The translations under genes and the position numbers were made by a program. From a virus: a DNA stretch of 64,000 nucleotides. Where the stretch lies: the IMG/VR virus record IMGVR_UViG_3300020192_000009, positions 34,504 through 98,503 of that record; one strand, given 5' to 3'. Of this stretch, positions 1 through 64,000 are shown one piece after another. The notes beneath the pieces were generated by a model that saw only the letters and a list, made by a program, of their open reading frames with translations, was not told the origin of the DNA and ran no database searches. Each line of letters opens with the position of its first letter. The first letter of the stretch is position 1.

Positions 1-102
1 CTTGTGGTAGTCGCTTGGCCCAAATTCTTGCGAAAGCGCAAGCGCTCGCACGGCATCGGGATCGGGCAAGAAATCGTCAATAACGGTGATAACCCTAGGC
101 AT
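1..102 (-). CDS. 2OG-Fe(II) oxygenase-like N-terminus, cut by window edge
   Basis: An ATG at 102 opens a leftward frame that runs off the window after 34 codons. The peptide begins MPRVITVIDDFLPDPDAVRA, and the pattern DDFLPDPDAVRALAL is typical of the N-terminus of small 2OG-Fe(II) oxygenase-like proteins found near phage and halogenase genes. The metal-binding residues would lie outside the window, so the family call rests on this short N-terminal resemblance only. The 162 bases between this start and the next gene hold nothing else that I can support. Confidence 0.4.
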   Translation of the reverse strand, partial: MPRVITVIDDFLPDPDAVRALALSQEFGPSDYHK

Positions 103-264
103 GCCGCGCAGCTTGCCAGCGTTTTGTACAGGAGGCAACGCTTTTGCTAAGCTTACACCCGTACGGTGTCTCGAAGGCCGGTAGCGCACTTAGGCAAACC
201 GTACATTGAGCGGACTCAGCCAAGGGTAGTGCCTTGGCGTGCTGGTCCGCTTTCTTATTTGTAG

Positions 265-975
265 CTACAGCATCGCAAGATTGAGCTTGCGGCGTCTTTT
301 ACGAGAACGCGCCCCTTTGAGAACTGGCCGGTCTGCGACGTAATCCACGTTGTAACCAAGGTCGAGAATCTTCCACTTGCCTTTGGCGTTGCGCCCTAGG
401 TTGGCGGCATGCCAGTCGAAGAACAACAGCTTACGTTCGCGAAACGCATCGCTTGTCTGTTGCACCATGGCCATTAGGCTGAGACAAGAAGACACCGTGT
501 CAGCAACGGGTATGCGCGCAGCTGTCTTCAATGCGCGTACAATTTGCATATCACAACATTGCGCATGTACTTTTACAGCCGGGGTTCTACGGGCGCATTT
601 CAAACCGTCAGAAAGTGTTTCTGAAGCGGCTGTAGGTGTTAGCTTTTCGACGCGCATCGCCCAACGCTCGTCATTGCCTGCAATTTGCAGGGCACTATAC
701 AGTGTCACAACACCGGGGATCCCCTGTGCGCCCATTGTGGTGTGCACGTCACCAGGATCGGTAGTCAACTTAATGACTTTGCCAGCCTCATCAGACTCGT
801 AAACACAGGCATAACTGCCGCAACCGTAACGCTTGGGCTTTGTCATGCGCCGCCCGAACAACTTGACCCACTGGGTGTCTGTCAAGCAAGTTAGGCTGTA
901 CGAGGCTCCCGTGCGTAAGCAGCGGCGGCCAGCGTCATCAATGGTTACGGTGTAGTTTCGCGTGGGAGCGCTCAT
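265..975 (-). CDS. Small protein-kinase-like protein
   Basis: This 236-residue protein shows a condensed protein-kinase fold. A glycine-rich loop GCGSYACVY lies at residues 51-59, a likely ATP-anchoring Lys at 69 in KVIKLTTD, a hinge-like MRVEKL near 107-112, a catalytic-loop-like FFDWHAANLG with Asp187 and Asn192, and a DFG-like ILDLG with Asp205. All key positions appear filled, so activity is plausible. The usual C-lobe is much shortened. A basic tail, ARSRKRRRK, ends the protein. The start at 975 was chosen because the longer frame runs into the neighbouring gene. The substrate is unknown. Confidence 0.65.
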   Translation of the reverse strand: MSAPTRNYTVTIDDAGRRCLRTGASYSLTCLTDTQWVKLFGRRMTKPKRYGCGSYACVYESDEAGKVIKLTTDPGDVHTTMGAQGIPGVVTLYSALQIAGNDERWAMRVEKLTPTAASETLSDGLKCARRTPAVKVHAQCCDMQIVRALKTAARIPVADTVSSCLSLMAMVQQTSDAFRERKLLFFDWHAANLGRNAKGKWKILDLGYNVDYVADRPVLKGARSRKRRRKLNLAML

Positions 976-1000
976 CAGTAAACCAGTGTACGCCCACGTC

Positions 1001-1264
1001 TTAGGGCTTGTCGAACACGCCTGCCATGCGTGATCTGAATTGCTTGTTGGCTTCCGCCCAGCCCGCGGCCCGGCCTTCGTAGTAGCCCGCATCAAAGTCT
1101 AGGGGAATCGCGCAGGCGATTCGTAGATGATTGCGCAGCCATTCGGTTAACGCGGCTTTACCGCCGCAACGCTCATGGGCCTGGGCAAGCAATTCGTTGG
1201 GCACCCGTAACGCTATCGGTGTGGAATCCCGAACATTGTACAAACCGCCTTTAGGTCGCGCCAT
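1001..1264 (-). CDS. Ribbon-helix-helix-like DNA-binding protein
   Basis: This is an 87-residue protein. Residues 12-45 (STPIALRVPNELLAQ, a turn, then ALTEWLRNHLRIA) match the strand-helix-helix layout of Arc/MetJ-type regulators. It is transcribed divergently from the integrase at 1488, and the intervening region holds a promoter overlapped by a palindrome, so it may control the integrase, itself, or both. ATG at 1264 was chosen over upstream frames because it directly precedes the conserved region. The C-terminal third, with AGYYEGRAAGWAEANKQF, is unrecognised. Confidence 0.6.
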   Translation of the reverse strand: MARPKGGLYNVRDSTPIALRVPNELLAQAHERCGGKAALTEWLRNHLRIACAIPLDFDAGYYEGRAAGWAEANKQFRSRMAGVFDKP

Positions 1265-1315
1265 GCTGCTTACCGTACCACTTTTCGCAATTGAAGGCGC
1301 CATTTCGACAGGTTG

Positions 1316-1357
1316 GGGCCCAAAAACGACGGCTATTTTGGCCTTCGTTTTGGGCCC
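1316..1357. promoter_or_regulatory. Inverted repeat in divergent intergenic region
   Basis: The arm GGGCCCAAAAACGA at 1316-1329 is the near-perfect reverse complement of TCGTTTTGGGCCC at 1345-1357, differing by one extra A. It lies between the ribbon-helix-helix gene and the integrase. There is no following T-run on either strand, so an operator or DNA structure is more likely than an intrinsic terminator. Confidence 0.45.
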
Positions 1358-1404
1358 AGGCCTAACCCCCTGTTTTTATTGTGTTTTCTTAGGTAACATT
1401 TTGC

Positions 1405-1433
1405 TTGTCATCCTTACAAGGATGCCGTATGCT
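1405..1433 (+). promoter_or_regulatory. Probable integrase promoter with overlapping palindrome
   Basis: TTGTCA at 1405-1410 and TATGCT at 1428-1433 are separated by exactly 17 bases and resemble sigma-70 -35/-10 boxes. The perfect palindrome CATCCTT-AC-AAGGATG at 1409-1424 begins within the -35 box and fills most of the spacer, a classical repressor site position. The integrase start is at 1488, about 50 bases downstream of the expected transcription start. Confidence 0.6.
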
Positions 1434-1487
1434 GGTTTCAATGGGGCGGCAAATTAACGCCGAAAACCCTCAGGTTAGGACGGTATT

Positions 1488-2204
1488 GTGGCGCATAAAG
1501 ATGTCGATTCCGAAGCGGTCTATACCGTGCAAGAGATCCAACAGGTTTTGCGTACGGCACGCACTATAGGCACGCTTGCTTTCACATTGACAGCATGGTG
1601 CTACGAATTTGGCGCACGCACCGCAGAGCCGGGCCAACAGTTGTTGCGTGACGTGGACTTGCCGAACAATCGCGCACGGCCTACGCACCTCAAAGGTGGT
1701 GCTAGCAAGGCCTGGCAGTTCCTGATGCCCAATTGCCAAGCAGCCTTACCCCTGTGGCTTGCAGAACGCGAAACGCATATCAGCCAACCCACCCAAGCGC
1801 TTTATCTGTTTCCGGCACGCAAGCCAGGCAAGTGCCTTACTTGTGAAGGGACCGGCCAACGCGCAAAGCAAATGCGCGATGGTGAACGGCGCTTCAAGGG
1901 CCCACGTGTGCCTTGCCATCATTGCGCGGCTACGGGCAAACGATGGGGCATGGACCGCCGCGAAGTGTACGCAATCGTTGCGCCCGTGTTACGCGCAGCG
2001 GGTATGCCAAAGGGCCGCCAGCATCCACACGTTCTGCGCCACAGTGTGATCACACATATGCTTGACGCAGGCGTGGCTCCCAAAGTAATTCAAGAACGTG
2101 TAGGGCATCGCAGTCTGCAAACGACACTCGACTATGTGAAAGCGACCGATGCGGGTCGTGCTGAAGTCATGGGCAAAATGAATGCCCTATTCGCAAAGCA
2201 ATAA
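1488..2204 (+). CDS. Minimal tyrosine recombinase/integrase with inserted zinc-ribbon-like loop
   Basis: This 238-residue protein is the catalytic domain of a tyrosine recombinase. Arg44 (FGART), a Lys in KGGASK at 69-74, His181 and Arg184 (HVLRHS), His207 (GHRS) and nucleophile Tyr216 (LDYVK) are all present. Two features are odd. The usual N-terminal core-binding domain is absent. A loop at about 115-150 carries CLTCEGTG and PCHHCAATG, two CxxC knuckles like those of DnaJ zinc fingers. The start is a GTG at 1488 behind a weak AGGA. The stop codon abuts an AAC microsatellite, and repeat array 1 follows within 100 bases. It probably catalyses site-specific integration or resolution of this element. 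Confidence 0.85.
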   Translation: MAHKDVDSEAVYTVQEIQQVLRTARTIGTLAFTLTAWCYEFGARTAEPGQQLLRDVDLPNNRARPTHLKGGASKAWQFLMPNCQAALPLWLAERETHISQPTQALYLFPARKPGKCLTCEGTGQRAKQMRDGERRFKGPRVPCHHCAATGKRWGMDRREVYAIVAPVLRAAGMPKGRQHPHVLRHSVITHMLDAGVAPKVIQERVGHRSLQTTLDYVKATDAGRAEVMGKMNALFAKQ

Positions 2205-2226
2205 CAACAACAACAACAACAACAAC
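2203..2226 (+). repeat. (AAC)8 microsatellite
   Basis: Eight AAC units begin inside the integrase stop codon (TAA at 2202-2204). Slippage here would not change the integrase product but could change the distance to repeat array 1. Confidence 0.9.
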
Positions 2227-2297
2227 AAAAGCCAGAAAGTGAAAGTGCCTCCGACCAAGACTTTGGTGTACCAACGACTAAAGCGACAATTTGCCGC

Positions 2298-3046
2298 AAA
2301 GGCTGTGCAATGCCTTTCAAAATTGCAACAGCGCGCAGCCTTGCGTGCCAAAGGCTGTGCAATGCCTTACAAATTGCAACTGCGCGTATATCTTCACTGC
2401 GCAACAAAGGCCGTGCAATGCCTTTCAAAATTGCAACTTCGCACGCGCAGTCTGTGCATGGCCGGTGGCAAAGGCTGTGCAATGCCTTACAAAATTGCAA
2501 CCATGGGGAAAGGCCAGCGCGCGATCTGCTGTGTGACAAAGGCCGTGCAATGCCCTACAAAATTGCAACGTGCGCGTGGTGTTGACCGCGCTACCGCAGC
2601 TTATGCTGTAACAAAGGCTGTGCAATGCCTTTCAAAATTGCAACTTGGACCCGCGGGCGTGGCGCCTGCTGGGCCTGTGACAAAGGCTGCGCAATGCCTT
2701 TCAAAATTGCAACGGATCACCAGCTACCTCTACACCAACGGGTGCGCCCGTGACAAAGGCCGTGCAATGCCTTTCAAAATTGCAACGCGAACTGCGTTCG
2801 CGCCTTGGCGCCAAAGAGGATAGCGTGACAAAGGCTGTGCAATGCCTTTCAAAATTGCAACCGGCATACCACGTCGGCCGCCGCCTCCGGTTTAAGGGTG
2901 ACAAAGGCCGTGCAATGCCTTTCAAAATTGCAACGCGCAAGCATAAGCTGCGCCTCTACGGTCAACACTACGTGACAAAGGCCGTGCAATGCCTTACAAA
3001 ATTGCAAGACGAACGGGCAATATCCAATGTCTTTCAAAATTGTAAC
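2298..3046 (+). repeat. Repeat array 1: 12 units of the 31-32 nt pseudoknot-capable repeat
   Basis: Units start at 2298, 2350, 2406, 2470, 2538, 2613, 2682, 2755, 2830, 2903 and 2977, with a degenerate twelfth ending at 3046. The consensus reads AAAGGC, TG, TGCAAT, GCCTTT, CAAA, ATTGCA, AC. AAAGGC pairs with GCCTTT, and TGCAAT in its loop pairs with the downstream ATTGCA, which is H-type pseudoknot topology. Intervening sequences are 20-43 nt and most units are preceded by GTGAC. Variants differ mainly after GCCTT (TTCAAAA, TACAAAA, TACAAA) and at TG/CG in loop 1. All units lie on the strand of the flanking rightward genes. Long open frames through the array arise because the repeat lacks stop codons in all three forward frames; I do not call them genes. 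Confidence 0.9.
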
Positions 3047-3058
3047 AAAGACGTAAAC

Positions 3059-3433
3059 ATGCCCACTAAAAAACCCCGCAAACAATGCACACATTGCCCT
3101 TGGCGTGTGGACGTTGACCCCCACGAGATCCCTAATGGGTATTGCCCCACAAAACACGCCGGACTTAAACGCACGATTGCGCAAGACGCGCATCTTATGC
3201 GAGGGTTACATGTTTTCGTATGCCACGAAACCACTAAGCTGCCGTGTGTCGGTTGGTTGCACAATCAACTTGGCGCGGGCAATAACATCACATTGCGTGT
3301 AGCCGTAATTGAAGGCCGAGTTAACGCCAACTACAAAACCGTTGGCGAGCAACATGAAACATTCGAAGACACTTTACCGGAGCCGCAAAATGGACATGGA
3401 CATGACCGAAACACCAACAACAACGACAGCTGA
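3059..3433 (+). CDS. DUF6283-like zinc-binding-type phage protein
   Basis: This 124-residue protein begins MPTKKPRKQCTHCPWRVDVD and continues with an FVCHETT and PCVGWLHNQLG region. CxxCPWR, then CH, then C-x-GWL is the signature of a small family common in phages (DUF6283), thought from its cysteines to bind metal. Its molecular role is unknown. ATG at 3059 is the first start after the degenerate last unit of repeat array 1, only 12 bases away, so its leader RNA would carry the repeats if transcribed from upstream. It overlaps the next gene by 44 bases. Confidence 0.75.
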   Translation: MPTKKPRKQCTHCPWRVDVDPHEIPNGYCPTKHAGLKRTIAQDAHLMRGLHVFVCHETTKLPCVGWLHNQLGAGNNITLRVAVIEGRVNANYKTVGEQHETFEDTLPEPQNGHGHDRNTNNNDS

Positions 3434-4148
3434 AGAACTGCAAGTGATGCTCAGCGAAATGCACAACGCTAGCATGGCGTTTTACTACACCGCCACGCAC
3501 ATCGGTGTGCATGCATTTATCGAGTTTGCAGGTTTGATGAACGAATTCATTAAAATCTGCAATGACAATTACAAGGCGCACGGCACAAACTTCGCGCATG
3601 CCTCGAAGCACACAGGCAAAGCGTTAGAAATGCAAGCGTACCAAGCGGCGTATCTAGGAGAGAAGTTTGGTTGCATTTTTGGTAACGCCATTACGCCCCA
3701 TTGGGCCGCGTTCGTTACTGCGACGTTTGACGGGCCCGCGCCGGTTGTGCCTTGGACCCCGGTTGCACCTTGGGCGCCTACGCCTGCGGATGTAGTGAGC
3801 TTCTCCCCGCCTTGTCCAGCGTACGACACCGCGCAAACTACCGTTACCGAACAGCAACAAGCTGCACCGCAATTTTTGCCCAAAAGCATTGCGGCCATCC
3901 GCGCAAAACTGAGTGTTGCATTCGATGCTTTTGAAATGGAACAGAACTTTGATTTGCTTGATGATGCGCTCGGTGCCGCGTACCCAGATGGTGAAGCGTC
4001 TGAAAGCGGCTATCAGCCGGGGGCCACAAGGTTGCAGCTTGATTGCTTGATTACGCAATTAACCGACTTTGCAGACGCCGCGAATTCGGCGGCAAGCAAC
4101 CTTGTCAACCTTCGTGAAAAACATTTGAACACACCATGCGCGTCATGA
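3390..4148 (+). CDS. Hypothetical protein with Pro/Ala-rich linker
   Basis: This is a 252-residue protein of no family I recognise. ATG at 3390 is preceded by GGAG seven bases upstream and gives the N-terminus MDMDMTETPTTTTAEELQ. A helical N-terminal half is followed by a proline-rich linker around residues 113-135 (PAPVVPWTPVAPWAPTPA) and a second helical part. The frame also stays open upstream to 3309 inside the previous gene. Its end overlaps the next gene by 13 bases, which suggests translational coupling. Confidence 0.6.
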   Translation: MDMDMTETPTTTTAEELQVMLSEMHNASMAFYYTATHIGVHAFIEFAGLMNEFIKICNDNYKAHGTNFAHASKHTGKALEMQAYQAAYLGEKFGCIFGNAITPHWAAFVTATFDGPAPVVPWTPVAPWAPTPADVVSFSPPCPAYDTAQTTVTEQQQAAPQFLPKSIAAIRAKLSVAFDAFEMEQNFDLLDDALGAAYPDGEASESGYQPGATRLQLDCLITQLTDFADAANSAASNLVNLREKHLNTPCAS

Positions 4149-4372
4149 CACGCGCAGCGGCAAGGCAACGTGTGTGGCAAAGGCTGGCGGCCCTGCTGAA
4201 ACACGATATCTGCGTAGACGTAGATGTTGAATGGCTGGAAAAGCATGCAAGCCCTGACGGCAAAGGCACGCTGTGCAATCAGCCGCCGTTAAACAGTATG
4301 GATCGCGCATGCTTACGCGCGGCAGCTAGAGACGTGCTCGAAGAATTGACCAAAAAGGCAGAAAAACTATGA
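4136..4372 (+). CDS. Small basic hypothetical protein
   Basis: A 78-residue protein rich in Arg and Ala at the N-terminus (MRVMTRAAARQRVWQRLAAL), ending DVLEELTKKAEKL. It overlaps both neighbours by a few bases (ATGA with the next gene), typical of a coupled phage operon. No domain recognised. Confidence 0.55.
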   Translation: MRVMTRAAARQRVWQRLAALLKHDICVDVDVEWLEKHASPDGKGTLCNQPPLNSMDRACLRAAARDVLEELTKKAEKL

Positions 4373-4623
4373 AACTTTGGGATTCCCTTAAAAAAGTGTT
4401 CACAAAACAAACGCCAAGATTTGCATTGGGTACGCCCATTCAGTTAACGAAAGACTGTGGGTGCTCGCTACGTTTTGCGGGCCGCATGGGCATTGTGGAA
4501 GGCCAGATCAACCCCAATACATTTTTGGTGCACATTCCCAGTTTACACGCCGAAACCGAAATCGTTATTGTCTGCGCTGCCGGGCTGGCCCCCTTCACAA
4601 ACAACACTGCACTGTTGCACTAG
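4369..4623 (+). CDS. Small hypothetical protein, beta-rich
   Basis: This 84-residue protein starts in an ATGA overlap with the previous gene. A basic N-terminus (MKLWDSLKKVFTKQ) precedes a short beta-rich segment, GTPIQLTKDCGC through RMGIVEGQINPNTFLVHIP, that looks like a small SH3-like barrel. No specific function can be assigned. Confidence 0.5.
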   Translation: MKLWDSLKKVFTKQTPRFALGTPIQLTKDCGCSLRFAGRMGIVEGQINPNTFLVHIPSLHAETEIVIVCAAGLAPFTNNTALLH

Positions 4624-4632
4624 GATTTTTAA

Positions 4633-5652
4633 ATGGCATTTTCAGTTCGTATTCTTGCAGACTCGGTAAGCCCTACAGGCGACCGGCTAACAACGATGCT
4701 CGCGACGTATCCACGCATGATTCATAGCGAGAACATGACGCATCGGATTTTGTCCAAATGCTCGGCATCTTCGCGCGCGATTCCCGTTGAGAAGATGTTG
4801 AGCGCCATCGAAACGGATCCTGTGGTTCCGATCTGGTGGGGCGCAAACCAATCCGGCATGCAAGCCTTGGCAGAGATTGACGACAAAGCCGCCGCTGAAG
4901 CTTGGTGGCGCGAAGGCGTAAACCAATCAGTAGCGCATGCGCGCAAAGGCATCGCGCTCGGATTGCACAAACAAATTGTCAATCGTGTCGTGGAACCCGG
5001 AATGTGGATCACAGTGGTCATGTCGGGCACAAGCTGGACCAACTTTGCAGGCTTACGTTGCCACAAAGACGCAGAACCCCATATGCACCGGTTCGCCGAT
5101 ATGGCGATGGAGTCTGTTGGAAAGTCTGTGCCGATGCCGCTTGCCGCGGGTCAATGGCATTTGCCGTTTATCGGTCCTGAAGACGTTGAGCTTGCTACCA
5201 AATGGATCGAAGATGGCTACGATTCAACAACACGGCCTGATAGCCAATTCATCAAACATGAAATCGAAACCGTCTTGTGCAAAGTTTCGGTTGGCCGTTG
5301 CGCCCGCGTCTCGTACTTAACACATGATGGCAAACGTGACTTGATGGAAGACATCAGGCTACACGACAGGTTGATTGCACAGGTGCCGCTTCATGCGACG
5401 CCTGCAGAGCACGTAGCCATGGCAATGCCGTATCCAGCATGGTTCCAATCCGCGCATTTATCGACACACGAGCTTAACAACATGCGCATGGCATATCGCC
5501 AACAGCGCGAAGCTGCGCCGCAAACACAGATCACACAACTTGAGCTTGAAATCGAAACCTGCCTTGCACAGCTTCAAAGCGGCAATTTCCGAGGCTTTCG
5601 GCAATACCGCAAAATGAAAATGAATGAACACATCGGGGAGCCCATGCCATGA
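4633..5652 (+). CDS. thyX: ThyX-like flavin-dependent thymidylate synthase family protein
   Basis: This 339-residue protein resembles the long phage relatives of ThyX, which methylates dUMP using FAD, NADPH and methylene-tetrahydrofolate. Residues 36-49 (THRILSKCSASSRA) follow the ThyX motif RHRxxSxNExSxR, with the central Asn-Glu replaced by Cys-Ser. Later conserved blocks are VHKQIVNR-type LHKQIVNRVVEPGMWITVV, GRCARVSYLTHDG, LHATPAEHVAMA and NFRGFRQYRK. The Asn-Glu change may affect activity, although it occurs within this family. With thymidylate kinase and NDK on this element, a role in dTTP supply is likely. Confidence 0.75.
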   Translation: MAFSVRILADSVSPTGDRLTTMLATYPRMIHSENMTHRILSKCSASSRAIPVEKMLSAIETDPVVPIWWGANQSGMQALAEIDDKAAAEAWWREGVNQSVAHARKGIALGLHKQIVNRVVEPGMWITVVMSGTSWTNFAGLRCHKDAEPHMHRFADMAMESVGKSVPMPLAAGQWHLPFIGPEDVELATKWIEDGYDSTTRPDSQFIKHEIETVLCKVSVGRCARVSYLTHDGKRDLMEDIRLHDRLIAQVPLHATPAEHVAMAMPYPAWFQSAHLSTHELNNMRMAYRQQREAAPQTQITQLELEIETCLAQLQSGNFRGFRQYRKMKMNEHIGEPMP

Positions 5653-5717
5653 ACGTTGCGCGCACGGGCTTACGCGCACGCATTACTATCAACACAATCG
5701 AGTAGAAAGGGGCACAC

Positions 5718-6299
5718 ATGGCTTGGTACGTTCAAACATTTGAAAACTACATCGAAGTCTTCGAGACAGCCGCCAAAGCTGAAGCGTTCGCTAACAGTGC
5801 ATTGCAAGAGGTACGCGATACCGCAAGCGATGGTTGGCCCGAATCTATGACAACTCTCGAATGGGGCGAATTGCAGTGCCACGCGCATTGTCGGCAAATT
5901 TGCGAAATGCTTGCGCCACAAAATTCCGGCTTCGACACGGTAGCGGATTTTGGCCTTCTATCCGCAATCGTACCTGAAATGTCACGTGTCGCGCAGCTTG
6001 AAGCCTTGCTGACAACAATGACTGAGATGCTTGATGTCGATTTAGACGACCATGCTGAAATTCAAACGGCAGTGCAAACAGCGCGCGAACTCCTTGCAAA
6101 ACCGCTTGAGGGTTGGCAACCCATGGCGCCAGGCGCAGCGCTAAAGGCTGCGATGGAAGGCAAGATTGTCGAAGCCAGCCCGGGCGGCGATTTCCCTTGG
6201 CACCGAGTGACGTTCACGCCTGCAGGCTTCGCCTGTTATTATGATGCCATGCCAACAGTAACACGCTTGTATCGTGTGAAAGCTGCACGCGCACCATGA
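5718..6299 (+). CDS. Hypothetical protein
   Basis: This 193-residue protein starts at an ATG behind a good AAAGGGG site and ends in an ATGA overlap with the next gene. The first 30 residues (MAWYVQTFENYIEVFETAAK) look like a small alpha/beta domain. The middle is helical and acidic. The C-terminal part (HRVTFTPAGFACYYDAMPTV) is beta-rich. I recognise no family. Confidence 0.6.
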   Translation: MAWYVQTFENYIEVFETAAKAEAFANSALQEVRDTASDGWPESMTTLEWGELQCHAHCRQICEMLAPQNSGFDTVADFGLLSAIVPEMSRVAQLEALLTTMTEMLDVDLDDHAEIQTAVQTARELLAKPLEGWQPMAPGAALKAAMEGKIVEASPGGDFPWHRVTFTPAGFACYYDAMPTVTRLYRVKAARAP

Positions 6300-6655
6300 C
6301 AACGCTCAAAGAAAATCACATAGCGGGCCTTGAAACATCAGTTCAACGCTTGGCGGCGCAGGTTGAAACGCTTACTGCCGCAAATGCCAAACTCGTAGCA
6401 GCGGCGGCTGAGAGCGACAACGAATACTTTCGTATTTACACACATGTGCAACGGCTCGAAGGTGTTCTCGGCCAAGCGATCAAATCCGGCTTCACCTGCG
6501 AAGACCTTGTAAAATTGCAAGCGCATTTGCGAGGTGAGTTACCTTGGGCACCGATAGCGCAAGTTAAACGAATTGAACTCGAAACAGAAATTGCCACGCT
6601 TAAAGCCGTCATTGCTATAGCGCGAAAAGCGCAAGAAGATGAATGGCCAGAGTAA
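6296..6655 (+). CDS. Coiled-coil hypothetical protein
   Basis: A 119-residue protein predicted to be almost all helix. Residues 8-45 (GLETSVQRLAAQVETLTAAN) and 90-115 carry heptad-like leucine and isoleucine spacing. It is translationally coupled to the gene before it through ATGA. Probably a small oligomeric accessory protein; no function can be named. Confidence 0.55.
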   Translation: MTTLKENHIAGLETSVQRLAAQVETLTAANAKLVAAAAESDNEYFRIYTHVQRLEGVLGQAIKSGFTCEDLVKLQAHLRGELPWAPIAQVKRIELETEIATLKAVIAIARKAQEDEWPE

Positions 6656-6693
6656 AACACACACGAGATTTACAACACTGCAAAAGATAGCCA

Positions 6694-7377
6694 ATGCGCA
6701 CAATACACACAATGACCGCATGGTCCACGGGGCAACATGAAACAGTACGAGCGCGCATCGCCGCGCATCGTGCTGCTGACGAAATCATCCAGGGTATTGG
6801 GTGGAACGGCAAGCGCGGTTGCGCAATCGGCTGCAGCCTAGACGTTTACGACCACGAGGAATTTGCGACTGTGGTGATTGGCAACAACGCGCGAAACGAC
6901 GGCATCAAGATCGCACGCCTTGTGGATCGGCTACACGAATTGTTGCCCCTCGATCTGGCGCTCGACTGGCCCGGTCGTGTAGCGAACGCGCTTACGCCGG
7001 GAGCGGACACAACGCACGTACTGGCTCGCTGGTTCGTATGGTTCTTACGTGTCGAGCTTCATGAACGCGATATTACTACGTACGGCGAACAGATCGCGGT
7101 GCTGTACGAGCGCCGAATTGCAGGCGACGAACCTGATGCTAACGAATGGACCGACGCCGCCGATGCCGCCTATGACGCAGTGAGTGCCATCTACGACGCA
7201 GCTGTTGCCGCCACCAGCAACGCCACCGGTTACGGCGCATACTCCGACTATCCCGTCAGAGTCAACGCCACCTATGGCAGCGCTACACGAATGGCAGATG
7301 CTTTGATCGAAATCATGGCTGCAACAACTCCTTGGGCTTCACGCAAGCCTATCGCTACAGCGATGAAGGGCGGCTAA
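6694..7377 (+). CDS. Conserved phage-type hypothetical with GCAIGC motif
   Basis: This 227-residue protein has the pattern STGQHETVRARIAAHRAADE, then GCAIGCSL, then IARLVDRLHELLP and WPGRVANAL. I recall this layout from uncharacterised proteins shared by phages and bacterial genomes that begin with a His-Gly-Asp-like segment and a Cys-Ala-x-Gly-Cys turn. Its function is not known to me. ATG at 6694 or 6712 could be used. The end shares a TAATG junction with the next gene. Confidence 0.6.
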   Translation: MRTIHTMTAWSTGQHETVRARIAAHRAADEIIQGIGWNGKRGCAIGCSLDVYDHEEFATVVIGNNARNDGIKIARLVDRLHELLPLDLALDWPGRVANALTPGADTTHVLARWFVWFLRVELHERDITTYGEQIAVLYERRIAGDEPDANEWTDAADAAYDAVSAIYDAAVAATSNATGYGAYSDYPVRVNATYGSATRMADALIEIMAATTPWASRKPIATAMKGG

Positions 7378-7694
7378 TGTATTTAAGCCCTAGAATTCGC
7401 GGCGTAGCCGGGCTGATTCAGCGCCTCGGCTACAGTGTTATCGACGACGGCACGTGCAAGCCTGCAACCGAACGCGAGTGCGACGTGCCTTATTTGGTCG
7501 TTCAAGTCGAATTCCCTAACATGATGTTTCAAAGGGCCTGGCAATTACGCCACGGGCTATTTGATGCTGGGCACAAGGACGTGGTTGTTGAAATCTCGTA
7601 CTCGACAATAGACAACGTGGCTACGTTAATTGTATTCCCAGAAGGGTTGGCTTCATGCAAGCCTAGCGACACAGTAACGGAGGGCGGACAATGA
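7377..7694 (+). CDS. Hypothetical protein
   Basis: A 105-residue protein whose ATG overlaps the previous stop (TAATG) behind GGGCGG. The sequence MYLSPRIRGVAGLIQRLGYS followed by short hydrophobic strands (YLVVQVEFP, VVVEISYS, ATLIVFPEG) suggests a small alpha/beta fold. Unrecognised. Confidence 0.55.
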   Translation: MYLSPRIRGVAGLIQRLGYSVIDDGTCKPATERECDVPYLVVQVEFPNMMFQRAWQLRHGLFDAGHKDVVVEISYSTIDNVATLIVFPEGLASCKPSDTVTEGGQ

Positions 7695-7954
7695 GGATCA
7701 ATGTCTACAGCCAAGAGATCACGGCAGAAACATCACTGATAAGCAAGGGCAGTAATACGGGAATCACTTACCATGCAGTACAACTTATCCTGCATTCATC
7801 ACCGATGCTGCATCATCCGCCAGAAGATGATGATCGAAGTGCCGTGACCTTCTGGCTCCCAAAGTCGCGAAGCCGCAGGGAGGCGTTCGCCGCCGCCCTT
7901 GAAAATATGGCGCGCCTGGTGCGCACTGCCCCGGAAGAAACGGGATTGGATTAG
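7691..7954 (+). CDS. Small hypothetical protein
   Basis: An 87-residue protein starting in an ATGA overlap. Two predicted strands (TYHAVQLILHSS, SAVTFWLPKS) are followed by a helix (RREAFAAALENMARLVRTA). No family recognised. Confidence 0.5.
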   Translation: MRINVYSQEITAETSLISKGSNTGITYHAVQLILHSSPMLHHPPEDDDRSAVTFWLPKSRSRREAFAAALENMARLVRTAPEETGLD

Positions 7955-7957
7955 GCA

Positions 7958-8122
7958 GTGAAACGCCCACACCGAATCAAAAAGAGTAAATGGAATTGGG
8001 ACAGGTCACACACTGCGCTCACGTACTGGTGGAAACGAGAAGACCGTTGGGCGGACCACATGACCAACTTGGGAACGACCGCTGCTGGAAACCGATGGCG
8101 CGCTGAGGTTGCGAAAGGCTAA
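7958..8122 (+). CDS. Very small basic protein, GTG start
   Basis: A 54-residue frame from GTG at 7958 to TAA at 8122 fills the gap between two genes with three-base spacers on each side. The product is basic and rich in Trp (MKRPHRIKKSKWNWDRSHTA, then YWWKREDRW). Position and composition support it as a real gene; nothing more can be said. Confidence 0.45.
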   Translation: MKRPHRIKKSKWNWDRSHTALTYWWKREDRWADHMTNLGTTAAGNRWRAEVAKG

Positions 8123-8125
8123 ATC

Positions 8126-8608
8126 ATGACCACCGAACTCGAAGTGCAACCCGAAGTGCTCCCGCCCGTGGCCGAACAACTGCTGATCGATCTAGCGAAA
8201 ATGCGTGCTCATAGTGAAGCCATACGCAACGCATTCGCAGCCGTGAGCCATGAACGAAGAAACAAAGTTAAACACACAGAAAAGGAACAGCCAATGACCG
8301 ACCGCAAATACAAATACGAAGTGGGGCAACATGTGATCTACGTTGATCCGCTGGGAACTCCACGAGATGCCTTAGTCACAGTTTGGTGGGGCGATGTTCG
8401 AACCTGCGGCGATATCGTCGATGAATCGGGATGCAACGTAGCATTTGTCGAAGGTGACGCCGCCAAAAAAGACGCTAATGGCCGTCAGGTAAGTCACGCC
8501 GCGTCTGTAGTGCACAGGAGTAAGAAAGCCGCTCACGGGCACTATTGGTGTTGGGATTACGAGTTGGACGTAGGTCAAAAATCTATGTTGAACACAGACC
8601 ATAGGTAG
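8126..8608 (+). CDS. Hypothetical protein
   Basis: A 160-residue protein. An N-terminal helical segment (VAEQLLIDLAKMRAHSEAIR) is joined to a beta-rich part starting KYKYEVGQHVIYVDPLGTPR, which resembles small SH3-like or YopX-like barrels in phage proteins. An internal ATG at 8294 with AAAGGAACAG upstream could give a second product containing only the barrel. A perfect 12-bp hairpin follows its stop. Confidence 0.5.
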   Translation: MTTELEVQPEVLPPVAEQLLIDLAKMRAHSEAIRNAFAAVSHERRNKVKHTEKEQPMTDRKYKYEVGQHVIYVDPLGTPRDALVTVWWGDVRTCGDIVDESGCNVAFVEGDAAKKDANGRQVSHAASVVHRSKKAAHGHYWCWDYELDVGQKSMLNTDHR

Positions 8609-8626
8609 CGCGCTTGTTTTAAGCCT

Positions 8627-8665
8627 CAGACGTAGCGGAGCCTTGAACTGGGACCGCTACGTCTG
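8627..8665. terminator. Strong hairpin without T-run
   Basis: CAGACGTAGCGG at 8627-8638 pairs perfectly with CCGCTACGTCTG at 8654-8665 across a 15-base loop. It lies just after a stop codon and 75 bases before the next start, in a 132-base gap. The lack of a following T-run makes a classic intrinsic terminator uncertain; it may instead be an RNA-processing or end-protecting hairpin. Confidence 0.45.
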
Positions 8666-8740
8666 AAATGGACGTAGTGTTCGACGCGCACTGGCGCGGA
8701 TGGTGCGCGAGATTTACGCGACAACGACGGAGGACGGACA

Positions 8741-9130
8741 GTGAACATTGAAGACACACAAGAATGGACCGCGTACGAAAGGACCAAACTTGAAAGTATA
8801 AAGTCTGCGGCGTACCTTGCCCGCTGGACGCACGAAGGGCATCTGCAACTCGGTGAATCGCCGGGGGCCTTAATGCTGGACCACGCGCGCGCCTCGGCTG
8901 CGACTGAACGTTGCCTCGAAAGTGTGAGGCGCAAGCGCTTGGAGTTAGCACCACAGGCACCCGATGCCGATGCCCTCGTGATTGAAGCACATACGCAGGC
9001 GCTAATTCGATACACGAAAACCAACGACGCGACCTTGGCGGCGATACAGACAATGCTCGCGCGGTTGGCTGCGCTTGAGGAGGCAAACCCACATGCAGGG
9101 TTCAACATCGTGCTCGGGGTGAAGCCATGA
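8741..9130 (+). CDS. Helical hypothetical protein
   Basis: A 129-residue protein with GTG start behind CGGAGGACGG. It is predicted to be largely helical with a coiled-coil-like C-terminal half (TNDATLAAIQTMLARLAALE). It resembles the protein at 18011 in layout (a WTAYERTKLESIKSAAYLA opening, a central LAPQAPDADA segment, a helical tail), so the two may be distant paralogues. It ends in the GGTGAAGCCATGA cassette that starts the next gene. Confidence 0.55.
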   Translation: MNIEDTQEWTAYERTKLESIKSAAYLARWTHEGHLQLGESPGALMLDHARASAATERCLESVRRKRLELAPQAPDADALVIEAHTQALIRYTKTNDATLAAIQTMLARLAALEEANPHAGFNIVLGVKP

Positions 9131-9336
9131 GCACCATCAGAGTACTCGAAGGCGCTTGGGCAATCGAGAAGGGGGGTACGCCGGATATCCTGTTGACATG
9201 CAACGGCGCGGTCATGTGCGCCATAGACAGCCGTGGAATGCTGACGCACCACGGGCGATCATCCATGGTTCCCATTGATCACGTCGAGGCGCTTATAGCT
9301 GCGTGGCGCGAACACCAAGTGTTGGCCAAACTGTGA
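9127..9336 (+). CDS. Small hypothetical protein
   Basis: A 69-residue protein starting within the GGGGTGAAGCCATGA junction. It has two beta-like stretches and a C-terminal helix (VEALIAAWREHQVLAKL). Its stop overlaps the methyltransferase start as GTGA. Function unknown. Confidence 0.5.
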   Translation: MSTIRVLEGAWAIEKGGTPDILLTCNGAVMCAIDSRGMLTHHGRSSMVPIDHVEALIAAWREHQVLAKL

Positions 9337-10100
9337 GCACTAACGCGGCGCTAGGAATCGACGGCATGTTTCGGGCTTTGCTAGGGGACACCTTTGCACG
9401 CATGGCTGAAATACCAGACGGCTCAATCGACATGGTGTTAGCCGATCTGCCCTACGGCACATCAAAATGTAAGTGGGATTCAGTTATCCCATTCGAGCCG
9501 TTATGGGCTGCGTACAAACGGGTCTGCAAACCCAATGCAGCGATTGTACTCACGGCTGCTCAACCATTTACAAGCGCTTTGGTGATGAGCAACACCCGAA
9601 TGTTTAAGTATTCATGGATATGGAAAAAAACGAAGGCACGCGGGCATCTGAACGCTTGGAAAATGCCCATGCGCGATCACGAAGACGTTCTTGTGTTTTA
9701 CAGCAAGCAGACTACGTATAACCCGCAAATCACTGATAAGCCTAAAGAGCGCATTCGCCCTCAGACAGCAAGATCCGCGGGATCAGACTGTTACGGAAAA
9801 TTCGGCCTAAGTGCATATAGATGCCCTGCAGATAAGAGCATGCCTAAATCTGTCTTAACATTCACAAATGCCCAGAACACCGTGCACCCCACGCAGAAGC
9901 CCGTGGCGCTCATGGAGTACTTGATCCGGACATACACGAATCCAGGCGATCTAGTGCTCGACAATGTTATGGGCAGCGGCACAACGGGAGTCGCTGCAAT
10001 TCGGGCAAGCCGCCGCTTCGTAGGTATTGAGCGCGACAAAAAGTATTTTGAGATTGCTTGTAAGCGATTGCGAAATGAAAAGGTTGAGGTGACACCATGA
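9333..10100 (+). CDS. Site-specific DNA methyltransferase (N6-A or N4-C class)
   Basis: This 255-residue protein is a beta-class amino-methyltransferase. The catalytic motif IV is LADLPYGTSKC near residues 38-48 (a DPPY variant), and the S-adenosylmethionine-binding motif is DNVMGSGTTG near 208-217, preceded by HPTQKPVALMEYLIR. The order catalytic then SAM motif fits phage orphan methylases. No restriction partner is nearby, so host-restriction evasion or regulation is likely. GTG at 9333 was chosen because it overlaps the previous stop; ATG at 9366 is an alternative. Confidence 0.85.
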   Translation: MSTNAALGIDGMFRALLGDTFARMAEIPDGSIDMVLADLPYGTSKCKWDSVIPFEPLWAAYKRVCKPNAAIVLTAAQPFTSALVMSNTRMFKYSWIWKKTKARGHLNAWKMPMRDHEDVLVFYSKQTTYNPQITDKPKERIRPQTARSAGSDCYGKFGLSAYRCPADKSMPKSVLTFTNAQNTVHPTQKPVALMEYLIRTYTNPGDLVLDNVMGSGTTGVAAIRASRRFVGIERDKKYFEIACKRLRNEKVEVTP

Positions 10101-10522
10101 AACGCTATAGCATCCAAAAGAAAACATCATCGGATGGGTTGTACACAACCGCCGCAATGGTCGAAGACCCTGAAGGCAAATACTGCGAATTTGAGAGCTT
10201 TGACATCGGGGATTACGCCACTGATTGCATTGATGCTCTTAAAGTGGCCATTGCCAAAGCCTTTACCACCATTGCCGAGCTTGACGAAATCATCGACAAG
10301 CTACACGCGCCTAGCGCCGCGTACCCTGCAGCCGAATACCACGAGGATTATGGATGCGTGTTGTGGTGGCGCTTTCCTCTCGAAGAACCGCCATGGGTTG
10401 GCAGCCCGTTGGACGATGATTTTACGCCCGACTACTACACGCATTGGTCAAGATTGCGGCTACCCGCGCCCCCGCCGGAATGCGCGCAAGCTGACAGCGA
10501 GAAAGTTGAGGTGAAACCGTGA
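10097..10522 (+). CDS. Hypothetical protein
   Basis: A 141-residue acidic protein beginning in GAGGTGACACCATGA. The segment YHEDYGCVLWWRFPLEEPPW is reminiscent of uncharacterised phage proteins with an LWW-x-F-P-x-x-EPPW core. It ends KVEVKP, residues imposed by the ribosome-binding cassette of the next gene. Confidence 0.55.
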   Translation: MKRYSIQKKTSSDGLYTTAAMVEDPEGKYCEFESFDIGDYATDCIDALKVAIAKAFTTIAELDEIIDKLHAPSAAYPAAEYHEDYGCVLWWRFPLEEPPWVGSPLDDDFTPDYYTHWSRLRLPAPPPECAQADSEKVEVKP

Positions 10523-10710
10523 AACGCAAGATCATCCAAATTACATCGTGTGGCGTACCTAGCGTGCCAGGCTCCTTTAGCGAAATGCTATTCACCCTGT
10601 ATGCACTTTGTGACGATGGCACTGTGTTTCGCCTTTGGGACAACCGTCCAGATAATTGGAAACGTGTGGTGCCCATTCCACAAGACGACACGACGGAGGT
10701 GAAGCCATGA
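10519..10710 (+). CDS. Small hypothetical protein
   Basis: A 63-residue protein with GTG start in GAGGTGAAACCGTGA. The sequence FTLYALCDDGTVFRLWDNRP is typical of small phage proteins with a short beta-meander. It too ends TEVKP because its 3' end contains the next ribosome-binding site. Confidence 0.55.
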   Translation: MKRKIIQITSCGVPSVPGSFSEMLFTLYALCDDGTVFRLWDNRPDNWKRVVPIPQDDTTEVKP

Positions 10711-11615
10711 CCGCTGCCGAAATAGCGGACATCCTCCACCTGCATGCACTGTGGCGGCATGGGAAGGGCGAGGGATCCCGCGCAGACCTTCACGGCGTAG
10801 ATCTTCGCGGCGTAGATCTTCGCAACGCGGATCTACGCAACGCAGATTTTCGTAGCGCAGATCTACGCAACGCAGACATCAGCCGCGCAAACTTCAGCGG
10901 TGCAAATATCCGCTATGCAGACCTTCGCAATGCAAACCTCAGCTGCATCGATCTCTGCAATGCAAACCTTAGCGGCGCAAACCTCAGCGACGCCGACCTT
11001 AGCGGCGCGTATCTTATCGACGCCGACCTTAGCGCCGCAAGCCTCCGCAACACAGATCTTCGCGGCGCAAACCTCAGCAGCGCGAATTTCAGCGACGCCG
11101 ACCTTAGCGGCGCGTGTCTTATCGACGCCGATCTTAGCGGGGCAAAAACAATGATGGAATCGAAAAGCATCAATGAAATCATTGAGAGCGGTGCCATGTC
11201 GAACGAAATAAACGAATTTGTTGCCCCTCGCTCGAATCGATGGGCGGACTTCGCTTGGCCGCAATGGGTCCCACAAAACGAGCGCAAGCTAATCGCGGAG
11301 CATTACCCAACGGGCGGACCGCGCCAATGGATTGCGTTGGGCAAGCTGGAAGCTCACAGGGTGAAGCCGGAATTGCCGAGTGGTTCGACTGCGACCGCGT
11401 GGGTGTATGACGCGAGTGTCCCTGTACGGGGGCGGCTACTACACCAATGGAACAGCGTTCATGCGGTGATCGTAAATGGCAAAAGCGCCGGGATATTCAG
11501 TCACCTTGCGACAAGCAAGGGCATCGCAGCGCGTAGGCTCGAACTGCAAGACGCGCGCGCGGAAATCGATCTTGAGTTGGCGGCGTTGGACGCGGTGACG
11601 TTATGCTCAATTTAA
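10707..11615 (+). CDS. Pentapeptide-repeat protein fused to C-terminal domain
   Basis: This 302-residue protein starts at ATG 10707 inside GAGGTGAAGCCATGA. Residues about 27-150 are tandem A(D/N)Lxx pentapeptides (ADLRNADFRSADLRNAD), which build a right-handed quadrilateral beta helix; some family members mimic DNA and inhibit gyrase. The C-terminal 140 residues are unrelated and helical. An internal ATG at 11196 behind GAGAGCGGTGCC could produce that domain alone (MSNEINEFVAPRSNRW), so this may be a recent fusion of two genes. It overlaps the next gene by 13 bases. Confidence 0.75.
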   Translation: MTAAEIADILHLHALWRHGKGEGSRADLHGVDLRGVDLRNADLRNADFRSADLRNADISRANFSGANIRYADLRNANLSCIDLCNANLSGANLSDADLSGAYLIDADLSAASLRNTDLRGANLSSANFSDADLSGACLIDADLSGAKTMMESKSINEIIESGAMSNEINEFVAPRSNRWADFAWPQWVPQNERKLIAEHYPTGGPRQWIALGKLEAHRVKPELPSGSTATAWVYDASVPVRGRLLHQWNSVHAVIVNGKSAGIFSHLATSKGIAARRLELQDARAEIDLELAALDAVTLCSI

Positions 11616-12379
11616 TAATCAACTACGGAGGCGGTGTTAACAGTCTCGCTATCCTGTGCGGTCTGTACGAACGAGGTATCAAGCCCGCGATCATCGTGTT
11701 CGCCGACACGGGCGGAGAAAAGCCAGAGACTTACGAGAGCATTTCACGTGTTGATGAATGGCTGGCATCTATAGACTGGCCACCCGTTACCCGTGTGACA
11801 AACGCGGGCCGCACCATCAAACGGCGCGATGGCACAACCGTTGTGTATTCGTCGCTCGAAGACGAATGCTTAAAGACTGAGACGCTACCCTCGCGCGCGT
11901 ATGGTTTTGGCCGGTGCGCGGATCACTGGAAGCGTCGCCCCATTGAACGATACTTGCGCAAAGCAGTCACAGGCGAATACACGCAAGCCATTGGCTACGA
12001 TGCGGGGGAAACTGCGCGCGTGAAACACGCGTCAAATCCACGTTCAACACTGTGGTTCCCGCTGATTGATTGGGGTTGGGATCGGGCCGCGTGCTCCGCA
12101 GCCATTGAGCGCCAGGGGTTAAGTATACCTGCTAAATCGGCGTGCTTTTTTTGCCCGTCGTCGAAGAAATCGGAAATACTGGCGTTACCTCTGGACTTGC
12201 GAAAACGTTCGCTAGCAATCGAAGACACGGCCCGCCCCGGTTTCGGCCCTACACTGCACGGCCTGGGACGCCGATTCTCTTGGTCCACGTTTTTGCAGGC
12301 AGACAAGCAGCAACAAGATGCTGCACCTGAATCAATTGTAGAAAGTTGTCTAATGTGCACTGACAGCGAGGATACTTAG
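11603..12379 (+). CDS. PAPS-reductase-like PP-loop family protein
   Basis: This 258-residue protein is in the adenine nucleotide alpha-hydrolase superfamily. The PP-loop appears as YGGGVNSLAILCGL (residues 8-21), followed by IIVFADTGGEKPETY and a C-terminal CFFC motif, with CLMC near the end. Such phage proteins are usually labelled phosphoadenosine phosphosulfate reductase, but the substrate is not established; ATP-pyrophosphatase chemistry on a sulfur or nucleotide substrate is likely. Cysteine pairs suggest metal or Fe-S binding. Confidence 0.75.
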   Translation: MLNLIINYGGGVNSLAILCGLYERGIKPAIIVFADTGGEKPETYESISRVDEWLASIDWPPVTRVTNAGRTIKRRDGTTVVYSSLEDECLKTETLPSRAYGFGRCADHWKRRPIERYLRKAVTGEYTQAIGYDAGETARVKHASNPRSTLWFPLIDWGWDRAACSAAIERQGLSIPAKSACFFCPSSKKSEILALPLDLRKRSLAIEDTARPGFGPTLHGLGRRFSWSTFLQADKQQQDAAPESIVESCLMCTDSEDT

Positions 12380-12381
12380 TT

Positions 12382-12597
12382 ATGATCGACCGAACCAGCA
12401 ATCGTTCGCGGGACTGGGACATGCAAAAGCGCCAGTGTCGCGACAGGTGGCCAGGGGATCGCGTGTTCACTAGACGCGGTGTTGGCGGCTACGACCCATC
12501 CGTTGGTGGGTATGTAGTTCCACACTTTTTTTCAAGGGTGCCACGCGGCGGCGCAAACTTGAAGGCTTACAAAAACCGAAAGAACATAGGAACCTAA
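12382..12597 (+). CDS. Small basic hypothetical protein
   Basis: A 71-residue Arg/Gly-rich protein (VFTRRGVGGYDPSVGGYVVP) starting two bases after the previous stop. No recognised domain; spacing in the operon is the main support. Confidence 0.45.
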   Translation: MIDRTSNRSRDWDMQKRQCRDRWPGDRVFTRRGVGGYDPSVGGYVVPHFFSRVPRGGANLKAYKNRKNIGT

Positions 12598-12602
12598 GAG
12601 CC

Positions 12603-12929
12603 ATGGACACTGCAACCACTAAAAAAGTTGAATACGAAACGCAGCTATTTATAGAAAGCTTCATGGTGCAAATCCGCCGCCGTATGGAAGAGGCAGGTTT
12701 CAGCACCGTACAAGTTGCTCGACGCATCGGCTGGACACCTGATTTATTGCTTAGCGTTTTAGAAGGCGATGAGCGCAATCTGACATTGCGTGACTTGGCG
12801 GATCTCGCTTATGCTGTCAACGCGCGTTGTAACGTCAATTTGTTGCGTGCTGCGATGGCACCGCAAACGGCTTTAGTGGCAGAAACAGGCAATGCTGCGA
12901 GCGGCGTCCCACAACGCAAACGTAAGTAG
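12603..12929 (+). CDS. XRE-type helix-turn-helix protein
   Basis: A 108-residue protein. Residues about 25-75 (IRRRMEEAGFSTVQVARRIG, then LLLSVLEGDERNLTLRDLADLAYAV) match the Cro/cI helix-turn-helix layout common in phage regulators and antitoxins. The start ATG 12603 follows AACCTAAGAGCC. It could regulate this accessory region; no operator is evident nearby. Confidence 0.65.
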   Translation: MDTATTKKVEYETQLFIESFMVQIRRRMEEAGFSTVQVARRIGWTPDLLLSVLEGDERNLTLRDLADLAYAVNARCNVNLLRAAMAPQTALVAETGNAASGVPQRKRK

Positions 12930-12966
12930 ATATTTCTGTCACTGCCACGAACTGCCACAAACTGTT

Positions 12967-13191
12967 ATGAACCACCAACAAGCAGACCTTGATACGCTCT
13001 TGAATGATCCCGTGTTCGCAGCGCGCTTTGCGCAGCTTGAACGCGATTTGTGCGGGCCCCGCAAACCCAGCGCAGCGAACAAGCCCAACAATAAAACATG
13101 CGCCAAATGCTTACGCGTAAATCGTATTCCACACATTGCCCCTGTAGGCGCGCAGCCTCGTTGTGGTGCATGCAAAGCTCCCTTGCTGTAA
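12967..13191 (+). CDS. Stand-alone thioredoxin-2-type zinc finger protein
   Basis: A 74-residue protein. The C-terminal 30 residues (CAKCLRVNRIPHIAP, then PRCGACKAPLL) match the N-terminal zinc finger of bacterial thioredoxin 2 (CxxC-x-x-NR(V/I)P ... P-x-CGxCK-x-PL). The thioredoxin fold that normally follows is absent. ATG at 12967 follows a short gap after the helix-turn-helix gene. Confidence 0.6.
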   Translation: MNHQQADLDTLLNDPVFAARFAQLERDLCGPRKPSAANKPNNKTCAKCLRVNRIPHIAPVGAQPRCGACKAPLL

Positions 13192-13200
13192 GGCTTGTCA

Positions 13201-13674
13201 ATGTTCCAATACCAAGTACCCAGCGGCACCACAAACCGCAATTACATGACAGCCGCACGCGCATACGTGAAAGCGCGTGGCATACAAGTACTGCTGCTAT
13301 TGTCTACCGGCGTGCTGCTTTATGGCATCACAGCCCTGTGGCCCGCCACAAGTTTCTTGTGCCTTGTGATCATGGTTTATCTATTGTACGGCGAAGGGCC
13401 ACCACGTTGTGTGCTGTGGGTACAGCGTTTCTGGCCTGTGCGTCCAGTAGACACACGCTTGCGCATCGTTCACCAAAACAGCACATGCACTATAAGCAGC
13501 TTTCGCGAAGGCACAGCCTCAAATTGCCTCGTAGTCGCGCTACGATCTGAAAGACAAACCAACATGGGAGACTCTATTGTAGTGTTTCACCGCGATAGCG
13601 AATCCCTTGCCGATCTTAAAGAGTTTGAAAATGTTTTGCGCAGCTGGCGCACAACTGGAACTTTGAAACCCTAG
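13201..13674 (+). CDS. Inner-membrane hypothetical protein
   Basis: A 157-residue protein with two adjacent hydrophobic segments at about residues 28-62 (IQVLLLLSTGVLLYGITALW, then SFLCLVIMVYLLYG) and a soluble C-terminal domain. ATG 13201 is preferred to the TTG two codons upstream. Probably membrane-anchored; role unknown. Confidence 0.55.
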   Translation: MFQYQVPSGTTNRNYMTAARAYVKARGIQVLLLLSTGVLLYGITALWPATSFLCLVIMVYLLYGEGPPRCVLWVQRFWPVRPVDTRLRIVHQNSTCTISSFREGTASNCLVVALRSERQTNMGDSIVVFHRDSESLADLKEFENVLRSWRTTGTLKP

Positions 13675-13709
13675 AACACTTCACTTCACTTCACTCAAGG
13701 AGCACTACG

Positions 13710-13892
13710 TTGACCGTTACAATCACTATCGAAGCGCGTGCTGCAAAACTCTACGCAGCCTTGAAAACTCGCATGAAACGCCTGAGCCTTGGTGACCAAA
13801 TGAAATTGGCAACCGTTGAAAGTTTCGACAAACTGCCAACGACACTCAAGACTGCATTAACTGAAGCGCTTGCGGAATCGGATACTGTCTAA
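13710..13892 (+). CDS. Small hypothetical protein, TTG start
   Basis: A 60-residue protein starting at TTG 13710, 8 bases after a strong AAGGAG. The leader has a short CACTT tandem repeat at 13679-13694. The rare start codon plus strong SD suggests tuned translation. It shares a TAATG junction with the next gene. No family recognised. Confidence 0.5.
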   Translation: MTVTITIEARAAKLYAALKTRMKRLSLGDQMKLATVESFDKLPTTLKTALTEALAESDTV

Positions 13893-14539
13893 TGCCCCTA
13901 GAGATAGACTCAACAGCAGCGTTATTACAAGCTTTGCGGGTGGGGCGCATATCTGTTGCCAAAGACGACTTGCAGTGCGCAATCAACACACACAGCACTA
14001 CAAACTATGCCGGTGACAAGGTTGCGATTCTGGAAATCGCAATGAACGATAACCAACAGGGCTCAAGCAGTCTGCGCACCGATCTACGAAACGGCGTATT
14101 GCTATTTGAAAGTTTGAACATGCTGTTTGGGGGCAAAATCCCTGTTGACAACAGCCGCAGCGCCGCCGTGCTCCCTAGCTATCCAATGCCAATATTGCTT
14201 CGCCAAGCAGAAGCACGTGCGCAGCAAGACGTGGCATTGCAGGCGCAACAGATGGCGTGGACGGTAACGCCTGATTGCCTAAAATTGATTTGCGACGAGC
14301 ACCACTGCGCGAGTGTTATACCTTTTGAAGCTGAATTGTTCGCATGGTTTGTGTACGCCTATGCGTATGTTGAAAACCCAAAACTACTCCACCAAAAAGG
14401 CATTTGCCTTACACAAACACAAGCCATTCTAGAAGCCTCTAAATACGCTGTTGAGTATCGGCTTGAAATTCTCGAAACCACACGTATTGCGCTTGAAAAA
14501 CTCGCAGCAGCCACAACACTCGTAAAACCAAAAAGGTAA
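13892..14539 (+). CDS. Hypothetical protein
   Basis: A 215-residue protein in a TAATG overlap with its upstream neighbour. It is mostly helical in the C-terminal half with several aromatic clusters (FEAELFAWFVYAYAYVENP). No motif that I can assign. Confidence 0.55.
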   Translation: MPLEIDSTAALLQALRVGRISVAKDDLQCAINTHSTTNYAGDKVAILEIAMNDNQQGSSSLRTDLRNGVLLFESLNMLFGGKIPVDNSRSAAVLPSYPMPILLRQAEARAQQDVALQAQQMAWTVTPDCLKLICDEHHCASVIPFEAELFAWFVYAYAYVENPKLLHQKGICLTQTQAILEASKYAVEYRLEILETTRIALEKLAAATTLVKPKR

Positions 14540-14543
14540 ATTT

Positions 14544-14849
14544 ATGCCAACGTTCCACTTCACATTCAGAGGCATGACCCTCGCGCGATACATAGTCGCC
14601 GACCTGGAACAATACGTAAGCACCGGAAAGCCGCAAGGCGCATTCATACATGCAGTGCTTTGCAACGATCTGAAAGCCGCGTGCGACCGCGCCGACGACA
14701 ACAACATGCAAATCCTGCCCGCGTATGTTGCGTATTTATATAACAAGTGCCCTCTCGCGTGTTGGGGATCACCTGCAGCGGTAGACGCTTGGATGGCCGC
14801 TGGTGGGCTGACGGGCTTGCAAGCGGCAGCGCCGACAGAGCCCGCATGA
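14544..14849 (+). CDS. Conserved phage hypothetical with NKCPLACWGSP motif
   Basis: A 101-residue protein. The block KPQGAFIHAVLCNDLKAACD followed by LPAYVAYLYNKCPLACWGSP matches a widespread uncharacterised phage protein (PQG-F-x-x-AVL-NDL ... CP-x-x-CWGS). Function unknown. It ends in an ATGA overlap with a small membrane protein. Confidence 0.6.
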   Translation: MPTFHFTFRGMTLARYIVADLEQYVSTGKPQGAFIHAVLCNDLKAACDRADDNNMQILPAYVAYLYNKCPLACWGSPAAVDAWMAAGGLTGLQAAAPTEPA

Positions 14850-15007
14850 AAATCGTTGCGATAGCCCCGACAGAAACAACCCCCTTTTGGGTGCCGCTAC
14901 TCACGGTTGGCCTTGTGGTTGCGATTGCGTTCTTGCTTTTTGCAGGCCTTGACTACATCCGCAAGCAACGTGATGCGCGCGGCCCGGACGACAGCGACGA
15001 ATTGTAA
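14846..15007 (+). CDS. Small single-span membrane protein
   Basis: A 53-residue protein with one transmembrane helix at about residues 14-36 (FWVPLLTVGLVVAIAFLLFA) and a charged C-terminus. It is the last rightward gene before the leftward peptidase gene; convergent ends are only five bases apart. It could be a holin-like or virion membrane peptide, but this is only inference. Confidence 0.5.
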   Translation: MKIVAIAPTETTPFWVPLLTVGLVVAIAFLLFAGLDYIRKQRDARGPDDSDEL

Positions 15008-15012
15008 CCGGG

Positions 15013-15504
15013 CTACGCACCCTGCCAAGTGATCAACGTATCAGTTTCACGTGTATCAAGATGCGCCCAACGCGGGTACGTCCCGAAACCACCAAGCATC
15101 GGCAATTTGCCTTGCGCATACAATTGCCCGATCACTGCAATAAACTGCCGCATTGTCGCATAATCGGCAAGTGTCCAGCGACTGACCTTAGCTGGCAAGC
15201 TTGCCGGGCAGATATCAAGCGCCCGCCCTTCCATGTGCTGTGACTTCCGCGCAACGCCGCTTTCACGTTCGGCTTGTGCCGGTGTGCGCCCCGCTGCAAT
15301 CAAGCGTCGGACCGAATCGGCGCGTCGCTGCGCGTTGTATGCGGGATCGCGGTAAGCGGAAACCACACGTATTGCTGCGCCATGCGCCTCGCGTACGATG
15401 TTGAAACCGTTGCGCAACGGGGGCAAGCGAGTCTCCCGCCATTCAAGGGGATACACCACACCGCTTTGACACGCGAGTTCAACGTCAGCGAGATAGTTTT
15501 GCAC
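15013..15504 (-). CDS. M15-family zinc peptidase, probable endolysin
   Basis: This 163-residue protein has the M15A (D-Ala-D-Ala carboxypeptidase-like) core: SAYRDPAYN near 49-57, the metal motif SQHMEGRALDIC with His90 and Asp97, and WAHLD with His148. These residues coordinate zinc for cleavage of peptidoglycan cross-links. The protein has no signal peptide, so release would need a holin or virion delivery. Neighbouring genes encode small membrane proteins (15511, 16018), consistent with a lysis or entry module. Confidence 0.8.
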   Translation of the reverse strand: MQNYLADVELACQSGVVYPLEWRETRLPPLRNGFNIVREAHGAAIRVVSAYRDPAYNAQRRADSVRRLIAAGRTPAQAERESGVARKSQHMEGRALDICPASLPAKVSRWTLADYATMRQFIAVIGQLYAQGKLPMLGGFGTYPRWAHLDTRETDTLITWQGA

Positions 15505-15510
15505 TTTGTC

Positions 15511-15960
15511 TTATGTCCGAATCAGGGCGCGACCCGCAAGCGGTACGGCAAGCAGTACACCTAAGCTGACCACGCCTGGCAAGGTTTTGTTGGTAGGCCA
15601 CAATTGCCGTGTCGCCACGCCTACGGCGCCTGCAATGGCGGTTTTGACAACAGTGTATCCAAAAAGCGCTGCAAGACTGGGTGCCGCGCAATCTGGGGTC
15701 CGCGTGCCTGCGCGCTGTGCAAGCAACGAAGGGTAGATGCCGCCAATGGCACCCACACCCGCGCCTACGATTGCGCCCACTGTGGCTCTGCTAGGCGCAA
15801 ACGCTTTGCTGGCCACAAAGCCCACACCGGCACCCCCGGCAACAAACGCAAGCTGCGCAAGGCCGCCCATCAAATCGCCTGCAAGCACACCACCATAAGT
15901 TGGTCGCGTGCAAGAAGGTAAAGATCCGTCCCCAAGTCTGCGGCGTTTGGCCATTCCCAA
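15511..15960 (-). CDS. Glycine-zipper membrane protein
   Basis: A 149-residue protein with hydrophobic, Gly/Ala-rich segments (AQLAFVAGGAGVGFVA, ATVGAIVGAGVGAIGGI, TAIAGAVGVA, VSLGVLLAVPLAG) suggesting three or four tightly packed helices. Its stop is seven bases upstream of the peptidase start, so it is probably the promoter-proximal partner in one transcript. A holin-like or virion-membrane role is possible. Confidence 0.55.
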   Translation of the reverse strand: MGMAKRRRLGDGSLPSCTRPTYGGVLAGDLMGGLAQLAFVAGGAGVGFVASKAFAPSRATVGAIVGAGVGAIGGIYPSLLAQRAGTRTPDCAAPSLAALFGYTVVKTAIAGAVGVATRQLWPTNKTLPGVVSLGVLLAVPLAGRALIRT

Positions 15961-16017
15961 AGCTTGCGCGTATGCTGCGTTTTCGTCAAATTCAGCGTTT
16001 CGGTCTACACTCGAAGT

Positions 16018-16461
16018 ATGGGCAATACCCTAGACGATTTGACAAACCCTGGCGCTATTCCGCAGCGCCACAACACCGGGGCGTATTCAAGTCCGTACGC
16101 CATTGCAGTACAAGCACCACAGCAAGGCTACTTGCCCTATAACGCCGGAAATGGTGGGAACGGCAACAATAACAGCCCGTCAATCATGCAAACTTGGCAG
16201 GTAATCACAGCTGCCATCGCCATGGGCGCAACGCTTGTTGCCGGAGGCTGGTTTGTGGCTGCTCGCGTCTTTGTCACCCAAGATGTCTACAGCACACACA
16301 GAACTGAGCAGGTCGAAATCAACACAAGCCTAAAAAGCACAGCAGCACAGAACATTGCGACAGCAAACAGGCTCGAAACCTTGGTCGAAAAGCTAAACAA
16401 CAAACTAGACACTTTGTTGAACGCCAAACTAGACGAACACAACGAACGGCGACGGCGCTAA
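16018..16461 (+). CDS. Membrane-anchored coiled-coil protein
   Basis: A 147-residue protein with a Pro/Asn/Gly-rich N-terminus, one transmembrane helix at about 60-82 (TAAIAMGATLVAGGWFVAAR) and a C-terminal coiled coil (ANRLETLVEKLNNKLDTLLN). The topology resembles phage spanin- or tail-needle-like anchors, but no family is recognised. Its end overlaps the end of the leftward neighbour by four bases. Confidence 0.5.
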   Translation: MGNTLDDLTNPGAIPQRHNTGAYSSPYAIAVQAPQQGYLPYNAGNGGNGNNNSPSIMQTWQVITAAIAMGATLVAGGWFVAARVFVTQDVYSTHRTEQVEINTSLKSTAAQNIATANRLETLVEKLNNKLDTLLNAKLDEHNERRRR

Positions 16462-16970
16462 GGCTGCAAAAGTTTCGGTAACGCTGCAAGTGCCTCGGGA
16501 TCCTTGTTGAGCATCCGCCGGTTAAACCAGCCCGTGAAACTTGCCAACCGCACCCCGTGTAAGTTTTCCAGCACGAAGCAGTTGAACACTTGGCAATCGA
16601 CCGCGCGGGTATTGAACTTAGCGGCTGTTTGCGTGATTTCCACCAGCAGCGTTTGAATCCGCCTGGCGTCTGCGGGATCCACGAGGGCCCCAAACGGCGT
16701 CTTAAGCAACCGCAAGGTTCGCGTAATTGACCGCGAATACTTAGAGGCTATGGCATTCGCCCGCTTGCGCGCATCAGATACGCTTTGGTGCATGGTGACT
16801 TGCGCATCGGTCGCACTTTGCGCCACACGAACGGCCTTGGATGTCATGCCGCCTTCGATATGCACGGTGCCCGTGAGAACGAGCAAAGGCCGAAAATTCG
16901 TGATGAACTTGAACGCCACTGTGTCAGGCGCAGCGGGCAAAATAGACGGCGATTCAGATTGCAAAGTCAC
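16458..16970 (-). CDS. Hypothetical protein, possibly leaderless
   Basis: A 170-residue protein from GTG 16970 (MTLQSESPSILPAAPDTVAF); ATG 16991 is possible but would place the start upstream of a TATAAT-like box at 16978-16983. After a beta-rich start (FRPLLVLTGTVHIEGG) it is helical with an alanine/serine-rich coil. It is divergent from dam. I do not recognise the family. Confidence 0.5.
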   Translation of the reverse strand: MTLQSESPSILPAAPDTVAFKFITNFRPLLVLTGTVHIEGGMTSKAVRVAQSATDAQVTMHQSVSDARKRANAIASKYSRSITRTLRLLKTPFGALVDPADARRIQTLLVEITQTAAKFNTRAVDCQVFNCFVLENLHGVRLASFTGWFNRRMLNKDPEALAALPKLLQP

Positions 16971-16987
16971 GGTGCTAATTATATAAC
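16959..16987 (+). promoter_or_regulatory. Candidate divergent promoter, dam side
   Basis: TTGCAA at 16959-16964 and TATAAC at 16982-16987 are 17 bases apart and point toward the dam GTG at 16996, only eight bases after the -10 box, implying a leaderless or near-leaderless transcript. The same AT-rich core read on the other strand gives TATAAT at 16983-16978 directed at the leftward gene. The 12-mer AATTATATAACA at 16977 recurs at 50456. Confidence 0.45.
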
Positions 16988-16995
16988 ACATTTCC

Positions 16996-17895
16996 GTGAC
17001 ACCTGCCACCCAAGCGCGCACCCGCCCGACTACGCAGCCAACAGGGGCATTTTTGCGCTGGGTCGGCGGTAAACGCAAGCTTGTGCCACAGCTATTGGCC
17101 CGCGTGCCTGCCCACACGCATTACATTGAGCCGTTTCTGGGCGCAGGCAGTCTGTTTTTTGCGCTAAGCCAAAAAGCGCAAAAAGCGCCCATACCCGCAC
17201 TTATCGCCGATTTGAATTGGGAGCTAATCGAAACGTACCAGGCCCTAGGGAGCCAAACCGAAGCCGTGATCCGGACACTGCAAGCCTGTGTGGCGCGGTT
17301 ACGCGATGCCGATTGCACCGTGCCGGTGTTCTACGAAGAGATGCGCAGCATGACGCCTCAGGGCCTGCCCCCCGCAGCGATTGCCGCCCGCTTCGTCGTC
17401 CTGAACAAATTGTGTTTCAACGGCATTTACCGTGTGAACAAGAAAGGGACCTTCAATGTCCCTTTGGGTAAATTCACTACATTTCCCAACTTGTGCGATG
17501 TCGTGCAATTGCGGCACACAGCAAACGTACTGCAAACTTCACGTGCCGAGATTTTGCACCAATCATTTGAAGAGTCGCTAGAAGCTGCAGATCGCGGTAG
17601 TTTTGTGTATTGCGACCCGCCTTACGCGCCTGTGAGCGCCACCGCGGACTTTACGAGTTACACCAAAGAAGCCTTCGACGACGCCGCGCAAACACGGCTA
17701 CGCGATTGTTTGGTAAAGGCCCGCGAACGGGGTGCGCATGTCTTGGTGTCCAACTCGAACGCACCGCTGATTCACAAACTGTACGACACAACCTCATGGC
17801 GCATTGAGAAAATTCAAGTCGGACGCGCGGTCAACAGTGATATAAGCAAGCGGCAACCCGTGACAGAGCTACTCATTGCAGGAGATCCCAGCTAA
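16996..17895 (+). CDS. dam: DNA adenine methyltransferase, Dam/D12 class
   Basis: This 299-residue protein has the D12-class order: SAM motif FLRWVGGKRKLVPQLL near 19-34 with YIEPFLGAGSLFF at about 47-59, and the catalytic DPPY in FVYCDPPYAPV near 210. The conserved LNKLCFNGIYRVNKKG block, which contacts target DNA, is intact. It methylates adenine N6, most likely in GATC. An orphan copy, it would protect the element from host enzymes or mark its replication. GTG 16996 is the start, directly after a -10-like box. Confidence 0.9.
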   Translation: MTPATQARTRPTTQPTGAFLRWVGGKRKLVPQLLARVPAHTHYIEPFLGAGSLFFALSQKAQKAPIPALIADLNWELIETYQALGSQTEAVIRTLQACVARLRDADCTVPVFYEEMRSMTPQGLPPAAIAARFVVLNKLCFNGIYRVNKKGTFNVPLGKFTTFPNLCDVVQLRHTANVLQTSRAEILHQSFEESLEAADRGSFVYCDPPYAPVSATADFTSYTKEAFDDAAQTRLRDCLVKARERGAHVLVSNSNAPLIHKLYDTTSWRIEKIQVGRAVNSDISKRQPVTELLIAGDPS

Positions 17896-17988
17896 ATGCG
17901 TTTTTTGAAAACTTGGATCGCATTTGTTGTATTTGCACTTGCAGTTGGCTTCTGCATCGCTGAAATTGAAAACTTGTTGGGCCAATAA
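17896..17988 (+). CDS. 30-residue transmembrane peptide
   Basis: An ATG one base after the dam stop opens a 30-residue frame, MRFLKTWIAFVVFALAVGFC followed by a short charged tail. It is a single hydrophobic helix with a basic N-terminus. Tight spacing after dam (GGAGATCCC nearby acts as SD) supports translation. Confidence 0.4.
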   Translation: MRFLKTWIAFVVFALAVGFCIAEIENLLGQ

Positions 17989-18010
17989 CTCGGAAAAACG
18001 GAAACGAAAC

Positions 18011-18421
18011 ATGACAACCTTGATCGAACAGACACCTGAGTGGGCAGCCGTACGCGAGGCCGAAACGCAAAGCATTGTGACACGCTCGAAACTCGAAGCG
18101 CTTTTGCATGCAACGCGGCCCTTGTGCGAAATTGAGAAAGCGGCGCAATTGTACGCCGCTGCACATGTCACCGCGCAAGCTTGTCATGAAGCGCTCGTAC
18201 GCAAGACGCAAGAGCTTGCACCTACCGCGCCGAGCGACACACGGATGGAAGGCGCGCTTGATCGGTTGCTTGAATTAGTCACAAACCAACACACACGCGC
18301 AACCCGCTTTGAAACACACATCGAAACGCTTTTGACCGAGTTACGCCAAAACGTAGCGGAGTTGCAAGCGCGAACGCAAGCCACCGAAGACACAAAACGC
18401 ATACCCGCGTTAAAAGCGTAA
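18011..18421 (+). CDS. Helical hypothetical protein
   Basis: A 136-residue, almost fully helical protein (MTTLIEQTPEWAAVREAETQ) with a central LAPTAPSDTR hinge and coiled-coil C-terminus. It has a similar layout to the protein at 8741 (opening E-W-x-A-x-R/E, then LAP-x-AP-D, then a long helix), so they may be diverged paralogues. Function unknown. Confidence 0.55.
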   Translation: MTTLIEQTPEWAAVREAETQSIVTRSKLEALLHATRPLCEIEKAAQLYAAAHVTAQACHEALVRKTQELAPTAPSDTRMEGALDRLLELVTNQHTRATRFETHIETLLTELRQNVAELQARTQATEDTKRIPALKA

Positions 18422-18436
18422 CGCAGCTACAACCTT

Positions 18437-18700
18437 ATGAAAAAGGCACAACGCAAGCGCATCAAAGCGAAACAACGTTCGCACCAAAAGGCGCGCACGA
18501 AAATAAAACGCATTGAAAACATCCGTGCGGCGTTGTGTCGTTTTACAGAGCCACCTGCAGCAGAATGGACGTTTGTTAAAAGACCACAAATCGACGAGTC
18601 CCCTGGGCTGCAGGCAGGCGATACGTGGGTTTCTGGCGGGAATCGCTGTGTGTGCATGGCTGATGGCACCATCAAACGTGCACCGATCTCTGAAGTGTAA
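18437..18700 (+). CDS. Small protein with very basic N-terminus
   Basis: An 87-residue protein starting MKKAQRKRIKAKQRSHQKAR, about half Lys/Arg in the first 28 residues, followed by a neutral C-terminal part with GNRCVCMADG. The N-terminus is likely to bind nucleic acid. It lies between two other small genes in a rightward run. Confidence 0.5.
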   Translation: MKKAQRKRIKAKQRSHQKARTKIKRIENIRAALCRFTEPPAAEWTFVKRPQIDESPGLQAGDTWVSGGNRCVCMADGTIKRAPISEV

Positions 18701-18709
18701 GGAACACGC

Positions 18710-19009
18710 ATGTCGCATTTGTGCGTACAACAGCGTAAGCAGCGCCGTACTGCGGCCCGCAAACGCGCACGATTGCAACACACACTGCAAGCGCTGCGAG
18801 AGCCCTACGTTGCCGCGAAGCTTTCAGGCGTTGCAGGCTTTTGGTTCCCGCCGCCCGCCCTCCGCATCATCGCAATTGCCACTAACGACCCGATCAGCGT
18901 CCAAGCTGCGATAGCTGCTATCCGAGCGCTTCCGTCAGAACCTTGTCAAGCCGAGCCGCCGTCACACTGCCCTCAAGCTTCTTTACGCGACCCTCGCGGT
19001 TCACAATAA
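18710..19009 (+). CDS. Small basic hypothetical protein
   Basis: A 99-residue protein with ATG 18710 eight bases after AAGGA. The N-terminus is basic (QQRKQRRTAARKRARLQ). Its last 92 bases overlap the convergent thioredoxin-like gene, so the true 3' end or the gene itself is uncertain. Confidence 0.4.
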   Translation: MSHLCVQQRKQRRTAARKRARLQHTLQALREPYVAAKLSGVAGFWFPPPALRIIAIATNDPISVQAAIAAIRALPSEPCQAEPPSHCPQASLRDPRGSQ

Positions 19010-19220
19010 CCGTCGTGGGTGTTGCTTGGATCTTGAAGTGATCCGCAGCTTTCTGCGTCTCGTGGTCGAAACGGCGTGAAACATCCGGTGCGAATACACG
19101 AACACCGCAACGTTTGTATTTCGCAGTAGCTTGCAAAAAACGCGGCATGAATTCGTGACAGGCCGGACAATGGGCCTGCACGAATGTAATGACGAACGGT
19201 GGTTTCATGGAAGGCGACAT
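18918..19220 (-). CDS. Thioredoxin-like protein
   Basis: This 100-residue protein is a compact thioredoxin fold: FVQAHCPACHEFMPRFLQ with the redox pair Cys18/Cys21 (CPAC), a central DVSRRFDHETQKAADHFKIQ segment, and the cis-proline region ATPTTVIVNREGRVKKLEG. It should catalyse dithiol-disulfide exchange in the cytoplasm. It sits just downstream of the spike-like gene at 19249 and in the same direction, so it may assist folding of, or be co-expressed with, surface proteins. ATG 19208 is an alternative start. Confidence 0.75.
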   Translation of the reverse strand: MSPSMKPPFVITFVQAHCPACHEFMPRFLQATAKYKRCGVRVFAPDVSRRFDHETQKAADHFKIQATPTTVIVNREGRVKKLEGSVTAARLDKVLTEALG

Positions 19221-19248
19221 GCGCCTAAGACTAACGCAGGCAACAAGC

Positions 19249-21246
19249 CTACGTCAATGTAGTCCTGTAGGTAGTGCCTCCCATACGAACGCACATGCTG
19301 CGCACGCCAGCGATGTTGGTGGCCCAAACGTCACCGTCAATAACACCAGCGGGATCGGCCCCAAGAATCGGGGTGTTAGCGAGTGACCCAGCCGTCAATT
19401 TTTTAAGTGGACCGCCATTTGCTTCAGCTACCAGAATGTTGCCGTTCGTATCGGCAAACCCTTCGGCGACAACCTCAGCCCATGTCTTGACCGCAACACC
19501 TACCGGTTTAACATCGCCCAAAGTTCCCGTGACAGTATTACCGCTGCCAAACCGAATTGTGGAACCAACGGCAAGCGTAGCGTCTACGCCATAGCCGACG
19601 TTGCCTGTAGAGCCGATGATGTTCTTAAGCATCACAATGCAAGTGCCCTGCAATTGAATTGCGCCTGGACTCGCGGCATTGTTAATCTCTACCCCATCAA
19701 GCTGCCCCATGTATTGGCGCAAGATAAGCGTTGAACCGAAATAGACTTTTGGAAAGCTTGTTACACTTGTGCCAGGTCCGATTTGCTGTGCGCTTGAAGC
19801 CGCTGCTATACCGGCCACTACAGGAGGGAGAATAGACCCGCCAGCAATAATAGCCGCGCCGAAAAATGCCCCAAGAAATTGATACTGAATTTTTTCAGGT
19901 GTAGTTATCAGCAGACCCTTGACAATAGCCACGATAACGCCGTCGCCTTTGACCGCGCAAGTGAGGTTAGCTTCACAAGTTATCCCGACCCTGGACGCGA
20001 TTGTAACTGCTCCTTCATCAGCATATGACAACGCAAAAGCCTTACCCAATAACAGCGAGATACTAGCGGCGAATTCAAGTGTATTTAGATTTGTAGGTTG
20101 CTGGTTCGTAACTATGTTGCCCACAGACCGATAACGAAATCCCGCAAGCAAAACCGTACGAACAAAATTCCCCGCTGCGCTTAGTCCAATAAGCGTTTGG
20201 GATCCGTCTCCAATGTAACCGTCAAACTCAATGGAAGGCGCGCGTATGGTGAACGTGTCTCCTGCTACTGGAACGATAGAAGGCGAAACGTTAGTAACCT
20301 CAAACACCGTTGCACTTATAATCCGCTGGATTTGCCACCCTTGAGTGCGCAGCAACGTAGTTACATTACCAGCCCATTGAACCTTTTTACCCGCAAGTGT
20401 GGTCCCCGTGGTCAACGCCCCCGCAGCGATTGTCACGCGTAAAAGTGCTGCATCGTAGCTCTGGACGGTAAACGAATTGTCACCGTTTGGTCCATTAAAT
20501 ATTGTGTAACAAGCAAAATCCACTTTGTCGTTTGCGTTGTTTGTGAAGTCCGACGCACGAACCCATATAGACTTGTAGCCTGTAATGCCTGCAAGCGTTT
20601 GAACATCAATTGTTCCCGCTGGATTGTTGTATGTGGTTAGTGCGCTGTAGCCTCTGACAAGGATACACATACTGCGTCCAAGTCCATTGCCAGGAATTGC
20701 GCCTGAAAGGCCAAGCCAGGTTTTTTTCGCGACCGCTTCAAGCGCAGTTGATACGAAAATTGTATTTGGCGCGGCGTCGATGTACCCGACATTTGCATCG
20801 TTGCCGTTTACGGCATCAACTGCGTAGTACCTAACAATATTCAAAGGCCATGTTGCCTGCCCTGCGCGTTGCACACCCGCCTCTTGCACACTGGCGAGCA
20901 CGATTGAACGTGCGGTGTATGCGCCAGCATTTGCAACCGTGCCAACAAGAACTCCCGATGCGGGATCCGTTGTTGCGCTACCCGCTGTACCGGATAAGTA
21001 CAAAGGCGCCCCAGGCAACAACGTTGCAGACAAACCCGCAACGCACAAAACATCTGCTTGTCCGCTGGTGGCAATGTTTACGCGAGAACCCGCAGCTGCA
21101 GCACTACCATTATTTTGAACAACGCCTAGCATTGCGGTTGTCGCAAGCGCAACTGTGCCCGCAGCCACAAGCTGTACAATGCTGCCATCAACGGCTGTAG
21201 CTGCGAGCCGGGCAGTTGTGATCAAATTCAATGCAGAGTTAGACAT
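19249..21246 (-). CDS. Spike/fibre-like surface protein A
   Basis: This 665-residue protein is rich in Gly, Ala, Thr, Val and Asn with short alternating hydrophobic strands, typical of trimeric beta-structured phage fibres. It shares its N-terminal about 200 residues (IVQLVAAG, VLCVAGLSATLLPGAPLYLS, WPLNIVRYYAVDAVNGND, GNGLGRSMCILVRG) and C-terminal about 45 residues (LTAGSLANTPILGADP, RSMCVRMGG) with the protein at 21951, but not the middle. Conserved ends with a divergent centre suggest a common attachment module and a variable, possibly beta-helical, receptor or depolymerase domain. Confidence 0.65.
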   Translation of the reverse strand: MSNSALNLITTARLAATAVDGSIVQLVAAGTVALATTAMLGVVQNNGSAAAAGSRVNIATSGQADVLCVAGLSATLLPGAPLYLSGTAGSATTDPASGVLVGTVANAGAYTARSIVLASVQEAGVQRAGQATWPLNIVRYYAVDAVNGNDANVGYIDAAPNTIFVSTALEAVAKKTWLGLSGAIPGNGLGRSMCILVRGYSALTTYNNPAGTIDVQTLAGITGYKSIWVRASDFTNNANDKVDFACYTIFNGPNGDNSFTVQSYDAALLRVTIAAGALTTGTTLAGKKVQWAGNVTTLLRTQGWQIQRIISATVFEVTNVSPSIVPVAGDTFTIRAPSIEFDGYIGDGSQTLIGLSAAGNFVRTVLLAGFRYRSVGNIVTNQQPTNLNTLEFAASISLLLGKAFALSYADEGAVTIASRVGITCEANLTCAVKGDGVIVAIVKGLLITTPEKIQYQFLGAFFGAAIIAGGSILPPVVAGIAAASSAQQIGPGTSVTSFPKVYFGSTLILRQYMGQLDGVEINNAASPGAIQLQGTCIVMLKNIIGSTGNVGYGVDATLAVGSTIRFGSGNTVTGTLGDVKPVGVAVKTWAEVVAEGFADTNGNILVAEANGGPLKKLTAGSLANTPILGADPAGVIDGDVWATNIAGVRSMCVRMGGTTYRTTLT

Positions 21247-21306
21247 GCGTTTGTTGCCTTAAGTAAGAAGCGTTCGTGCAATTGCAGCTGTAATGTACAG
21301 ATCGCT

Positions 21307-21615
21307 TTACACTCGACACTTTTTACGCAACTTCCGCGTTACCGCTTCCGCGTTACGATCCACGCGGGCATACAATGGCTCCCAATAATCGCTACGAGCA
21401 GCCGAAGGGCCAAGCGCCGCCAAACTTGTGGCAGCCTTACCGTTTGCGTACACAGCATCAAGCAAATTATCAAATGCAGCTTTGCATGTTGCAGCTTCAC
21501 TTGCAGCCGTTATGTCACGTTCTACAGCTTTCAACGCCTTGGACAATGCTACAAAGTGAGAGTCTTGGGAGCCGCCGAGACGGCTTACTTTTCGTTTTCG
21601 TTTTTTCGTTGCCAT
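21307..21615 (-). CDS. Small basic protein, paralogue 1
   Basis: A 102-residue helical protein beginning MATKKRKRKVSRLGGSQ, nearly identical at its N-terminus to the next gene, with a shared ATCKAAFDNLL/STCKDVIDHLL block and a C-terminal Cys in KKCRV. It lies between the two spike-like genes. Its leader AAGGAATTTTCTCACATG is shared with 21937 and 23984. It may be a fibre-associated chaperone or small virion protein. Confidence 0.55.
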   Translation of the reverse strand: MATKKRKRKVSRLGGSQDSHFVALSKALKAVERDITAASEAATCKAAFDNLLDAVYANGKAATSLAALGPSAARSDYWEPLYARVDRNAEAVTRKLRKKCRV

Positions 21616-21631
21616 GTGAGAAAATTCCTTT

Positions 21632-21937
21632 TTAATACACTCGACACTTTATGAGCGCTGCCTTCGTTATTGCAGCCAGTTCACGGTTCACACTGCGATT
21701 TTCATCCCGCCAACGGTTACGGGCGGCAAGATTAAGCGAAGTCAAACTTGCAGATACGCGACCTTTCACAAAAGCAGCGTGAAGCAAATGATCAATTACG
21801 TCTTTGCATGTTGAAGCCTTACTTGCATCTACTACAGCACGTCGTTCAGCAGCAAATGCCAAGAGCAAGTCTTTGGCGTGCAAAGCTTGGGAGCCGCCTA
21901 GAGAGCTTACTTTTCGTTTTCGTTTTTTCGTTGCCAT
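21632..21937 (-). CDS. Small basic protein, paralogue 2
   Basis: A 101-residue protein paralogous to its neighbour: MATKKRKRKVSSLGGSQ, then ASTCKDVIDHLLHAAFVKG, ending LIKCRVY. Tandem duplication with divergence after the first 17 residues is the simplest history. It has the same ribosome-binding leader as 21615 and 23984. Confidence 0.55.
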   Translation of the reverse strand: MATKKRKRKVSSLGGSQALHAKDLLLAFAAERRAVVDASKASTCKDVIDHLLHAAFVKGRVSASLTSLNLAARNRWRDENRSVNRELAAITKAALIKCRVY

Positions 21938-21950
21938 GTGAGAAAATTCC

Positions 21951-23984
21951 TTACGTAAGAAGTGTGCGAACGGTTAACGGACCTGCAACCCGCACACACA
22001 AATTGCGGGCGCCTCCATTGTCGGTGATCCACATGTCACCTATTGCAGGTGAAGGGGGATCTGCAGAGAGGGCGGGAAAGTTGGCAAGTGTTCCAGCGGT
22101 GATGCGCGTGACGGTTACACCGCTTGCATCTTGGTAGTTGTTCCCTTGCACGTCTACGTAGTTGTTCGCACTCGCAAACGTAGTGAAAGGAATGACTACA
22201 GGGCCAGCAACGCGCAAATCTCCGAGCGTTGCCATTCCAGCGGCAATGCCAGTACTGAAAACGATTGACCCAGAACGCATTCCGGTGGAATCAATAACAA
22301 CATCAGTGTTGCCTCCCCCGCTAGAAGAAAGGTTTCCTATGTTCATAGGGAGAAGCCCCATCGTAGATGCCGTCCTAATCGTTAAGCAAGGGAATGCACC
22401 AGCGGAAATTAGATCAATGCCATTTACAAGTAGCGGGCTGTCACTAAGTTGACAACGGCCTACCAGCGCCATAAGGAACGTTGGCCCGGAAGCGTTAGCG
22501 CCAAAAACCCCACTTCTAGATGCATTAGATCCGTTTATTGATAAAAGGAATCCCGAAGTATTTAGGTAACACGCGACTCCTATCGTCAGCGCTAGTGCGC
22601 GATTTATAGTGCTTGCCAATCCCATTGCTAACAGCGCGCAATCTTGCATGAAAAGATTCACACTGAAGTTGTTAAACATTAGCGAAATATCATTTTGCGT
22701 CCAACGTAAACCAGAACCGGGGGACGCTAATACAGACGCCTCATCGTAGTAAGAAAATAAGCATTGTAAATTCGCAACATTAGTAACCGATGCGCGCCTA
22801 TCGAATTGGAAGAAGCTTAAACGTAAGTTATTCGACATTGTAGCGAGGAACTGTACTAAGAACGTATTTTGTCGCGCTCTAAAGCCGACAACGTTAGTGC
22901 TACTAACACCGCCAGCATTGGTTATGCCACCTGCGCCGCTCAAGTCTGAATTTATGAAAATGTTGTCAACCGATACACCGGGAACTTCAATTGTGAACGT
23001 ATCCCCATCAGCGGGTGCTACGGTGAGCGTTCGACCGAGCGTGATCTGTGTGGAGGTATTGCGCCAGATCACGAGAGCTTGGTTCGTAAGCGCAGCGGTA
23101 ACGTTACCAGTGAACCGAACGCGCATACCATTAAGCGAAGTTATGCCAAGCAATTCCGCTGTAAGTGTTCCGCTAGCTACCGTGAAGATGCTAGTGGTAC
23201 CTCCCGCCGCACATGTCCAAACGCCGCCAGTACCGGGACCTGCTTGACCTTGCGCAGGGGCCAAAACCTTTTTGTCGGTAGCGCTGTTTGCGAAGTCCCG
23301 GGTTGTACGGCAGACCCAAAACCTGTATCCAGAAATGTCACGCAAATCCAGATCGTCTAACGTTACACCATCAGGTTTGAGGTATTGCACGTCGGTAATG
23401 CCAAGAGGATCGCCCTTGACTGCAATGACAATTGATCGTCCTAGGCCGTTGCTAGGCACAATCGCGCGAAGGCGCGTAAGCGTCTTGATTGCAACGGTCC
23501 CCGCTGCGGCCATGCTTACGTCACTGAAACCAATATTCGTGTCAGAGCCGCCCACATAATCGACAGCGTAATAACGAGTAGTCGCAAGCGGCCAAAGAGC
23601 TTGTGTGTTCTGACTCGTGCCAGAAGCCGCAAGACTTGTAACAACAAGATCCGCCGTTGCATATTTTGCAATGCTGACAACTGTGCCTACAAAAATGCCT
23701 GAACTTGCATCGGTTGTCGCACGGCCCGCCGTCGCAGACAACCAAAGCAACGATACACCGGGCGTGAGCGTCAAACCCGCTACACACAGCACATTCGCTA
23801 CTCCCGCCAACACAACGTTCGCAGGAGATCCGCTAGCGAGATTCAAACTCGAAGCTACAACGCCCGCAAACGCTGTTGTGGCGGCCCCCGCGGTGCCCGC
23901 ACCCGATAGCTGCACAACTGTGCCGTTTTGCGCGACTGTGGTCAGGCGTAGAGTTTCAACAATTTGTTCTGCAGCGTTTGCCAT
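21951..23984 (-). CDS. Spike/fibre-like surface protein B
   Basis: This 677-residue paralogue of the protein at 19249 shares its N-terminal module (TVVQLSGAG, ANVLCVAGLTLTPGVSLLWL, WPLATTRYYAVDYVGGSD, SNGLGRSIVIAVKGDP) and C-terminal tail (ITAGTLANFPALSADP, RNLCVRVAG). The middle third is unrelated in sequence, rich in Ser/Asn/Leu and may form a beta helix. Two copies with different centres could give the virion two receptor specificities. The start ATG is preceded by the conserved AAGGAATTTTCTCAC leader. Confidence 0.65.
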   Translation of the reverse strand: MANAAEQIVETLRLTTVAQNGTVVQLSGAGTAGAATTAFAGVVASSLNLASGSPANVVLAGVANVLCVAGLTLTPGVSLLWLSATAGRATTDASSGIFVGTVVSIAKYATADLVVTSLAASGTSQNTQALWPLATTRYYAVDYVGGSDTNIGFSDVSMAAAGTVAIKTLTRLRAIVPSNGLGRSIVIAVKGDPLGITDVQYLKPDGVTLDDLDLRDISGYRFWVCRTTRDFANSATDKKVLAPAQGQAGPGTGGVWTCAAGGTTSIFTVASGTLTAELLGITSLNGMRVRFTGNVTAALTNQALVIWRNTSTQITLGRTLTVAPADGDTFTIEVPGVSVDNIFINSDLSGAGGITNAGGVSSTNVVGFRARQNTFLVQFLATMSNNLRLSFFQFDRRASVTNVANLQCLFSYYDEASVLASPGSGLRWTQNDISLMFNNFSVNLFMQDCALLAMGLASTINRALALTIGVACYLNTSGFLLSINGSNASRSGVFGANASGPTFLMALVGRCQLSDSPLLVNGIDLISAGAFPCLTIRTASTMGLLPMNIGNLSSSGGGNTDVVIDSTGMRSGSIVFSTGIAAGMATLGDLRVAGPVVIPFTTFASANNYVDVQGNNYQDASGVTVTRITAGTLANFPALSADPPSPAIGDMWITDNGGARNLCVRVAGPLTVRTLLT

Positions 23985-24003
23985 GTGAGAAAATTCCTTT
24001 CGA

Positions 24004-24318
24004 TTACCGTAAACACTTTTTCGCGAACAGTTCTTGCGTCTTTGTCACTTGCTTGTCCAAGCGGCTAACGACGGCAAACATTTTGCCCTTGCGCCCTCGT
24101 AGTGCTTTGTCGTGGCCTACAGAGGCTTCGACAAGCGACGTGCGTACCGCTTGCAGACTGCGACTTGCCTTAATCAGCGCCTTAAGGGTCGTTGCCCCAC
24201 AATCAATCTGAGCGCCTCCTATGCCGCGCAGCATTCTTTGTGCGGTTTGGATATTGGACGCCCGCAAATACTCGACAACATTGCGAGTCTGCTTACGCGC
24301 TGTTTTTGATGTTGGCAT
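24004..24318 (-). CDS. Small basic protein, possible paralogue 3
   Basis: A 104-residue helical basic protein, MPTSKTARKQTRNVVEYLRA, ending ELFAKKCLR. Size, basic start and C-terminal KKC resemble the proteins at 21307 and 21632, and it likewise sits beside a spike-like gene, so it may be a diverged third member. ATG 24318 was chosen because the longer frame overlaps the membrane protein gene. Confidence 0.5.
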   Translation of the reverse strand: MPTSKTARKQTRNVVEYLRASNIQTAQRMLRGIGGAQIDCGATTLKALIKASRSLQAVRTSLVEASVGHDKALRGRKGKMFAVVSRLDKQVTKTQELFAKKCLR

Positions 24319-24322
24319 CGGC

Positions 24323-24769
24323 TTACGCTTTCTTAAGTGGTTGTGTAACCGGCGTTGTGTCGGCCACAGCAGCCAATTCGGGAACCGCAGACGGCAAGGC
24401 CATCTTGTTTTTGAAACGCCAAACGTTGTACCCAAGCGCTACGGCTGCGGTTGCGACCATACTTGCTATCTGGGTGACTCTTGGGGACAACCCGGGAAGC
24501 TGTAGATCGGACAACGCCGCTGCGATGCTGGCCCCCACGCTGGCCAGTGCAACCCAAAAGGCCTTGGTCTGAACGCCAGGCCGATCAGTGCTCGCAAGCC
24601 CTGTGCTGAACACCGAATAGACGGCTGCCAGAATGATAGCCACTCCGGCGGCAACCCATTTCTCAGAACCCGTAAACCCCTGCAGGTACGTTGTCAGCAA
24701 TGCGCCGATAACCACAATGGCCGAAAGCCATGCTTCCGACTTTTGAACCGCATTCTTTTCGTTTGCCAT
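24323..24769 (-). CDS. Multi-span membrane protein, holin-like
   Basis: A 148-residue protein with about four hydrophobic segments (LSAIVVIGALLTTYLQG, WVAAGVAIILAAVYSVF, AFWVALASVGASIAAAL, QIASMVATAAVALGYNVW) and a polar C-terminal tail. Size and layout fit holins, but no family motif is seen. Its start region overlaps nothing on the same strand. Confidence 0.5.
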   Translation of the reverse strand: MANEKNAVQKSEAWLSAIVVIGALLTTYLQGFTGSEKWVAAGVAIILAAVYSVFSTGLASTDRPGVQTKAFWVALASVGASIAAALSDLQLPGLSPRVTQIASMVATAAVALGYNVWRFKNKMALPSAVPELAAVADTTPVTQPLKKA

Positions 24770-24823
24770 TCTTCGATACTAACGGAAGCGCACGACCTTG
24801 AAAAATTAGGGAAAACCCACAAC

Positions 24824-24853
24824 TTGACCCAAGGCCGCGCGAAGCGGTACGCT
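24824..24853 (+). promoter_or_regulatory. Candidate promoter for 24860 gene
   Basis: TTGACC at 24824-24829 and TACGCT at 24848-24853 are 18 bases apart. The ATG at 24860 lies six bases after the -10 box, so the transcript would be leaderless. Confidence 0.4.
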
Positions 24854-24859
24854 GTGGCA

Positions 24860-25336
24860 ATGTTTCGCCGCTTTCCAGCATCTGTACGCAGCACCGTTGC
24901 AGGCATCGTTCTAGGGGACGCGCCCTTGCCCCGGGTGCCCGGCTTTTGCAAGCAATCACCTATGCAAGGTGCAACCCTCGGAAGCGTGCAAGCCATGCCG
25001 CCTGCAATGCGGGCAGCGTTTGTACGCAAAGCGGCCCAACGCCGCGCACGCCAAACATCAGCGCAGTCGCCTACCCATCAGCTGGAACAGGGGATCTTGC
25101 ACTTGATGTCCAACGCCAGCGAAAAAGGCCTTGAGCCCACAATCACACGCGTCACGAATTTGGCATTGGCTGCCGGATTGACGCGCCTTGGACTGCTTGT
25201 GAAAGTTGCCGGGCACCGCTTACGCCTGCATGACATGCCTGCCGACGAGAACTGGCCGGGAACCCAGACCAGCATTCGCGATTACATTCGGCCTAAATGG
25301 TTGCCGATTGAAGCGAAGCAAGTCCGGTATTACTAG
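24860..25336 (+). CDS. Hypothetical protein
   Basis: A 158-residue basic protein, the only rightward gene in a leftward block. Residues 90-140 (HQLEQGILHLMSNASEKGLE, then LALAAGLTRLGLLVKVAGHR) could be a winged-helix-like or other helical DNA-binding fold. No clear SD precedes the ATG; a promoter-like pair directly upstream suggests a leaderless message. The frame also stays open upstream to 24743. Confidence 0.45.
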   Translation: MFRRFPASVRSTVAGIVLGDAPLPRVPGFCKQSPMQGATLGSVQAMPPAMRAAFVRKAAQRRARQTSAQSPTHQLEQGILHLMSNASEKGLEPTITRVTNLALAAGLTRLGLLVKVAGHRLRLHDMPADENWPGTQTSIRDYIRPKWLPIEAKQVRYY

Positions 25337-25379
25337 GCTAGGCTCGGCTAGGCGCGGCGCGCCTCACCTGCGTTTTGCC

Positions 25380-25913
25380 TTATGCTTTCAAAATAGAGTA
25401 CGCGCCAAAAGCAGCTGCCGCGAGATTCAGGCCAACCAGCGACCAACCGACCTGCGGAGTCAATTCGCCGATTTCGACAGGTGTTGCATCGTTGCTAGGC
25501 GGCAAAGGCGTACGCACTACTTTGACAAGCGGTGCAATGTTGCCGCCTCGACGGCCTACCTCAGCGGCAATCAAGCCGCCAAGTTGCGTGGCGTTTTGCG
25601 CGACTTGCACAAGCATGAGGCTTCCTGTGCGCAACGCCTGCGGTGCCTGCCCACTACCCACATGGCGGGTTAGCGCACGGTTAACAGCAGCAACCGTCGA
25701 AGGGCCGACAACACCGTCAATCGTAACGGCCAACACCTTGTCGCCTACGAGCTTACCTAGCGCGTTGATCGCGTTCTGCAGCACTTCTGCTGCCGGTGCA
25801 CGATACCCAGCGCCAGGGCCCCCGCAATTGCCGTTTGGCGTTTGAACCCAACCGGTCGGACACGCATTGGTTGCGCCCAATGGCGCGCCACTGATTGAGA
25901 AAACTTCAGACAT
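25380..25913 (-). CDS. Peptidoglycan-binding-like protein with C-terminal membrane helix
   Basis: A 177-residue protein. Residues about 42-85 (EVLQNAINALGKLVGD, then TIDGVVGPSTVAAVNRAL) carry the LQ-x-x-L ... DG-x-x-G-x-x-T-x-x-AV pattern of PG_binding_1 domains. A hydrophobic stretch (WSLVGLNLAAAAFGAYSIL) ends the protein. It may tether a virion or lysis component to the cell wall. Confidence 0.55.
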   Translation of the reverse strand: MSEVFSISGAPLGATNACPTGWVQTPNGNCGGPGAGYRAPAAEVLQNAINALGKLVGDKVLAVTIDGVVGPSTVAAVNRALTRHVGSGQAPQALRTGSLMLVQVAQNATQLGGLIAAEVGRRGGNIAPLVKVVRTPLPPSNDATPVEIGELTPQVGWSLVGLNLAAAAFGAYSILKA

Positions 25914-25954
25914 GCACTCAGATTACCGCGGAACGCCTCCACACGGCAAATTGC

Positions 25955-26359
25955 CTATGGGGAGACGACAGCCAAGCCAAACGGCGCTGTGATCAACATG
26001 CTCGAAACGGTTCCTGCGGGAGTCCGAATCTGTAGACGCGCGTATTGATGCTTACGTATTAGCTGTGTGCTAACCGCATACGTTCCGGCAGCAAACGTGC
26101 CAGAACCATTGGTTTGCAACGTACGAATAACAAGCGGCATAGCAACAACGCCCGCGCCTGCGGCTTCTTCTGCAATTTCACGAAACCAAAGCGTCGCCGC
26201 CGGATCGCTTGAAAATTCAAGGTACCAGGCGATTGAAGTGCCTACGCCACCTGTGACGGTAAACAGAAAATCGAGCGTCAACGTCTCGCCGACCATCAAA
26301 ATAGGCCGCGTTGGCTGAAATACGTTGGTTAGATTGCTGTTGTAAAGCTGCACAGACAT
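25955..26359 (-). CDS. Beta-rich structural-like protein
   Basis: A 134-residue protein predicted to be a beta sandwich: MSVQLYNSNLTNVFQPTRPI, LTLDFLFTVTGG, SIAWYLEFSSD, VRKH-type IRKHQYARLQIRTPAG, and a hydrophobic end ITAPFGLAVVSP. Size and composition fit a small virion surface or head-decoration protein, but there is no family match that I recognise. Confidence 0.45.
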   Translation of the reverse strand: MSVQLYNSNLTNVFQPTRPILMVGETLTLDFLFTVTGGVGTSIAWYLEFSSDPAATLWFREIAEEAAGAGVVAMPLVIRTLQTNGSGTFAAGTYAVSTQLIRKHQYARLQIRTPAGTVSSMLITAPFGLAVVSP

Positions 26360-26379
26360 GGGGCCAGCCTATCACACGT

Positions 26380-26763
26380 TCAAGTTTTCGTAGAAACCGT
26401 TCGCGTCAACGCCCATGTAACGCCGCCAAGTAAGCCGACAAACAAAGTGCCGTAAAGCAACGCCTCTGTGGCCCCGAGAGTCGCACCTTTATGTGCAGCC
26501 TTGTAAGCGGCTTTGGTTGCAGCTGTGGTCGCTGCTGTACCTGCGGCTTTACGGACCGCTGCTGTAATTGCAGGGATCGCAGCCTCACCGGCAGCCAAAG
26601 CCGAATTCATGACGGTCGCGATAATTTGCTTGGCCGTACTTGTAGAGATCAAAGCATTGCTAGCAAGATCTTTGACTTCGGCTACGTACGTCGCTTGTAG
26701 CTCAGGATCCATAAAGGGCGGTCCGTAGGGCCCATAACGCCCAAGCGATGCCGTAGCGAGCAT
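26380..26763 (-). CDS. Ala-rich membrane protein
   Basis: A 127-residue protein with a Gly/Pro/Tyr-rich start (RYGPYGPPFMDPE), a long Ala/Thr/Lys-rich amphipathic region (AAGTAATTAATKAAYKAAHK) and a C-terminal transmembrane helix (LYGTLFVGLLGGVTWALT). Tightly followed by the next leftward gene. Possibly a minor virion membrane protein. Confidence 0.45.
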   Translation of the reverse strand: MLATASLGRYGPYGPPFMDPELQATYVAEVKDLASNALISTSTAKQIIATVMNSALAAGEAAIPAITAAVRKAAGTAATTAATKAAYKAAHKGATLGATEALLYGTLFVGLLGGVTWALTRTVSTKT

Positions 26764-27165
26764 TTAAACTGGTGCCCAACCCACACGGCCATCAGCGGCA
26801 ACGACAAGCTTGTAGCCATCGGCGGCAGCTTCTCGCACACGCGCTGCATTGGTCTGTGGAATGCTGACTGCCGTGTAGCGCCTGCTGTCAATCATGTGCC
26901 AAGGAATTGGATCCCCAATAAGGTGGCTAACCGTGATGGTTCCCCCTGTATTGTCGATAAGTACCGTGCTCCACCCCTTGGCATTTGGCCAAGCCATGAC
27001 AACGCTATTTTTGAGGTGGCGCGCCAACACTTCCGCAGCGAGCGCCGCATTGTGCGCTAACACAGGGCCCGAGCTTACAAAGTATTTGCGACGGCGCACA
27101 AGTGCAACCGTTCTGACGGTGGTAACACCTGCAAGCAGCCCAAGCCCTAAGAGCGTCAAAATCAT
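26764..27165 (-). CDS. N-terminally anchored hypothetical protein
   Basis: A 133-residue protein from ATG 27165 with an N-terminal hydrophobic helix (MILTLLGLGLLAGVTTVRTV) and a soluble domain. The upstream frame to 27297 lacks the look of a signal and overlaps the next gene. Stop and the next leftward start are adjacent (26764/26763), supporting one operon. Confidence 0.5.
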   Translation of the reverse strand: MILTLLGLGLLAGVTTVRTVALVRRRKYFVSSGPVLAHNAALAAEVLARHLKNSVVMAWPNAKGWSTVLIDNTGGTITVSHLIGDPIPWHMIDSRRYTAVSIPQTNAARVREAAADGYKLVVAADGRVGWAPV

Positions 27166-27179
27166 TGTGCGATGCCTTT

Positions 27180-27431
27180 TTAACGTGCAATTTGCAAAAC
27201 ACTGCGCACATCGGTAAGCGCTAAATAAGGCTTCAAATTGGCGGCCAGCCGCATTGCAAGCTTTCGACGCAAAGGCTGCAATTGACGTGTTTGCCACGGT
27301 GACAACTCTGTATCGCCACGCACGATTTTGACTAAATGCCCTAGCATTTCATCAGCTTTTGCCAAATGCGATTTCCCGTAGGAAACGATACGTGCTGCGG
27401 GCTTTTGGCCGAGTCCAGATTGTGTCATCAT
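27180..27431 (-). CDS. Small basic helical protein
   Basis: An 83-residue Lys/Arg-rich helical protein (LQPLRRKLAMRLAANLKPYL). No recognised domain. It is in the leftward virion-like module. Confidence 0.45.
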   Translation of the reverse strand: MMTQSGLGQKPAARIVSYGKSHLAKADEMLGHLVKIVRGDTELSPWQTRQLQPLRRKLAMRLAANLKPYLALTDVRSVLQIAR

Positions 27432-27460
27432 TTGAATGCTGCCTTACGAAATGTGTAAAA

Positions 27461-27733
27461 TTAACCCGCGCCGCTGGGCAGCCCAGTCAACCCGTGCGTG
27501 TGGCCATCCGAGTCATTAACTTGGACTTTGCCGTACTTCACGCGATGAAAGTGACTTGCAACAACATCGGTTACGCCATTGCCCTCGAAGTCGAGGAATG
27601 CACTGTGGTCGTGAACCGGCGAAAGGCGTCCTGATGCGCGCGTTGTTAGCTGTGGGGCGTACGCCGGGGGTGCCGTCGTAAGCCTTAAAGCGTCAACGCG
27701 CTCAGGATCTGGGTATGATCGTTGTCGAGACAT
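27461..27733 (-). CDS. Small hypothetical protein, His/Asp-rich end
   Basis: A 90-residue protein beginning MSRQRSYPDPERVDALRLTT; its C-terminal half (VVASHFHRVKYGKVQVNDSD and GHTHGLTGLP) contains several His residues and may bind metal in a fibre-like context (H-x-H motifs order many phage spikes). Inference only. Confidence 0.45.
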   Translation of the reverse strand: MSRQRSYPDPERVDALRLTTAPPAYAPQLTTRASGRLSPVHDHSAFLDFEGNGVTDVVASHFHRVKYGKVQVNDSDGHTHGLTGLPSGAG

Positions 27734-27761
27734 GGCCCTAGTGTATGCCGGTTACGGCAGA

Positions 27762-28385
27762 CTAGTAAGACTTGTTGCCGTTGTAGACGTTCTGAATCTG
27801 GCGATTGCGCGCCGTGAACGCCTGTGGCATCAACTGATTAATCATGGACGAAGAGTCCACAACACCTGCCCGAATGCCAGCGGCAGTTGACCGAACTTGG
27901 GGCCACATGCCTTCGCGCATGGTCCGCGCTGGGAAAGCGTTGTTGCTTCCGTACGCAGGCCCGCGTCGTGGGCCTTGAGGAATCTGCGCTTGTGGTTGCG
28001 GCATAGAAGGTGTCAAAGAGGCAACAACCATTGATCCAGGACCAGGACCCCTGGCCCCGAGACGCCCAAACTGTGGTTTGCCCGATCCGTAGCGCGGGGT
28101 AAACCCGAAGCCACGAATTTGAGCGGGAGCGGCATCGCCGCCCGCGTCCATCGCAGGACCACGCCCACCGCTGTCAGGCAAATTGCCGGGACGCATGCCA
28201 GCAGGCATACGCGGCAAATTTGGCCGAAAGGCTGCCATTGGCTGCATCGTCTGCTGAAACGGTGAAATGTTGGAGAAGAAACCGGTCGGTGCCAGTGAAG
28301 GCCGAAACGACGGCTTTGCTGGATCGGGCCGTGTGAACGGCATCCGGTAATTGTAAGGAACACCTTGGCCTAATGAAACGATCAT
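27762..28385 (-). CDS. Pro/Arg/Gly-rich low-complexity protein
   Basis: A 207-residue protein that is mostly disordered, with many Pro, Arg, Gly and Phe residues (MPFTRPDPAKPSFRPSLAPT, RMPAGMRPGNLPDSGGRGPA). A short C-terminal helix follows. Such proteins occur as virion scaffolds or nucleic-acid binders. No family recognised. Confidence 0.45.
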   Translation of the reverse strand: MIVSLGQGVPYNYRMPFTRPDPAKPSFRPSLAPTGFFSNISPFQQTMQPMAAFRPNLPRMPAGMRPGNLPDSGGRGPAMDAGGDAAPAQIRGFGFTPRYGSGKPQFGRLGARGPGPGSMVVASLTPSMPQPQAQIPQGPRRGPAYGSNNAFPARTMREGMWPQVRSTAAGIRAGVVDSSSMINQLMPQAFTARNRQIQNVYNGNKSY

Positions 28386-28473
28386 GTTGTTTATCCTCTG
28401 TTAGTTCCGAATGCTTTGCAAGAACACGCCCGATTTGCGTCAAGCGCGAGGGCCCTATATCCTGAAAATAGAC

Positions 28474-28779
28474 ATGGCCGCCCGCAAACCCCCAGCAACA
28501 ACTGCATTCGATAACGACGACACGCCAACGCTTGTCGGGCCCCCCATAGGCCACAGTGCAAACCGGGAAATGCTGGCAATCATTGGCAATTACTCGCTCG
28601 AAGCCAAAGCCCATGGTGATAAACTGCAAGGGCTTTATGAAAGCCTACGCATGTTTGAGCGCCCTGTAGCGGGCGCATGGGGCGAGCGTCTATTAGAAGA
28701 GCAAACGCGCCATCACAATGCCAATACGGGCAACCTACGACAGCTTGAACAAGTCGTTGGCCGCCTGGCAGTAGGCTAG
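28474..28779 (+). CDS. Helical hypothetical protein
   Basis: A 101-residue protein with a disordered N-terminus (MAARKPPATTAFDNDDTPTL) and helical remainder (NYSLEAKAHGDKLQGLYESL). It is convergent with the RRM gene, ends overlapping by four bases. The upstream frame to 28411 is possible. Confidence 0.45.
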   Translation: MAARKPPATTAFDNDDTPTLVGPPIGHSANREMLAIIGNYSLEAKAHGDKLQGLYESLRMFERPVAGAWGERLLEEQTRHHNANTGNLRQLEQVVGRLAVG

Positions 28780-29393
28780 CCGTCGCGGCGCCCGCCACCT
28801 TTAAAAGGTGTATCGTCGCGGTGCCGAAACACACGAGGCGCTTTTTCAACAGGTACACGGGCCCGCGTATCCGCGCCTGCGACGTAAACAGCGCTTACCT
28901 TGTAAGGCCGCACAACAGACGCACCGGCATCGGCAGGGGCGCCGCTTACCGGGGGTTTACGGTCTTCGGCCCAAATATCACGAGCTTTGGACATTTTTGA
29001 GAACTTAGCGCCAGGAGGCGATCCCGCGGTTGGCCGCGCTTTAGACACTTTGCCTTTGCGGGCAGCGCGCGCATTCGCAGCCCGCTTTACTTCACGTCGA
29101 GAGCCCACCGCTGTTTGACTTTCGGCAAGTTCAGCGCGCAATGTCCGACCCGCGACAGCTTGGTTTTCGATGGCCTTCACGGCTTCAACAGGACTGCCGG
29201 TCACCTCAACAAAGCCGAACCCGCGAGAAATCCCGGTTGCGCGTTCACGCATGATTTTGGGGTTGATTGCAACAACCCCCATGGATAACAACGCTGCCAG
29301 CAACGTTCGTTCGTCAAAGGTTTGGGGCACATTGCCAATGAACAGCCGGGCGGGTGGCTGCTGTGCGGGTTTGCGCTGTGGTTTTGGAAGCAT
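28776..29393 (-). CDS. RRM-type RNA-binding protein
   Basis: This 205-residue protein starts with an RNA recognition motif: RNP2 LFIGNV at residues 17-22 and RNP1 RGFGFVEV at 57-64, both with their RNA-contacting aromatic positions. The rest is a long basic, disordered tail (AANARAARKGKVSKARPTAG). RRM proteins are rare in phages. The gene lies directly downstream of three units of the pseudoknot-capable repeat, and its own start region (29391-29410) looks like a decayed unit. Binding of repeat RNA is a testable guess. ATG 29393 has AAAGG about ten bases upstream. Confidence 0.8.
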   Translation of the reverse strand: MLPKPQRKPAQQPPARLFIGNVPQTFDERTLLAALLSMGVVAINPKIMRERATGISRGFGFVEVTGSPVEAVKAIENQAVAGRTLRAELAESQTAVGSRREVKRAANARAARKGKVSKARPTAGSPPGAKFSKMSKARDIWAEDRKPPVSGAPADAGASVVRPYKVSAVYVAGADTRARVPVEKAPRVFRHRDDTPFKGGGRRDG

Positions 29394-29417
29394 TGTGTAG
29401 CCTTTGCTAGTGTTCAC

Positions 29418-29558
29418 GTTGCAATTTTAAAGGCATTGCAGAACCTTTTGGCATCGCTACGATCATCGTCAACATTGCAATTTTGTAAGGCATTGCACAG
29501 CCTTTGTCACCCGAAGGCGAGATCGTCGTTGCAATTTCTAAGGCATTGCACAGCCTTT
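29418..29558 (-). repeat. Repeat cluster 4: three units
   Basis: Units at 29418-29449 (degenerate: one loop-1 change and a shortened first stem), 29474-29505 and 29528-29558. They lie on the leftward strand, matching transcription, in the gap between the gene at 29570 and the RRM gene. Confidence 0.8.
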
Positions 29559-29569
29559 AATAGCAGTAT

Positions 29570-29806
29570 TTAACGGAAGAGTTTGCCCAAAAAGCCGGTT
29601 AAAGAAGCGACGCCCTGTGCGCTTGCGAATGTCGCATACTTTGTGCCCCATTGAATCAAACAAAGGATAGAGCAAACGCACACACCGTCACCCGCGGGAG
29701 CGCCATTCATGTACTTTTTCAAATGAAAGAACGTCGCGCCTTGATCCGTCAAGGCTTTGGAACAGTGCGCGCATGTGTCACATGCCGTATCATTTGTGCC
29801 GGTCAT
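29570..29806 (-). CDS. Small Cys-rich protein
   Basis: A 78-residue protein from ATG 29806, which has the strong AAAGGAATTTCCGC leader also seen at other genes here. CDTCAHC near the start and VCVCSILC in the middle suggest metal binding. The frame continues upstream to 29914 through a PVPVPVPR stretch coded by a CACCGG microsatellite, so a longer form is possible. Confidence 0.5.
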   Translation of the reverse strand: MTGTNDTACDTCAHCSKALTDQGATFFHLKKYMNGAPAGDGVCVCSILCLIQWGTKYATFASAQGVASLTGFLGKLFR

Positions 29807-29959
29807 GCGGAAATTCCTTTGTTGCAGCTTGTTGGTTTTGCGCGGCACCGGCACCGGCACCGGCATCAATTCAGCATACAGAATCGGTGTGCTCGGTGCC
29901 TTGCGCTTTGCCATTTCAAGTCTCAAGGCTATACAACGCCTTCAGTTTTGCAACCCATA

Positions 29960-30412
29960 CTACGACTTGAACAGTAACCTTTCGATGATTTGCAACTCAC
30001 GAATCGCAGCGTCTTCGTCAGCGCTGCCGTGAACTGCATTGGCGGGGCCTTCGGTGCCGAACCGCCCGCGCAACGTTGCAGGCAAGGCTTTCTTGGGATC
30101 CGTTGCCCCGCAGAGATTCCGCCACTTTGCAATGGCGTCTACACCGTCAAGGACCATAAACACAGAAGGCCCGGAAACCGTATGCGCGATCAAGTCTGCA
30201 AAGAACGGTTTGCCCTTATGCTCCTTGTACAGGTTTGTGGCTTCGTGCACTTCCATGACATCCATGCCGAAAATCTCAAGCGTTAAGTCCGGCAATGCTG
30301 TTTCAATTGCTGTGATGATTTGACCGACAACATGCGCCGCGACAGCATCAGGTTTGATGATCGCAACTGTGAATTCGGTATCGTCGTCTGTTTCAGGTTC
30401 GTTGGTAGGCAT
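29960..30412 (-). CDS. ndk: Nucleoside diphosphate kinase
   Basis: This 150-residue protein matches NDK: AIIKPDAV at 18-24, YKEHKGKPFF at 62-71, and GRFGTEGPANAVHGSADEDA with the phosphohistidine His128. It transfers the ATP gamma phosphate to dNDPs. Length is close to the family norm (about 140). Two changes (ADE for the usual SDS after HGS) are mild. It follows the thymidylate kinase gene in the same operon, giving the last step to dTTP. Confidence 0.9.
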   Translation of the reverse strand: MPTNEPETDDDTEFTVAIIKPDAVAAHVVGQIITAIETALPDLTLEIFGMDVMEVHEATNLYKEHKGKPFFADLIAHTVSGPSVFMVLDGVDAIAKWRNLCGATDPKKALPATLRGRFGTEGPANAVHGSADEDAAIRELQIIERLLFKS

Positions 30413-30424
30413 GAAGCTGTGTTC

Positions 30425-31072
30425 CTAAAAATGTTTTGAATCGCGCAGGCCACGAAGTATTTCAAGATGCGCGACTTGCGGGTCATCCGCAGCAGATGTA
30501 TCAATGATGCGCCATACCGCATTAGCGGTTTTTTCATTCCGCCGCCAAAGGTTGCGGTAAAGGCCCGCGACTTCTACTTGCTTTTTCGCATCAGCTTCGT
30601 AGTGGTCATCGGGGATTGGCTTACGCTTGCGCACAATTTCATACGGTGTTTCCAATAGGAAATTGAAATCAGCCTGAGGTAGGTTGGCTGACAGCTGCAA
30701 AAGCCAAACAGGATCGATCCCGTCAGAAATGCCGTACGCGTAAGCCGACTGCCACCAACGGTCAACAATAACGGTGCGGCCTTCCACAAGGTCTTGGCGA
30801 ATCTCTTGCGCAGCCGTGTACTTGTCGGCTGTAGCCAAACATTGGAACATTAACTTGTTTGCGCGCGCTACATCACACGTAAAGATGCTGCCTGTAATTT
30901 GCAACGCGACGTTACCGCGTAAATGCGCGCTCATAAGCGCGCCCAACTCGGTTTCGTAGCGAGGGAAGCTGTAGACCTTCGGATTTAGCCCACGAGCTTT
31001 ACACGCTTGCCGCAACCGCTCTGTTTGCGTTTGTTTGCCTACACCGTCGCAGCCTTCTATTGCAATAAACAT
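30425..31072 (-). CDS. tmk: Thymidylate kinase
   Basis: This 215-residue protein has the P-loop GCDGVGKQTQ at 7-16, the substrate motif SFPRYET near 35-41 and the DR(W/Y) motif VDRWWQSAYAYG near 98-109. It phosphorylates dTMP to dTDP. Its length fits the family. Genes on both sides are in the same leftward operon (one base to the upstream gene). Confidence 0.9.
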   Translation of the reverse strand: MFIAIEGCDGVGKQTQTERLRQACKARGLNPKVYSFPRYETELGALMSAHLRGNVALQITGSIFTCDVARANKLMFQCLATADKYTAAQEIRQDLVEGRTVIVDRWWQSAYAYGISDGIDPVWLLQLSANLPQADFNFLLETPYEIVRKRKPIPDDHYEADAKKQVEVAGLYRNLWRRNEKTANAVWRIIDTSAADDPQVAHLEILRGLRDSKHF

Positions 31073-31378
31073 TCAAGTGCCCTTTGTGTTGATGGTAATA
31101 GCCGCCCACGTTTGTATTTCTGGTGAAAGCGTCGCCGGATCTACATTTTGGATTGTAGGTGGCTCGTAGGTGTCAGGTGCGCTCGCCAACATGTCGAACT
31201 CTTCAAGCTGAAGTTCTACCGCCTCAAGCGCTATGCAGACACACTTTAGGGTTTCGCGCTCATCGTAGTCTGCGAGATTGTCAAGCTGACCCTGCCTGAA
31301 AGCGCGTATGGCAGTCAACGCGCTTTCCCCTGCAGCGATCATCAAGTCTAGCCTGTGTAACAATTCTGGCTTTTTCAT
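31073..31378 (-). CDS. Small helical hypothetical protein
   Basis: A 101-residue acidic helical protein, MKKPELLHRLDLMIAAGESA, with no recognised domain. ATG 31378 was chosen because the upstream frame runs into the neighbouring gene. It is one base from the tmk start. Confidence 0.5.
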   Translation of the reverse strand: MKKPELLHRLDLMIAAGESALTAIRAFRQGQLDNLADYDERETLKCVCIALEAVELQLEEFDMLASAPDTYEPPTIQNVDPATLSPEIQTWAAITINTKGT

Positions 31379-31391
31379 TGGGCGTTTTTTT

Positions 31392-31841
31392 CTACTCGCA
31401 TTCTTTGGTTTCGAGACGTAAGCCGACAAGGCCCAGGGCCAGCCGCGGCCTGTTGTATTGCTCATTCGCATATGTACGTTGTTGGATTTGAAAATCAATT
31501 GGTAGCCCTGTCATTTTCGTACCCAGTGCCGAGAACGCCATGCAAAGCGCCGCCCACTTTGCGTTCGTACAAGCGCGCACAGGATCCCCTAGACCCAAAC
31601 GCGCATACTCGGCATCGTCGAGTATTAAGCGCACGTCAACATCGCGCCATTCCTTGAAGAACGTTGCCGACCCCACAAGATACGGCAACGTACCAAATGC
31701 GCTCCACACTTGTGAACCGAATTCTTCCAAATACAATGCGGCGGGCATGCCAACATGATTTTGGCAAATGTACTTTTCAGGTTGCAATTTTAAAGGTATT
31801 GCGCAGCCTTTGTCACGTCGTTTGTCCTGCGGCTTTTTCAT
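31392..31841 (-). CDS. Nucleotidyltransferase-like protein with repeat unit in its 5' end
   Basis: A 149-residue protein of an uncharacterised phage/bacterial family with a nucleotidyltransferase-like core: PYLVGSATFFKEWRDVDVRL gives GS then DxD, followed by LPIDFQIQQRTYANE. ATG 31841 overlaps the previous stop (TAATG), which favours this start. That would place a full copy of the 31-nt repeat (31781-31811) inside codons 11-21 (DKGCAIPLKLQ). ATG 31748 gives a version without it. Confidence 0.6.
   Translation of the reverse strand: MKKPQDKRRDKGCAIPLKLQPEKYICQNHVGMPAALYLEEFGSQVWSAFGTLPYLVGSATFFKEWRDVDVRLILDDAEYARLGLGDPVRACTNAKWAALCMAFSALGTKMTGLPIDFQIQQRTYANEQYNRPRLALGLVGLRLETKECE
31781..31811 (-). 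repeat. Solitary pseudoknot-capable repeat unit
   Basis: One 31-nt unit, oriented with the gene that contains it, with GTGAC directly upstream as in array 1. It has two changes from consensus, one of which breaks the closing pair of the first stem. Confidence 0.8.
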
Positions 31842-32146
31842 TAGATGCTTTGGCTACTCGCGGTCTTCGGGTTTGCTGGCTCTATGGCTATTCTGTGCTT
31901 CACTCGGTGTGAAAGCGTAAACGCAAAAGGCTTGCAGGGCCTCCCGGCGTCGAAATCGCTAATGAACTGCACAACAGCAGGCGAATTCATGATTCTGCGC
32001 TCCCTGTTATCTAGCGGCTGCATGAACGTTTTGTACACTTCATACCTAATGCCTGTAGTTTCAAGAATCGCGATTGCAACAGGACATTGGCACGTCCTTT
32101 GCTGTTTACCGCGATTGATATGGTCTGCAGTTATTTTGATTCTCAC
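31841..32146 (-). CDS. Small hypothetical protein
   Basis: A 101-residue protein, MRIKITADHINRGKQQRTCQ, resembling small phage proteins that begin with an I-x-H-I-x-x-G motif and have C-P-V-A-x-A-I next. It shares a TAATG with the nucleotidyltransferase-like gene. Function unknown. Confidence 0.5.
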   Translation of the reverse strand: MRIKITADHINRGKQQRTCQCPVAIAILETTGIRYEVYKTFMQPLDNRERRIMNSPAVVQFISDFDAGRPCKPFAFTLSHRVKHRIAIEPANPKTASSQSI

Positions 32147-32151
32147 TGGGG

Positions 32152-32436
32152 TTAGCCGTCCCCTGATAATTGCAACACCAAGGCCTGAAGCTGTGCGATG
32201 CGCGCGTCTCTAAGAGCGCTTCGCGCATCGCGGTCAAAAGGCAAAAGTGTGTCGTCTGTTATGGGATCCAACACAGTGACATCAACAACGTCACCACACG
32301 TAAGGGTTTTCCCGCATTGATGGCACAAGCCTGGATTACCCAGGTCGGCAAGCAATACAGCCTCTTCAGGCGTTTCCGCGTCAATTGTGCAAGTTACGGT
32401 TGCGTCTACAATGGCAACAACACGGTACGTAGGCAT
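32152..32436 (-). CDS. Small protein with CxxC pair
   Basis: A 94-residue protein with two strands (YRVVAIVDATVTCTIDA), a CHQCGKTLTCGD knuckle that may bind zinc, and a helical end. It lies 12 bases downstream of the polymerase start side and in the same operon. Confidence 0.5.
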   Translation of the reverse strand: MPTYRVVAIVDATVTCTIDAETPEEAVLLADLGNPGLCHQCGKTLTCGDVVDVTVLDPITDDTLLPFDRDARSALRDARIAQLQALVLQLSGDG

Positions 32437-32448
32437 GGGCGCTACCTC

Positions 32449-34296
32449 CTAAGTATCAGACCAACGTCGTCCAATATCGACATCGACAGGGAATTTAACG
32501 CCATTCCATTCGTGCGTCCAGCACGCAATGATAGCGTCTTTAACTTCTTGCGCTTGCGCTTCAGGGGCACGAACGAGCACGGAATCGTGCCCATTGTGAA
32601 TCAAGCGCGGAGCGCTGCCAACAGGCGCACTTTGATCATAGCGTTGCGCGAAACGCACAGCACCAATACCCCAAAAGTCTGCGCCACCAGACTGATTCGG
32701 AAAGTTACTGACAACCGTAGGGTCAACCCGCCCCATGGGGAACACTTGACGACGCCCTAAGATCGGGCTGCGAATTTCGCCCTGCTGAATCGTGTAATCG
32801 AGCATCTTTTTTTGGAAAAGGCGCAACCCCTGGCAGGTACGGTTAACCTCAATCAAGAATGCGCGCACAACAGCGATTTCAAGATCAGGTTCGTCTTTGA
32901 CAACTGAGAGCCAAAGCGTGTCAACAGAGCCGCCATAGAAACCGCCGTATTCGAGACGTTTGGTCAAATCGCGAAGCTTGTCGCGCCGCTTGCAGTCTTT
33001 GCACTTAGATTTAGGGTCTGCGGGGTTTGGCCCGCAAGCGTGCCCTTTGTGCATGTTGTACGTCGTTACCAAACTTGGGAATTCCCGAGGGAACGCAAGC
33101 ACCCCAAACTGCGTATGAATGTCCCGATCATTCTGAAAGATATCGAGCAAGAACGGATCCTGTGACATGGCCGCAAGCAAACGCGCTTCAAGCTGCGCGT
33201 AATCGGCACCAATCAAGATCTCCCCGGGAGGGGCCGCTATCATCTCGCGAACGTTCGCCGCGCCACCACCAGCACGCTTAGACCAGTTTTGGCAATTGGG
33301 ACTGCTGCCCCAACGCCCCGTAATTTTGTGCACCATCCAATCGGCATGAATCACGCCGTAATGCCGCCCATCGGAAGCTTGCGCGATATCTACGGGCTCA
33401 ATGCCGTCGATAAAGTTGTTCACAGCGCTTGCCGTCAACGTGTACTTGAGCAACGCACGAGCGACTTCATGGTATGCAACGCTTTCAAGCGTTTCTTTGT
33501 CAATCTTGGGCAGGCCCGTCTTCTCTGTCATTTGCAGCAAGGGCACGCCTGCAACACGCAAGATCGCTGCCTGTTGGATCTTGGAGCCAATGTTAATGCC
33601 GCCAATGCAATCGGCAACTAAGTCTTCATCGACTATCGGTGCAGGTGTGAAACTGCCATCAAGCGCTTCCACAACAAACCCACGCGTTGTGTAACTACGT
33701 AACGTTGACGCAATCGGCGCGCGTTCTTGCTGCAGGAGTGTTGCCAAACCATCAATTGTGCAAGGCTGATGCGCAAAAGCTTGATACTTGATCCATTCCC
33801 AAATGGCTTGGCGCAATGCTGATTTTTCTAGCCCTGCCAAAAACTCTTGCTTGCGCAACGTCGCACGTTCGAGCAATGCGCCTTCGTTTGACATGGGCAT
33901 GCCGGTGCTATCAATTGAGCCGCCAACGTTTTCGCCTTTGCGTACGCTGGTTGCCTGAAACTTAGCCACCCAATCAACGAACGCTTCAAAATGCGTATCT
34001 TGCGTGTAGGGCAAGAGCGTTGTTAAGGCCTTGTCGCGCAATTCAACAAGAATACCGCGCACATGTACACGTGCATTCATGTCAACGGGAAGCCCCGCAC
34101 GTTTCATCTGCAACGCGATACGCGCAAGGCTACGGTCTAGGTCGTAAACGGCAAGTGTATTGGTTTTGTGCAACGCTGGTGCTAAGGCCAAGTAGGCGCG
34201 ACACATGCCGAGTACGTCACGCGCGTTATACCGCGCGTCGTCCGGCTTCATTACCAAAGGCACAATATTTCGTGGGTCTGTCTCGCCTGCGTACAT
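32449..34296 (-). CDS. Family A DNA polymerase (polymerase half of a split gene)
   Basis: This 615-residue protein has the palm and fingers motifs of PolA: motif A ADYAQLEARLLA near 358-369, motif B region LTKRLEYGGFYGG near 440-452 and motif C HNGHDSVLVR near 563-572. The N-terminus has only the last piece of a 3'-5' exonuclease domain: ARYNARD with Tyr23 and Asp27 is the Exo III motif (Y-x3-D). Exo I and II are in the protein at 35662, with the helicase gene between. It should replicate the element; proofreading would need the two proteins to assemble. Confidence 0.9.
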   Translation of the reverse strand: MYAGETDPRNIVPLVMKPDDARYNARDVLGMCRAYLALAPALHKTNTLAVYDLDRSLARIALQMKRAGLPVDMNARVHVRGILVELRDKALTTLLPYTQDTHFEAFVDWVAKFQATSVRKGENVGGSIDSTGMPMSNEGALLERATLRKQEFLAGLEKSALRQAIWEWIKYQAFAHQPCTIDGLATLLQQERAPIASTLRSYTTRGFVVEALDGSFTPAPIVDEDLVADCIGGINIGSKIQQAAILRVAGVPLLQMTEKTGLPKIDKETLESVAYHEVARALLKYTLTASAVNNFIDGIEPVDIAQASDGRHYGVIHADWMVHKITGRWGSSPNCQNWSKRAGGGAANVREMIAAPPGEILIGADYAQLEARLLAAMSQDPFLLDIFQNDRDIHTQFGVLAFPREFPSLVTTYNMHKGHACGPNPADPKSKCKDCKRRDKLRDLTKRLEYGGFYGGSVDTLWLSVVKDEPDLEIAVVRAFLIEVNRTCQGLRLFQKKMLDYTIQQGEIRSPILGRRQVFPMGRVDPTVVSNFPNQSGGADFWGIGAVRFAQRYDQSAPVGSAPRLIHNGHDSVLVRAPEAQAQEVKDAIIACWTHEWNGVKFPVDVDIGRRWSDT

Positions 34297-34307
34297 GGGA
34301 TAGTGCC

Positions 34308-35681
34308 TTATGCGAAAAGGATGTTGAGTTGTTCAGCTGCGCGGGTCACTGCTGTGTACAGCCACCGGATCTTAGCGTCAGGCGTGGCGCCCAACCATCT
34401 GTCAACAATGACAGTACACTCGCGTGATTGACTGCCTTGGTGTTTGTGGCACGTCATGGCGTACCCATAATCGAACAACAAACCAACATCGGCCCAGCTA
34501 CGAGGGTGCGGCTGTGGAATGTCCGTAAATGCTGATACTGTTTTTTCACGATTGAACTGGTGCGTATTGATCGGACCCTCAATAAGCAAGTTGTCATCCA
34601 GGAAAGCAACGCGGCCTTGGGCGCAGCCGTAACCGTCAATGCACGCTGCAAGTTCAGCGTCATCATCGGCAAGCAGCCAACTGCCTTGCTGAAACGTACC
34701 CCGCATGCCGTTGAATACGGGACTTGCGTTCTTCAGCAAAATCAAAGGCTCACCCGGCATAGGCAAAGGATTCGTGAAGCCTTTGTATTTGCGCACAAAC
34801 TGATTCACTTGCACGCGTGTTGCGTTTTTGAAACAAATTACGGTGTGATCGGGCCCCACCGAGCTAACCACATCGGCAAACTTTGGAATGAAACGCACCC
34901 GCGAGTCTGTAGGCTTGAACTGGCGAATGTCGTATCCCGCCCGTACCCATTGAGCGAGCGCCAAAATCGGGTTGCCTTCCGCTTGTCTATGAATTTTTTC
35001 GAGCTTTACATCAGGCTTTTCCATCAGATTCAGCGTCGAAGAACCAACAGGCGGCAATTGCCCGTGGTCCCCAACAGCGAGAATTGGAATGTTGTACGCA
35101 AGCAGATCCGCCCATAACTCTGCATCAACCATAGAGGCTTCATCAACAACAATGAAATCGTGCCCAAAGTGCGCAGGCTCAACAGCCAACCAACCCGTAA
35201 CCTTGCCGGTCTTGCTATCGACAATGGGCCGCTTGATAAGGCTGTGAATGGTTTGACAGGCACAATCGTTTAAGCCGTTTTCGATTAGCTTGCGTGCAAG
35301 TACGTTCGTTGCTTTGCCGGTATACGCACAAAAAACAATGCTACGAAAATGCGCTTGCAGCGCTACCGCCAAGGCCGATGTAATTGTGGTTTTACCGGTG
35401 CCCGCAAGGCCCCCAAGCTTTAACACCATGGCGCTAGATTCGCCGGTAATGCGTCTAGCAACGTTTGCCGCTATGGCCCATTCCATTACACGGTCGAAAA
35501 CCTCTACTTGATCTTCGGATAGTGTGTCGCGTGTGAAAACGCGTGTCGGTGCTCGTAACTGTTTGGCGCGCTCATCGGCAGACCTTTCGACAATGCGCTC
35601 GACAATCACGCCCCGTTGCATAGGGCGCTGCAGTTGTGGCTTGGCACTTGACCTTGGCTTGCTATGTGTTGGTATCATCAT
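34308..35681 (-). CDS. RecD/Dda-like superfamily 1 helicase
   Basis: This about 457-residue protein has Walker A GGLAGTGKTT near 90-99, Walker B/motif II IVVDEASMVDAELWADLL, motif III VGDHGQLPPVGSS and the C-terminal motif YAMTCHKHQGSQSRE with YTAVTRAAEQL, as in RecD2 and Dda 5'-3' helicases. The N-terminal 50 residues are basic. It lies between the exonuclease-type and polymerase-type genes. ATG 35681 is chosen; an in-frame start at 35711 exists. Confidence 0.9.
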   Translation of the reverse strand: MMIPTHSKPRSSAKPQLQRPMQRGVIVERIVERSADERAKQLRAPTRVFTRDTLSEDQVEVFDRVMEWAIAANVARRITGESSAMVLKLGGLAGTGKTTITSALAVALQAHFRSIVFCAYTGKATNVLARKLIENGLNDCACQTIHSLIKRPIVDSKTGKVTGWLAVEPAHFGHDFIVVDEASMVDAELWADLLAYNIPILAVGDHGQLPPVGSSTLNLMEKPDVKLEKIHRQAEGNPILALAQWVRAGYDIRQFKPTDSRVRFIPKFADVVSSVGPDHTVICFKNATRVQVNQFVRKYKGFTNPLPMPGEPLILLKNASPVFNGMRGTFQQGSWLLADDDAELAACIDGYGCAQGRVAFLDDNLLIEGPINTHQFNREKTVSAFTDIPQPHPRSWADVGLLFDYGYAMTCHKHQGSQSRECTVIVDRWLGATPDAKIRWLYTAVTRAAEQLNILFA

Positions 35682-36732
35682 TGGGATTCTCGGTGTCTTC
35701 GACAGCTGCATTGCTTAGGAGATCGCGGAGCGACACAACAGGCGCACGCCCAGAATTGTGCATGGCAACGCGAGGGAAGTTATAGACATTTTCAGGAGCC
35801 TCAGCGGGCGCGTCAGGCACGACGGACACGACGGGCACGATAGCCAATTCAATTTGGCGTGTCTCAGCAGACGCTTCAGGTACAGGCACACTGCCGCGCT
35901 TTGGTGTTTTACGTGCAATCTTATCGGCTTTCAATGCGGCGTTGCTTGCTTCATGCGCCGCCACCCGTTCAGCTTTGCGTTCAGCTTTAATGCGCTCCAT
36001 TTCGCGAGGTACTGCGAAATTGCACAACGTATCGAGCCGCATGTCGAGTTGCGGTCCTGTGACAGTTTCAGCGAGCACGGCATCCAAAGCTTCTTGCACA
36101 ACCGGCGTCATGGGATACGTCTTTAGAAATATCTCAATCTTGGTTGCTGCTTTAGCGTGTGCTTTTACAATCGCTTTATCGTTTTTGTCCTGGACCTTGC
36201 CCTGTTCTTTGACGATCTTGGTTGCCGCCTTAACAGCCACCTTCTCGGCCTGTTTAAACTCTTTGTCGCGGGCCTTACTCGCCTCTTGCGCATCTTTGTG
36301 CCACACCTTCCAAGGGGGCACGACGCAAAACTGCGCCACGACGTTTTGCAAGTCATGCGCTAGCCCGGGGAACGCTGCATGATGCGCAAGCATCGAGTCT
36401 TCCCACAACCCGCCTACGGGGCCTTCTTCAGCTTCCCAACGTTGGATATCGGCTTGGCAGTTGTGCGCGATCTTAACCAACAGAGGATCCGCAACAGCTT
36501 CGCGAAGCGCAACCATGACGGACTCTGGCAATGTGGGCCGCCACAAACTGATTGCGCGAATAGCGGTTCCAATACCGATCCATGTAATTCGCCCGTCAGG
36601 CGCCCATTCCAAATCGAAGCCTAAAGCGCCCCATGCGCGGCATTCGGCAATCATCAGCACAACAGCCTCAGCGGCTGCGCCCGGTACGGTAAAAACACCG
36701 CTATCACCGGTCTGTAAAGGTGTTGGTGTCAT
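35662..36732 (-). CDS. DEDD-type 3'-5' exonuclease domain protein (exonuclease part of split polymerase)
   Basis: This 356-residue protein carries Exo I GFDLEW (Asp40, Glu42) and Exo II HNCQADIQ (Asn91, Asp95) followed by HDLQNVVAQFCVVPPWK, exactly the order in phage PolA exonuclease domains. It then leaves the fold: residues 145-356 are a long Lys/Ala-rich coiled coil and an acidic tail. Exo III (Y-x3-D) is missing here but is present at the start of the polymerase at 32449. Proofreading may be reconstituted in trans. It overlaps UDG by ATGA. Confidence 0.75.
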   Translation of the reverse strand: MTPTPLQTGDSGVFTVPGAAAEAVVLMIAECRAWGALGFDLEWAPDGRITWIGIGTAIRAISLWRPTLPESVMVALREAVADPLLVKIAHNCQADIQRWEAEEGPVGGLWEDSMLAHHAAFPGLAHDLQNVVAQFCVVPPWKVWHKDAQEASKARDKEFKQAEKVAVKAATKIVKEQGKVQDKNDKAIVKAHAKAATKIEIFLKTYPMTPVVQEALDAVLAETVTGPQLDMRLDTLCNFAVPREMERIKAERKAERVAAHEASNAALKADKIARKTPKRGSVPVPEASAETRQIELAIVPVVSVVPDAPAEAPENVYNFPRVAMHNSGRAPVVSLRDLLSNAAVEDTENPNDDTNT

Positions 36733-37826
36733 GACAAGTCTTCCAGTGCAGTTGCTGTTAGTTCAATGAACAGATCACGATTACCAACGCGTATCGCAAT
36801 TGCGCGTAGTGTAGGCAAAATATCAGGATTCGCGTCACAGAACAGCGAAAAAGCGACTTCTGGCGTTGCTTCGTTCGCTTCTGGGATCGCTTCTGTGGGT
36901 GCTTCGTTTACGACATCGACAGCCACATCTGCAGACTCTTGCGGAGACAACGCCGCCGCAAGGCTTCCCACAATTTCTGCAAGGCCAGCAATTGCCTCAT
37001 CTGTAATCGGCATGTCAACGGGGGGCGCCGCCACAGGCAAAGGTGTTGCCGTGATCTCAAATGCGACCGGCACAGCCAACACAATGCTTTGTGGTGGCAA
37101 CGCAAACACAGGTGGCCGCAATGGGCCGGGCTCGATAAACACGGCAATATCGTCCGACCATTCAGAAGCAAGCGTGCCGTTTGCGATATGGAACGCCTTT
37201 ACAATGTCTGCTTCGAGAAACAGCATTTGCGCGTCCATATTCATTTTTTGTTTACCGCCCCCTTCTGTGCCTTCACCCGCGCCACCGCGAATGATTGCGC
37301 CTGGGTGAATGGACGTGACAACAGGCAACCCCGGAAACGCGGGCGATTGTTGAACGGTGCCGCGTGCATCCGAAATTGACGTTGTTTGCAACGCCATGGC
37401 ACCCATTGCAGCACGGCCTAGGGCGAGTACTGCAGTTGGCGCGGCCATACGAATCTCTTGCTCTACACGTGGCCTGCAACAAGCCAAGGCAACAATATAA
37501 GCGTTATCGTCGCGGGGCCGCGGGCACAGCAAAGCATTCGTCGTCCAGACAATTTGACGATCAATGCCGTGATTGCGCAAAACACGGTTAAGCTCTTGCC
37601 CCGCGGGGCCTACGAACGGATACCGTTGCGTGATCTCTTCCGTACTTGGGCTATCCCCAAGAATCAGCAAACTGCCACGCGCACCAGCGCCAGGAACGGC
37701 AACACGAGGTGCACCATTGATGGCTACGGGGCAAGAGCCACACTTAGGGGAATTTTCAGGTCCCCTGTACAAAATCACACGGCCATCCTCATCGCGATCA
37801 GGCCCGCGTGTTTGCGGCGTAGTCAT
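36729..37826 (-). CDS. Fe-S uracil-DNA glycosylase (family 4/5-like) with C-terminal extension
   Basis: This 365-residue protein has the UDG fold: LLILGDSPSTEE near 54-64, PFVGPAGQELNRVL near 70-83 and the HPG motif with His174 (SIHPGAII). Four cysteines (29, 32, 101, 116 or 117) match the 4Fe-4S pattern of family 4. It would remove uracil from DNA. The C-terminal about 160 residues are acidic and Ala/Val-rich, not part of the family. ATG 37826 overlaps the previous stop as ATGA. Confidence 0.8.
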   Translation of the reverse strand: MTTPQTRGPDRDEDGRVILYRGPENSPKCGSCPVAINGAPRVAVPGAGARGSLLILGDSPSTEEITQRYPFVGPAGQELNRVLRNHGIDRQIVWTTNALLCPRPRDDNAYIVALACCRPRVEQEIRMAAPTAVLALGRAAMGAMALQTTSISDARGTVQQSPAFPGLPVVTSIHPGAIIRGGAGEGTEGGGKQKMNMDAQMLFLEADIVKAFHIANGTLASEWSDDIAVFIEPGPLRPPVFALPPQSIVLAVPVAFEITATPLPVAAPPVDMPITDEAIAGLAEIVGSLAAALSPQESADVAVDVVNEAPTEAIPEANEATPEVAFSLFCDANPDILPTLRAIAIRVGNRDLFIELTATALEDLS

Positions 37827-38686
37827 TTCACACCGTCCCGTGCGAGGCGCCGACGCCACGTTGCGACTTTCACAAACAAAGCGCAGGCCTCAATGTGGTT
37901 TTCGTCCATGGTTTTTAACTTATCCTCGAAATCTGCGGGCATGATCTGAATTGATTCTTCGGGGTTACCCGCGTTGCCCTCAAAAGCGGGCATCAACAAC
38001 AAGAAAGGTTCAAGCGGGCCTTCGACAACAGCCTGTGCCACGCAAAACCGACAACCGACAACAAACTCAGTGTGTTCATCACACTTCCAAGCCGGGGCCT
38101 GTACGTAAACGCTTTTCGAGGTACGCGGCAACGCATCGGCTGCGTCGCTGCCTTCAGCATCAGCGTCAGCATCGGCGTCGGCTTCATCGTCGTCTTCCAC
38201 AGCGAGGTCTCGGGGATCGACGCGTTTACCGGCCAAAGTGTCTATGGCTTCCAGGATGCGGCTCCCACCTTTGCCATCAATATGTTGCGTCTTTTCGATC
38301 AACTTAGCGTGGACCAACTCTTGCGGCGTTAACGCACGCGAACACGCAATAGCTGCAACGTTCGCAACCGTTGGCAACGCACATCCATAAGTGTTGTGGA
38401 CCAAACACCAACGATTTGAAGGCGCGTAGCAAGGCAACGCAACACCAGAGCCCGCCATATTATCGCGTAACGTGCGCACGTCTCCGGGGGTCATGCCGCC
38501 TAAAGAGACAGCGCCTGTGCAACCGAGATTCACAATGTCGATGGCTGTACGACAACCAAGCTCTTGCAATTTTGCAACAACAGAAACACGCAATATTTCA
38601 CGCGCATCAGGATCCAACGCCAATCCCGAAGCAAACGGTAGATCTTCTAACAAGCGGGAGTCTTCAAGCATATCGCCAATGGCCAT
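37823..38686 (-). CDS. Hypothetical replication-operon protein with acidic linker
   Basis: A 287-residue protein. Residues about 30-75 (REILRVSVVAKLQELGCRTA, then GGMTPGDVRTLRDNM) look like a small helical domain reminiscent of RNA polymerase alpha C-terminal or HhH folds. A DADADADAEG acidic linker follows. The C-terminal part has KCDEHTEFVVGCRFC, possibly a zinc knuckle. Start ATG 38686 has GAGG upstream. It is the first gene after a terminator. Confidence 0.5.
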   Translation of the reverse strand: MAIGDMLEDSRLLEDLPFASGLALDPDAREILRVSVVAKLQELGCRTAIDIVNLGCTGAVSLGGMTPGDVRTLRDNMAGSGVALPCYAPSNRWCLVHNTYGCALPTVANVAAIACSRALTPQELVHAKLIEKTQHIDGKGGSRILEAIDTLAGKRVDPRDLAVEDDDEADADADADAEGSDAADALPRTSKSVYVQAPAWKCDEHTEFVVGCRFCVAQAVVEGPLEPFLLLMPAFEGNAGNPEESIQIMPADFEDKLKTMDENHIEACALFVKVATWRRRLARDGVK

Positions 38687-38724
38687 GGGGAACCTCAAAA
38701 GCAAAAGAGTAAGCAGAAAAGAAA

Positions 38725-38758
38725 AAGGTGCCGTAGGTTGTAACGCCTACGGCACCTT
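38725..38758 (-). terminator. Intrinsic terminator
   Basis: AAGGTGCCGTAGG at 38725-38737 pairs perfectly with CCTACGGCACCTT at 38746-38758 over an 8-base loop. On the leftward strand it is followed by TTTCTTTTC. It lies just after the ssDNA-binding-like gene and separates it from the polymerase part of the operon; partial read-through would set levels. Confidence 0.85.
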
Positions 38759-38765
38759 AGTTGTG

Positions 38766-39446
38766 TTATCGGCCTACAGGCGTGACCGATGGTGCAGCAA
38801 ACCCACCGCTGAACCCGGGGTAGGGCGTGGCGTGTTGTGGGCTAGGGGCAGCTGCCCAAGGCGCAGCAGCAGCAGGCGGCGCAGCAGCAACAGGAGGCGC
38901 GTACTGTGGCTGTGCAGGAGGCGCGTACTGTGGCTGTGCAGGAGGCGCAGAATACTGCGGTTGCACGGGAGGCGCAGCAGCAGGTGCAAATGCAGCAGCA
39001 GCGGCAGGCGTAGCACTAACGGGAGTGCGTTCATTGATGATCTTGACGCTGTTGGCCTTGCTGACATTGCCAGTCACGGCATCAGTCTTGTCATACGTCT
39101 CGTGCACGCTGTCAGCCATGAAGTAGGTGCCAACGAGTTGTTGATCGTCGAAACCACCATCAGGTGAAAGTTGCACGTGAGTTGCCAAAATCAATTGCTT
39201 GACGCGGCCCAAAGCGCCCTGCTTTACCTGCGCGCCGACGCTGTAACGCCCGAAAGCTTTACGGCCTTTCAGTTCGCCTTCAGACACCACCATCAACTCA
39301 CACACCATCTGCTCTTTGCCGGGCTCTTTGCCGGGCTCGGTCGTGACCTTGGCGATCTGAAAGACAAGGCCTTCAGCGGGCGGAAGCCCTTCGTTCGCGC
39401 CGTTCCATGCTTGTACAGAATGCAGACTCAAATTCAAAAATGCCAT
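38766..39446 (-). CDS. DUF669-like ssDNA-binding-type protein
   Basis: A 226-residue protein. Residues 1-145 form a beta-rich domain (GLVFQIAKVTTEPGK, VCELMVVSEGELKGRKAFGR, GALGRVKQLILAT) like DUF669 phage proteins with ssDNA-binding roles. The C-terminal 80 residues are Ala/Pro/Gln-rich with PAQPQYAPP repeats. It sits beside the Sak4-like ATPase, a usual partner. SD AGGAGATC lies upstream. Confidence 0.65.
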   Translation of the reverse strand: MAFLNLSLHSVQAWNGANEGLPPAEGLVFQIAKVTTEPGKEPGKEQMVCELMVVSEGELKGRKAFGRYSVGAQVKQGALGRVKQLILATHVQLSPDGGFDDQQLVGTYFMADSVHETYDKTDAVTGNVSKANSVKIINERTPVSATPAAAAAFAPAAAPPVQPQYSAPPAQPQYAPPAQPQYAPPVAAAPPAAAAPWAAAPSPQHATPYPGFSGGFAAPSVTPVGR

Positions 39447-39535
39447 TAGCGATCTCCTACTTATCTACTTGTTTTTGTTGCAACTTAACGTACGCCCAGC
39501 ACTGTTACTGCGGTACGCAAATCTAGACGGACACT

Positions 39536-40309
39536 TTAACGCGGAGGTAGTTGTACACCGTGTGGGAAGCCTGGCATAGCAGGCGACACAGGTTTTTCGG
39601 CTACACCCAGTAACGGAAAAATCAATTTGAAACTTGGGATCAAGGGAGTCTGTAAAGGCCAGCGTCCCCCGAGAAAATTCCATTGACGGAATGGTTGCGT
39701 GTGCAACTCATAAACAGGCGGTTGGCCGGGAACGCCGGGATTCGCAAACGTTAACCATTTGAAGTCGCAAAAGCTGGGAAATTTCTCGCCCATTTGACCC
39801 GCAATTGCAAGCCCGCCTTCTTGCTTTGTGTGACACAACCATAAAATGTTTGCAGGCAACGCGTGAAAGCGGTTTAGCAAATTTTTCAAATGCGAAGCAA
39901 GGTCACCGTACAGCTGACGCTTATCTTTGCCATTGGGCGAAGCCTCAAGCTCGGCCAAGACGCGATCCACATAGATTGAAAGTGGATCGATTACGATGGT
40001 CCGCCAGGGAAACCTGCCGTCGAGCTTGGCCTTTTCCAACCGCGCCAAGATCATGGCAATGTCAGATTCGCGGTTGCCCACTTTCATCGCGTTTTCAATC
40101 ACCCACACATCAGGTGGTATCGCGGGATCCCACCACCATTGGGGATCCATATTGAACAGTGTTTTGTAGCCACCTTCCGTTGCATCACTGATGAACAACG
40201 GGCGCGGCGCTGATGCTGCAAACGTTGTTTTGCCCGAACTGGCAGCACCTGCCACGAGCGCGCGAATGTTTACAGGTGCCAGACCGGATTGAACTTTAAT
40301 TTCAAGCAT
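39536..40309 (-). CDS. Sak4-like RecA-type ATPase
   Basis: This 257-residue protein has Walker A GAASSGKTTF at 21-30 and a Walker B-like TIVIDPLSIY, followed by ILWLCHTKQEGG. It matches phage Sak4/AAA_24 single-strand annealing ATPases. With the ssDNA-binding protein before it and the Cas4-like nuclease behind it, it probably serves recombination or replication restart. ATG 40309 has AAGGGA upstream. Confidence 0.75.
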   Translation of the reverse strand: MLEIKVQSGLAPVNIRALVAGAASSGKTTFAASAPRPLFISDATEGGYKTLFNMDPQWWWDPAIPPDVWVIENAMKVGNRESDIAMILARLEKAKLDGRFPWRTIVIDPLSIYVDRVLAELEASPNGKDKRQLYGDLASHLKNLLNRFHALPANILWLCHTKQEGGLAIAGQMGEKFPSFCDFKWLTFANPGVPGQPPVYELHTQPFRQWNFLGGRWPLQTPLIPSFKLIFPLLGVAEKPVSPAMPGFPHGVQLPPR

Positions 40310-40330
40310 ACACAAAATCCCTTCGTTGCA

Positions 40331-41269
40331 TTACAACGCGTCTGCCCCTGGTAGTTTCTTAGGCACAATGCGTACTAGATCATTATTCAAATCGCGACAG
40401 TGCGTCCAAAACGCACAACGATCATACCGATTCATGCAACCTGCAAGACTGCGCGGCCAATACCCGGCGTTACGGTAACGCGTTCGTAAATCATTCCAAA
40501 ACACACGATCACGCGCGAACGTAGAAACAACCTCCCGAGGTTGCACAATCTCTACACGCATATGCCGTGGTGGGAAGCCCTTCGATGTCAGATTGATCTT
40601 CGTACCCGTTAAAGGTGCGCCGAACATCTTAGACATTTCGGACAAGTCCCAGGCGTAAAATTGGCCGATCACTTCACCATCGAGCCACCAAGATTCGAGA
40701 ACATCGGGTGTGAACGCAGAAGCCGATTTATGTTCGATATTCCAAATGCCACCGTCTTCGTACGCAAGCATGTCGAAACGACACGTATGAATCCCGGGAA
40801 TGCCAGCGCTCATTTCAACCGCAAGCGGCTGCAAGTCTAACTCGGGGCCCCAATATTCGCTGTAACTGTAGTACATGCGTTTGACTTGGCGCACGTGCTC
40901 TATGGAAGCTCCCGCATCTTCTACAGCTTGCAAGAAATCTAATGGGTTCGGCATGTTTGCACGCCAACCGGGGTATCCCGCAGGTAAACGCCGTCCATAA
41001 TGCACAGCAAGGATCGCATGAAACAGGCTTCCAACTTCAAGCGCAGTTGGATTGCGAATCTTTAAATTGTTGTCCATTGGATCAATGGCAACCGCGCCTA
41101 GCTCATTCTTGAGATAGTAACGATAAGGGCAACGTTGCAGGTCGCCCATTTTGGACCAACCGTCTTCCGAAGGCCCACCAAGAGGCTCACAATTGAATTT
41201 CGCAAAAGCTTGGTCTAGCGCTTCGTTCATGGACAGCGCATCAGGCGCCTCAATTTGAATGTATGCCAT
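40331..41269 (-). CDS. Cas4/AddB-like PD-(D/E)xK exonuclease
   Basis: This 312-residue protein has the PD-(D/E)xK layout: LQRCPYRYYLK at 45-55 with Cys47, GSLFHAILAVHYG near 80-92, the catalytic RFDMLAYEDGGIWNIEHKSA near 172-190 and QFYAWDLSEM. A C-terminal cluster CMNRYDRCAFWTHC with Cys47 would hold a 4Fe-4S cluster. It is likely a 5'-3' exonuclease in recombination. No CRISPR adaptation genes (cas1, cas2) are nearby. Confidence 0.8.
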   Translation of the reverse strand: MAYIQIEAPDALSMNEALDQAFAKFNCEPLGGPSEDGWSKMGDLQRCPYRYYLKNELGAVAIDPMDNNLKIRNPTALEVGSLFHAILAVHYGRRLPAGYPGWRANMPNPLDFLQAVEDAGASIEHVRQVKRMYYSYSEYWGPELDLQPLAVEMSAGIPGIHTCRFDMLAYEDGGIWNIEHKSASAFTPDVLESWWLDGEVIGQFYAWDLSEMSKMFGAPLTGTKINLTSKGFPPRHMRVEIVQPREVVSTFARDRVFWNDLRTRYRNAGYWPRSLAGCMNRYDRCAFWTHCRDLNNDLVRIVPKKLPGADAL

Positions 41270-41273
41270 ACGG

Positions 41274-41474
41274 TTACCGCCGCTTCTTGCGGATTGCCGC
41301 AGCTTCGCGCGCTACCACGCGTTCAAGAAGGAACACAAGGAATTCGTTGCGTGACAAATGCCCCGCAGGTGCGGGCAACTTCTTGCAGATAGCTTCGTGC
41401 AAAACATCTACAGCCGTCGCAAGTCGCGCAGGTATGCGGATTGTAAATGCGATTTTGTCTGTTGTTAGCGGCAT
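41274..41474 (-). CDS. Ribbon-helix-helix protein, possible operon autoregulator
   Basis: A 66-residue protein: KIAFTIRIPARLATAVDVLH then LSRNEFLVFLLERVVAREA, the strand-helix-helix pattern. It is the first gene of the replication operon behind a strong promoter with tandem direct repeats upstream, so autoregulation is likely. Confidence 0.7.
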   Translation of the reverse strand: MPLTTDKIAFTIRIPARLATAVDVLHEAICKKLPAPAGHLSRNEFLVFLLERVVAREAAAIRKKRR

Positions 41475-41497
41475 CTGGATTCACTGTGTGGAAACAA

Positions 41498-41526
41498 TAT
41501 TTATGTTAAAGCCTTCGCGCCGTCAA
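41498..41526 (-). promoter_or_regulatory. Strong promoter of replication operon
   Basis: On the leftward strand TTGACG (41526-41521) and TAAATA (41503-41498) are 17 bases apart, close to consensus. It lies 24 bases upstream of the ribbon-helix-helix start. Confidence 0.75.
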
Positions 41527-41532
41527 CAAGAA

Positions 41533-41569
41533 AAAATCACTGTGGTGCATATAAAATCACTGTGGTGCA
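41533..41569. promoter_or_regulatory. Tandem operator-like direct repeats
   Basis: AAAATCACTGTGGTGCA occurs at 41533-41549 and 41553-41569, 20 bases apart (two helical turns). Each copy includes the small palindrome CAC-TGTG-GTG. Position just upstream of the -35 box suggests sites for the adjacent ribbon-helix-helix protein or a host activator. Confidence 0.65.
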
Positions 41570-41591
41570 CTTTTGCCGTTAAAACGCAAAA

Positions 41592-41612
41592 AACCTCGGG
41601 ATTTCCGAGGTT
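41592..41612 (-). terminator. Intrinsic terminator of the helicase/paralogue operon
   Basis: AACCTCGG at 41592-41599 pairs with CCGAGGTT at 41605-41612; on the leftward strand it is followed by TTTTTTGCGTTTT. It ends the operon that started at about 50450, just before the next promoter. Confidence 0.85.
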
Positions 41613-41644
41613 CGCGTTACGCACTTAAAATGTTTACGAACTGT

Positions 41645-41881
41645 TTAATCAGGCCAAGCGGCTTCAGCGGCAGCGTCCATAGGGTCTTGCAAATCGAATT
41701 TTTGCGCCAACGCTGCTCGCAGATTCACACGGCCTGTTTGTGTAGACACGATTTCAACAGCGTTGCTTTGCGGATCCCGCAACGCGACGATCATGTCTGT
41801 AACGCCAGCTTGTTGCGTTAGCTGTGCAATTTGGGCGATCAGCGCCGCGATTCGCGGAGTAACGGTAGCGGGCCTTGTCAT
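41645..41881 (-). CDS. Small hypothetical protein
   Basis: A 78-residue protein (ALIAQIAQLTQQAGVTDMIV) with a good AAGGA site upstream. It is the last gene before the terminator. No recognised domain. Confidence 0.5.
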   Translation of the reverse strand: MTRPATVTPRIAALIAQIAQLTQQAGVTDMIVALRDPQSNAVEIVSTQTGRVNLRAALAQKFDLQDPMDAAAEAAWPD

Positions 41882-41892
41882 GGGATACGTCC

Positions 41893-42288
41893 TTACGTAA
41901 TGATTTTGCTTTTCGGCACCGCAGGTTCCAAAGGTGCGGTTCCCAACAGTTTACCAGACACTTCTTGCGCAGCGCTAATAGCCGCAAAAGCCGCCGTCGC
42001 GTACTTCACTTGTGTATCCCGATCCAAGTCCCCCCAATCAATATCGACAGCGATTGGCAAGGCCATGAACAGCGCCCGCGCTGCCGCCGCAATTGCTTTC
42101 GCGTCCAACCCCTGAAGCATCTTCAAAATGCCACCGGCAGGCCCATCTGGCACATTGGCTTTTACCCGCAATACCGGCGCCCCTCCGGGAGGCGTGAACC
42201 CGTAGGCCACCAGCGCGGCGATGCCGTGCTCTTCCGCGTGGCGCAGGAAGCTAATAACCAAGGGATCAGGGTCTGCTTTAAAGGTCAT
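41893..42288 (-). CDS. Ala-rich hypothetical protein
   Basis: A 131-residue protein with an alpha/beta start (FLRHAEEHGIAALVAYGFTP) and an Ala-rich helical middle. Function unknown. It follows the paralogue family in the operon. Confidence 0.5.
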   Translation of the reverse strand: MTFKADPDPLVISFLRHAEEHGIAALVAYGFTPPGGAPVLRVKANVPDGPAGGILKMLQGLDAKAIAAAARALFMALPIAVDIDWGDLDRDTQVKYATAAFAAISAAQEVSGKLLGTAPLEPAVPKSKIIT

Positions 42289-42338
42289 GCGCGGCAGCCT
42301 ACCCCGGGTGCGCTAAGCGCGTCAATCAGCAACTGTTT

Positions 42339-43019
42339 TCAAAGGCCGGGGAGCGTTGGTGCCGTGTTCCACACAAATGCGTTGCAGTAAAGCTGCAATC
42401 CCCGCATAAAAACGGGTGTGCAATGCGCACGCACACGAGCGTAATATGGCAGCACACGCCGGTCTAGGTTTACCCCTTCCACGGCGCCTCCCACACACGT
42501 AGCGTCCCACGCAATCCTGACTACTTGCTGCATGTCGATGCTGCCAACAGACGTGACAACGGGCATGCGAAACCAAATTTGAAAGTAGTTGGCATATCGA
42601 AGCACTTGGTAAGCCTCTGCCTCTGCGCCAAGGATACGCGAAAAAAGCACCAATATAAAAGCGCGCGCAGCGGTCATACGCGCATACGTGGGATCCGGTG
42701 GAACTGGAAGGGGTGGAAAATGACTGCGCCGTGTCTTAGCGACCTGCACAAGGCCCGCGATACGCACGCCCAAATGTGTGTGGCAAGTGATGCCCCCAAG
42801 TGCATGCATCGCTTTATGCGCCGCCGTTGTGGGCGCTGGGCAATTGAAGCGAACGTAAGTGACATAGTGCCCACCGTAGCAGCGACGCGCTGAACGTCGC
42901 GGACGATACCTACCAAACAACCAAACAACATGTTTGCCTTCAGGATGGAACGCGCAAGCTGCTTCAAACGTTCCGAAACAATGCAATTTTGTGCGTAACC
43001 GCGGCTTTGAAGCTTTCAC
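42339..43019 (-). CDS. Paralogous family member P1
   Basis: A 226-residue protein starting at GTG 43019, overlapping the previous stop as GTGA. It has the family marks ACAFHPEGKH, then FNCPAPTTAAHKAMHALGGI followed by TCH. In P1 the two motifs are separated by an Arg-rich insertion (RRSARRCYGG). The C-terminal domain is diverged. Function unknown; see the finding on this family. Confidence 0.65.
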   Translation of the reverse strand: MKASKPRLRTKLHCFGTFEAACAFHPEGKHVVWLFGRYRPRRSARRCYGGHYVTYVRFNCPAPTTAAHKAMHALGGITCHTHLGVRIAGLVQVAKTRRSHFPPLPVPPDPTYARMTAARAFILVLFSRILGAEAEAYQVLRYANYFQIWFRMPVVTSVGSIDMQQVVRIAWDATCVGGAVEGVNLDRRVLPYYARVRAHCTPVFMRGLQLYCNAFVWNTAPTLPGL

Positions 43020-43669
43020 GCTTGCCACTGGCGCATCACAACGCGTTTCTCCCGGTTGAACATCGTCTCCCCTTTGTGGTACTGCTGCGTATACCGCAAC
43101 ATCCGCACGAGTTGTAATTGCGGTAAAGGGTAGTTTGTATTCAACCAAGCATAATCCGAAACCGATAATGATTGCACCGGAAGCGCATGCCGCCAATCTG
43201 TGTAGGTTTTGTCACCAATGTGAACGGGCGTTGTCGCAAAGTAGAAAATCGATCCACGCTGACCCTTCCGTTGCAACGTACCTTTAAACGTCAAGCCTTC
43301 ACCACTCCCGCTAACGATATGGAGCGTGAACCGTGATCCATCACGGTGTTTGCCGTTATACTGCGATTGCAAATAGCATTGCAGAAGGTTGAGCAACGAA
43401 TCGTCTTCTGCAAGTTTTCGTGTTGCACGCACTTTGCGAAGTGTCTCCTGGCGCGTGCGCAAATATACGCGAACAGCTGTACGGCAAACTACGGCCCCCA
43501 ACGCTGCAGCCGTACGGCTAGCGGCAGCATTTTCACACATACAATTCCAATCAATAAAACGCACCATAAAATAGGTACTGTTTGTTGGCGTGTAATGTAA
43601 CGTGACCGCATGCGAGGTTGCAGGGAAAGGTGCAAACACGCAAGGAATCTTCAATGCAAGCTGGTTCAT
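43016..43669 (-). CDS. Paralogous family member P2
   Basis: A 217-residue protein. N-terminal marks are IPCVFAPFPATSHAVTLHY, then DWNCMCENAAASRTAAALGA and VVCR. The C-terminal half contains RDGSRFTLHIV and WLNTNYPLPQLQLVRMLRYT, which align with the same parts of P3. It is linked to both neighbours by four-base stop/start overlaps. Confidence 0.7.
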   Translation of the reverse strand: MNQLALKIPCVFAPFPATSHAVTLHYTPTNSTYFMVRFIDWNCMCENAAASRTAAALGAVVCRTAVRVYLRTRQETLRKVRATRKLAEDDSLLNLLQCYLQSQYNGKHRDGSRFTLHIVSGSGEGLTFKGTLQRKGQRGSIFYFATTPVHIGDKTYTDWRHALPVQSLSVSDYAWLNTNYPLPQLQLVRMLRYTQQYHKGETMFNREKRVVMRQWQA

Positions 43670-44286
43670 AAAACTTCCCGATCAAATGCACGTTGTACGT
43701 AGCGCACTAGCAAATCCAAACGCAATTGCCCCAAATCGCAATTGGCGTTTAACCAACGTTCTGCGGTGCCATGCACCCATGGCGTGGACCAATGTGTTGT
43801 TGGGAAATGTTTTGGCAAACAAGGAAACCTTAGCCGAATAGGCAACGTCGCCGTGCCGATGCAAAGATCGATTGCAAGCGCCACGTGTAACACACCGTCA
43901 ATGTACACCGCACGTAGCCACATTTGCAAAGTTGAACCATCGGCATACGTTGTTGCATACCGTTTTTGCAACTGCCGATTTACGAATGCAAGCACACAAT
44001 GCGGACGCGTGGAAGCTACGGTGTCTAAGAGAGTTACACGAACACGCGGTAACCGAATGTGCTGTGCCACAAGCGCGCGACATGTGGCTTTCTGGTTATG
44101 TAACGCATCGACAACACGCGCAGCTTTTGAGGATTCACACGGACAATTCCAAACAATGCGATGCGCGTAACTGCGACGCGAAGCGAACAGTAAATACTGT
44201 AGTTCCACCGAATGCGTACCGAAAACACACTCAAGCTGTAACGGTATTGCCATCCGCTCTATGACAGGATCATGTGGGCGCGGCAT
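43666..44286 (-). CDS. Paralogous family member P3
   Basis: A 206-residue protein with LECVFGTHSVELQY, then VWNCPCESSKAARVVDALHN and TCR. C-terminal ADGSTLQMWLRAVYIDG and WLNANCDLGQLRLDLLVRYV align with P2, showing that the second domain is also shared. ATG 44253 is a possible shorter start. Confidence 0.7.
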   Translation of the reverse strand: MPRPHDPVIERMAIPLQLECVFGTHSVELQYLLFASRRSYAHRIVWNCPCESSKAARVVDALHNQKATCRALVAQHIRLPRVRVTLLDTVASTRPHCVLAFVNRQLQKRYATTYADGSTLQMWLRAVYIDGVLHVALAIDLCIGTATLPIRLRFPCLPKHFPTTHWSTPWVHGTAERWLNANCDLGQLRLDLLVRYVQRAFDREVL

Positions 44287-44299
44287 GCAAAGGCCTTTG

Positions 44300-44956
44300 C
44301 TAGGCGTACAACGCCTCGAAGCGTTTGTGGCGGCCTATGCACTTGCTGAGATTTTCAATAGCGTATTGAAAGGTCGTCCATGCATCCAGTGTAACAAAGA
44401 CTGCAGATTCACGGTCTGTTGAGTGCCACCCATAGCTAACACTGTAGCTCCATTCAAGGTATTCGTTAGTTTCCCAAAAAAGACAACCTTGCATCGTGAA
44501 TTCACCAAACAAAGCCCCGTAGTCTCTGCAGCAACGTACCGTTGGCGGCTCGACCACCGTACATGCGGCGGGAAATATACGTTGTTGTATCTGTAGGATG
44601 TACTTACTTGCAGCTTTAAAAAACTCGTGCGACACAGGGTCTTTTAACGGCGCAACACGCTGGTGTGTAGATTTGTCTTTCAAGGCGGCCCGCACAGTTC
44701 TACGACAACATTGCATGCCCCCGAGTGCCATCGCAACGGTAGCTGCCGTATTACTTGTACAAGGACAATTCCAAGTGATAGCGCGGACCAAGTTATCTGA
44801 AATTTGCGCACCCTTCACAATGTGCAACGTAATATCGTGAACTCCATTGGGCGCAAAGTCACAACGGATATCGCTGACAACAACCCTGTCAAAACGGTCT
44901 GTGGTGCGTGTCACGCACCAACGGAAGTCGCTACGTACCATAGGTTTAAGAAGCAT
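44300..44956 (-). CDS. Paralogous family member P4
   Basis: A 218-residue protein starting in overlap with P5. It has IRCDFAPNGVHDITLHI, then TWNCPCTSNTAATVAMALGG and CCRR. The C-terminal part is Cys- and aromatic-rich (VRCCRDYGALFGEF). ATG 44956 chosen; 44941 and 44989 are alternatives. Confidence 0.65.
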   Translation of the reverse strand: MLLKPMVRSDFRWCVTRTTDRFDRVVVSDIRCDFAPNGVHDITLHIVKGAQISDNLVRAITWNCPCTSNTAATVAMALGGMQCCRRTVRAALKDKSTHQRVAPLKDPVSHEFFKAASKYILQIQQRIFPAACTVVEPPTVRCCRDYGALFGEFTMQGCLFWETNEYLEWSYSVSYGWHSTDRESAVFVTLDAWTTFQYAIENLSKCIGRHKRFEALYA

Positions 44957-45596
44957 CACATGACTCCTGTGCGTAGTAACGCGCGACATAGCGCCCTACA
45001 ATTTCAACTTGAGCGTACAACTCGGGGCCCAACAGTGCCTGCGCCAAACTCGTGGATGAGTCTGTGTGCATCGACGCCGCCACCTGTGCCAAACTGAATA
45101 CGGTATAAAATCCATTTACACAATTGTATCTAATTGTCGCGGTCCGAACTATTGGCGGTTCCCACGCCATCCGCGTATCCAAATCAATGCATAAATCACG
45201 ATTGCAAACAGCGCGTGCCAACCGCCATTCCGATGCTGCTGGTCGGTAACGTGCTTCCAGTGCGAACAAACACTGCGAAATAAACGCCGATTTACTGTGC
45301 GCCAACTGTGCCATTCGCACCGCAGCTTGTTGGCGTAACGCGCCTACACGGAGATCCCGGCAAGTGGGCAACCCAAGGGCTGTTAACGTCTCAGCGGCAA
45401 CAGCGCTTGCGCATGAACAATTCCAATTTACAGAACGTATGTAATACGGAAATTCTCGCCCAACTTGGCGCCTAGCGCTGTACGGCACGCTAGTGAAAAA
45501 CACATCGTGATAGCCTTTGGCTGCAAAGGCACAAGCAACGTTGCGAAACACACCCATGTATGGTTTTTTCCCAGCAAAGTGAATTTGGAGATCCAC
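44946..45596 (-). CDS. Paralogous family member P5
   Basis: A 216-residue protein with a GTG start three bases after the J-domain gene stop. Marks are VACAFAAKGYHDVFF, then NWNCSCASAVAAETLTALGL and TCR. The C-terminal domain contains LCIDLDTRMAWEPP. Function unknown. Confidence 0.7.
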   Translation of the reverse strand: MDLQIHFAGKKPYMGVFRNVACAFAAKGYHDVFFTSVPYSARRQVGREFPYYIRSVNWNCSCASAVAAETLTALGLPTCRDLRVGALRQQAAVRMAQLAHSKSAFISQCLFALEARYRPAASEWRLARAVCNRDLCIDLDTRMAWEPPIVRTATIRYNCVNGFYTVFSLAQVAASMHTDSSTSLAQALLGPELYAQVEIVGRYVARYYAQESCDAS

Positions 45597-45599
45597 AAC

Positions 45600-46247
45600 C
45601 TAACCCCAAGGTGGCGTGGCTGCGTCGTCGTTGTAATAGAGTCGTGCGACAGCGTACGCAACATTGATCTCTGCCATCAATGCGGCGCTCCCACCCACAT
45701 CGGGATGGTGCTTACGCGCAAGTTCATGCATTTTTTCAGTTACACTTGCAAGTCGTACAGGAGGCGACTCAAAGCCTAAAACGACGTACCAAAGCTTAGG
45801 CGCATCGGCGGCGGTCAGCGCCTTGTAACCGGTGTACGCTTGCTCTTGTCGGCCTACTCCATAGCGTTGCTGTGCACGCATCGCTGTTAGGTGCGCAGCC
45901 ACCGCATTAAGGTTGTCTGCAACACGCTTCCAACGATCACAAGGAAACACAACAGACGTGTTTGTAATGCGAAAGTAGATGGCAACGCCCGTGTCACTCG
46001 GCTCGCGTACGCTGCTGTAAGGCAAGCCATCACGCCGCACAGGAATGTTTGTAGACATTACGATTGCAGTTGCCTTGAGCTTGCGCAGTTCATCACGCAA
46101 ACGCTGCAATGCAACCGTGATTGTCAATTCACGACCATGCGTGCTGAAGCGCGCGACTTGCTTACGATGCGCAGGCGTACGGCCTTCCCCCGCAGGCCAT
46201 TGCAAAGGGTACGCGGTGGTGAGTGTTTCTGTATCTTTGTTTTTCAT
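45600..46247 (-). CDS. Protein with C-terminal J-domain
   Basis: A 215-residue protein. The C-terminal 65 residues form a DnaJ-type J-domain: LWYVVLGFESPPVRLASVTE, then ELARKHHPDVGGS with the HPD motif at 181-183 needed to stimulate Hsp70 ATPase. The N-terminal domain (YPLQWPAGEGRTPAHRKQVA, then MSTNIPVRRDG) is a conserved phage/plasmid module of unknown role. It could recruit host DnaK for the proteins of this operon or for replication. Confidence 0.8.
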   Translation of the reverse strand: MKNKDTETLTTAYPLQWPAGEGRTPAHRKQVARFSTHGRELTITVALQRLRDELRKLKATAIVMSTNIPVRRDGLPYSSVREPSDTGVAIYFRITNTSVVFPCDRWKRVADNLNAVAAHLTAMRAQQRYGVGRQEQAYTGYKALTAADAPKLWYVVLGFESPPVRLASVTEKMHELARKHHPDVGGSAALMAEINVAYAVARLYYNDDAATPPWG

Positions 46248-46259
46248 GAGTACTTGTCC

Positions 46260-46487
46260 TTAATTTTCTTTTTGCGCACGCTCGCGACAACACTGACGTG
46301 CAATTGCCCAATCCAGGTACACTGCAACCAAAAAACAGGGCAACCAACAGAGACTGAGCAATCCACAAAACAAAATAGTGGGCCCGGCTTCTTTGCGTAC
46401 ACCATTAGTGCCGAATGCCAGCCAGAAGAAACCGATTGCCCATGCCACGTACCAGCCGCCGAGAACCCACCCCAAGGTTGCGAACAT
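46260..46487 (-). CDS. Small membrane protein
   Basis: A 75-residue protein with two hydrophobic segments (LGWVLGGWYVAWAIGFFWLA and ILFCGLLSLCWLPCFLVAVY) and a basic Cys-containing tail. ATG 46487 lies two bases after the resolvase stop. Function unknown. Confidence 0.5.
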   Translation of the reverse strand: MFATLGWVLGGWYVAWAIGFFWLAFGTNGVRKEAGPTILFCGLLSLCWLPCFLVAVYLDWAIARQCCRERAQKEN

Positions 46488-46489
46488 AT

Positions 46490-46990
46490 TTAAAGTCTCC
46501 AAGTTTCTGTGCCAGGGGCCTTGTATTGAATCATCCAAGCGGTAGCGACACCAAGCGCGGCCCATGCATCGCTTTTAATGCCGTAGGTAGGGCCGGGATT
46601 CTTTTTGGTGCCTGGCGCTCCCCACAAATCAATCAAGCGTTGTCGAATCACGCTGTCATTGACGCCTTTGGTTTGTTTGCACAAAGCGACTTTGACTTGC
46701 GCGCGCGTAAGCCGTGTGTATAGGTCTTCGCGATTGGTGTCCAGTTGCGTGAATGCGTCGATGAAGCGCCCGATCCAAACACAGGTTTCAAACACCGTGG
46801 CACCGACTGCCATGCCGTAGGATGCAATCATTTCGATTGCCATGTGTGTGGTGGGTCGAGGCAACCGCGCAAGGTTCGCGTGCAACACCTCATTTGGTAG
46901 TTTGCCAAACGCAAGGATCCTGCGCGTTCGTACGTTTACGATTACCCAACCTGATTCGGTAGCGCCGGGATCTACTGCGATTATGTCCAT
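46490..46990 (-). CDS. RuvC-like Holliday junction resolvase
   Basis: A 166-residue protein with an RNase H fold: IIAVDPGATESGW (Asp7), AIEMIASYG (Glu53) and a C-terminal acidic motif in KSDAWAALGVA. These match phage RuvC/A22-like resolvases. It should cut branched DNA during recombination or before DNA segregation. It lies inside the paralogue operon, probably fused there by gene shuffling. Confidence 0.8.
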   Translation of the reverse strand: MDIIAVDPGATESGWVIVNVRTRRILAFGKLPNEVLHANLARLPRPTTHMAIEMIASYGMAVGATVFETCVWIGRFIDAFTQLDTNREDLYTRLTRAQVKVALCKQTKGVNDSVIRQRLIDLWGAPGTKKNPGPTYGIKSDAWAALGVATAWMIQYKAPGTETWRL

Positions 46991-46998
46991 GTTGATCG

Positions 46999-47109
46999 TT
47001 ACCCTTTTGCCCTTGAAAATACGTACGCATAAGGCGTTTGCATCATGCGCGCCTCACCGCCTCGGAAGCCACCTCGGAAGTACATACGTGTAAGGCGTTT
47101 GCATCATAA
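46999..47109 (-). repeat. Duplicated 3' end of paralogue P6
   Basis: A 61-bp offset direct repeat. The coding tail MMQTPYTYV at 47109-47083 recurs as MMQTPYAYVFSRAKG-stop at 47046-46999. The core AAGGCGTTTGCATCAT occurs at 47032-47047 and 47093-47108. Because 61 is not a multiple of three, the duplication gave P6 a new end (LPRWLPRR-stop at 47054) and left the old tail as a remnant nine bases from the resolvase start. Confidence 0.75.
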
Positions 47110-47728
47110 GTACATTGGCAACGTCTGCGAAAGCATTAAATGCACGAATAATGCGCGGTAGACACGCTGCCATCTGTAGATCCACAACAGCTAGACCTTC
47201 AATTGTTGCCTGTTGCTTTTCAACACAATTAGCAACGTCCATTCCTGTATCGAGAGTACGCCCCCAAAAACAAAAACACGAAGCATCCGTGCCTAGCCCA
47301 ATACGCAAGCTCATAGTCAAAGCATCCTCCGCCCTTAAGCGCCATGACAGTCTCCTGGCGAAAATCACTGCATGGTCTACAAGGTTCGTTTCCAAAACAC
47401 GGGAAATGTACTTAACCAAAATGCGCTTACGGATTGCGATCAAATCATCAGGCTTTTGACTTTCGTAGCGTTGTCTGCGTAGCGCTATCAACGGGGCGCT
47501 GTCTCGGATATGCTTACGCCATGCCATTCGACAAGTGGCTTGTCCTAGGGCCGCCGCGACAACATGCGCAGCCTCGCTAGTTGCTTTGCAATTCCACTGA
47601 ACTGCGCCCGTGGTCGTCACATACGCAATACTGTGATTACCGCTGTCTGCAAAAGTACATGGAACGTGCAGCGTAAGCCATTGGTCCCGGTAGGTGCACA
47701 TTGATCCGCTTGTGGGTTGGTCGCGCAT
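47054..47728 (-). CDS. Paralogous family member P6, altered C-terminus
   Basis: A 224-residue protein with HVPCTFADSGNHSIAYV, then QWNCKATSEAAHVVAAALGQ and TCR. The last residues (PRWLPRR) come from a short duplication that shifted the frame. It starts in a TAATG overlap with P7. A start at residue 10 is possible. Confidence 0.7.
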   Translation of the reverse strand: MRDQPTSGSMCTYRDQWLTLHVPCTFADSGNHSIAYVTTTGAVQWNCKATSEAAHVVAAALGQATCRMAWRKHIRDSAPLIALRRQRYESQKPDDLIAIRKRILVKYISRVLETNLVDHAVIFARRLSWRLRAEDALTMSLRIGLGTDASCFCFWGRTLDTGMDVANCVEKQQATIEGLAVVDLQMAACLPRIIRAFNAFADVANVLMMQTPYTYVLPRWLPRR

Positions 47729-48006
47729 TAGCAGTCTTCTTTTGTAAAAATGGCGTCACTCAACCCCAAATACTTTTGAAATGTAGATCTACAAGTAACG
47801 CCCCCAAGCGCCACTGTTGTTGCATGCGCCACCTCATCGGTCACGGGGCATTGAAAATCCACAACCCCATAGTCAACGCTGAACCTCACAGCGTGCCCGT
47901 AGCCCTCGGAACAAAACCCACATTCAAGACTAGCGGAATTCCATTTAATAGACTCTAAAAGGCCCCACTCCAAGGAGCGTTTTTTGTGCCAGCGCCAAAT
48001 CATCAT
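47728..48006 (-). CDS. Paralogous family member P7, single-domain form
   Basis: A 92-residue protein with ECGFCSEGYGHAVRFSV, then DFQCPVTDEVAHATTVALGG and TCR, ending shortly after. It is the N-terminal domain alone, with a normal stop, so that domain must fold by itself. It overlaps both neighbours. Confidence 0.65.
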   Translation of the reverse strand: MMIWRWHKKRSLEWGLLESIKWNSASLECGFCSEGYGHAVRFSVDYGVVDFQCPVTDEVAHATTVALGGVTCRSTFQKYLGLSDAIFTKEDC

Positions 48007-48248
48007 GGTTGCTCCGAATCGTCCAAGCCTGCGTAAGGCCGCCACGTATGACGGCACGTCAATGCGCCTAACGCCATTGCGGTTTCGTGAACGGCATCAT
48101 CCTCCATGGGACAATTCCATTTCACCTGCTTACCGTCAGGGCTGTACTGTACAAGGTGTGAACCTGTGGGCGCGAATGTACACGGTGCTAAGACGCCATA
48201 CCAACCGTCAGTCACAAAGTAACGAGGCACAATGCCTGAAAGGCTCAT
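48003..48248 (-). CDS. Paralogous family member P8, single-domain form
   Basis: An 81-residue protein with LAPCTFAPTGSHLVQYS, then KWNCPMEDDAVHETAMALGA and TCR. The cleanest form of the family motif. Start ATG 48248 has AGGGGG upstream and follows the P9 stop by none (overlap). Domain-only like P7. Confidence 0.7.
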   Translation of the reverse strand: MSLSGIVPRYFVTDGWYGVLAPCTFAPTGSHLVQYSPDGKQVKWNCPMEDDAVHETAMALGALTCRHTWRPYAGLDDSEQP

Positions 48249-48901
48249 AGGGTTCCCCCTTGCACTAAGCTCCACACAGTATCGCCGTGGTGTTTCGCAT
48301 TATGAGTTACCAACATCGGTTGCAACATGCCTTCGAGACAAAGCTGTAGCTGTCCCCCACGAGGCACAGCCCAAGGTGAAGCATTCAGGAGGCTAGACAC
48401 TGTTGGGAAAATTTTCCAAACAACTGTTGTGGGCCTTGAGCCCTTTAAAGGCGCAATATGCATTTGCACTTTAAGCTGAAGACCCCAAGCATCGGGGTGT
48501 TTGGCAATCTGTAATTCGACCGGCGCCCAATCAATTTGAATATAGCTGTCAGCGATGCGCGTTAAGGCAGGCAAACACTTAGCGATTGCGTGTTTGCAAT
48601 GCATGCTCAAAATCAGAGATTGCCCATTAACAAGATCGTCAATGTAAGCGTATTGCGCGGCGAGGCGTGCATCTCTAAGCGCGCATGCAGCTGCATTTTT
48701 TTGCATGTAACGCGGCCACCAGTGCCTGCAAGTGAAGTGCCCTAGCGCGTTCATGGTTTTGTGCGCGCTCTCATCTGCGATGGGGCAATTCCATTTGATG
48801 TTGCGCGTGCCAATCGTATGCCGCACATGGTGCGCCACGCCATTCGGTGCGTATGCACATGGAATGATTAGCTTGACGCTTTTGGCACGCGGTTTTTTCA
48901 T
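48245..48901 (-). CDS. Paralogous family member P9
   Basis: A 218-residue protein with IIPCAYAPNGVAHHVRH, then KWNCPIADESAHKTMNALGH and TCR. The C-terminal domain contains VELQIAKHPDAWGLQLKVQM. First family gene after the helicase, joined by an ATGA overlap. Confidence 0.7.
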   Translation of the reverse strand: MKKPRAKSVKLIIPCAYAPNGVAHHVRHTIGTRNIKWNCPIADESAHKTMNALGHFTCRHWWPRYMQKNAAACALRDARLAAQYAYIDDLVNGQSLILSMHCKHAIAKCLPALTRIADSYIQIDWAPVELQIAKHPDAWGLQLKVQMHIAPLKGSRPTTVVWKIFPTVSSLLNASPWAVPRGGQLQLCLEGMLQPMLVTHNAKHHGDTVWSLVQGGTL

Positions 48902-50439
48902 GTGCCTAACACCTGCGCTGCAATGGCGTCAAAGCCGAGTCCAAGGGAACGCTGGAAATCTTCTTTCACGCCCAGCGCTTCAATCAACTTGGTTTCGATT
49001 AGTGTGTCTGCGTACAGATAGACAACAACGTGGGGGCGCGCTGGACTGAACGTGCGCATTTCCGCCTGAAGCACGTAGGCGGGGATCCAATCTAGTTCAA
49101 CGAAAATTGCGTAATCACTTGCGCTCAGATCGATTGCAACACCACCAGCCGCAATGCTGGCAATGATCGCGCATGGATTAGGGGTTGCCGTGAACATCGT
49201 AATTTGATCGACATCGGAACCTGTACGGTAACGGTACGTCTCGAAACCTGGAAGCACACGCCGCGCGATCTCAGCGGCAACCGCATCTGCAACTTCAGTG
49301 TGCCACGTCCATAAGACAACTTTGGGATGCCCATTTGCCAAGGCATGTTCAACGCCATCAACAGCGGCTTTGATTTTGAGAGACGCGAGCTTGCGTCGTA
49401 GTGTCGCAAGATAGCCCGCAACTGTATTGGTGCCGCGAGCAAGACACGCGAGCATTGCAGCGCTTTCGACACTAGCGAGCTTGGAAGGGGGCACGGCAAC
49501 AGGTTCAATCACGCGTGTTGTGGGCGGCAGCTGTGGCGCTACATCATGCCAAGTGCGCCGCAACATAATGTGCTGCAACCGCGCTGCGAATTCATCGGCA
49601 TTGGAAAGGCCGTTGTATTGCCAGCCGTGAGCACCTGGCTGTGCGTCACAATAGTGTTTAGCAAAATTGAAATGTGTGTCCCACGCACCGGGGCAGATAA
49701 GGTTTAGCAATGCATACAGGCTGTCAGGTTTCGACCACATAGGCGTGCCGGTCAGGCCTATGATGCGTTCGGCGCGGCCCGCGAGAACCACAACGGCACT
49801 GGTGCGTTTAGCTTTGCGGTTTTGCATCGCATGAACTTCATCAAGTACGAGGGTGGCGATTGTTTGGCCGGTGGCACAAAGAAACCGTGTCCAGGCGTCC
49901 ACCACGTCAAAGTGCACGAAATAGGCGGGATATCCCAATGGAAGAGCCGTATTCGCAATGTCTTGGGTGCCCGTCAGCACGAGGGGGCGGAAGCCGTGAA
50001 CGCGCTCAACCCACGAAACCCATACATCGCGGCTTGCCAAAGGACCCACAATAACGAGGGATCCGTCTTTGGGATCGTGCGCATGACATGTAAGCGCAGT
50101 CTTACCTAAACGCATTTCATACGCAAGAAGAACGCCCTGCCTACTTAATAGGTAGGGGAGATCCGCCGCTTGGTAAGGGCGCAGCGTGACACCCGGAACG
50201 CTGCCGAGCAAAACACCGGCTGAAAGCGGCACACCTGCGCCCAGTGATGCCACGACGGAAGGGGGCAGCAAAGGTGTGTGCGAACGGTGAAACTTGACGC
50301 GGAAAACACCAGCGGGGTTAACCGTCCAATACATGCCGGGATGACGGCCATATTGCGTACGCCATTCAATTGGAGGATTGTCCCACACGAACCAATCGGT
50401 ACGGATAGGGCGGATATGTGTTGCAGGCGCCACGAGCAC
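48898..50439 (-). CDS. SNF2/DEAH-type superfamily 2 helicase
   Basis: A 513-residue protein from GTG 50439 (a TTG at 50457 is also in frame). It has LRPYQAADL (Q-motif-like), motif I LAYEMRLGKTA, motif II VLDEVHAMQN, motif III LTGTPMWSKP, and C-terminal motifs VVLWTWH, ASIAAGGVAIDLSASD and ILQAEMR-like VLQAEMRTFSPAR. This order fits phage SNF2-like DNA translocases. It heads the operon of P1-P9, so those proteins may act with it on DNA. A TATAAT box lies at 50462-50457. Confidence 0.85.
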   Translation of the reverse strand: MLVAPATHIRPIRTDWFVWDNPPIEWRTQYGRHPGMYWTVNPAGVFRVKFHRSHTPLLPPSVVASLGAGVPLSAGVLLGSVPGVTLRPYQAADLPYLLSRQGVLLAYEMRLGKTALTCHAHDPKDGSLVIVGPLASRDVWVSWVERVHGFRPLVLTGTQDIANTALPLGYPAYFVHFDVVDAWTRFLCATGQTIATLVLDEVHAMQNRKAKRTSAVVVLAGRAERIIGLTGTPMWSKPDSLYALLNLICPGAWDTHFNFAKHYCDAQPGAHGWQYNGLSNADEFAARLQHIMLRRTWHDVAPQLPPTTRVIEPVAVPPSKLASVESAAMLACLARGTNTVAGYLATLRRKLASLKIKAAVDGVEHALANGHPKVVLWTWHTEVADAVAAEIARRVLPGFETYRYRTGSDVDQITMFTATPNPCAIIASIAAGGVAIDLSASDYAIFVELDWIPAYVLQAEMRTFSPARPHVVVYLYADTLIETKLIEALGVKEDFQRSLGLGFDAIAAQVLGT

Positions 50440-50505
50440 CCCTATACATAACGCCAATTATATAACAGTGTCAAGCGCGTTACGTAGAGTTTACCGCCGA
50501 AACGC

Positions 50506-50667
50506 TTACTCTTTTTGGTTGGCCGCGTCACGGGCGGCGCGGCGGCGCGTTTGGATCTCGTAAACAAGGATGTCCAAGCCGAGGATCGCAACGATCACGG
50601 CAAAGCCTAGCTGCCAAAGCTTCAGGCCCCATACGATGTCTAGATTGCTAAATGCGCTCACAGACAT
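50506..50667 (-). CDS. Small membrane protein
   Basis: A 53-residue protein with one transmembrane helix (LWQLGFAVIVAILGLDILVY) and a basic tail. ATG 50667 or 50688 could start it. It stands apart from neighbouring operons. Confidence 0.45.
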   Translation of the reverse strand: MSVSAFSNLDIVWGLKLWQLGFAVIVAILGLDILVYEIQTRRRAARDAANQKE

Positions 50668-50964
50668 ACAGGAATAACGCAAACGCATATTTGCGTCAAG
50701 TTTAAAAAAGGGCGCGCCACGCGTTTACACGGCATTGCGGGGCCTTTACGCCATTAGGACGTAGCTGCCCCCTCCCCACACGAAACGAGACGTTTGGTGA
50801 AGCGTAGTAGCGGAAGTGAAATTGTGAACGGTCGTTACCGTAGCGTGTGTATGCGAATTTGCCAATGCTTTTTTAACGTGGCCTAAATGCCACATGTAGT
50901 TACGTGCACGCCACACGACGTAACTTGACGAACACGGGTGTAACGAGCTAAATCGGAAGACCCT
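50668..50964. other. Intergenic region with one inverted-repeat arm and a partial repeat
   Basis: About 300 bases without a gene. It holds GGCATTGCGGGGCCTTT at 50731-50747, half of the pseudoknot-capable repeat, and the left 21-bp inverted-repeat arm at 50757-50777. No clear promoter for the gene at 50965 is visible. Confidence 0.5.
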
Positions 50965-52411
50965 ATGCAACAACATGTAGAACGAATGAAAAATGATCCG
51001 AAGGTGCAAAACGCTCTACTGAATCAAGCGATTCGGAACGACCGCCGCACCACTCGAAAGCCCACCAGCCGTATCGAGTTGGGCTACCAGGAAGAGATGC
51101 AAACCGCTCGTATTTGGGATCGCGAAATGTCGCGACTTTTGGCGATGCATGCAGCGAATCCGTTTAACGATGCCGATGAACGTGAAATTTGCAGCACTAT
51201 TGAAAAACGTTTGCTGTATGCAAATACGCACTTTGCAAAGTTCACTTGCACTCATGGATTGCCAACCGAACGCTGCGTGTTGTGCGTTCGCGCATTTGTA
51301 GCGCAAGACCATCAGCTGTCATGCGTATCGGCGCACCGGGAGGCAGCAACGCATGCCGACCGCGTAGGCGCTTCCGTTGCGTCCGAGATTGAGCTTGGCG
51401 GCAAAGCCTTCACGCTAGTGGCAACACACGCTGATGATGCGGACGCCACAATCACACAAAACGAATTGTTGGCCTTACGCAAACTCGGTGTAGCGCGCGG
51501 CGTGGACACATGGATCTTGCCAGATAGCACAGTGGTCGCTGTGGTCGTTATTGAGGCTTCTGATGAATTAAATCTTATAGGGATCACATGTAATTCAATT
51601 CGTACGCAACCCTTGAGCGATACCACGCAGCTTCGTCGCTTCTATCGGCAGTACCCTGAATGTTTGAAACGTTTAACAGTGCAACGTTGCATGACTGTGT
51701 TCTTGGAACGCAAACGACGTGCCCGCGAAAAAACTAAAGGCACCAGTGTGAACCAAGCTGCCCGTAACGGTATGGCAGCACATGCAGAAATACTCGCCGC
51801 CTTAGCGCCAGAGTTAAAGCCACGTAAGACACGTACGCCCAACATACGAATGAGGCGCAGCAATGGAATCTTTCGGCAACGTGGCCTGCGTATGGCAATC
51901 GCAAGCACTTGTATCGAACACACAAGCCCGGAGTTAAAACAAGCAGTTGCAACACAAGTTGCGCTTGCACAAGCACTTGAAAGTACGTTTACACGTGAAG
52001 ACGCGATCAGCCTTGAAAGCTGGACACGTAATCATGAATTGAATGTCATGCAGCTTGGCGCTGTAGCTTTGCAGGAAGGCCGTACAGGCACCGCTAACAG
52101 GACGGCAATCTTGCTAGGCGTGCTTCGTGGCCAACGTGCGAAGGCCCACAAGCGCAGCAAGCATGCAATGGGTGCCCGCACCCCCGCCGACAATCATATC
52201 GTGCCCCTGCCCGCGTTTGCGAACCACACATGCAAAACGCACAACGCACCCGTTGTGTTCCTTGGCATTGTGAATATCGGTCGCGACGCCACTAACGTTG
52301 CTGCGCTAAACGCGCTGTAACGCCTTTAAATTTACGGTTCACACAACCCTTTCCACCACTACTACCACTTACTCACTTCCGTTCATACCGGGGGAGGGGG
52401 GAGCTACGTCC
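50757..52411. mobile_element. Possible mobile unit: unknown gene between 21-bp inverted repeats
   Basis: The 21-bp arm starting GGACGTAGCT at 50757-50777 is the reverse complement of 52391-52411 at 20 of 21 positions. Between them lies one gene (50965-52320). No target-site duplication is clear at the borders, and the protein is not a transposase that I recognise, so mobility is only inferred. Confidence 0.4.
50965..52320 (+). CDS. Unknown 451-residue basic protein
   Basis: A 451-residue protein with no recognised domain. A Cys-rich segment CTHGLPTERCVLC near residues 93-105 may bind zinc. Residues 140-195 form a compact alpha/beta-like part (DTWILPDSTVVAVVVIEAS). The C-terminal half is basic and helical (VFLERKRRAREKTKG). 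It stands alone between inverted repeats and directly before repeat array 2, transcribed toward it. A role in acting on DNA or on repeat RNA is possible but unproven. Confidence 0.6.
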   Translation: MQQHVERMKNDPKVQNALLNQAIRNDRRTTRKPTSRIELGYQEEMQTARIWDREMSRLLAMHAANPFNDADEREICSTIEKRLLYANTHFAKFTCTHGLPTERCVLCVRAFVAQDHQLSCVSAHREAATHADRVGASVASEIELGGKAFTLVATHADDADATITQNELLALRKLGVARGVDTWILPDSTVVAVVVIEASDELNLIGITCNSIRTQPLSDTTQLRRFYRQYPECLKRLTVQRCMTVFLERKRRAREKTKGTSVNQAARNGMAAHAEILAALAPELKPRKTRTPNIRMRRSNGIFRQRGLRMAIASTCIEHTSPELKQAVATQVALAQALESTFTREDAISLESWTRNHELNVMQLGAVALQEGRTGTANRTAILLGVLRGQRAKAHKRSKHAMGARTPADNHIVPLPAFANHTCKTHNAPVVFLGIVNIGRDATNVAALNAL

Positions 52412-52507
52412 ATGTTACGCACACAGCGCGCGCCACTTTTATTTTTGTACGATATTCACTCTCGCTTTACTTGTGCGTTTACGAATCTTGTCGTAAAAGA
52501 TTGTAAC

Positions 52508-53147
52508 AAAGGCTGTGCAATGCCTTTCAAAATTGCAACGCGGGCATCGTGCCAAAGGCTGTGCAATGCCTTTCAAAATTGCAACACAGCCAGCCGCGCG
52601 ACGAGGTTGGCGCGCGCGACAGTGCCAAAGGCTGTGCAATGCCTTACAAATTGCAACATACCGACACAGCGGTATTAGCCGCGCTCATGTCGGCGTGCCA
52701 AAGGCTGTGCAATGCCTTTCAAAATTGCAACCAATACTGGGGCGGGAGCTATCATCGCCAACTCGGGTGTCGCGAAGGCTGTGCAATGCCTTACAAAATT
52801 GCAACAGACGCGAGAAGGCGCACTACATACGGTCGCAAAGGCTGTGCAATGCCTTTCAAAATTGCAATAAGACGCGGCTTTCACCAAAGGCTGTGCAATG
52901 CCTTACAAAATTGCAACTGCTCGATTTGGACGAAGGCTGCGCAATGCCTTTCAAAATTGCAACAAGACGAAAGGCATCGTACCAAAGGCTGTGCAATGCC
53001 TTAGAAATTGCAACTGATTCGCAGCTGCGTTAGTTGCGGCAACAAAGGCTGTGCAATGCCTTTAAAATTGCAACGAATAAAAGGAACGAAAGGCCATGGC
53101 TGGTGCAAATTGCAACAAAGGCTGTGCAATGCCTTTAAAATTGCAAC
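52508..53147 (+). repeat. Repeat array 2: 11 units plus one decayed unit
   Basis: Units start at 52508, 52554, 52627, 52700, 52774, 52837, 52886, 52932, 52984, 53044 and 53117; a decayed one ends at 53116. Same consensus and strand rule as array 1. Intervening sequences are 14-42 nt. Variants TTCAAAA, TACAAAA, TACAAA, TAGAAA and TTAAAA after GCCT are mixed along the array. A leftward terminator at 53189 shields it from antisense transcripts. Confidence 0.9.
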
Positions 53148-53473
53148 ACGCGTACTCGGCACAGTGTCAACAACTTTGGACAGAAAAAAAGCGGCCAAAC
53201 TTTCGTCTGGCCGCTTGCAATGGGCGGAGTACACAGTGATCGGGATGCAACTCCCTTAACCTATTAACACATAGAATGCTTCGATGTAGGATATCGAAAC
53301 GGAAGATCCGCTTTGCAAAGGTGAATCTGCCAGTTCCTTAACAGCGCGTCAAGTCTTTTGAACGTTAAAACGGTCAAAAAAGAGGGGATACGTGCGTCTT
53401 GTACACGACGCTAGTTTGTGGTTAAGATACCCAAAAGGCCATGTAACGCCTTTCAGAATTGCAATAAATCAGT
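53148..53473. other. Intergenic region with leftward terminator and a decayed repeat
   Basis: About 325 bases without a gene. It holds the leftward terminator (53189-53216), an AT-rich stretch and a decayed repeat unit at 53434-53465 that keeps the first stem (AAAGGC/GCCTTT) but has lost the second. I see no convincing promoter. Confidence 0.5.
53189..53216 (-). terminator. Intrinsic terminator, leftward
   Basis: AAGCGGCCA (53189-53197) pairs with TGGCCGCTT (53208-53216); on the leftward strand it is followed by a run of seven T. It would stop transcripts from the genes at 53752-54493 before they enter array 2. Confidence 0.8.
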
Positions 53474-53755
53474 ATGGCCTTAGTTTTACGTTTTCGGTGT
53501 CCTTGTTGTGGCGCATCGCGTGGTGTTCAGCATTACGGGCTTGATCCTTTGGAAAACGGCGAGGTGTACCTTGGCCGTCCTGAACACACAGTAGAGCGCC
53601 TGCTATTCGAGATAGGGGGTCGAGGGAGCGCGCACGTCGTTGAACGTGGGGCCATCAACCTCGAAGCCGCCAGGGCACTTGCCGCATCTGTACGGGATGC
53701 CCTGGCACAACTCGAAAGCGAGATCGCTGAAGCCGTCAACGCTGCAGGCGATTAG
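53474..53755 (+). CDS. Small zinc-ribbon-like protein
   Basis: A 93-residue protein with FRCPCCGASRGV near the N-terminus, then YLGRPEHTVERLLFEIGGRG and an Ala-rich helix. The layout is that of small phage zinc proteins. Its ATG is eight bases after a decayed repeat unit. Its end overlaps the convergent gene by four bases. Confidence 0.55.
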   Translation: MALVLRFRCPCCGASRGVQHYGLDPLENGEVYLGRPEHTVERLLFEIGGRGSAHVVERGAINLEAARALAASVRDALAQLESEIAEAVNAAGD

Positions 53756-54090
53756 GCCGTGGGCTCGTCCGTAGAGATCGCGGATGCGTACAATCCCCAT
53801 AACAGTACAGCTTCAAAAACTGGCGTAAGGAACAGGCCAAGTAAGCCCGCAGCGGCAACGCTTAGCGGCGCCCAAGGCCATGTCACGAGTTGATCTAGCG
53901 GGCGCAGGCCTATGAAATAGGCACCGATGCCTAGCCACCAGCCCGAACACGCGGGGCACGCTAGCAGTTTCCCCACGAAGCCCGTACCAACATTGCCCCA
54001 AAACACTTGCGTGATCTCGGCCCGCGCAATCAGCCAATGTGTTGCTGCCAATAACACGCCCAGGGCCGCAATCTGAATCAATGTGTGCAT
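53752..54090 (-). CDS. DUF1360-like membrane protein
   Basis: A 112-residue membrane protein with helices at the N-terminus (LIQIAALGVLLAATHWLIA), middle and C-terminus, and the ACPACSGWWLG motif seen in DUF1360-type phage membrane proteins. Function not known; a holin-like role has been guessed for relatives. Confidence 0.55.
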   Translation of the reverse strand: MHTLIQIAALGVLLAATHWLIARAEITQVFWGNVGTGFVGKLLACPACSGWWLGIGAYFIGLRPLDQLVTWPWAPLSVAAAGLLGLFLTPVFEAVLLWGLYASAISTDEPTA

Positions 54091-54094
54091 GTGG

Positions 54095-54493
54095 CTAGCC
54101 TTTCCTTACGCGGTCACGAAGTGCCATGCGAAACCGCATGTCTTCGCGGGTTGCGACTTGCCGAAAAGACTCGCATGTAGCGGCGTCTTCGGTGGGCCGT
54201 GCTTCGCGGCGACACCAGCCCATATTCTGTAAATACAGCGTAATCGAAGGCCTTCCCGGGAAATCCTTCACAATGGGCGTTTGGATTGCGCCATTTTGCT
54301 CAATGGTCAGCCCATGCGCTTGAAAATGCTGGGCAAGTTTTTTCTCGTCTTTTTCCCATGATTTGCACATAAAGCACGGATTGCCTTCAATGCCCTTTTG
54401 TAAATCAATGACACCTTTTGCGTTGGCGTCACCGTCGCCTCCTGTAATGCGAACTTTCTGCCAATCGGTTGTTTTTTCATTGTTGTCGCTCAT
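54095..54493 (-). CDS. Hypothetical protein with Cys motif
   Basis: A 132-residue protein. CFMCKSWEKDEKKLAQHFQA looks like a zinc-finger-type start (CxxC then H), followed later by GWCRREARPTEDAATCESF. It could be a metal-binding accessory protein. It lies four bases upstream of the membrane protein gene. Confidence 0.55.
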   Translation of the reverse strand: MSDNNEKTTDWQKVRITGGDGDANAKGVIDLQKGIEGNPCFMCKSWEKDEKKLAQHFQAHGLTIEQNGAIQTPIVKDFPGRPSITLYLQNMGWCRREARPTEDAATCESFRQVATREDMRFRMALRDRVRKG

Positions 54494-54543
54494 TGCGGTT
54501 GGATGTTATGCAACACAATGCCAATACACAATGACAAAAAGCG

Positions 54544-54572
54544 TTGACATTGCAGTGCTAGATTCTTAATGT
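54544..54572 (+). promoter_or_regulatory. Candidate promoter for 54583 gene
   Basis: A perfect -35 TTGACA at 54544-54549, 17 bases, then a weak -10 TAATGT at 54567-54572. The ATG at 54583 follows within a few bases of the expected start and has no SD, so the message may be near-leaderless. Confidence 0.45.
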
Positions 54573-54582
54573 TTGCCCCAAC

Positions 54583-56784
54583 ATGGCAGTCGGCGAAAGC
54601 GCGTCCCCAAAAGGTTCACCGGATCTAAGTAAATTGCAGGCAATGCAAGATCCGATGGTTGTTGTCACCAAAGGCCGGAAAGGTGCAAGTCGCTCAATTC
54701 TTGCGGGACAACGGCTTAAAGTGCCGGATATCCTGGCATTGCATAAAGATTTGCCATTGAGCTTTGGCCCTGGCATTTACAAATTTGAGGTTACCGATGC
54801 TGCTGGCGATGGTACCGGCAAAGACGCATGGACGGCCCAGCTAGGTGGCGAAGTCGGGGAAATCCCAACGCTTCCTGTGGTTTCTAATGAATTCGGCGAA
54901 GGAGCTTTTCCAATGACTGTGGTTGCTAATAGCGTGACACCTCCGACAATGAGCGCCGCCAATGCGGCTGCAATGGGCGTCCCAATGCCCCCCGCGCAGC
55001 CGACAATGCCAATAGGCATGTCAATGCCCACGTCAATGAACGGCGGCATGGGTGGCATGTCCCCCGGCGCAATGGAAGGCTCCCGGCAAATCGGCCCTGG
55101 CTGGTGGTACAACGAAACGCTAGGCATGCTGATTAACCGTAATGGTGAGTTGCACGCTTGGCGCACTGGCATGCCGCTGCCAGGCTCTGCCGTTGCTACG
55201 CCACCTGCAGCATCACCATGGGGCGCTGGCGCTATGGCTGGCGGACTTCCCCCTTGGGGCACAATGCCGGTCACCGAGGATCCTAGACTTGTGCAACTTG
55301 AGGCGCAATTGCGTGAAGCACGCGAAGACGTGAAAGAGCGCGCACGGCAAGCCGAGTTGCAGGTTTTGCGTGATGCAATGACCAAACTCGCAGACGCGTT
55401 TTTAGCAAAGCCCACGGGCCCCTCTGAAAACGAACGCGCGTTGCAGGCCCAAGTGGAAGCACAACAGCGTGCCACCGAGACACTACGCCAAGAAAGTGCA
55501 CAGCGTGAGTTTGCGCGCCAACAGGACGACAATCGTCGCCGCGACGAAGATGCACGACGCGTTGAATTCAATGCGGTTGTTGCAAACCTACAAGCGCAGA
55601 TCAAAGAGGGGAACACCTCTAAGGTTGATCCGATGATTACCATGATCACGCAAATGATGAATGCACAACAGACGGCAAGCACCACAATGCTCCAAGCCGT
55701 GCAAAACGCGGCGCTTAATGGTGCTGAAGTTGCTCGTGAAAGTAATCGTCAAATAATTGAGCGGTTAAGCAGTTCACAAATGACACCTGAGCGCATGATG
55801 GACGTGCTCAAGGTTGCAAAGGATCGTGGGCCTGAAGCCGAAATGGGCAAGCTACAAGTTGGCATGTTCAAGGATTTGCTTAACATGTCGCAAGACATGA
55901 ACAGGCAAATCATCGACGCCAATTCAGGTGGACAACAGCCTGTGTGGGTGGGCTTGCTGCAACAGACGCTTGAAAAGGGCGGGGCCATTGCGCAACAACT
56001 TGCATTGACGCGAGCCAATGAAGTTGCGCGCCAGGAGCGCCAAGAACGTGAACAGCGGAGGCAAGACGCTATTGAACGGCAACGACGCCTGGAACAAACA
56101 ACAACGCCTGCGCAAGCACGCACGCAAATCGCTGCAGTCGCGTCTGCCAAAGCACCCGCTAAAGCAGTTGACGCGCGTACATCCAGCCAAACGGAACGTG
56201 ATGCCATTGCAGCACGTATGTTCCCCACGGCTACACAGGGCAGTGCTGCAGCCGAGCGTGATGCCGCAGCCGCTACAGTCTTTCGAGCCGCTGACCATGC
56301 GCCCCTGCATGCCGTAAGTGACATCGAAGACGGGGAAGACGAAGAGTATGAAGATGGGGAAGACGAAGACGAGGAAGACGAAGAAGACGAAATTGTAGCG
56401 GCCAAAGAACTTGGTGTAGACGTAGCCAAAATCAAGCCAATGGACATTTCCAAAGTCTCGCCTGCGGTGATCCGCAAGCAGATCAAAAAAGTGTCTGATG
56501 CTGATTTCTTCGGGGCGTCTTGGCCGCATGTGCAAGACCTACGCAAATCGATCATGGCTGGTGAGATTGAACCCGAAGCCGCAGCAACGTTTATTGCGCA
56601 AGCATGCGCGCAGCTGCAAAGCTTTGGGCAGGTGCCGCCTGCTGTGGAATTGCTTTTCACAGGGCACATTGACATTGCAATCGAGCGGTTAGCGCCCGAT
56701 GCACCTGCCAGGTTTCGCACACTCTTGATCGCTCTGGTGCAAGAAGGCATCGACAACGCTGCGCCGCCTGAAAGCGGCAACTAA
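54583..56784 (+). CDS. Large coiled-coil protein with acidic segment
   Basis: A 733-residue protein. The N-terminal about 110 residues are globular (MVVVTKGRKGASRSILAGQR, then FGPGIYKFEVTDAAGDGT), followed by a Met/Pro/Gly-rich linker (MPPAQPTMPIGMSMP), a WWYNETLGMLINRNG motif, a long Arg/Glu/Gln coiled coil (about 220-510), an acidic run of Glu/Asp near 580-605 and a helical C-terminal domain. The layout suggests a structural or scaffold protein such as an internal virion or DNA-packaging component; no family is recognised. Confidence 0.6.
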   Translation: MAVGESASPKGSPDLSKLQAMQDPMVVVTKGRKGASRSILAGQRLKVPDILALHKDLPLSFGPGIYKFEVTDAAGDGTGKDAWTAQLGGEVGEIPTLPVVSNEFGEGAFPMTVVANSVTPPTMSAANAAAMGVPMPPAQPTMPIGMSMPTSMNGGMGGMSPGAMEGSRQIGPGWWYNETLGMLINRNGELHAWRTGMPLPGSAVATPPAASPWGAGAMAGGLPPWGTMPVTEDPRLVQLEAQLREAREDVKERARQAELQVLRDAMTKLADAFLAKPTGPSENERALQAQVEAQQRATETLRQESAQREFARQQDDNRRRDEDARRVEFNAVVANLQAQIKEGNTSKVDPMITMITQMMNAQQTASTTMLQAVQNAALNGAEVARESNRQIIERLSSSQMTPERMMDVLKVAKDRGPEAEMGKLQVGMFKDLLNMSQDMNRQIIDANSGGQQPVWVGLLQQTLEKGGAIAQQLALTRANEVARQERQEREQRRQDAIERQRRLEQTTTPAQARTQIAAVASAKAPAKAVDARTSSQTERDAIAARMFPTATQGSAAAERDAAAATVFRAADHAPLHAVSDIEDGEDEEYEDGEDEDEEDEEDEIVAAKELGVDVAKIKPMDISKVSPAVIRKQIKKVSDADFFGASWPHVQDLRKSIMAGEIEPEAAATFIAQACAQLQSFGQVPPAVELLFTGHIDIAIERLAPDAPARFRTLLIALVQEGIDNAAPPESGN

Positions 56785-56806
56785 CAACGCGATTGTCAGG
56801 TGCCAT

Positions 56807-56998
56807 GTGCGCGTACCAGGACAGTTACCAAAGCGGCGGAAGTTCGAGCCGAACGATCCGCATGCGGAAGGTTGGGAGGTTGCCGCAGCTGAAGGGCTGC
56901 GTACAGCGAATCCCTACGGCGCGTATACGGATGATGCGCGCCGATGGACCGATGGCTACAACGAATACGTTGAGACTGAAGACCAATGCGCGGATTGA
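56807..56998 (+). CDS. RMF/CrpP-like small protein 1
   Basis: A 63-residue protein from GTG 56807. The block EVAAAEGLRTANPYGAYTDD then RRWTDGYNEY follows the ribosome-modulation-factor pattern A-x3-G-x-x-x-x-NPY ... W-x-x-GY. RMF-like proteins bind the ribosome or, in phages and plasmids, have unclear roles. A second copy follows at 57036. Confidence 0.6.
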   Translation: MRVPGQLPKRRKFEPNDPHAEGWEVAAAEGLRTANPYGAYTDDARRWTDGYNEYVETEDQCAD

Positions 56999-57035
56999 AG
57001 CTGCGCGAAGCATGCACGTTTGATATTGTGAGTGT

Positions 57036-57254
57036 ATGTTTAAATTAAAGCGCCCAACAATGATCCCAAAAGGGTACGAGCCTATGTGCCCCCTTTCCGA
57101 AGGCTGCGACGCCGCTACCTTCGGAAAGTCGCGGCTGTTGAACCCCTACACAGTTGGCACGTACGAGGCTTCTGAATGGGACAAGGGCTATTTCATGATG
57201 GTGGGGGATCGCGATGCGTCCGATCCCGACCCTGATGATGCGTGTGCGAATTAA
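57036..57254 (+). CDS. RMF/CrpP-like small protein 2
   Basis: A 72-residue protein with CDAATFGKSRLLNPYTVGTY then SEWDKGYFMMV, the same RMF pattern as the gene before it with an acidic tail (DASDPDPDD). Tandem duplication followed by divergence is likely. Confidence 0.6.
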   Translation: MFKLKRPTMIPKGYEPMCPLSEGCDAATFGKSRLLNPYTVGTYEASEWDKGYFMMVGDRDASDPDPDDACAN

Positions 57255-57283
57255 GCGGCACGTCGCATGCAGTGTTCACATGC

Positions 57284-57523
57284 ATGCCAATCAAATGCAA
57301 TGCATGCGGAACACCAACCTACGAAACTTCAGGCATTTATGGCGAGGTGCCTCTATGCGAACGTCACCACAATGAAGCGGTGCGGGTCCTTGGGGTTACA
57401 GCGCGGTGGGGAAAACCGGCTGCTATCGTAGTTGAAAGCCGTGTCTCATTCGCGCGCCCACAACAACGGAAAATTGCGGACAATCAAAACGTGTGGCTTG
57501 GTTACCGTTGGACGGGCCATTAA
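57284..57523 (+). CDS. Small protein with zinc-knuckle-like start
   Basis: A 79-residue protein, MPIKCNACGTPTYETSGIYG then LCERHHNEA. CxxC plus C-x-x-H-H suggests metal binding. ATG 57284 is chosen; a GTG at 57242 overlaps the previous gene. It is the last rightward gene before array 3, which is oriented against it. Confidence 0.5.
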   Translation: MPIKCNACGTPTYETSGIYGEVPLCERHHNEAVRVLGVTARWGKPAAIVVESRVSFARPQQRKIADNQNVWLGYRWTGH

Positions 57524-57568
57524 CCTTCGCGTGTGTTGCTGCCAAACGCGCGATCCGTCAATTCAGTA

Positions 57569-58692
57569 GTTGCAATTTTGAAAGGCATTGCACAGCCTTT
57601 GTCGCTTCGCAGGGAAACTCACAAAACGCAGGAGGTTGCAATTTCTAAGGCATTGCACAGCCTTTGCTACCCACACAACCTGCACCTGTCGTTGCAATTT
57701 GAAAGGCATTGCACAGCCTTTGTCACGCGCTTGCCGTGGTTGCAATTTGTAAGGCATTGCACAGCCTTTGTCACGGGCTAACGCAAATTCGTATTGCATT
57801 GTCGTTGCAATTTTGTAAGGCATTGCACAGCCTTTGTCACGCTTGGAGTGCCGCCAAGAAGCGCCGACATCTCTTCGTTGCAATTTCTAAGGCATTGCAC
57901 AGCCTTTGTCACCTCCATCGCATGTGGCGCTCACTTCGTGTATGTCGTTGCAATTTTGAAAGGCCTTGCACAGCCTTTGTTGCTTCGCAGGGAAGCCCTA
58001 AAAAACGCAGTTGCAATTTCTAAGGCATTGCACAGCCTTTGTCACGCGCTTGCTAGGTGGAGTGGCTGCACTGGTGTTGCAATTTTGAAAGGCATTGCAC
58101 AGCCTTTGTCACTCTTCAGTTGTTGCAATTTGTAAGGCATTGCACAGCCTTTGTCGCCGACTATTCCCCGCGCTCAATAAATGATGCAGTACTTTGGTTG
58201 CAATTTTGAAAGGCATTGCACAGCCTTTGTCGCATCGAGCACCTTCAAACGTTGCAATTTTGTAAGGCATTGCACAGCCTTTGTCGCTTCGCAGGGAAGC
58301 CCTAGAAAACGCAGTTGCAATTTCTAAGGCATTGCACAGCCTTTGTCACAAGCGTTGCAATTTTAAAGGCATTGCACAGTCTTTGTCGCAGCCTTGCACG
58401 AGCTTGTCTTCGGTTGCAATTTTGTAAGGCATTGCACAGCCTTTGTCACTGCTTGTCGTGGTTGCAATTTTGAAAGGCATTGCACAGCCTTTGTCACCCG
58501 CTGAGCCCGCGCGAGTAGCGTCTGCTCATGGCGTTGCAATTTCTAAGGCATTGCACAGCCTTTGCTAGAAGAGATCGGCGGCTTCAGGTTGCAATTTTAA
58601 AGGCATTGCACAGCCTTTGCTAGATCACATTTTCCCATCCCGCCATTCGTTGCGACGATGTGTTGCAATTTTAAAGGCATTGCACAGCCTTT
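57569..58692 (-). repeat. Repeat array 3: 19 units
   Basis: Nineteen units (starts 57569, 57635, 57691, 57739, 57804, 57877, 57947, 58010, 58076, 58122, 58197, 58251, 58314, 58354, 58413, 58461, 58533, 58588, 58662) of the same 31-32 nt repeat, all on the leftward strand, the strand of the adjacent gene at 58700. Intervening sequences are 9-48 nt. Three of them (57601, 57979, 58283) share CTTCGCAGGGAA and each is followed by the same TTTCTAAGG repeat variant, so units spread by duplication. The 1.1 kb holds no gene. Confidence 0.9.
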
Positions 58693-58699
58693 GCTAGTG

Positions 58700-58924
58700 T
58701 TAACTGTCAATATGGGAAACTAGGGCTGCAGCCGCCTCAACTTCAATTGCCAGCGTGCTGCGACAATGCACACAATGGCGTAACGCTAACAATGGCGTGT
58801 TATCCGCATCTAGTTGAATGCCACCTGCCACTGTGTGTGCAAGTAGCGCGGCAGTGGAGGCGCAGACTTGTTCGTGAAAAGCTGTTGTGCATACATGTGA
58901 CGACGACGGATCAAAGTGAAACAT
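58700..58924 (-). CDS. Small Cys/His protein
   Basis: A 74-residue protein with LRHCVHCRSTLAIEVE (CxxC) and HVCTTAFHEQVC near the N-terminus. Possible zinc binding. Its stop is eight bases from the last unit of array 3, so its transcript would run through the array. Confidence 0.5.
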   Translation of the reverse strand: MFHFDPSSSHVCTTAFHEQVCASTAALLAHTVAGGIQLDADNTPLLALRHCVHCRSTLAIEVEAAAALVSHIDS

Positions 58925-59163
58925 GAAAGGTCCTCCCAGCCACCAGAGCGGCGTAAATGTGTCTCATGGCTGTAACGTATAAGATTCGGCTTGTTGGCTA
59001 AACTGCGCGACAAACGCCAACATGCTTCCGGGCGACTTCACTGTGCACGCCACGCCGCGCACAATGGTCTTTACGCTTTGCCTCTGCGAAGGTGTCAAGC
59101 TTGCAGGTATACGTTTTGAGTCCTGGCTTTCATGTTCCACTGTGATCCGTCGTCTGTGTAAGC
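58925..59163. other. Intergenic region, nothing certain
   Basis: About 240 bases. A TTATAC box at 58984-58979 precedes a leftward ATG for an 18-residue peptide; I cannot support it as a gene. A rightward frame of 90 codons from 59022 overlaps the next gene and looks like its shadow. Confidence 0.3.
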
Positions 59164-59490
59164 TTACGCGCGTGCGCGCCGCATGTCGTGAATATGTGCA
59201 TTATCGGGATAGATTTCAATCTGAATGTTTGCGAGCAACGCGTTTATTTGACGCTTGTATGCCGCAAATTGCCGTGGGGTTACTGCGTCTGTAGGCGCCG
59301 CTACACCAGGGTTGGCAAGGGCGAGCCATGTTGCAACGAAAGCTTCTGAGGCAAGGCCCGCATGCGCCAGTACGCGAGATGCAACGTTGTTGCGCAATCT
59401 GACTTGTAGATCTTGCAATGTGTTGGTGACGCATAACACGTCTTCCTTGGGGGATCCTGCAATGCGTTCGACGGCAAGGTAAGCGGGCAT
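59164..59490 (-). CDS. Hypothetical protein
   Basis: A 108-residue helical protein, MPAYLAVERIAGSPKEDVLC, with ATG 59490 one base after the previous stop. No recognised domain. Confidence 0.5.
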   Translation of the reverse strand: MPAYLAVERIAGSPKEDVLCVTNTLQDLQVRLRNNVASRVLAHAGLASEAFVATWLALANPGVAAPTDAVTPRQFAAYKRQINALLANIQIEIYPDNAHIHDMRRARA

Positions 59491-59491
59491 G

Positions 59492-59743
59492 TTAATCTGC
59501 AACAATCTGAAGGCCCAATTCGCCTTCGAGTTTCAGTTCTGCAATGACACTAGATTCGGCGTCAAGCCACACTGTGGGGCCTTCTGCGCCGCAAACTTCG
59601 CTTGCCAGTTTGCGGGCTTGGCGTGCATTCATGGCGCGAATGATCATACGGAAAAATTCGCCAAAGTGGATGCCTTTTTCGCGGGGCCGTCGCAGGATGA
59701 AAAGGCGTGGAGTTTTTGCTTGTACTATCAATTTTTTTGGCAT
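59492..59743 (-). CDS. Small hypothetical protein
   Basis: An 83-residue protein, MPKKLIVQAKTPRLFILRRP, with GAGGA at good spacing before ATG 59743. Alpha/beta prediction with helix ARQARKLASEVCG. Unknown role. Confidence 0.5.
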   Translation of the reverse strand: MPKKLIVQAKTPRLFILRRPREKGIHFGEFFRMIIRAMNARQARKLASEVCGAEGPTVWLDAESSVIAELKLEGELGLQIVAD

Positions 59744-59769
59744 GGCGTGTTCCTCGTGGCGTGTTGTTG

Positions 59770-60096
59770 TTACTTTAACGTGTGAATGTCGATGCTTCGC
59801 CACGTTTGCGTGACAGGGTTGAACGTCTCGAATGTGGCCAGCGCGAAAGTGCGTGTTCGCCAGCCTGCAAGAACTTTGCGCGCGTAGGCTCCCGGGTCGC
59901 TTACAAGGTCGCCCCGCTTTGTGGGTGCATCACGCGTAAACGTTGCGGTTGCAGGGTCTTTTGTGCGACGCGGAACGTCTGTAAACGCAATGTCACCGTT
60001 GCGCTTTACGCGTCTGTATTTGATCGTTGGCCGTTGCGCATCGGCATCAACCAACAGTTCCCCTCGATAGTTTCGCAGTAGACAACGTATACGCAT
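59770..60096 (-). CDS. Small basic hypothetical protein
   Basis: A 108-residue protein, MRIRCLLRNYRGELLVDADA, with GGAAGG before ATG 60096. Beta-rich and basic. No recognised domain. Confidence 0.5.
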   Translation of the reverse strand: MRIRCLLRNYRGELLVDADAQRPTIKYRRVKRNGDIAFTDVPRRTKDPATATFTRDAPTKRGDLVSDPGAYARKVLAGWRTRTFALATFETFNPVTQTWRSIDIHTLK

Positions 60097-60201
60097 GTCA
60101 AACCTTCCAGGGCTAGAACCAAACGCAGGACACAAGCGCGCCAAGGGCCAAAGCGGTAAGTACGCAAGTGCCTAAGCATGTTTCGGGGTCCCACAAACGG
60201 T

Positions 60202-60621
60202 TCATTGGGCACGCTTTTGTTGAGGGGTCTCCGCTGTGACCCAACCGCGCGCCATCAATTTTTCCCAGATACACGTATACACGTTGTAGCGCGTTTCGAT
60301 GCCTGGGCGCACCTTCGGGCAGGGTAGCGGCAGTTCTTCAAGGTGCGTGCATCTGTCTGCAATCGTCACCGATCCCGACATTCTTCGCGTGATTGGATTC
60401 ATTGCACCGTACACGTTGCCAAAGTTTGGCACAAACAACGTATCGCCCACTTGCGGCTGTAGCCCTTCGTTGTTTCGCGCGTGTATTGCAACGACCGGCC
60501 AATGTTTGACAATAACAACGGGGCCGCTGGTGCTGCGAAGAACGTCAACAACAACCAAAGCGTTATCCAACATTCGCAGCGTGCACCCTACGTGCAGATC
60601 TTCGACTTTAAGAAGCGTCAT
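60202..60621 (-). CDS. Hypothetical protein
   Basis: A 139-residue protein with strand-rich N-terminus (MTLLKVEDLHVGCTLRMLDN) resembling small SH3-like barrels. Overlaps the next upstream gene by 14 bases. Unknown role. Confidence 0.5.
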   Translation of the reverse strand: MTLLKVEDLHVGCTLRMLDNALVVVDVLRSTSGPVVIVKHWPVVAIHARNNEGLQPQVGDTLFVPNFGNVYGAMNPITRRMSGSVTIADRCTHLEELPLPCPKVRPGIETRYNVYTCIWEKLMARGWVTAETPQQKRAQ

Positions 60622-60964
60622 TGGGAGCCGTCACTTTCAATTTGCCGCCAATTTCACGGAAATAATCCGCTTCGATTTTCGTGAGTGTGGCCACACAGGC
60701 ATCAGGCCCGTCGTATTCCACCGTGAAGGGTTGTTTGAGGCTCAACCGCTTGTCGTATGCGGCTTGGGCTGCAGCGTCCATGCGATTGTATTTGTGTTTG
60801 TTGTATTCGTGTTTGTTGTGCGTGTCCAGGCACAACACGCCGCTTCGTTGCATCAACAGGGTCACGCGTTGCCGTCGTGTCATGACCACACCGTTGTTGC
60901 GAATCAAAGCATCCAGGTGCATCGTTGCCCTAGCGCTTTGCGCGTTGGAAAGCCTACTCGGCAT
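60608..60964 (-). CDS. Hypothetical protein with NKHEYNKHKYN repeat
   Basis: A 118-residue protein; a short tandem repeat NKHEYNKHKYN arises from a duplicated GTTTGTTGTATTCGT-type DNA segment. ATG 60964 overlaps the ComM-like stop by 11 bases. Unknown role. Confidence 0.5.
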   Translation of the reverse strand: MPSRLSNAQSARATMHLDALIRNNGVVMTRRQRVTLLMQRSGVLCLDTHNKHEYNKHKYNRMDAAAQAAYDKRLSLKQPFTVEYDGPDACVATLTKIEADYFREIGGKLKVTAPNDAS

Positions 60965-61589
60965 TGGGGGTTCCTGGCGCGCAATCCGGCGCGTGTACGA
61001 GTTTACAGCTTTCACGGATCCAAAGCGGGATCCGCGCTTGGTGTCGCTTCACACTTTCGGCGGAACACAGGCAGCGCTTTAGCGCGGCGTCATGATGTCC
61101 ACACGGACAATGGGTACCACCCACAAGCAGCCTAAAAATGCAGGGTACTTCGTAGGCGGGGCCGTCTACGTTGCCGTAATGAATCACGCGCGTTTGCAGT
61201 GTAACGCGGATGGTATCCAACGTGTGGGCGCTGAATTCATGAATCCCGTCGAGGAACAAAACTCCGCCATGCGCTAACGACAACTCCCCGGGCGTCCAGC
61301 GCCAACCGTCGCGAAAACTACCGCGCAGCATTTCCGGGCTTATGGTGTGGTGCGGTGCTCGAAAAGGCGGGCGCACCACCGAACGGTGTTGTTCTGGCGC
61401 TGTGTGCCTGCCGGTTACACGGTAAATGTGCGTAATCTCGCGATCAAATTGCGCAAAATTGCCTTGCGGGATCCACGAGTGTTCCGCTTCGTGGCGCGCC
61501 CATCTTGGTCTTCCTGTGGGAAGGTGATCTAGTATAAGCTTGTGGTCAGGTCGCGGGATCGGGTCGTATTCGCGGCGTGTGAATGGCAT
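60954..61589 (-). CDS. ComM/YifB-like Mg-chelatase ATPase fragment without Walker A
   Basis: A 211-residue protein with the middle of ComM: RPPFRAPHHTISPEMLRGSF, PGELSLAHGGVLFLDGIHEF (Walker B, with the usual Glu after LFLD changed to Gly), TLDTIRVTLQT and the zinc motif CPCGHHDAALKRCLC. The N-terminal Lon-like domain and the P-loop are absent upstream in this frame. It probably cannot hydrolyse ATP by itself. ComM is a helicase for branch migration in transformation; this fragment could regulate or compete with the host protein. Confidence 0.75.
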   Translation of the reverse strand: MPFTRREYDPIPRPDHKLILDHLPTGRPRWARHEAEHSWIPQGNFAQFDREITHIYRVTGRHTAPEQHRSVVRPPFRAPHHTISPEMLRGSFRDGWRWTPGELSLAHGGVLFLDGIHEFSAHTLDTIRVTLQTRVIHYGNVDGPAYEVPCIFRLLVGGTHCPCGHHDAALKRCLCSAESVKRHQARIPLWIRESCKLVHAPDCAPGTPNAE

Positions 61590-61617
61590 TGATCAATTCC
61601 TGGTAGAGGGTGAGCGC

Positions 61618-61634
61618 GTGGCTACAAACGTGGC
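61618..61634. repeat. Direct repeat GTGGCTACAAACGTGGC, copy 1
   Basis: A 17-bp repeat 29 bases upstream of the ComM-like start, identical to 62312-62328; flanking AGAGGGTG is also similar. It may be a shared regulatory site for leftward genes. Confidence 0.5.
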
Positions 61635-61668
61635 GCCTAGGTCGAAGCGCTATTCTATTTTCCCTTCG

Positions 61669-62202
61669 TTACTCTTCTAGCGGCATAACGATTGCGAATG
61701 CGTCCCCGCATTCGACCCTGATAGGCGCCAGAGGATCTTTCTGAAATTTCAGTGTCACGATAGATTGACCCTTGGCGACGCCTATAGCCTCACAGGCTCG
61801 CAGCAATAGATACGGATCAATCTGTACACTCAGGACGGTTTTGGCGTCCTGCTCGACGACATTCCGCCACTGCGGAAACCGTTCGTCGCCTCGTGACCAA
61901 GTGCGCCCGTCTTCGATGCTTACTGAGTTGTCGAGCGCGGCAATATGGATCGTGCCTTTGTCTTGATGCGTTTTTAGCCGTCCCTTATCCACCCGCCTCG
62001 CCTCTGCTAGTGCCGCCAAAGGCACGTTGCCACCAACATCCTGCGGATCCAAGACGACGGGGACTACTGACATGGCGTGGCCATCCGTGGTCACGATCAC
62101 AGGTTTTTCAGGGTCTTTCGTGTCCAAGTAGGCTTGACATATGCAGGTGGCCGGGGTGGTGGATGCGGTCTTTTCTACTTGGTATCTGGCGTCAATTTTC
62201 AT
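61669..62202 (-). CDS. DNA polymerase III beta (sliding clamp)-like protein
   Basis: A 177-residue protein from ATG 62202 with AAAGGA upstream. VIVTTDGHAMSVVPVVL, RFPQWRNVV, PYLLLRACEAIGVAKG and the C-terminal AFAIVMPLEE match the later domains of DnaN, where the C-terminal MPxR-like tail is typical. It is about half the usual length (366), like other phage short forms. It may form a clamp or modulate the host one. Confidence 0.65.
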   Translation of the reverse strand: MKIDARYQVEKTASTTPATCICQAYLDTKDPEKPVIVTTDGHAMSVVPVVLDPQDVGGNVPLAALAEARRVDKGRLKTHQDKGTIHIAALDNSVSIEDGRTWSRGDERFPQWRNVVEQDAKTVLSVQIDPYLLLRACEAIGVAKGQSIVTLKFQKDPLAPIRVECGDAFAIVMPLEE

Positions 62203-62218
62203 GTTTCTGTTCCTTTTT

Positions 62219-62269
62219 CGGCCACAGTGGCCGTTTTCGAGATCCACCCGGTTTCAGCCACCGTGGCCG
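62219..62269. promoter_or_regulatory. Two palindromes upstream of the clamp gene
   Basis: CGGCCACAGTGGCCG at 62219-62233 and CAGCCACCGTGGCCG at 62255-62269 are near-identical palindromes 36 bases apart, just upstream of the clamp start (62202). Likely an operator pair. Confidence 0.55.
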
Positions 62270-62311
62270 TTTCGTATTGAGCTTGGTTTTCCCGTGAGAG
62301 GGTGTGTGTGT

Positions 62312-62328
62312 GTGGCTACAAACGTGGC
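62312..62328. repeat. Direct repeat GTGGCTACAAACGTGGC, copy 2
   Basis: Second copy, 110 bases upstream of the clamp start; see copy 1 at 61618. Confidence 0.5.
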
Positions 62329-62343
62329 ACAGCGTACAGCGTG

Positions 62344-62613
62344 TCAGTCGGTGGGTGCGTCCACCAAGGGCGCGTAGCGAGTCCGCAAAGTTTCGGGCGC
62401 GTAGCACACGCGAAATGCGTTCAAGTCTGCTTGCGACGCGCGCCTAACACGTGTTCCGTGCAGCACATGAGCGGTGCCAGCGAGCAAGCTGTACGGTGGT
62501 GCGCCGCGAATCACCGACACCGCGAGCGGGGTGTGTAGGTGGGGCGTGTCGGACGCAATCACGCTAAGTGTGTGTTCGTCTAGCACGACGAGCGTTCGTG
62601 TGTTGGTGGGCAT
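62344..62613 (-). CDS. Hypothetical protein
   Basis: An 89-residue protein, MPTNTRTLVVLDEHTLSVIA, alpha/beta in prediction, with His-rich part (DTPHLHTPLA). No recognised domain. Confidence 0.5.
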   Translation of the reverse strand: MPTNTRTLVVLDEHTLSVIASDTPHLHTPLAVSVIRGAPPYSLLAGTAHVLHGTRVRRASQADLNAFRVCYAPETLRTRYAPLVDAPTD

Positions 62614-62630
62614 AGGGGATCCGTTTGTAT

Positions 62631-62667
62631 TTGCACGTCAGTGCGCGTATCACGCACTGACGTGCAA
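62631..62667. terminator. Perfect 15-bp hairpin without T-run
   Basis: TTGCACGTCAGTGCG (62631-62645) pairs with CGCACTGACGTGCAA (62653-62667) over seven bases. It lies between two leftward genes. No U-tract on either strand, so it may act as a factor-assisted terminator or mRNA-end hairpin. Confidence 0.5.
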
Positions 62668-62678
62668 AGGTGGCAGGG

Positions 62679-63611
62679 TTACGCTTCGATTGCTTTGACG
62701 ATACGCGTGCCCGCGTACTCGTCGACGATCACCGTGGCCCATTCGATCACGCTGCCGCGGTCGTCATCCCCATCCACCTCGGTCCCGAGGCGCAGCAGTT
62801 CGGCGTGCGGGAAGTCCTCGCGCGCATTGAGAAGCGCATCTATCGCTGACTCCGAGGGGTTTCGTATTTCGTCCGTGTCGTCGGCTGCGTTGCCCCAGCG
62901 CCAGCCGGGACGATCAACAGCTAGGCGCTCGTCTCGGAGGAGTCCTGCACATTCGCACAGCAGTCCCGCGGCCACTGCTTTCTGCAGCCTGCTGGAACCG
63001 TGGAGTGTAATCCACGCTTCATCTGCACACAGCTCGGCTGCCAGGCGGCGATCAAGCTCCCTCGTGATACGTGCCTGTAGTTCTACAGGCAACAGGCCGA
63101 TATCGAACCAGAGTTGGTCGTGCTGCATCAGCTTGCCCGCGCGTTCGACGATGGTCGCATCCCCTGCCACGAACGACTCTGCGGTCTGCGTTTGCCGAGA
63201 CGCAATTCGCGCTTGGCGCTGCTCGTCCGCCAGGCGTTCCGCCTCGCGCGCGGCAGCATCGGCCAGGCGTTTCGGCACTTGGGCCGCCTCCTTTTGTCGA
63301 GCTTTTTCGACGGCGGCATCTCTGGCCGTCGCAATCTCGTCCCAGGTCGTTGCAGGTGCATCAAGTTCTACACAGATCGCGGACGAGTAGTACCGTTCCC
63401 GCTGTAGCTCGCCGGTTTTCGGGTCGAAGGCCCAGCCTATGACGTTTGTGACGTCAATTGATGGGACCCCATCGTACGCAATGTTTGCTTCCCCAATCAA
63501 AGCGGGTGTCGCTTCGAGGTGTAGCAGTTGTTCGGTTTTGCCGTTGCCGCCTGCGAGTAGGCTGGCACGTCGGCCTGCAAGTGTGAGCGCGTATTTCACT
63601 GTGATCTTCAT
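62679..63611 (-). CDS. Coiled-coil hypothetical protein
   Basis: A 310-residue protein from ATG 63611 with GAGA upstream. N-terminal 90 residues are beta-rich; 95-155 is a charged coiled coil (KRLADAAAREAERLADEQRQ); the rest is helical. No recognised family. Confidence 0.55.
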   Translation of the reverse strand: MKITVKYALTLAGRRASLLAGGNGKTEQLLHLEATPALIGEANIAYDGVPSIDVTNVIGWAFDPKTGELQRERYYSSAICVELDAPATTWDEIATARDAAVEKARQKEAAQVPKRLADAAAREAERLADEQRQARIASRQTQTAESFVAGDATIVERAGKLMQHDQLWFDIGLLPVELQARITRELDRRLAAELCADEAWITLHGSSRLQKAVAAGLLCECAGLLRDERLAVDRPGWRWGNAADDTDEIRNPSESAIDALLNAREDFPHAELLRLGTEVDGDDDRGSVIEWATVIVDEYAGTRIVKAIEA

Positions 63612-63626
63612 TGTGTCTCTTTTTCT

Positions 63627-63712
63627 CCCAGATCCGATCTGGGTGTAAACACGCGTCACCTTGACGCGTGGGTGTCTGATTGACTCCATGTGAAGCCTCA
63701 CACGCGTGAGGC
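63627..63712. promoter_or_regulatory. Cluster of three perfect inverted repeats
   Basis: CCCAGATC-C-GATCTGGG (63627-63643), CACGCGTCA-CCT-TGACGCGTG (63650-63670) and GCCTCAC-ACGC-GTGAGGC (63695-63712) follow one another in the gap between two leftward genes. They may include operator sites and a transcript-end hairpin for the upstream gene. Confidence 0.55.
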
Positions 63713-63728
63713 TCCAAGGTGGAATCAA

Positions 63729-63968
63729 CTAGGCGTCGTTATCGGCGTCTTCGTCGATCAGTTCAATCGAGCATGTGGATTCGTCATCCGCGTCGCAATC
63801 TTCATCGTCTGCCGTTTCAACAGTTACGCGCATGAAATTTGCGCGGTATTGGTGCGTCTCAATGTGTCCTAGTTTCGTGACTTTGAAAAGGTCCGAACCG
63901 TTGCGAACGAATCCGCCAATTGAACAAAAACCGTTGCCACCTTCGGAAATTATCGCGTGTATAGCCAT
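63729..63968 (-). CDS. Small acidic hypothetical protein
   Basis: A 79-residue protein with AAGAAGGA before its ATG. Gly-rich N-terminus, beta-like middle, and an Asp/Glu-rich C-terminus (DDEDCDADDEST). No recognised domain. Confidence 0.5.
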   Translation of the reverse strand: MAIHAIISEGGNGFCSIGGFVRNGSDLFKVTKLGHIETHQYRANFMRVTVETADDEDCDADDESTCSIELIDEDADNDA

Positions 63969-64000
63969 GGGGTTCCTTCTTTTTTCTGGTTAGGGGGGGG

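Follow-up and report, generated by a model that had tools for sequence, protein, structure and literature searches.

P1 to P9, nine genes of a single unit headed by an SNF2-type helicase, encode proteins that share an N-terminal module of about 55–60 residues, in which three cysteines and one histidine are the only invariant polar residues. They come from a highly divergent virus with a dsDNA genome, in all likelihood a phage. The window, that is the whole 64-kb stretch of DNA that was analysed, corresponds to bases 34504–98503 of the 98.5-kb virus record. All nine open reading frames (ORFs) were found on its minus strand, between positions 42339 and 48901, and the complete record contains exactly nine copies.

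Organisation of the unit

The genes are listed from the head of the unit to its end. For family members, E values are those obtained with a held-out profile, built from the eight other copies.

48898..50457, minus strand, SNF2-type helicase, head of the unit (phrog_62, E 6.4e-58; PF00176, E 1.1e-15)
48245..48901, minus strand, P1, long copy, 218 aa, pI 9.7 (E 3.6e-17)
48003..48248, minus strand, P2, module only, 81 aa, pI 5.0 (E 2.1e-18)
47728..48006, minus strand, P3, essentially module only, 92 aa, pI 5.8 (E 4e-12)
47054..47728, minus strand, P4, long copy, 224 aa, pI 9.4 (E 1e-17)
46490..46990, minus strand, RuvC-like Holliday junction resolvase (phrog_1770, E 3.2e-16)
46260..46565, minus strand, small hydrophobic ORF, 101 aa (probably shorter), putative membrane protein (from its sequence)
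45600..46247, minus strand, J-domain-like protein, 215 aa, HPD motif (HHPDVGG; phrog_9210, E 1.2e-42)
44946..45596, minus strand, P5, long copy, 216 aa, pI 9.0 (E 2.4e-14)
44300..44941, minus strand, P6, long copy, 213 aa, pI 8.5 (E 2.4e-17)
43666..44286, minus strand, P7, long copy, 206 aa, pI 9.6 (E 1.4e-9)
43016..43669, minus strand, P8, long copy, 217 aa, pI 9.9 (E 1.8e-16)
42339..43019, minus strand, P9, long copy, 226 aa, pI 10.3 (E 1.7e-10)
41893-42288 and 41645-41881, minus strand, two small non-family genes (ORFs, coding scores)
41613-41591, minus strand, terminator-like hairpin, 9 pairs and a T run, closing the unit (fold z -3.2)

The resolvase, the small membrane ORF and the J-domain protein separate copy 4 from copy 5. 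The PHROG and Pfam matches confirm the identities given in the original prediction, according to which a helicase, a RuvC-like resolvase and a J-domain protein share their operon with the copies. The J-domain-like protein, which has homologues in 91 phage records, matched Pfam DnaJ at E 0.12 only; its assignment to phrog_9210 rests on both the profile match and the HPD motif. The coding score of the small hydrophobic ORF (46260-46565) was 0.087, compared to 0.015 in the +1 frame.

Start-stop coupling suggests refined starts for four copies: a coupled ATG at 48248 for P2 (ORF extendable to a GTG at 48275), a coupled ATG at 48006 for P3 (extendable to 48057), position 44941 for P6 (extendable to 44989) and a coupled GTG at 43019 for P9, whose ORF had initially been drawn from an unlikely TTG at 43196. 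After refinement, the module starts at residue 4–24 in all nine copies. Within the family, five of seven junctions are overlaps (ATGA for P1-P2, P2-P3 and P7-P8, TAATG for P3-P4, GTGA for P8-P9), some of which follow from the gene coordinates themselves, and a further ATGA joins the helicase to P1. The claim that most copies are joined by ATGA or TAATG is thus right once the starts are refined, one junction being GTGA. From this layout, we infer that the genes from the helicase to the hairpin form one transcript, and the co-expression that had been proposed is supported by the coupled genes and by the strong terminator-like hairpin at the end of the unit. The codon scores of all nine copies favoured the actual frame over the shifted ones; they stayed below those of the conserved neighbours, P3 having a slightly negative value.

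A constant N-terminal module with divergent C-terminal parts

In the alignment of the nine copies, six columns were invariant (C, H, C, A, L and C). The alignment and leave-one-out profiles bear out the description of a nine-copy cysteine-rich family with shared motifs, for which the consensus first quoted is only approximate: strict FAPxGxH is found in P2 and P6 only, and P7 has a shorter version of this part (CVFGTH); five copies carry an exact NCP, the remainder having NCK, NCS, NCM or QCP; ALG is present in eight of the nine, as is CR (CH in P9). When profiles made from eight copies were run against the six-frame translation of the window, the ninth was recovered in every case, with E values from 1.4e-9 to 2.1e-18, the best non-family segments giving E 0.002–0.16. 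Real scores (38–65 bits) were always higher than those of about 500 shuffles in which cysteines and histidines were fixed in place (maximum 18.7), and a DNA pattern for the second half of the module gave five matches in the window for 0.00 expected. A chance likeness between overlapping or antisense ORFs can practically be dismissed: overlapping ORFs do exist on the opposite strand, but the leave-one-out E values and the shuffles refute such an artefact, and the in-frame codon scores and the start-stop coupling also speak against it.

The nine proteins had been described as paralogues. This holds for the N-terminal module, which is homologous in all of them, but not from end to end, because P2 and P3 are reduced to the module and the C-terminal parts of the seven long copies (122–149 residues, within proteins of 206–226 aa) are clearly similar only between P7 and P8 (Z 5.4–8.6). 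Leave-one-out profiles of these C-termini recovered none of the seven. When three further scoring schemes were applied, other pairs rose marginally above controls in two of them (p 0.002–0.005, the pairs not being independent), and none did so in the third. The uniform length and marginal likeness of these parts fit an ancient common domain that has diverged beyond recognition, although the domains may also be unrelated. Core identities between copies range from 24 to 43%. The duplications are old, since synonymous sites are saturated: in most pairs dS had reached saturation or could not be defined, and dN was lower than dS in every pair where both could be estimated. The rapid diversification initially proposed is thus unsupported, and given this saturation the dN/dS comparison among copies gave no sign of recent positive (diversifying) selection.

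Structures were predicted with AlphaFold2 from the nine-row alignment, P2 being modelled as a 90-aa form. The P2 module was modelled with pLDDT >90 over 50 residues, with strands at 19-22, 25-31, 39-45 and 50-53, helices at 60-68 and 74-82, and C32, H40, C55 and C74 as candidate ligands. The P8 model has the same order of elements: C10 comes after strand 1, H20 opens strand 2, C43 comes after strand 3 and C62 lies at the start of helix 2. In the full-length P8 model the module is confident and the C-terminal half is of low confidence. The module is thus confidently predicted to be a small β sheet with two helices, whose strand order would place the four ligands at one end; in an antiparallel sheet such strand ends would coincide, which fits a single four-ligand site. 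A single zinc held by the invariant C/H/C/C is consistent with this topology, rather than read from coordinates, and is probable. The proposal that three cysteines and a histidine could bind zinc is thereby made plausible, as far as the model goes. Zinc ribbons and treble clefs were considered, but the module has no CxxC or CxxH knuckles, each of the four ligands being isolated, and Foldseek gave no fold match among the solved structures of the PDB (best E 0.37, none ≤0.001). There was no match at E 0.001 in BFVD; the best one, A0A8A1VGB8 (33% identity, E 0.067, TM 0.31), was not accepted.

Searches for relatives

Many kinds of search were made for clear homology to any known family and none revealed it, in agreement with the initial statement that no described family has this pattern. 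With the nine copies and two consensus sequences, Pfam hmmscan gave no match at E 1 except two spurious weak ones, and PHROGs gave no significant match. A weak hit to phrog_18256 (function unknown, 68 positions; P2 residues 32-67, E 0.009–0.018) was not accepted, because only one of the nine copies and neither consensus matches it. NCBIfam and PDB sequences showed no match to the family, and PADLOC defence models run against the seven long copies gave none at E 1. Searches by tblastn revealed no relatives in 50,697 phage records (P1, P2 core and family consensus) or in 72,556 plasmids (P2 core); a match in Agrobacterium phage 7-7-1 (E 9) was antisense to annotated genes, and matches in a Xanthomonas plasmid and a mycobacteriophage (E 4–9) were due to chance.

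Larger collections were scanned with DNA patterns and the matches rescored with profiles. No relatives emerged from 2.9 million viral contigs (four scans) or from 84,980 genomes (one scan); all five scans depended on exact short patterns, in collections that may lack the records nearest to this genome. The single viral-contig match of the first pattern was out of frame within a tail-sheath-like gene, the three further patterns gave 7, 62 new and 8 matches, and the genomes gave 25; none of these contained a credible module on rescoring. No family member was present in 80 viral loci around homologues of the J-domain protein, nor in 50 whole records behind such loci together with three phages. 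A profile search of 696 bacterial genomes from two phyla was also empty, its best match being antisense to a 376-aa gene; positive controls for the empty profile searches were limited to the virus's own genome.

Possible roles of the family

We tentatively favour the view that P1–P9 are lineage-specific adaptors, mostly basic and associated with nucleic acids, which would act through a zinc module with the SNF2/RuvC branch. A small N-terminal module would have expanded within one divergent dsDNA virus lineage, most likely folding around one zinc held by C, H, C and C, with three antiparallel strands and two helices, and could provide a common docking or fold unit. The diverged C-terminal domain would most likely give each of the seven long copies its own target or its own DNA/RNA preference, while the acidic module-only copies P2 and P3 might serve as partners or as modulators. 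The most likely role would be that of adaptor or accessory proteins in a viral replication-recombination or transcription programme, because the copies are made together with the SNF2 helicase, the RuvC-like resolvase and the J-domain protein. As the extra domain no longer resembles that of its neighbours, the array gives the impression of helper proteins evolved within the virus, related to each other but specialised.

This reading draws on the leave-one-out homology, the invariant C/H/C/C, the translational coupling with one terminator, and the confident module model, in which the strands would gather the four ligands at one end. The seven long copies are basic (pI 8.5–10.3) and have DNA-transaction neighbours; the pI is weak evidence, since their RuvC and J-domain neighbours are just as basic, and the acidity of P2 and P3 means that nucleic-acid binding need not be a property of the module. 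Against it stand the missing CxxC knuckle, unusual for zinc ribbons, the lack of a homologue of known function or of a structure match, and the low confidence of the C-terminal model. By analogy, a published parallel lends it support: Bacillus phage G carries a phage-specific zinc-ribbon expansion of about 35 copies, proposed to be transcription factors or DNA-binding proteins (PMC7824862). Both are lineage-specific, multi-copy, small presumed zinc modules in one phage, of unproven function, but in P1–P9 the ligands are far apart and the genes form a single coupled operon with added C-terminal domains. The family profile gave nothing at E 1 against the whole 497-kb phage G record (JN638751.1), a search with no positive control inside that record, and by sequence the two families are not detectably related.

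Conflict functions typically involve genes in several copies, and a possible reading, nearly as likely as the adaptors, is a host-takeover or counter-defence panel. The module would dock on a common factor or simply fold, and the divergent C-termini would bind different host proteins, which might give the virus a set of inhibitors. The nine copies, whose C-termini can no longer be aligned, and the restriction of the family to the source virus in all searches would suit such a panel; yet the genes sit in a helicase/resolvase/J-protein unit rather than in a variable accessory island, PADLOC found no match, and saturation leaves no sign of recent positive selection. Rather doubtful, but further-reaching, is the idea of an undescribed fold or metal-site module in a nine-fold modular array, coupled with helicase and resolvase in one virus lineage, where a constant metal-binding N-terminus and different C-terminal recognition domains would form a virus-specific replication or counter-defence machine. 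The sequence family is new and its fold possibly so; a phage-specific expansion of this kind, of a small module presumed to bind metal, has its precedent in phage G.

The array would be unlikely to build a hetero-oligomer, in which duplicated subunits would be specialised for fixed positions, with coupled translation supplying them in equal amounts, as the start-stop coupling along the unit would allow; the long copies have kept a uniform length despite their divergence, and the two module-only copies could be caps. KilA-N/Bro-N proteins also combine a shared N-terminal domain with variable C-termini and are multi-copy in large DNA viruses, as P1–P9 are in theirs. Neither P1–P9 nor the two consensus sequences gave a KilA-N/Bro-N match in Pfam (hmmscan), and a Cys/His motif is not known as a feature of these domains. 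Proteins packaged in the virion and injected with the DNA, the module being a packaging tag, are improbable: the T4 internal proteins IPI-IPIII also have several copies with a conserved N-terminus and a variable C-terminus (PMC9026906), but their capsid-targeting tag is about 10 residues long and cleaved in the prohead, whereas the part shared by P1–P9 is a module of 55–60 residues, predicted to be folded and encoded within a DNA-metabolism unit.

Viruses build new machinery or weapons in orphan multi-copy families that pair a constant part with a variable one. The present set is clean, with nine copies, a four-ligand signature and a confident module model that has no structural match, and P2 and P3 are natural controls, so that whether a single metal-binding unit can be a common dock for diversified partners becomes directly testable. 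The signature could also be used to find relatives of this very divergent virus; among the best phage matches listed, none exceeds about 26% identity to its polymerase.

Repeat arrays of the virus record

A 31-nt repeat, AAGGCTGTGCAATGCCTTWMAAAATTGCAAC, forms arrays, with 47 core copies counted across the record. Within the window it was located as follows:

2299-3008, +, 31-nt repeat array
29474, -, 31-nt repeat
52509-53154, +, 31-nt repeat array
57569-58491, -, 31-nt repeat array

In coordinates of the virus record (G000), clusters occupy 33245-33767, 36804-37498, 63990-64058, 87014-87638 and 92085-93192. They are intergenic, their orientation is opposite between different clusters, and their spacing is uneven (46-74 nt within the 52.5 kb array). 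At first sight the arrays resemble CRISPR, but they are irregular. No cas gene was recognised, and an Rfam search of the window returned no match. Two large ORFs flank the 52.5 kb array, neither with a significant match in Pfam, PHROG or PADLOC:

50965-52320, +, ORF of 451 aa
54583-56784, +, ORF of 733 aa

Virion, metabolic and replication genes

Among the ORFs scanned (window 1-32000 plus L008 and L009), none clearly matched capsid, terminase or tail proteins, and the only tail-fibre match was marginal (E = 0.006). Clear matches in the same set were to thymidylate synthase, thymidylate kinase, PAPS reductase and DNA methyltransferases. The viral replication unit includes:

36729-37859, -, uracil-DNA glycosylase-like protein (PF03167, E = 1.9e-15)

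A segment similar to the Cys module

An out-of-frame segment containing ALRHFVCRLTWRRYMG is similar to the end of the Cys module, the N-terminal region common to P1-P9:

26375-26488, -, segment of 38 residues

It was retrieved by all nine leave-one-out profiles of the module (E = 0.002-0.16), and it overlaps a better ORF at that ORF's 3' end. The likeness is either a chance resemblance or a relic.
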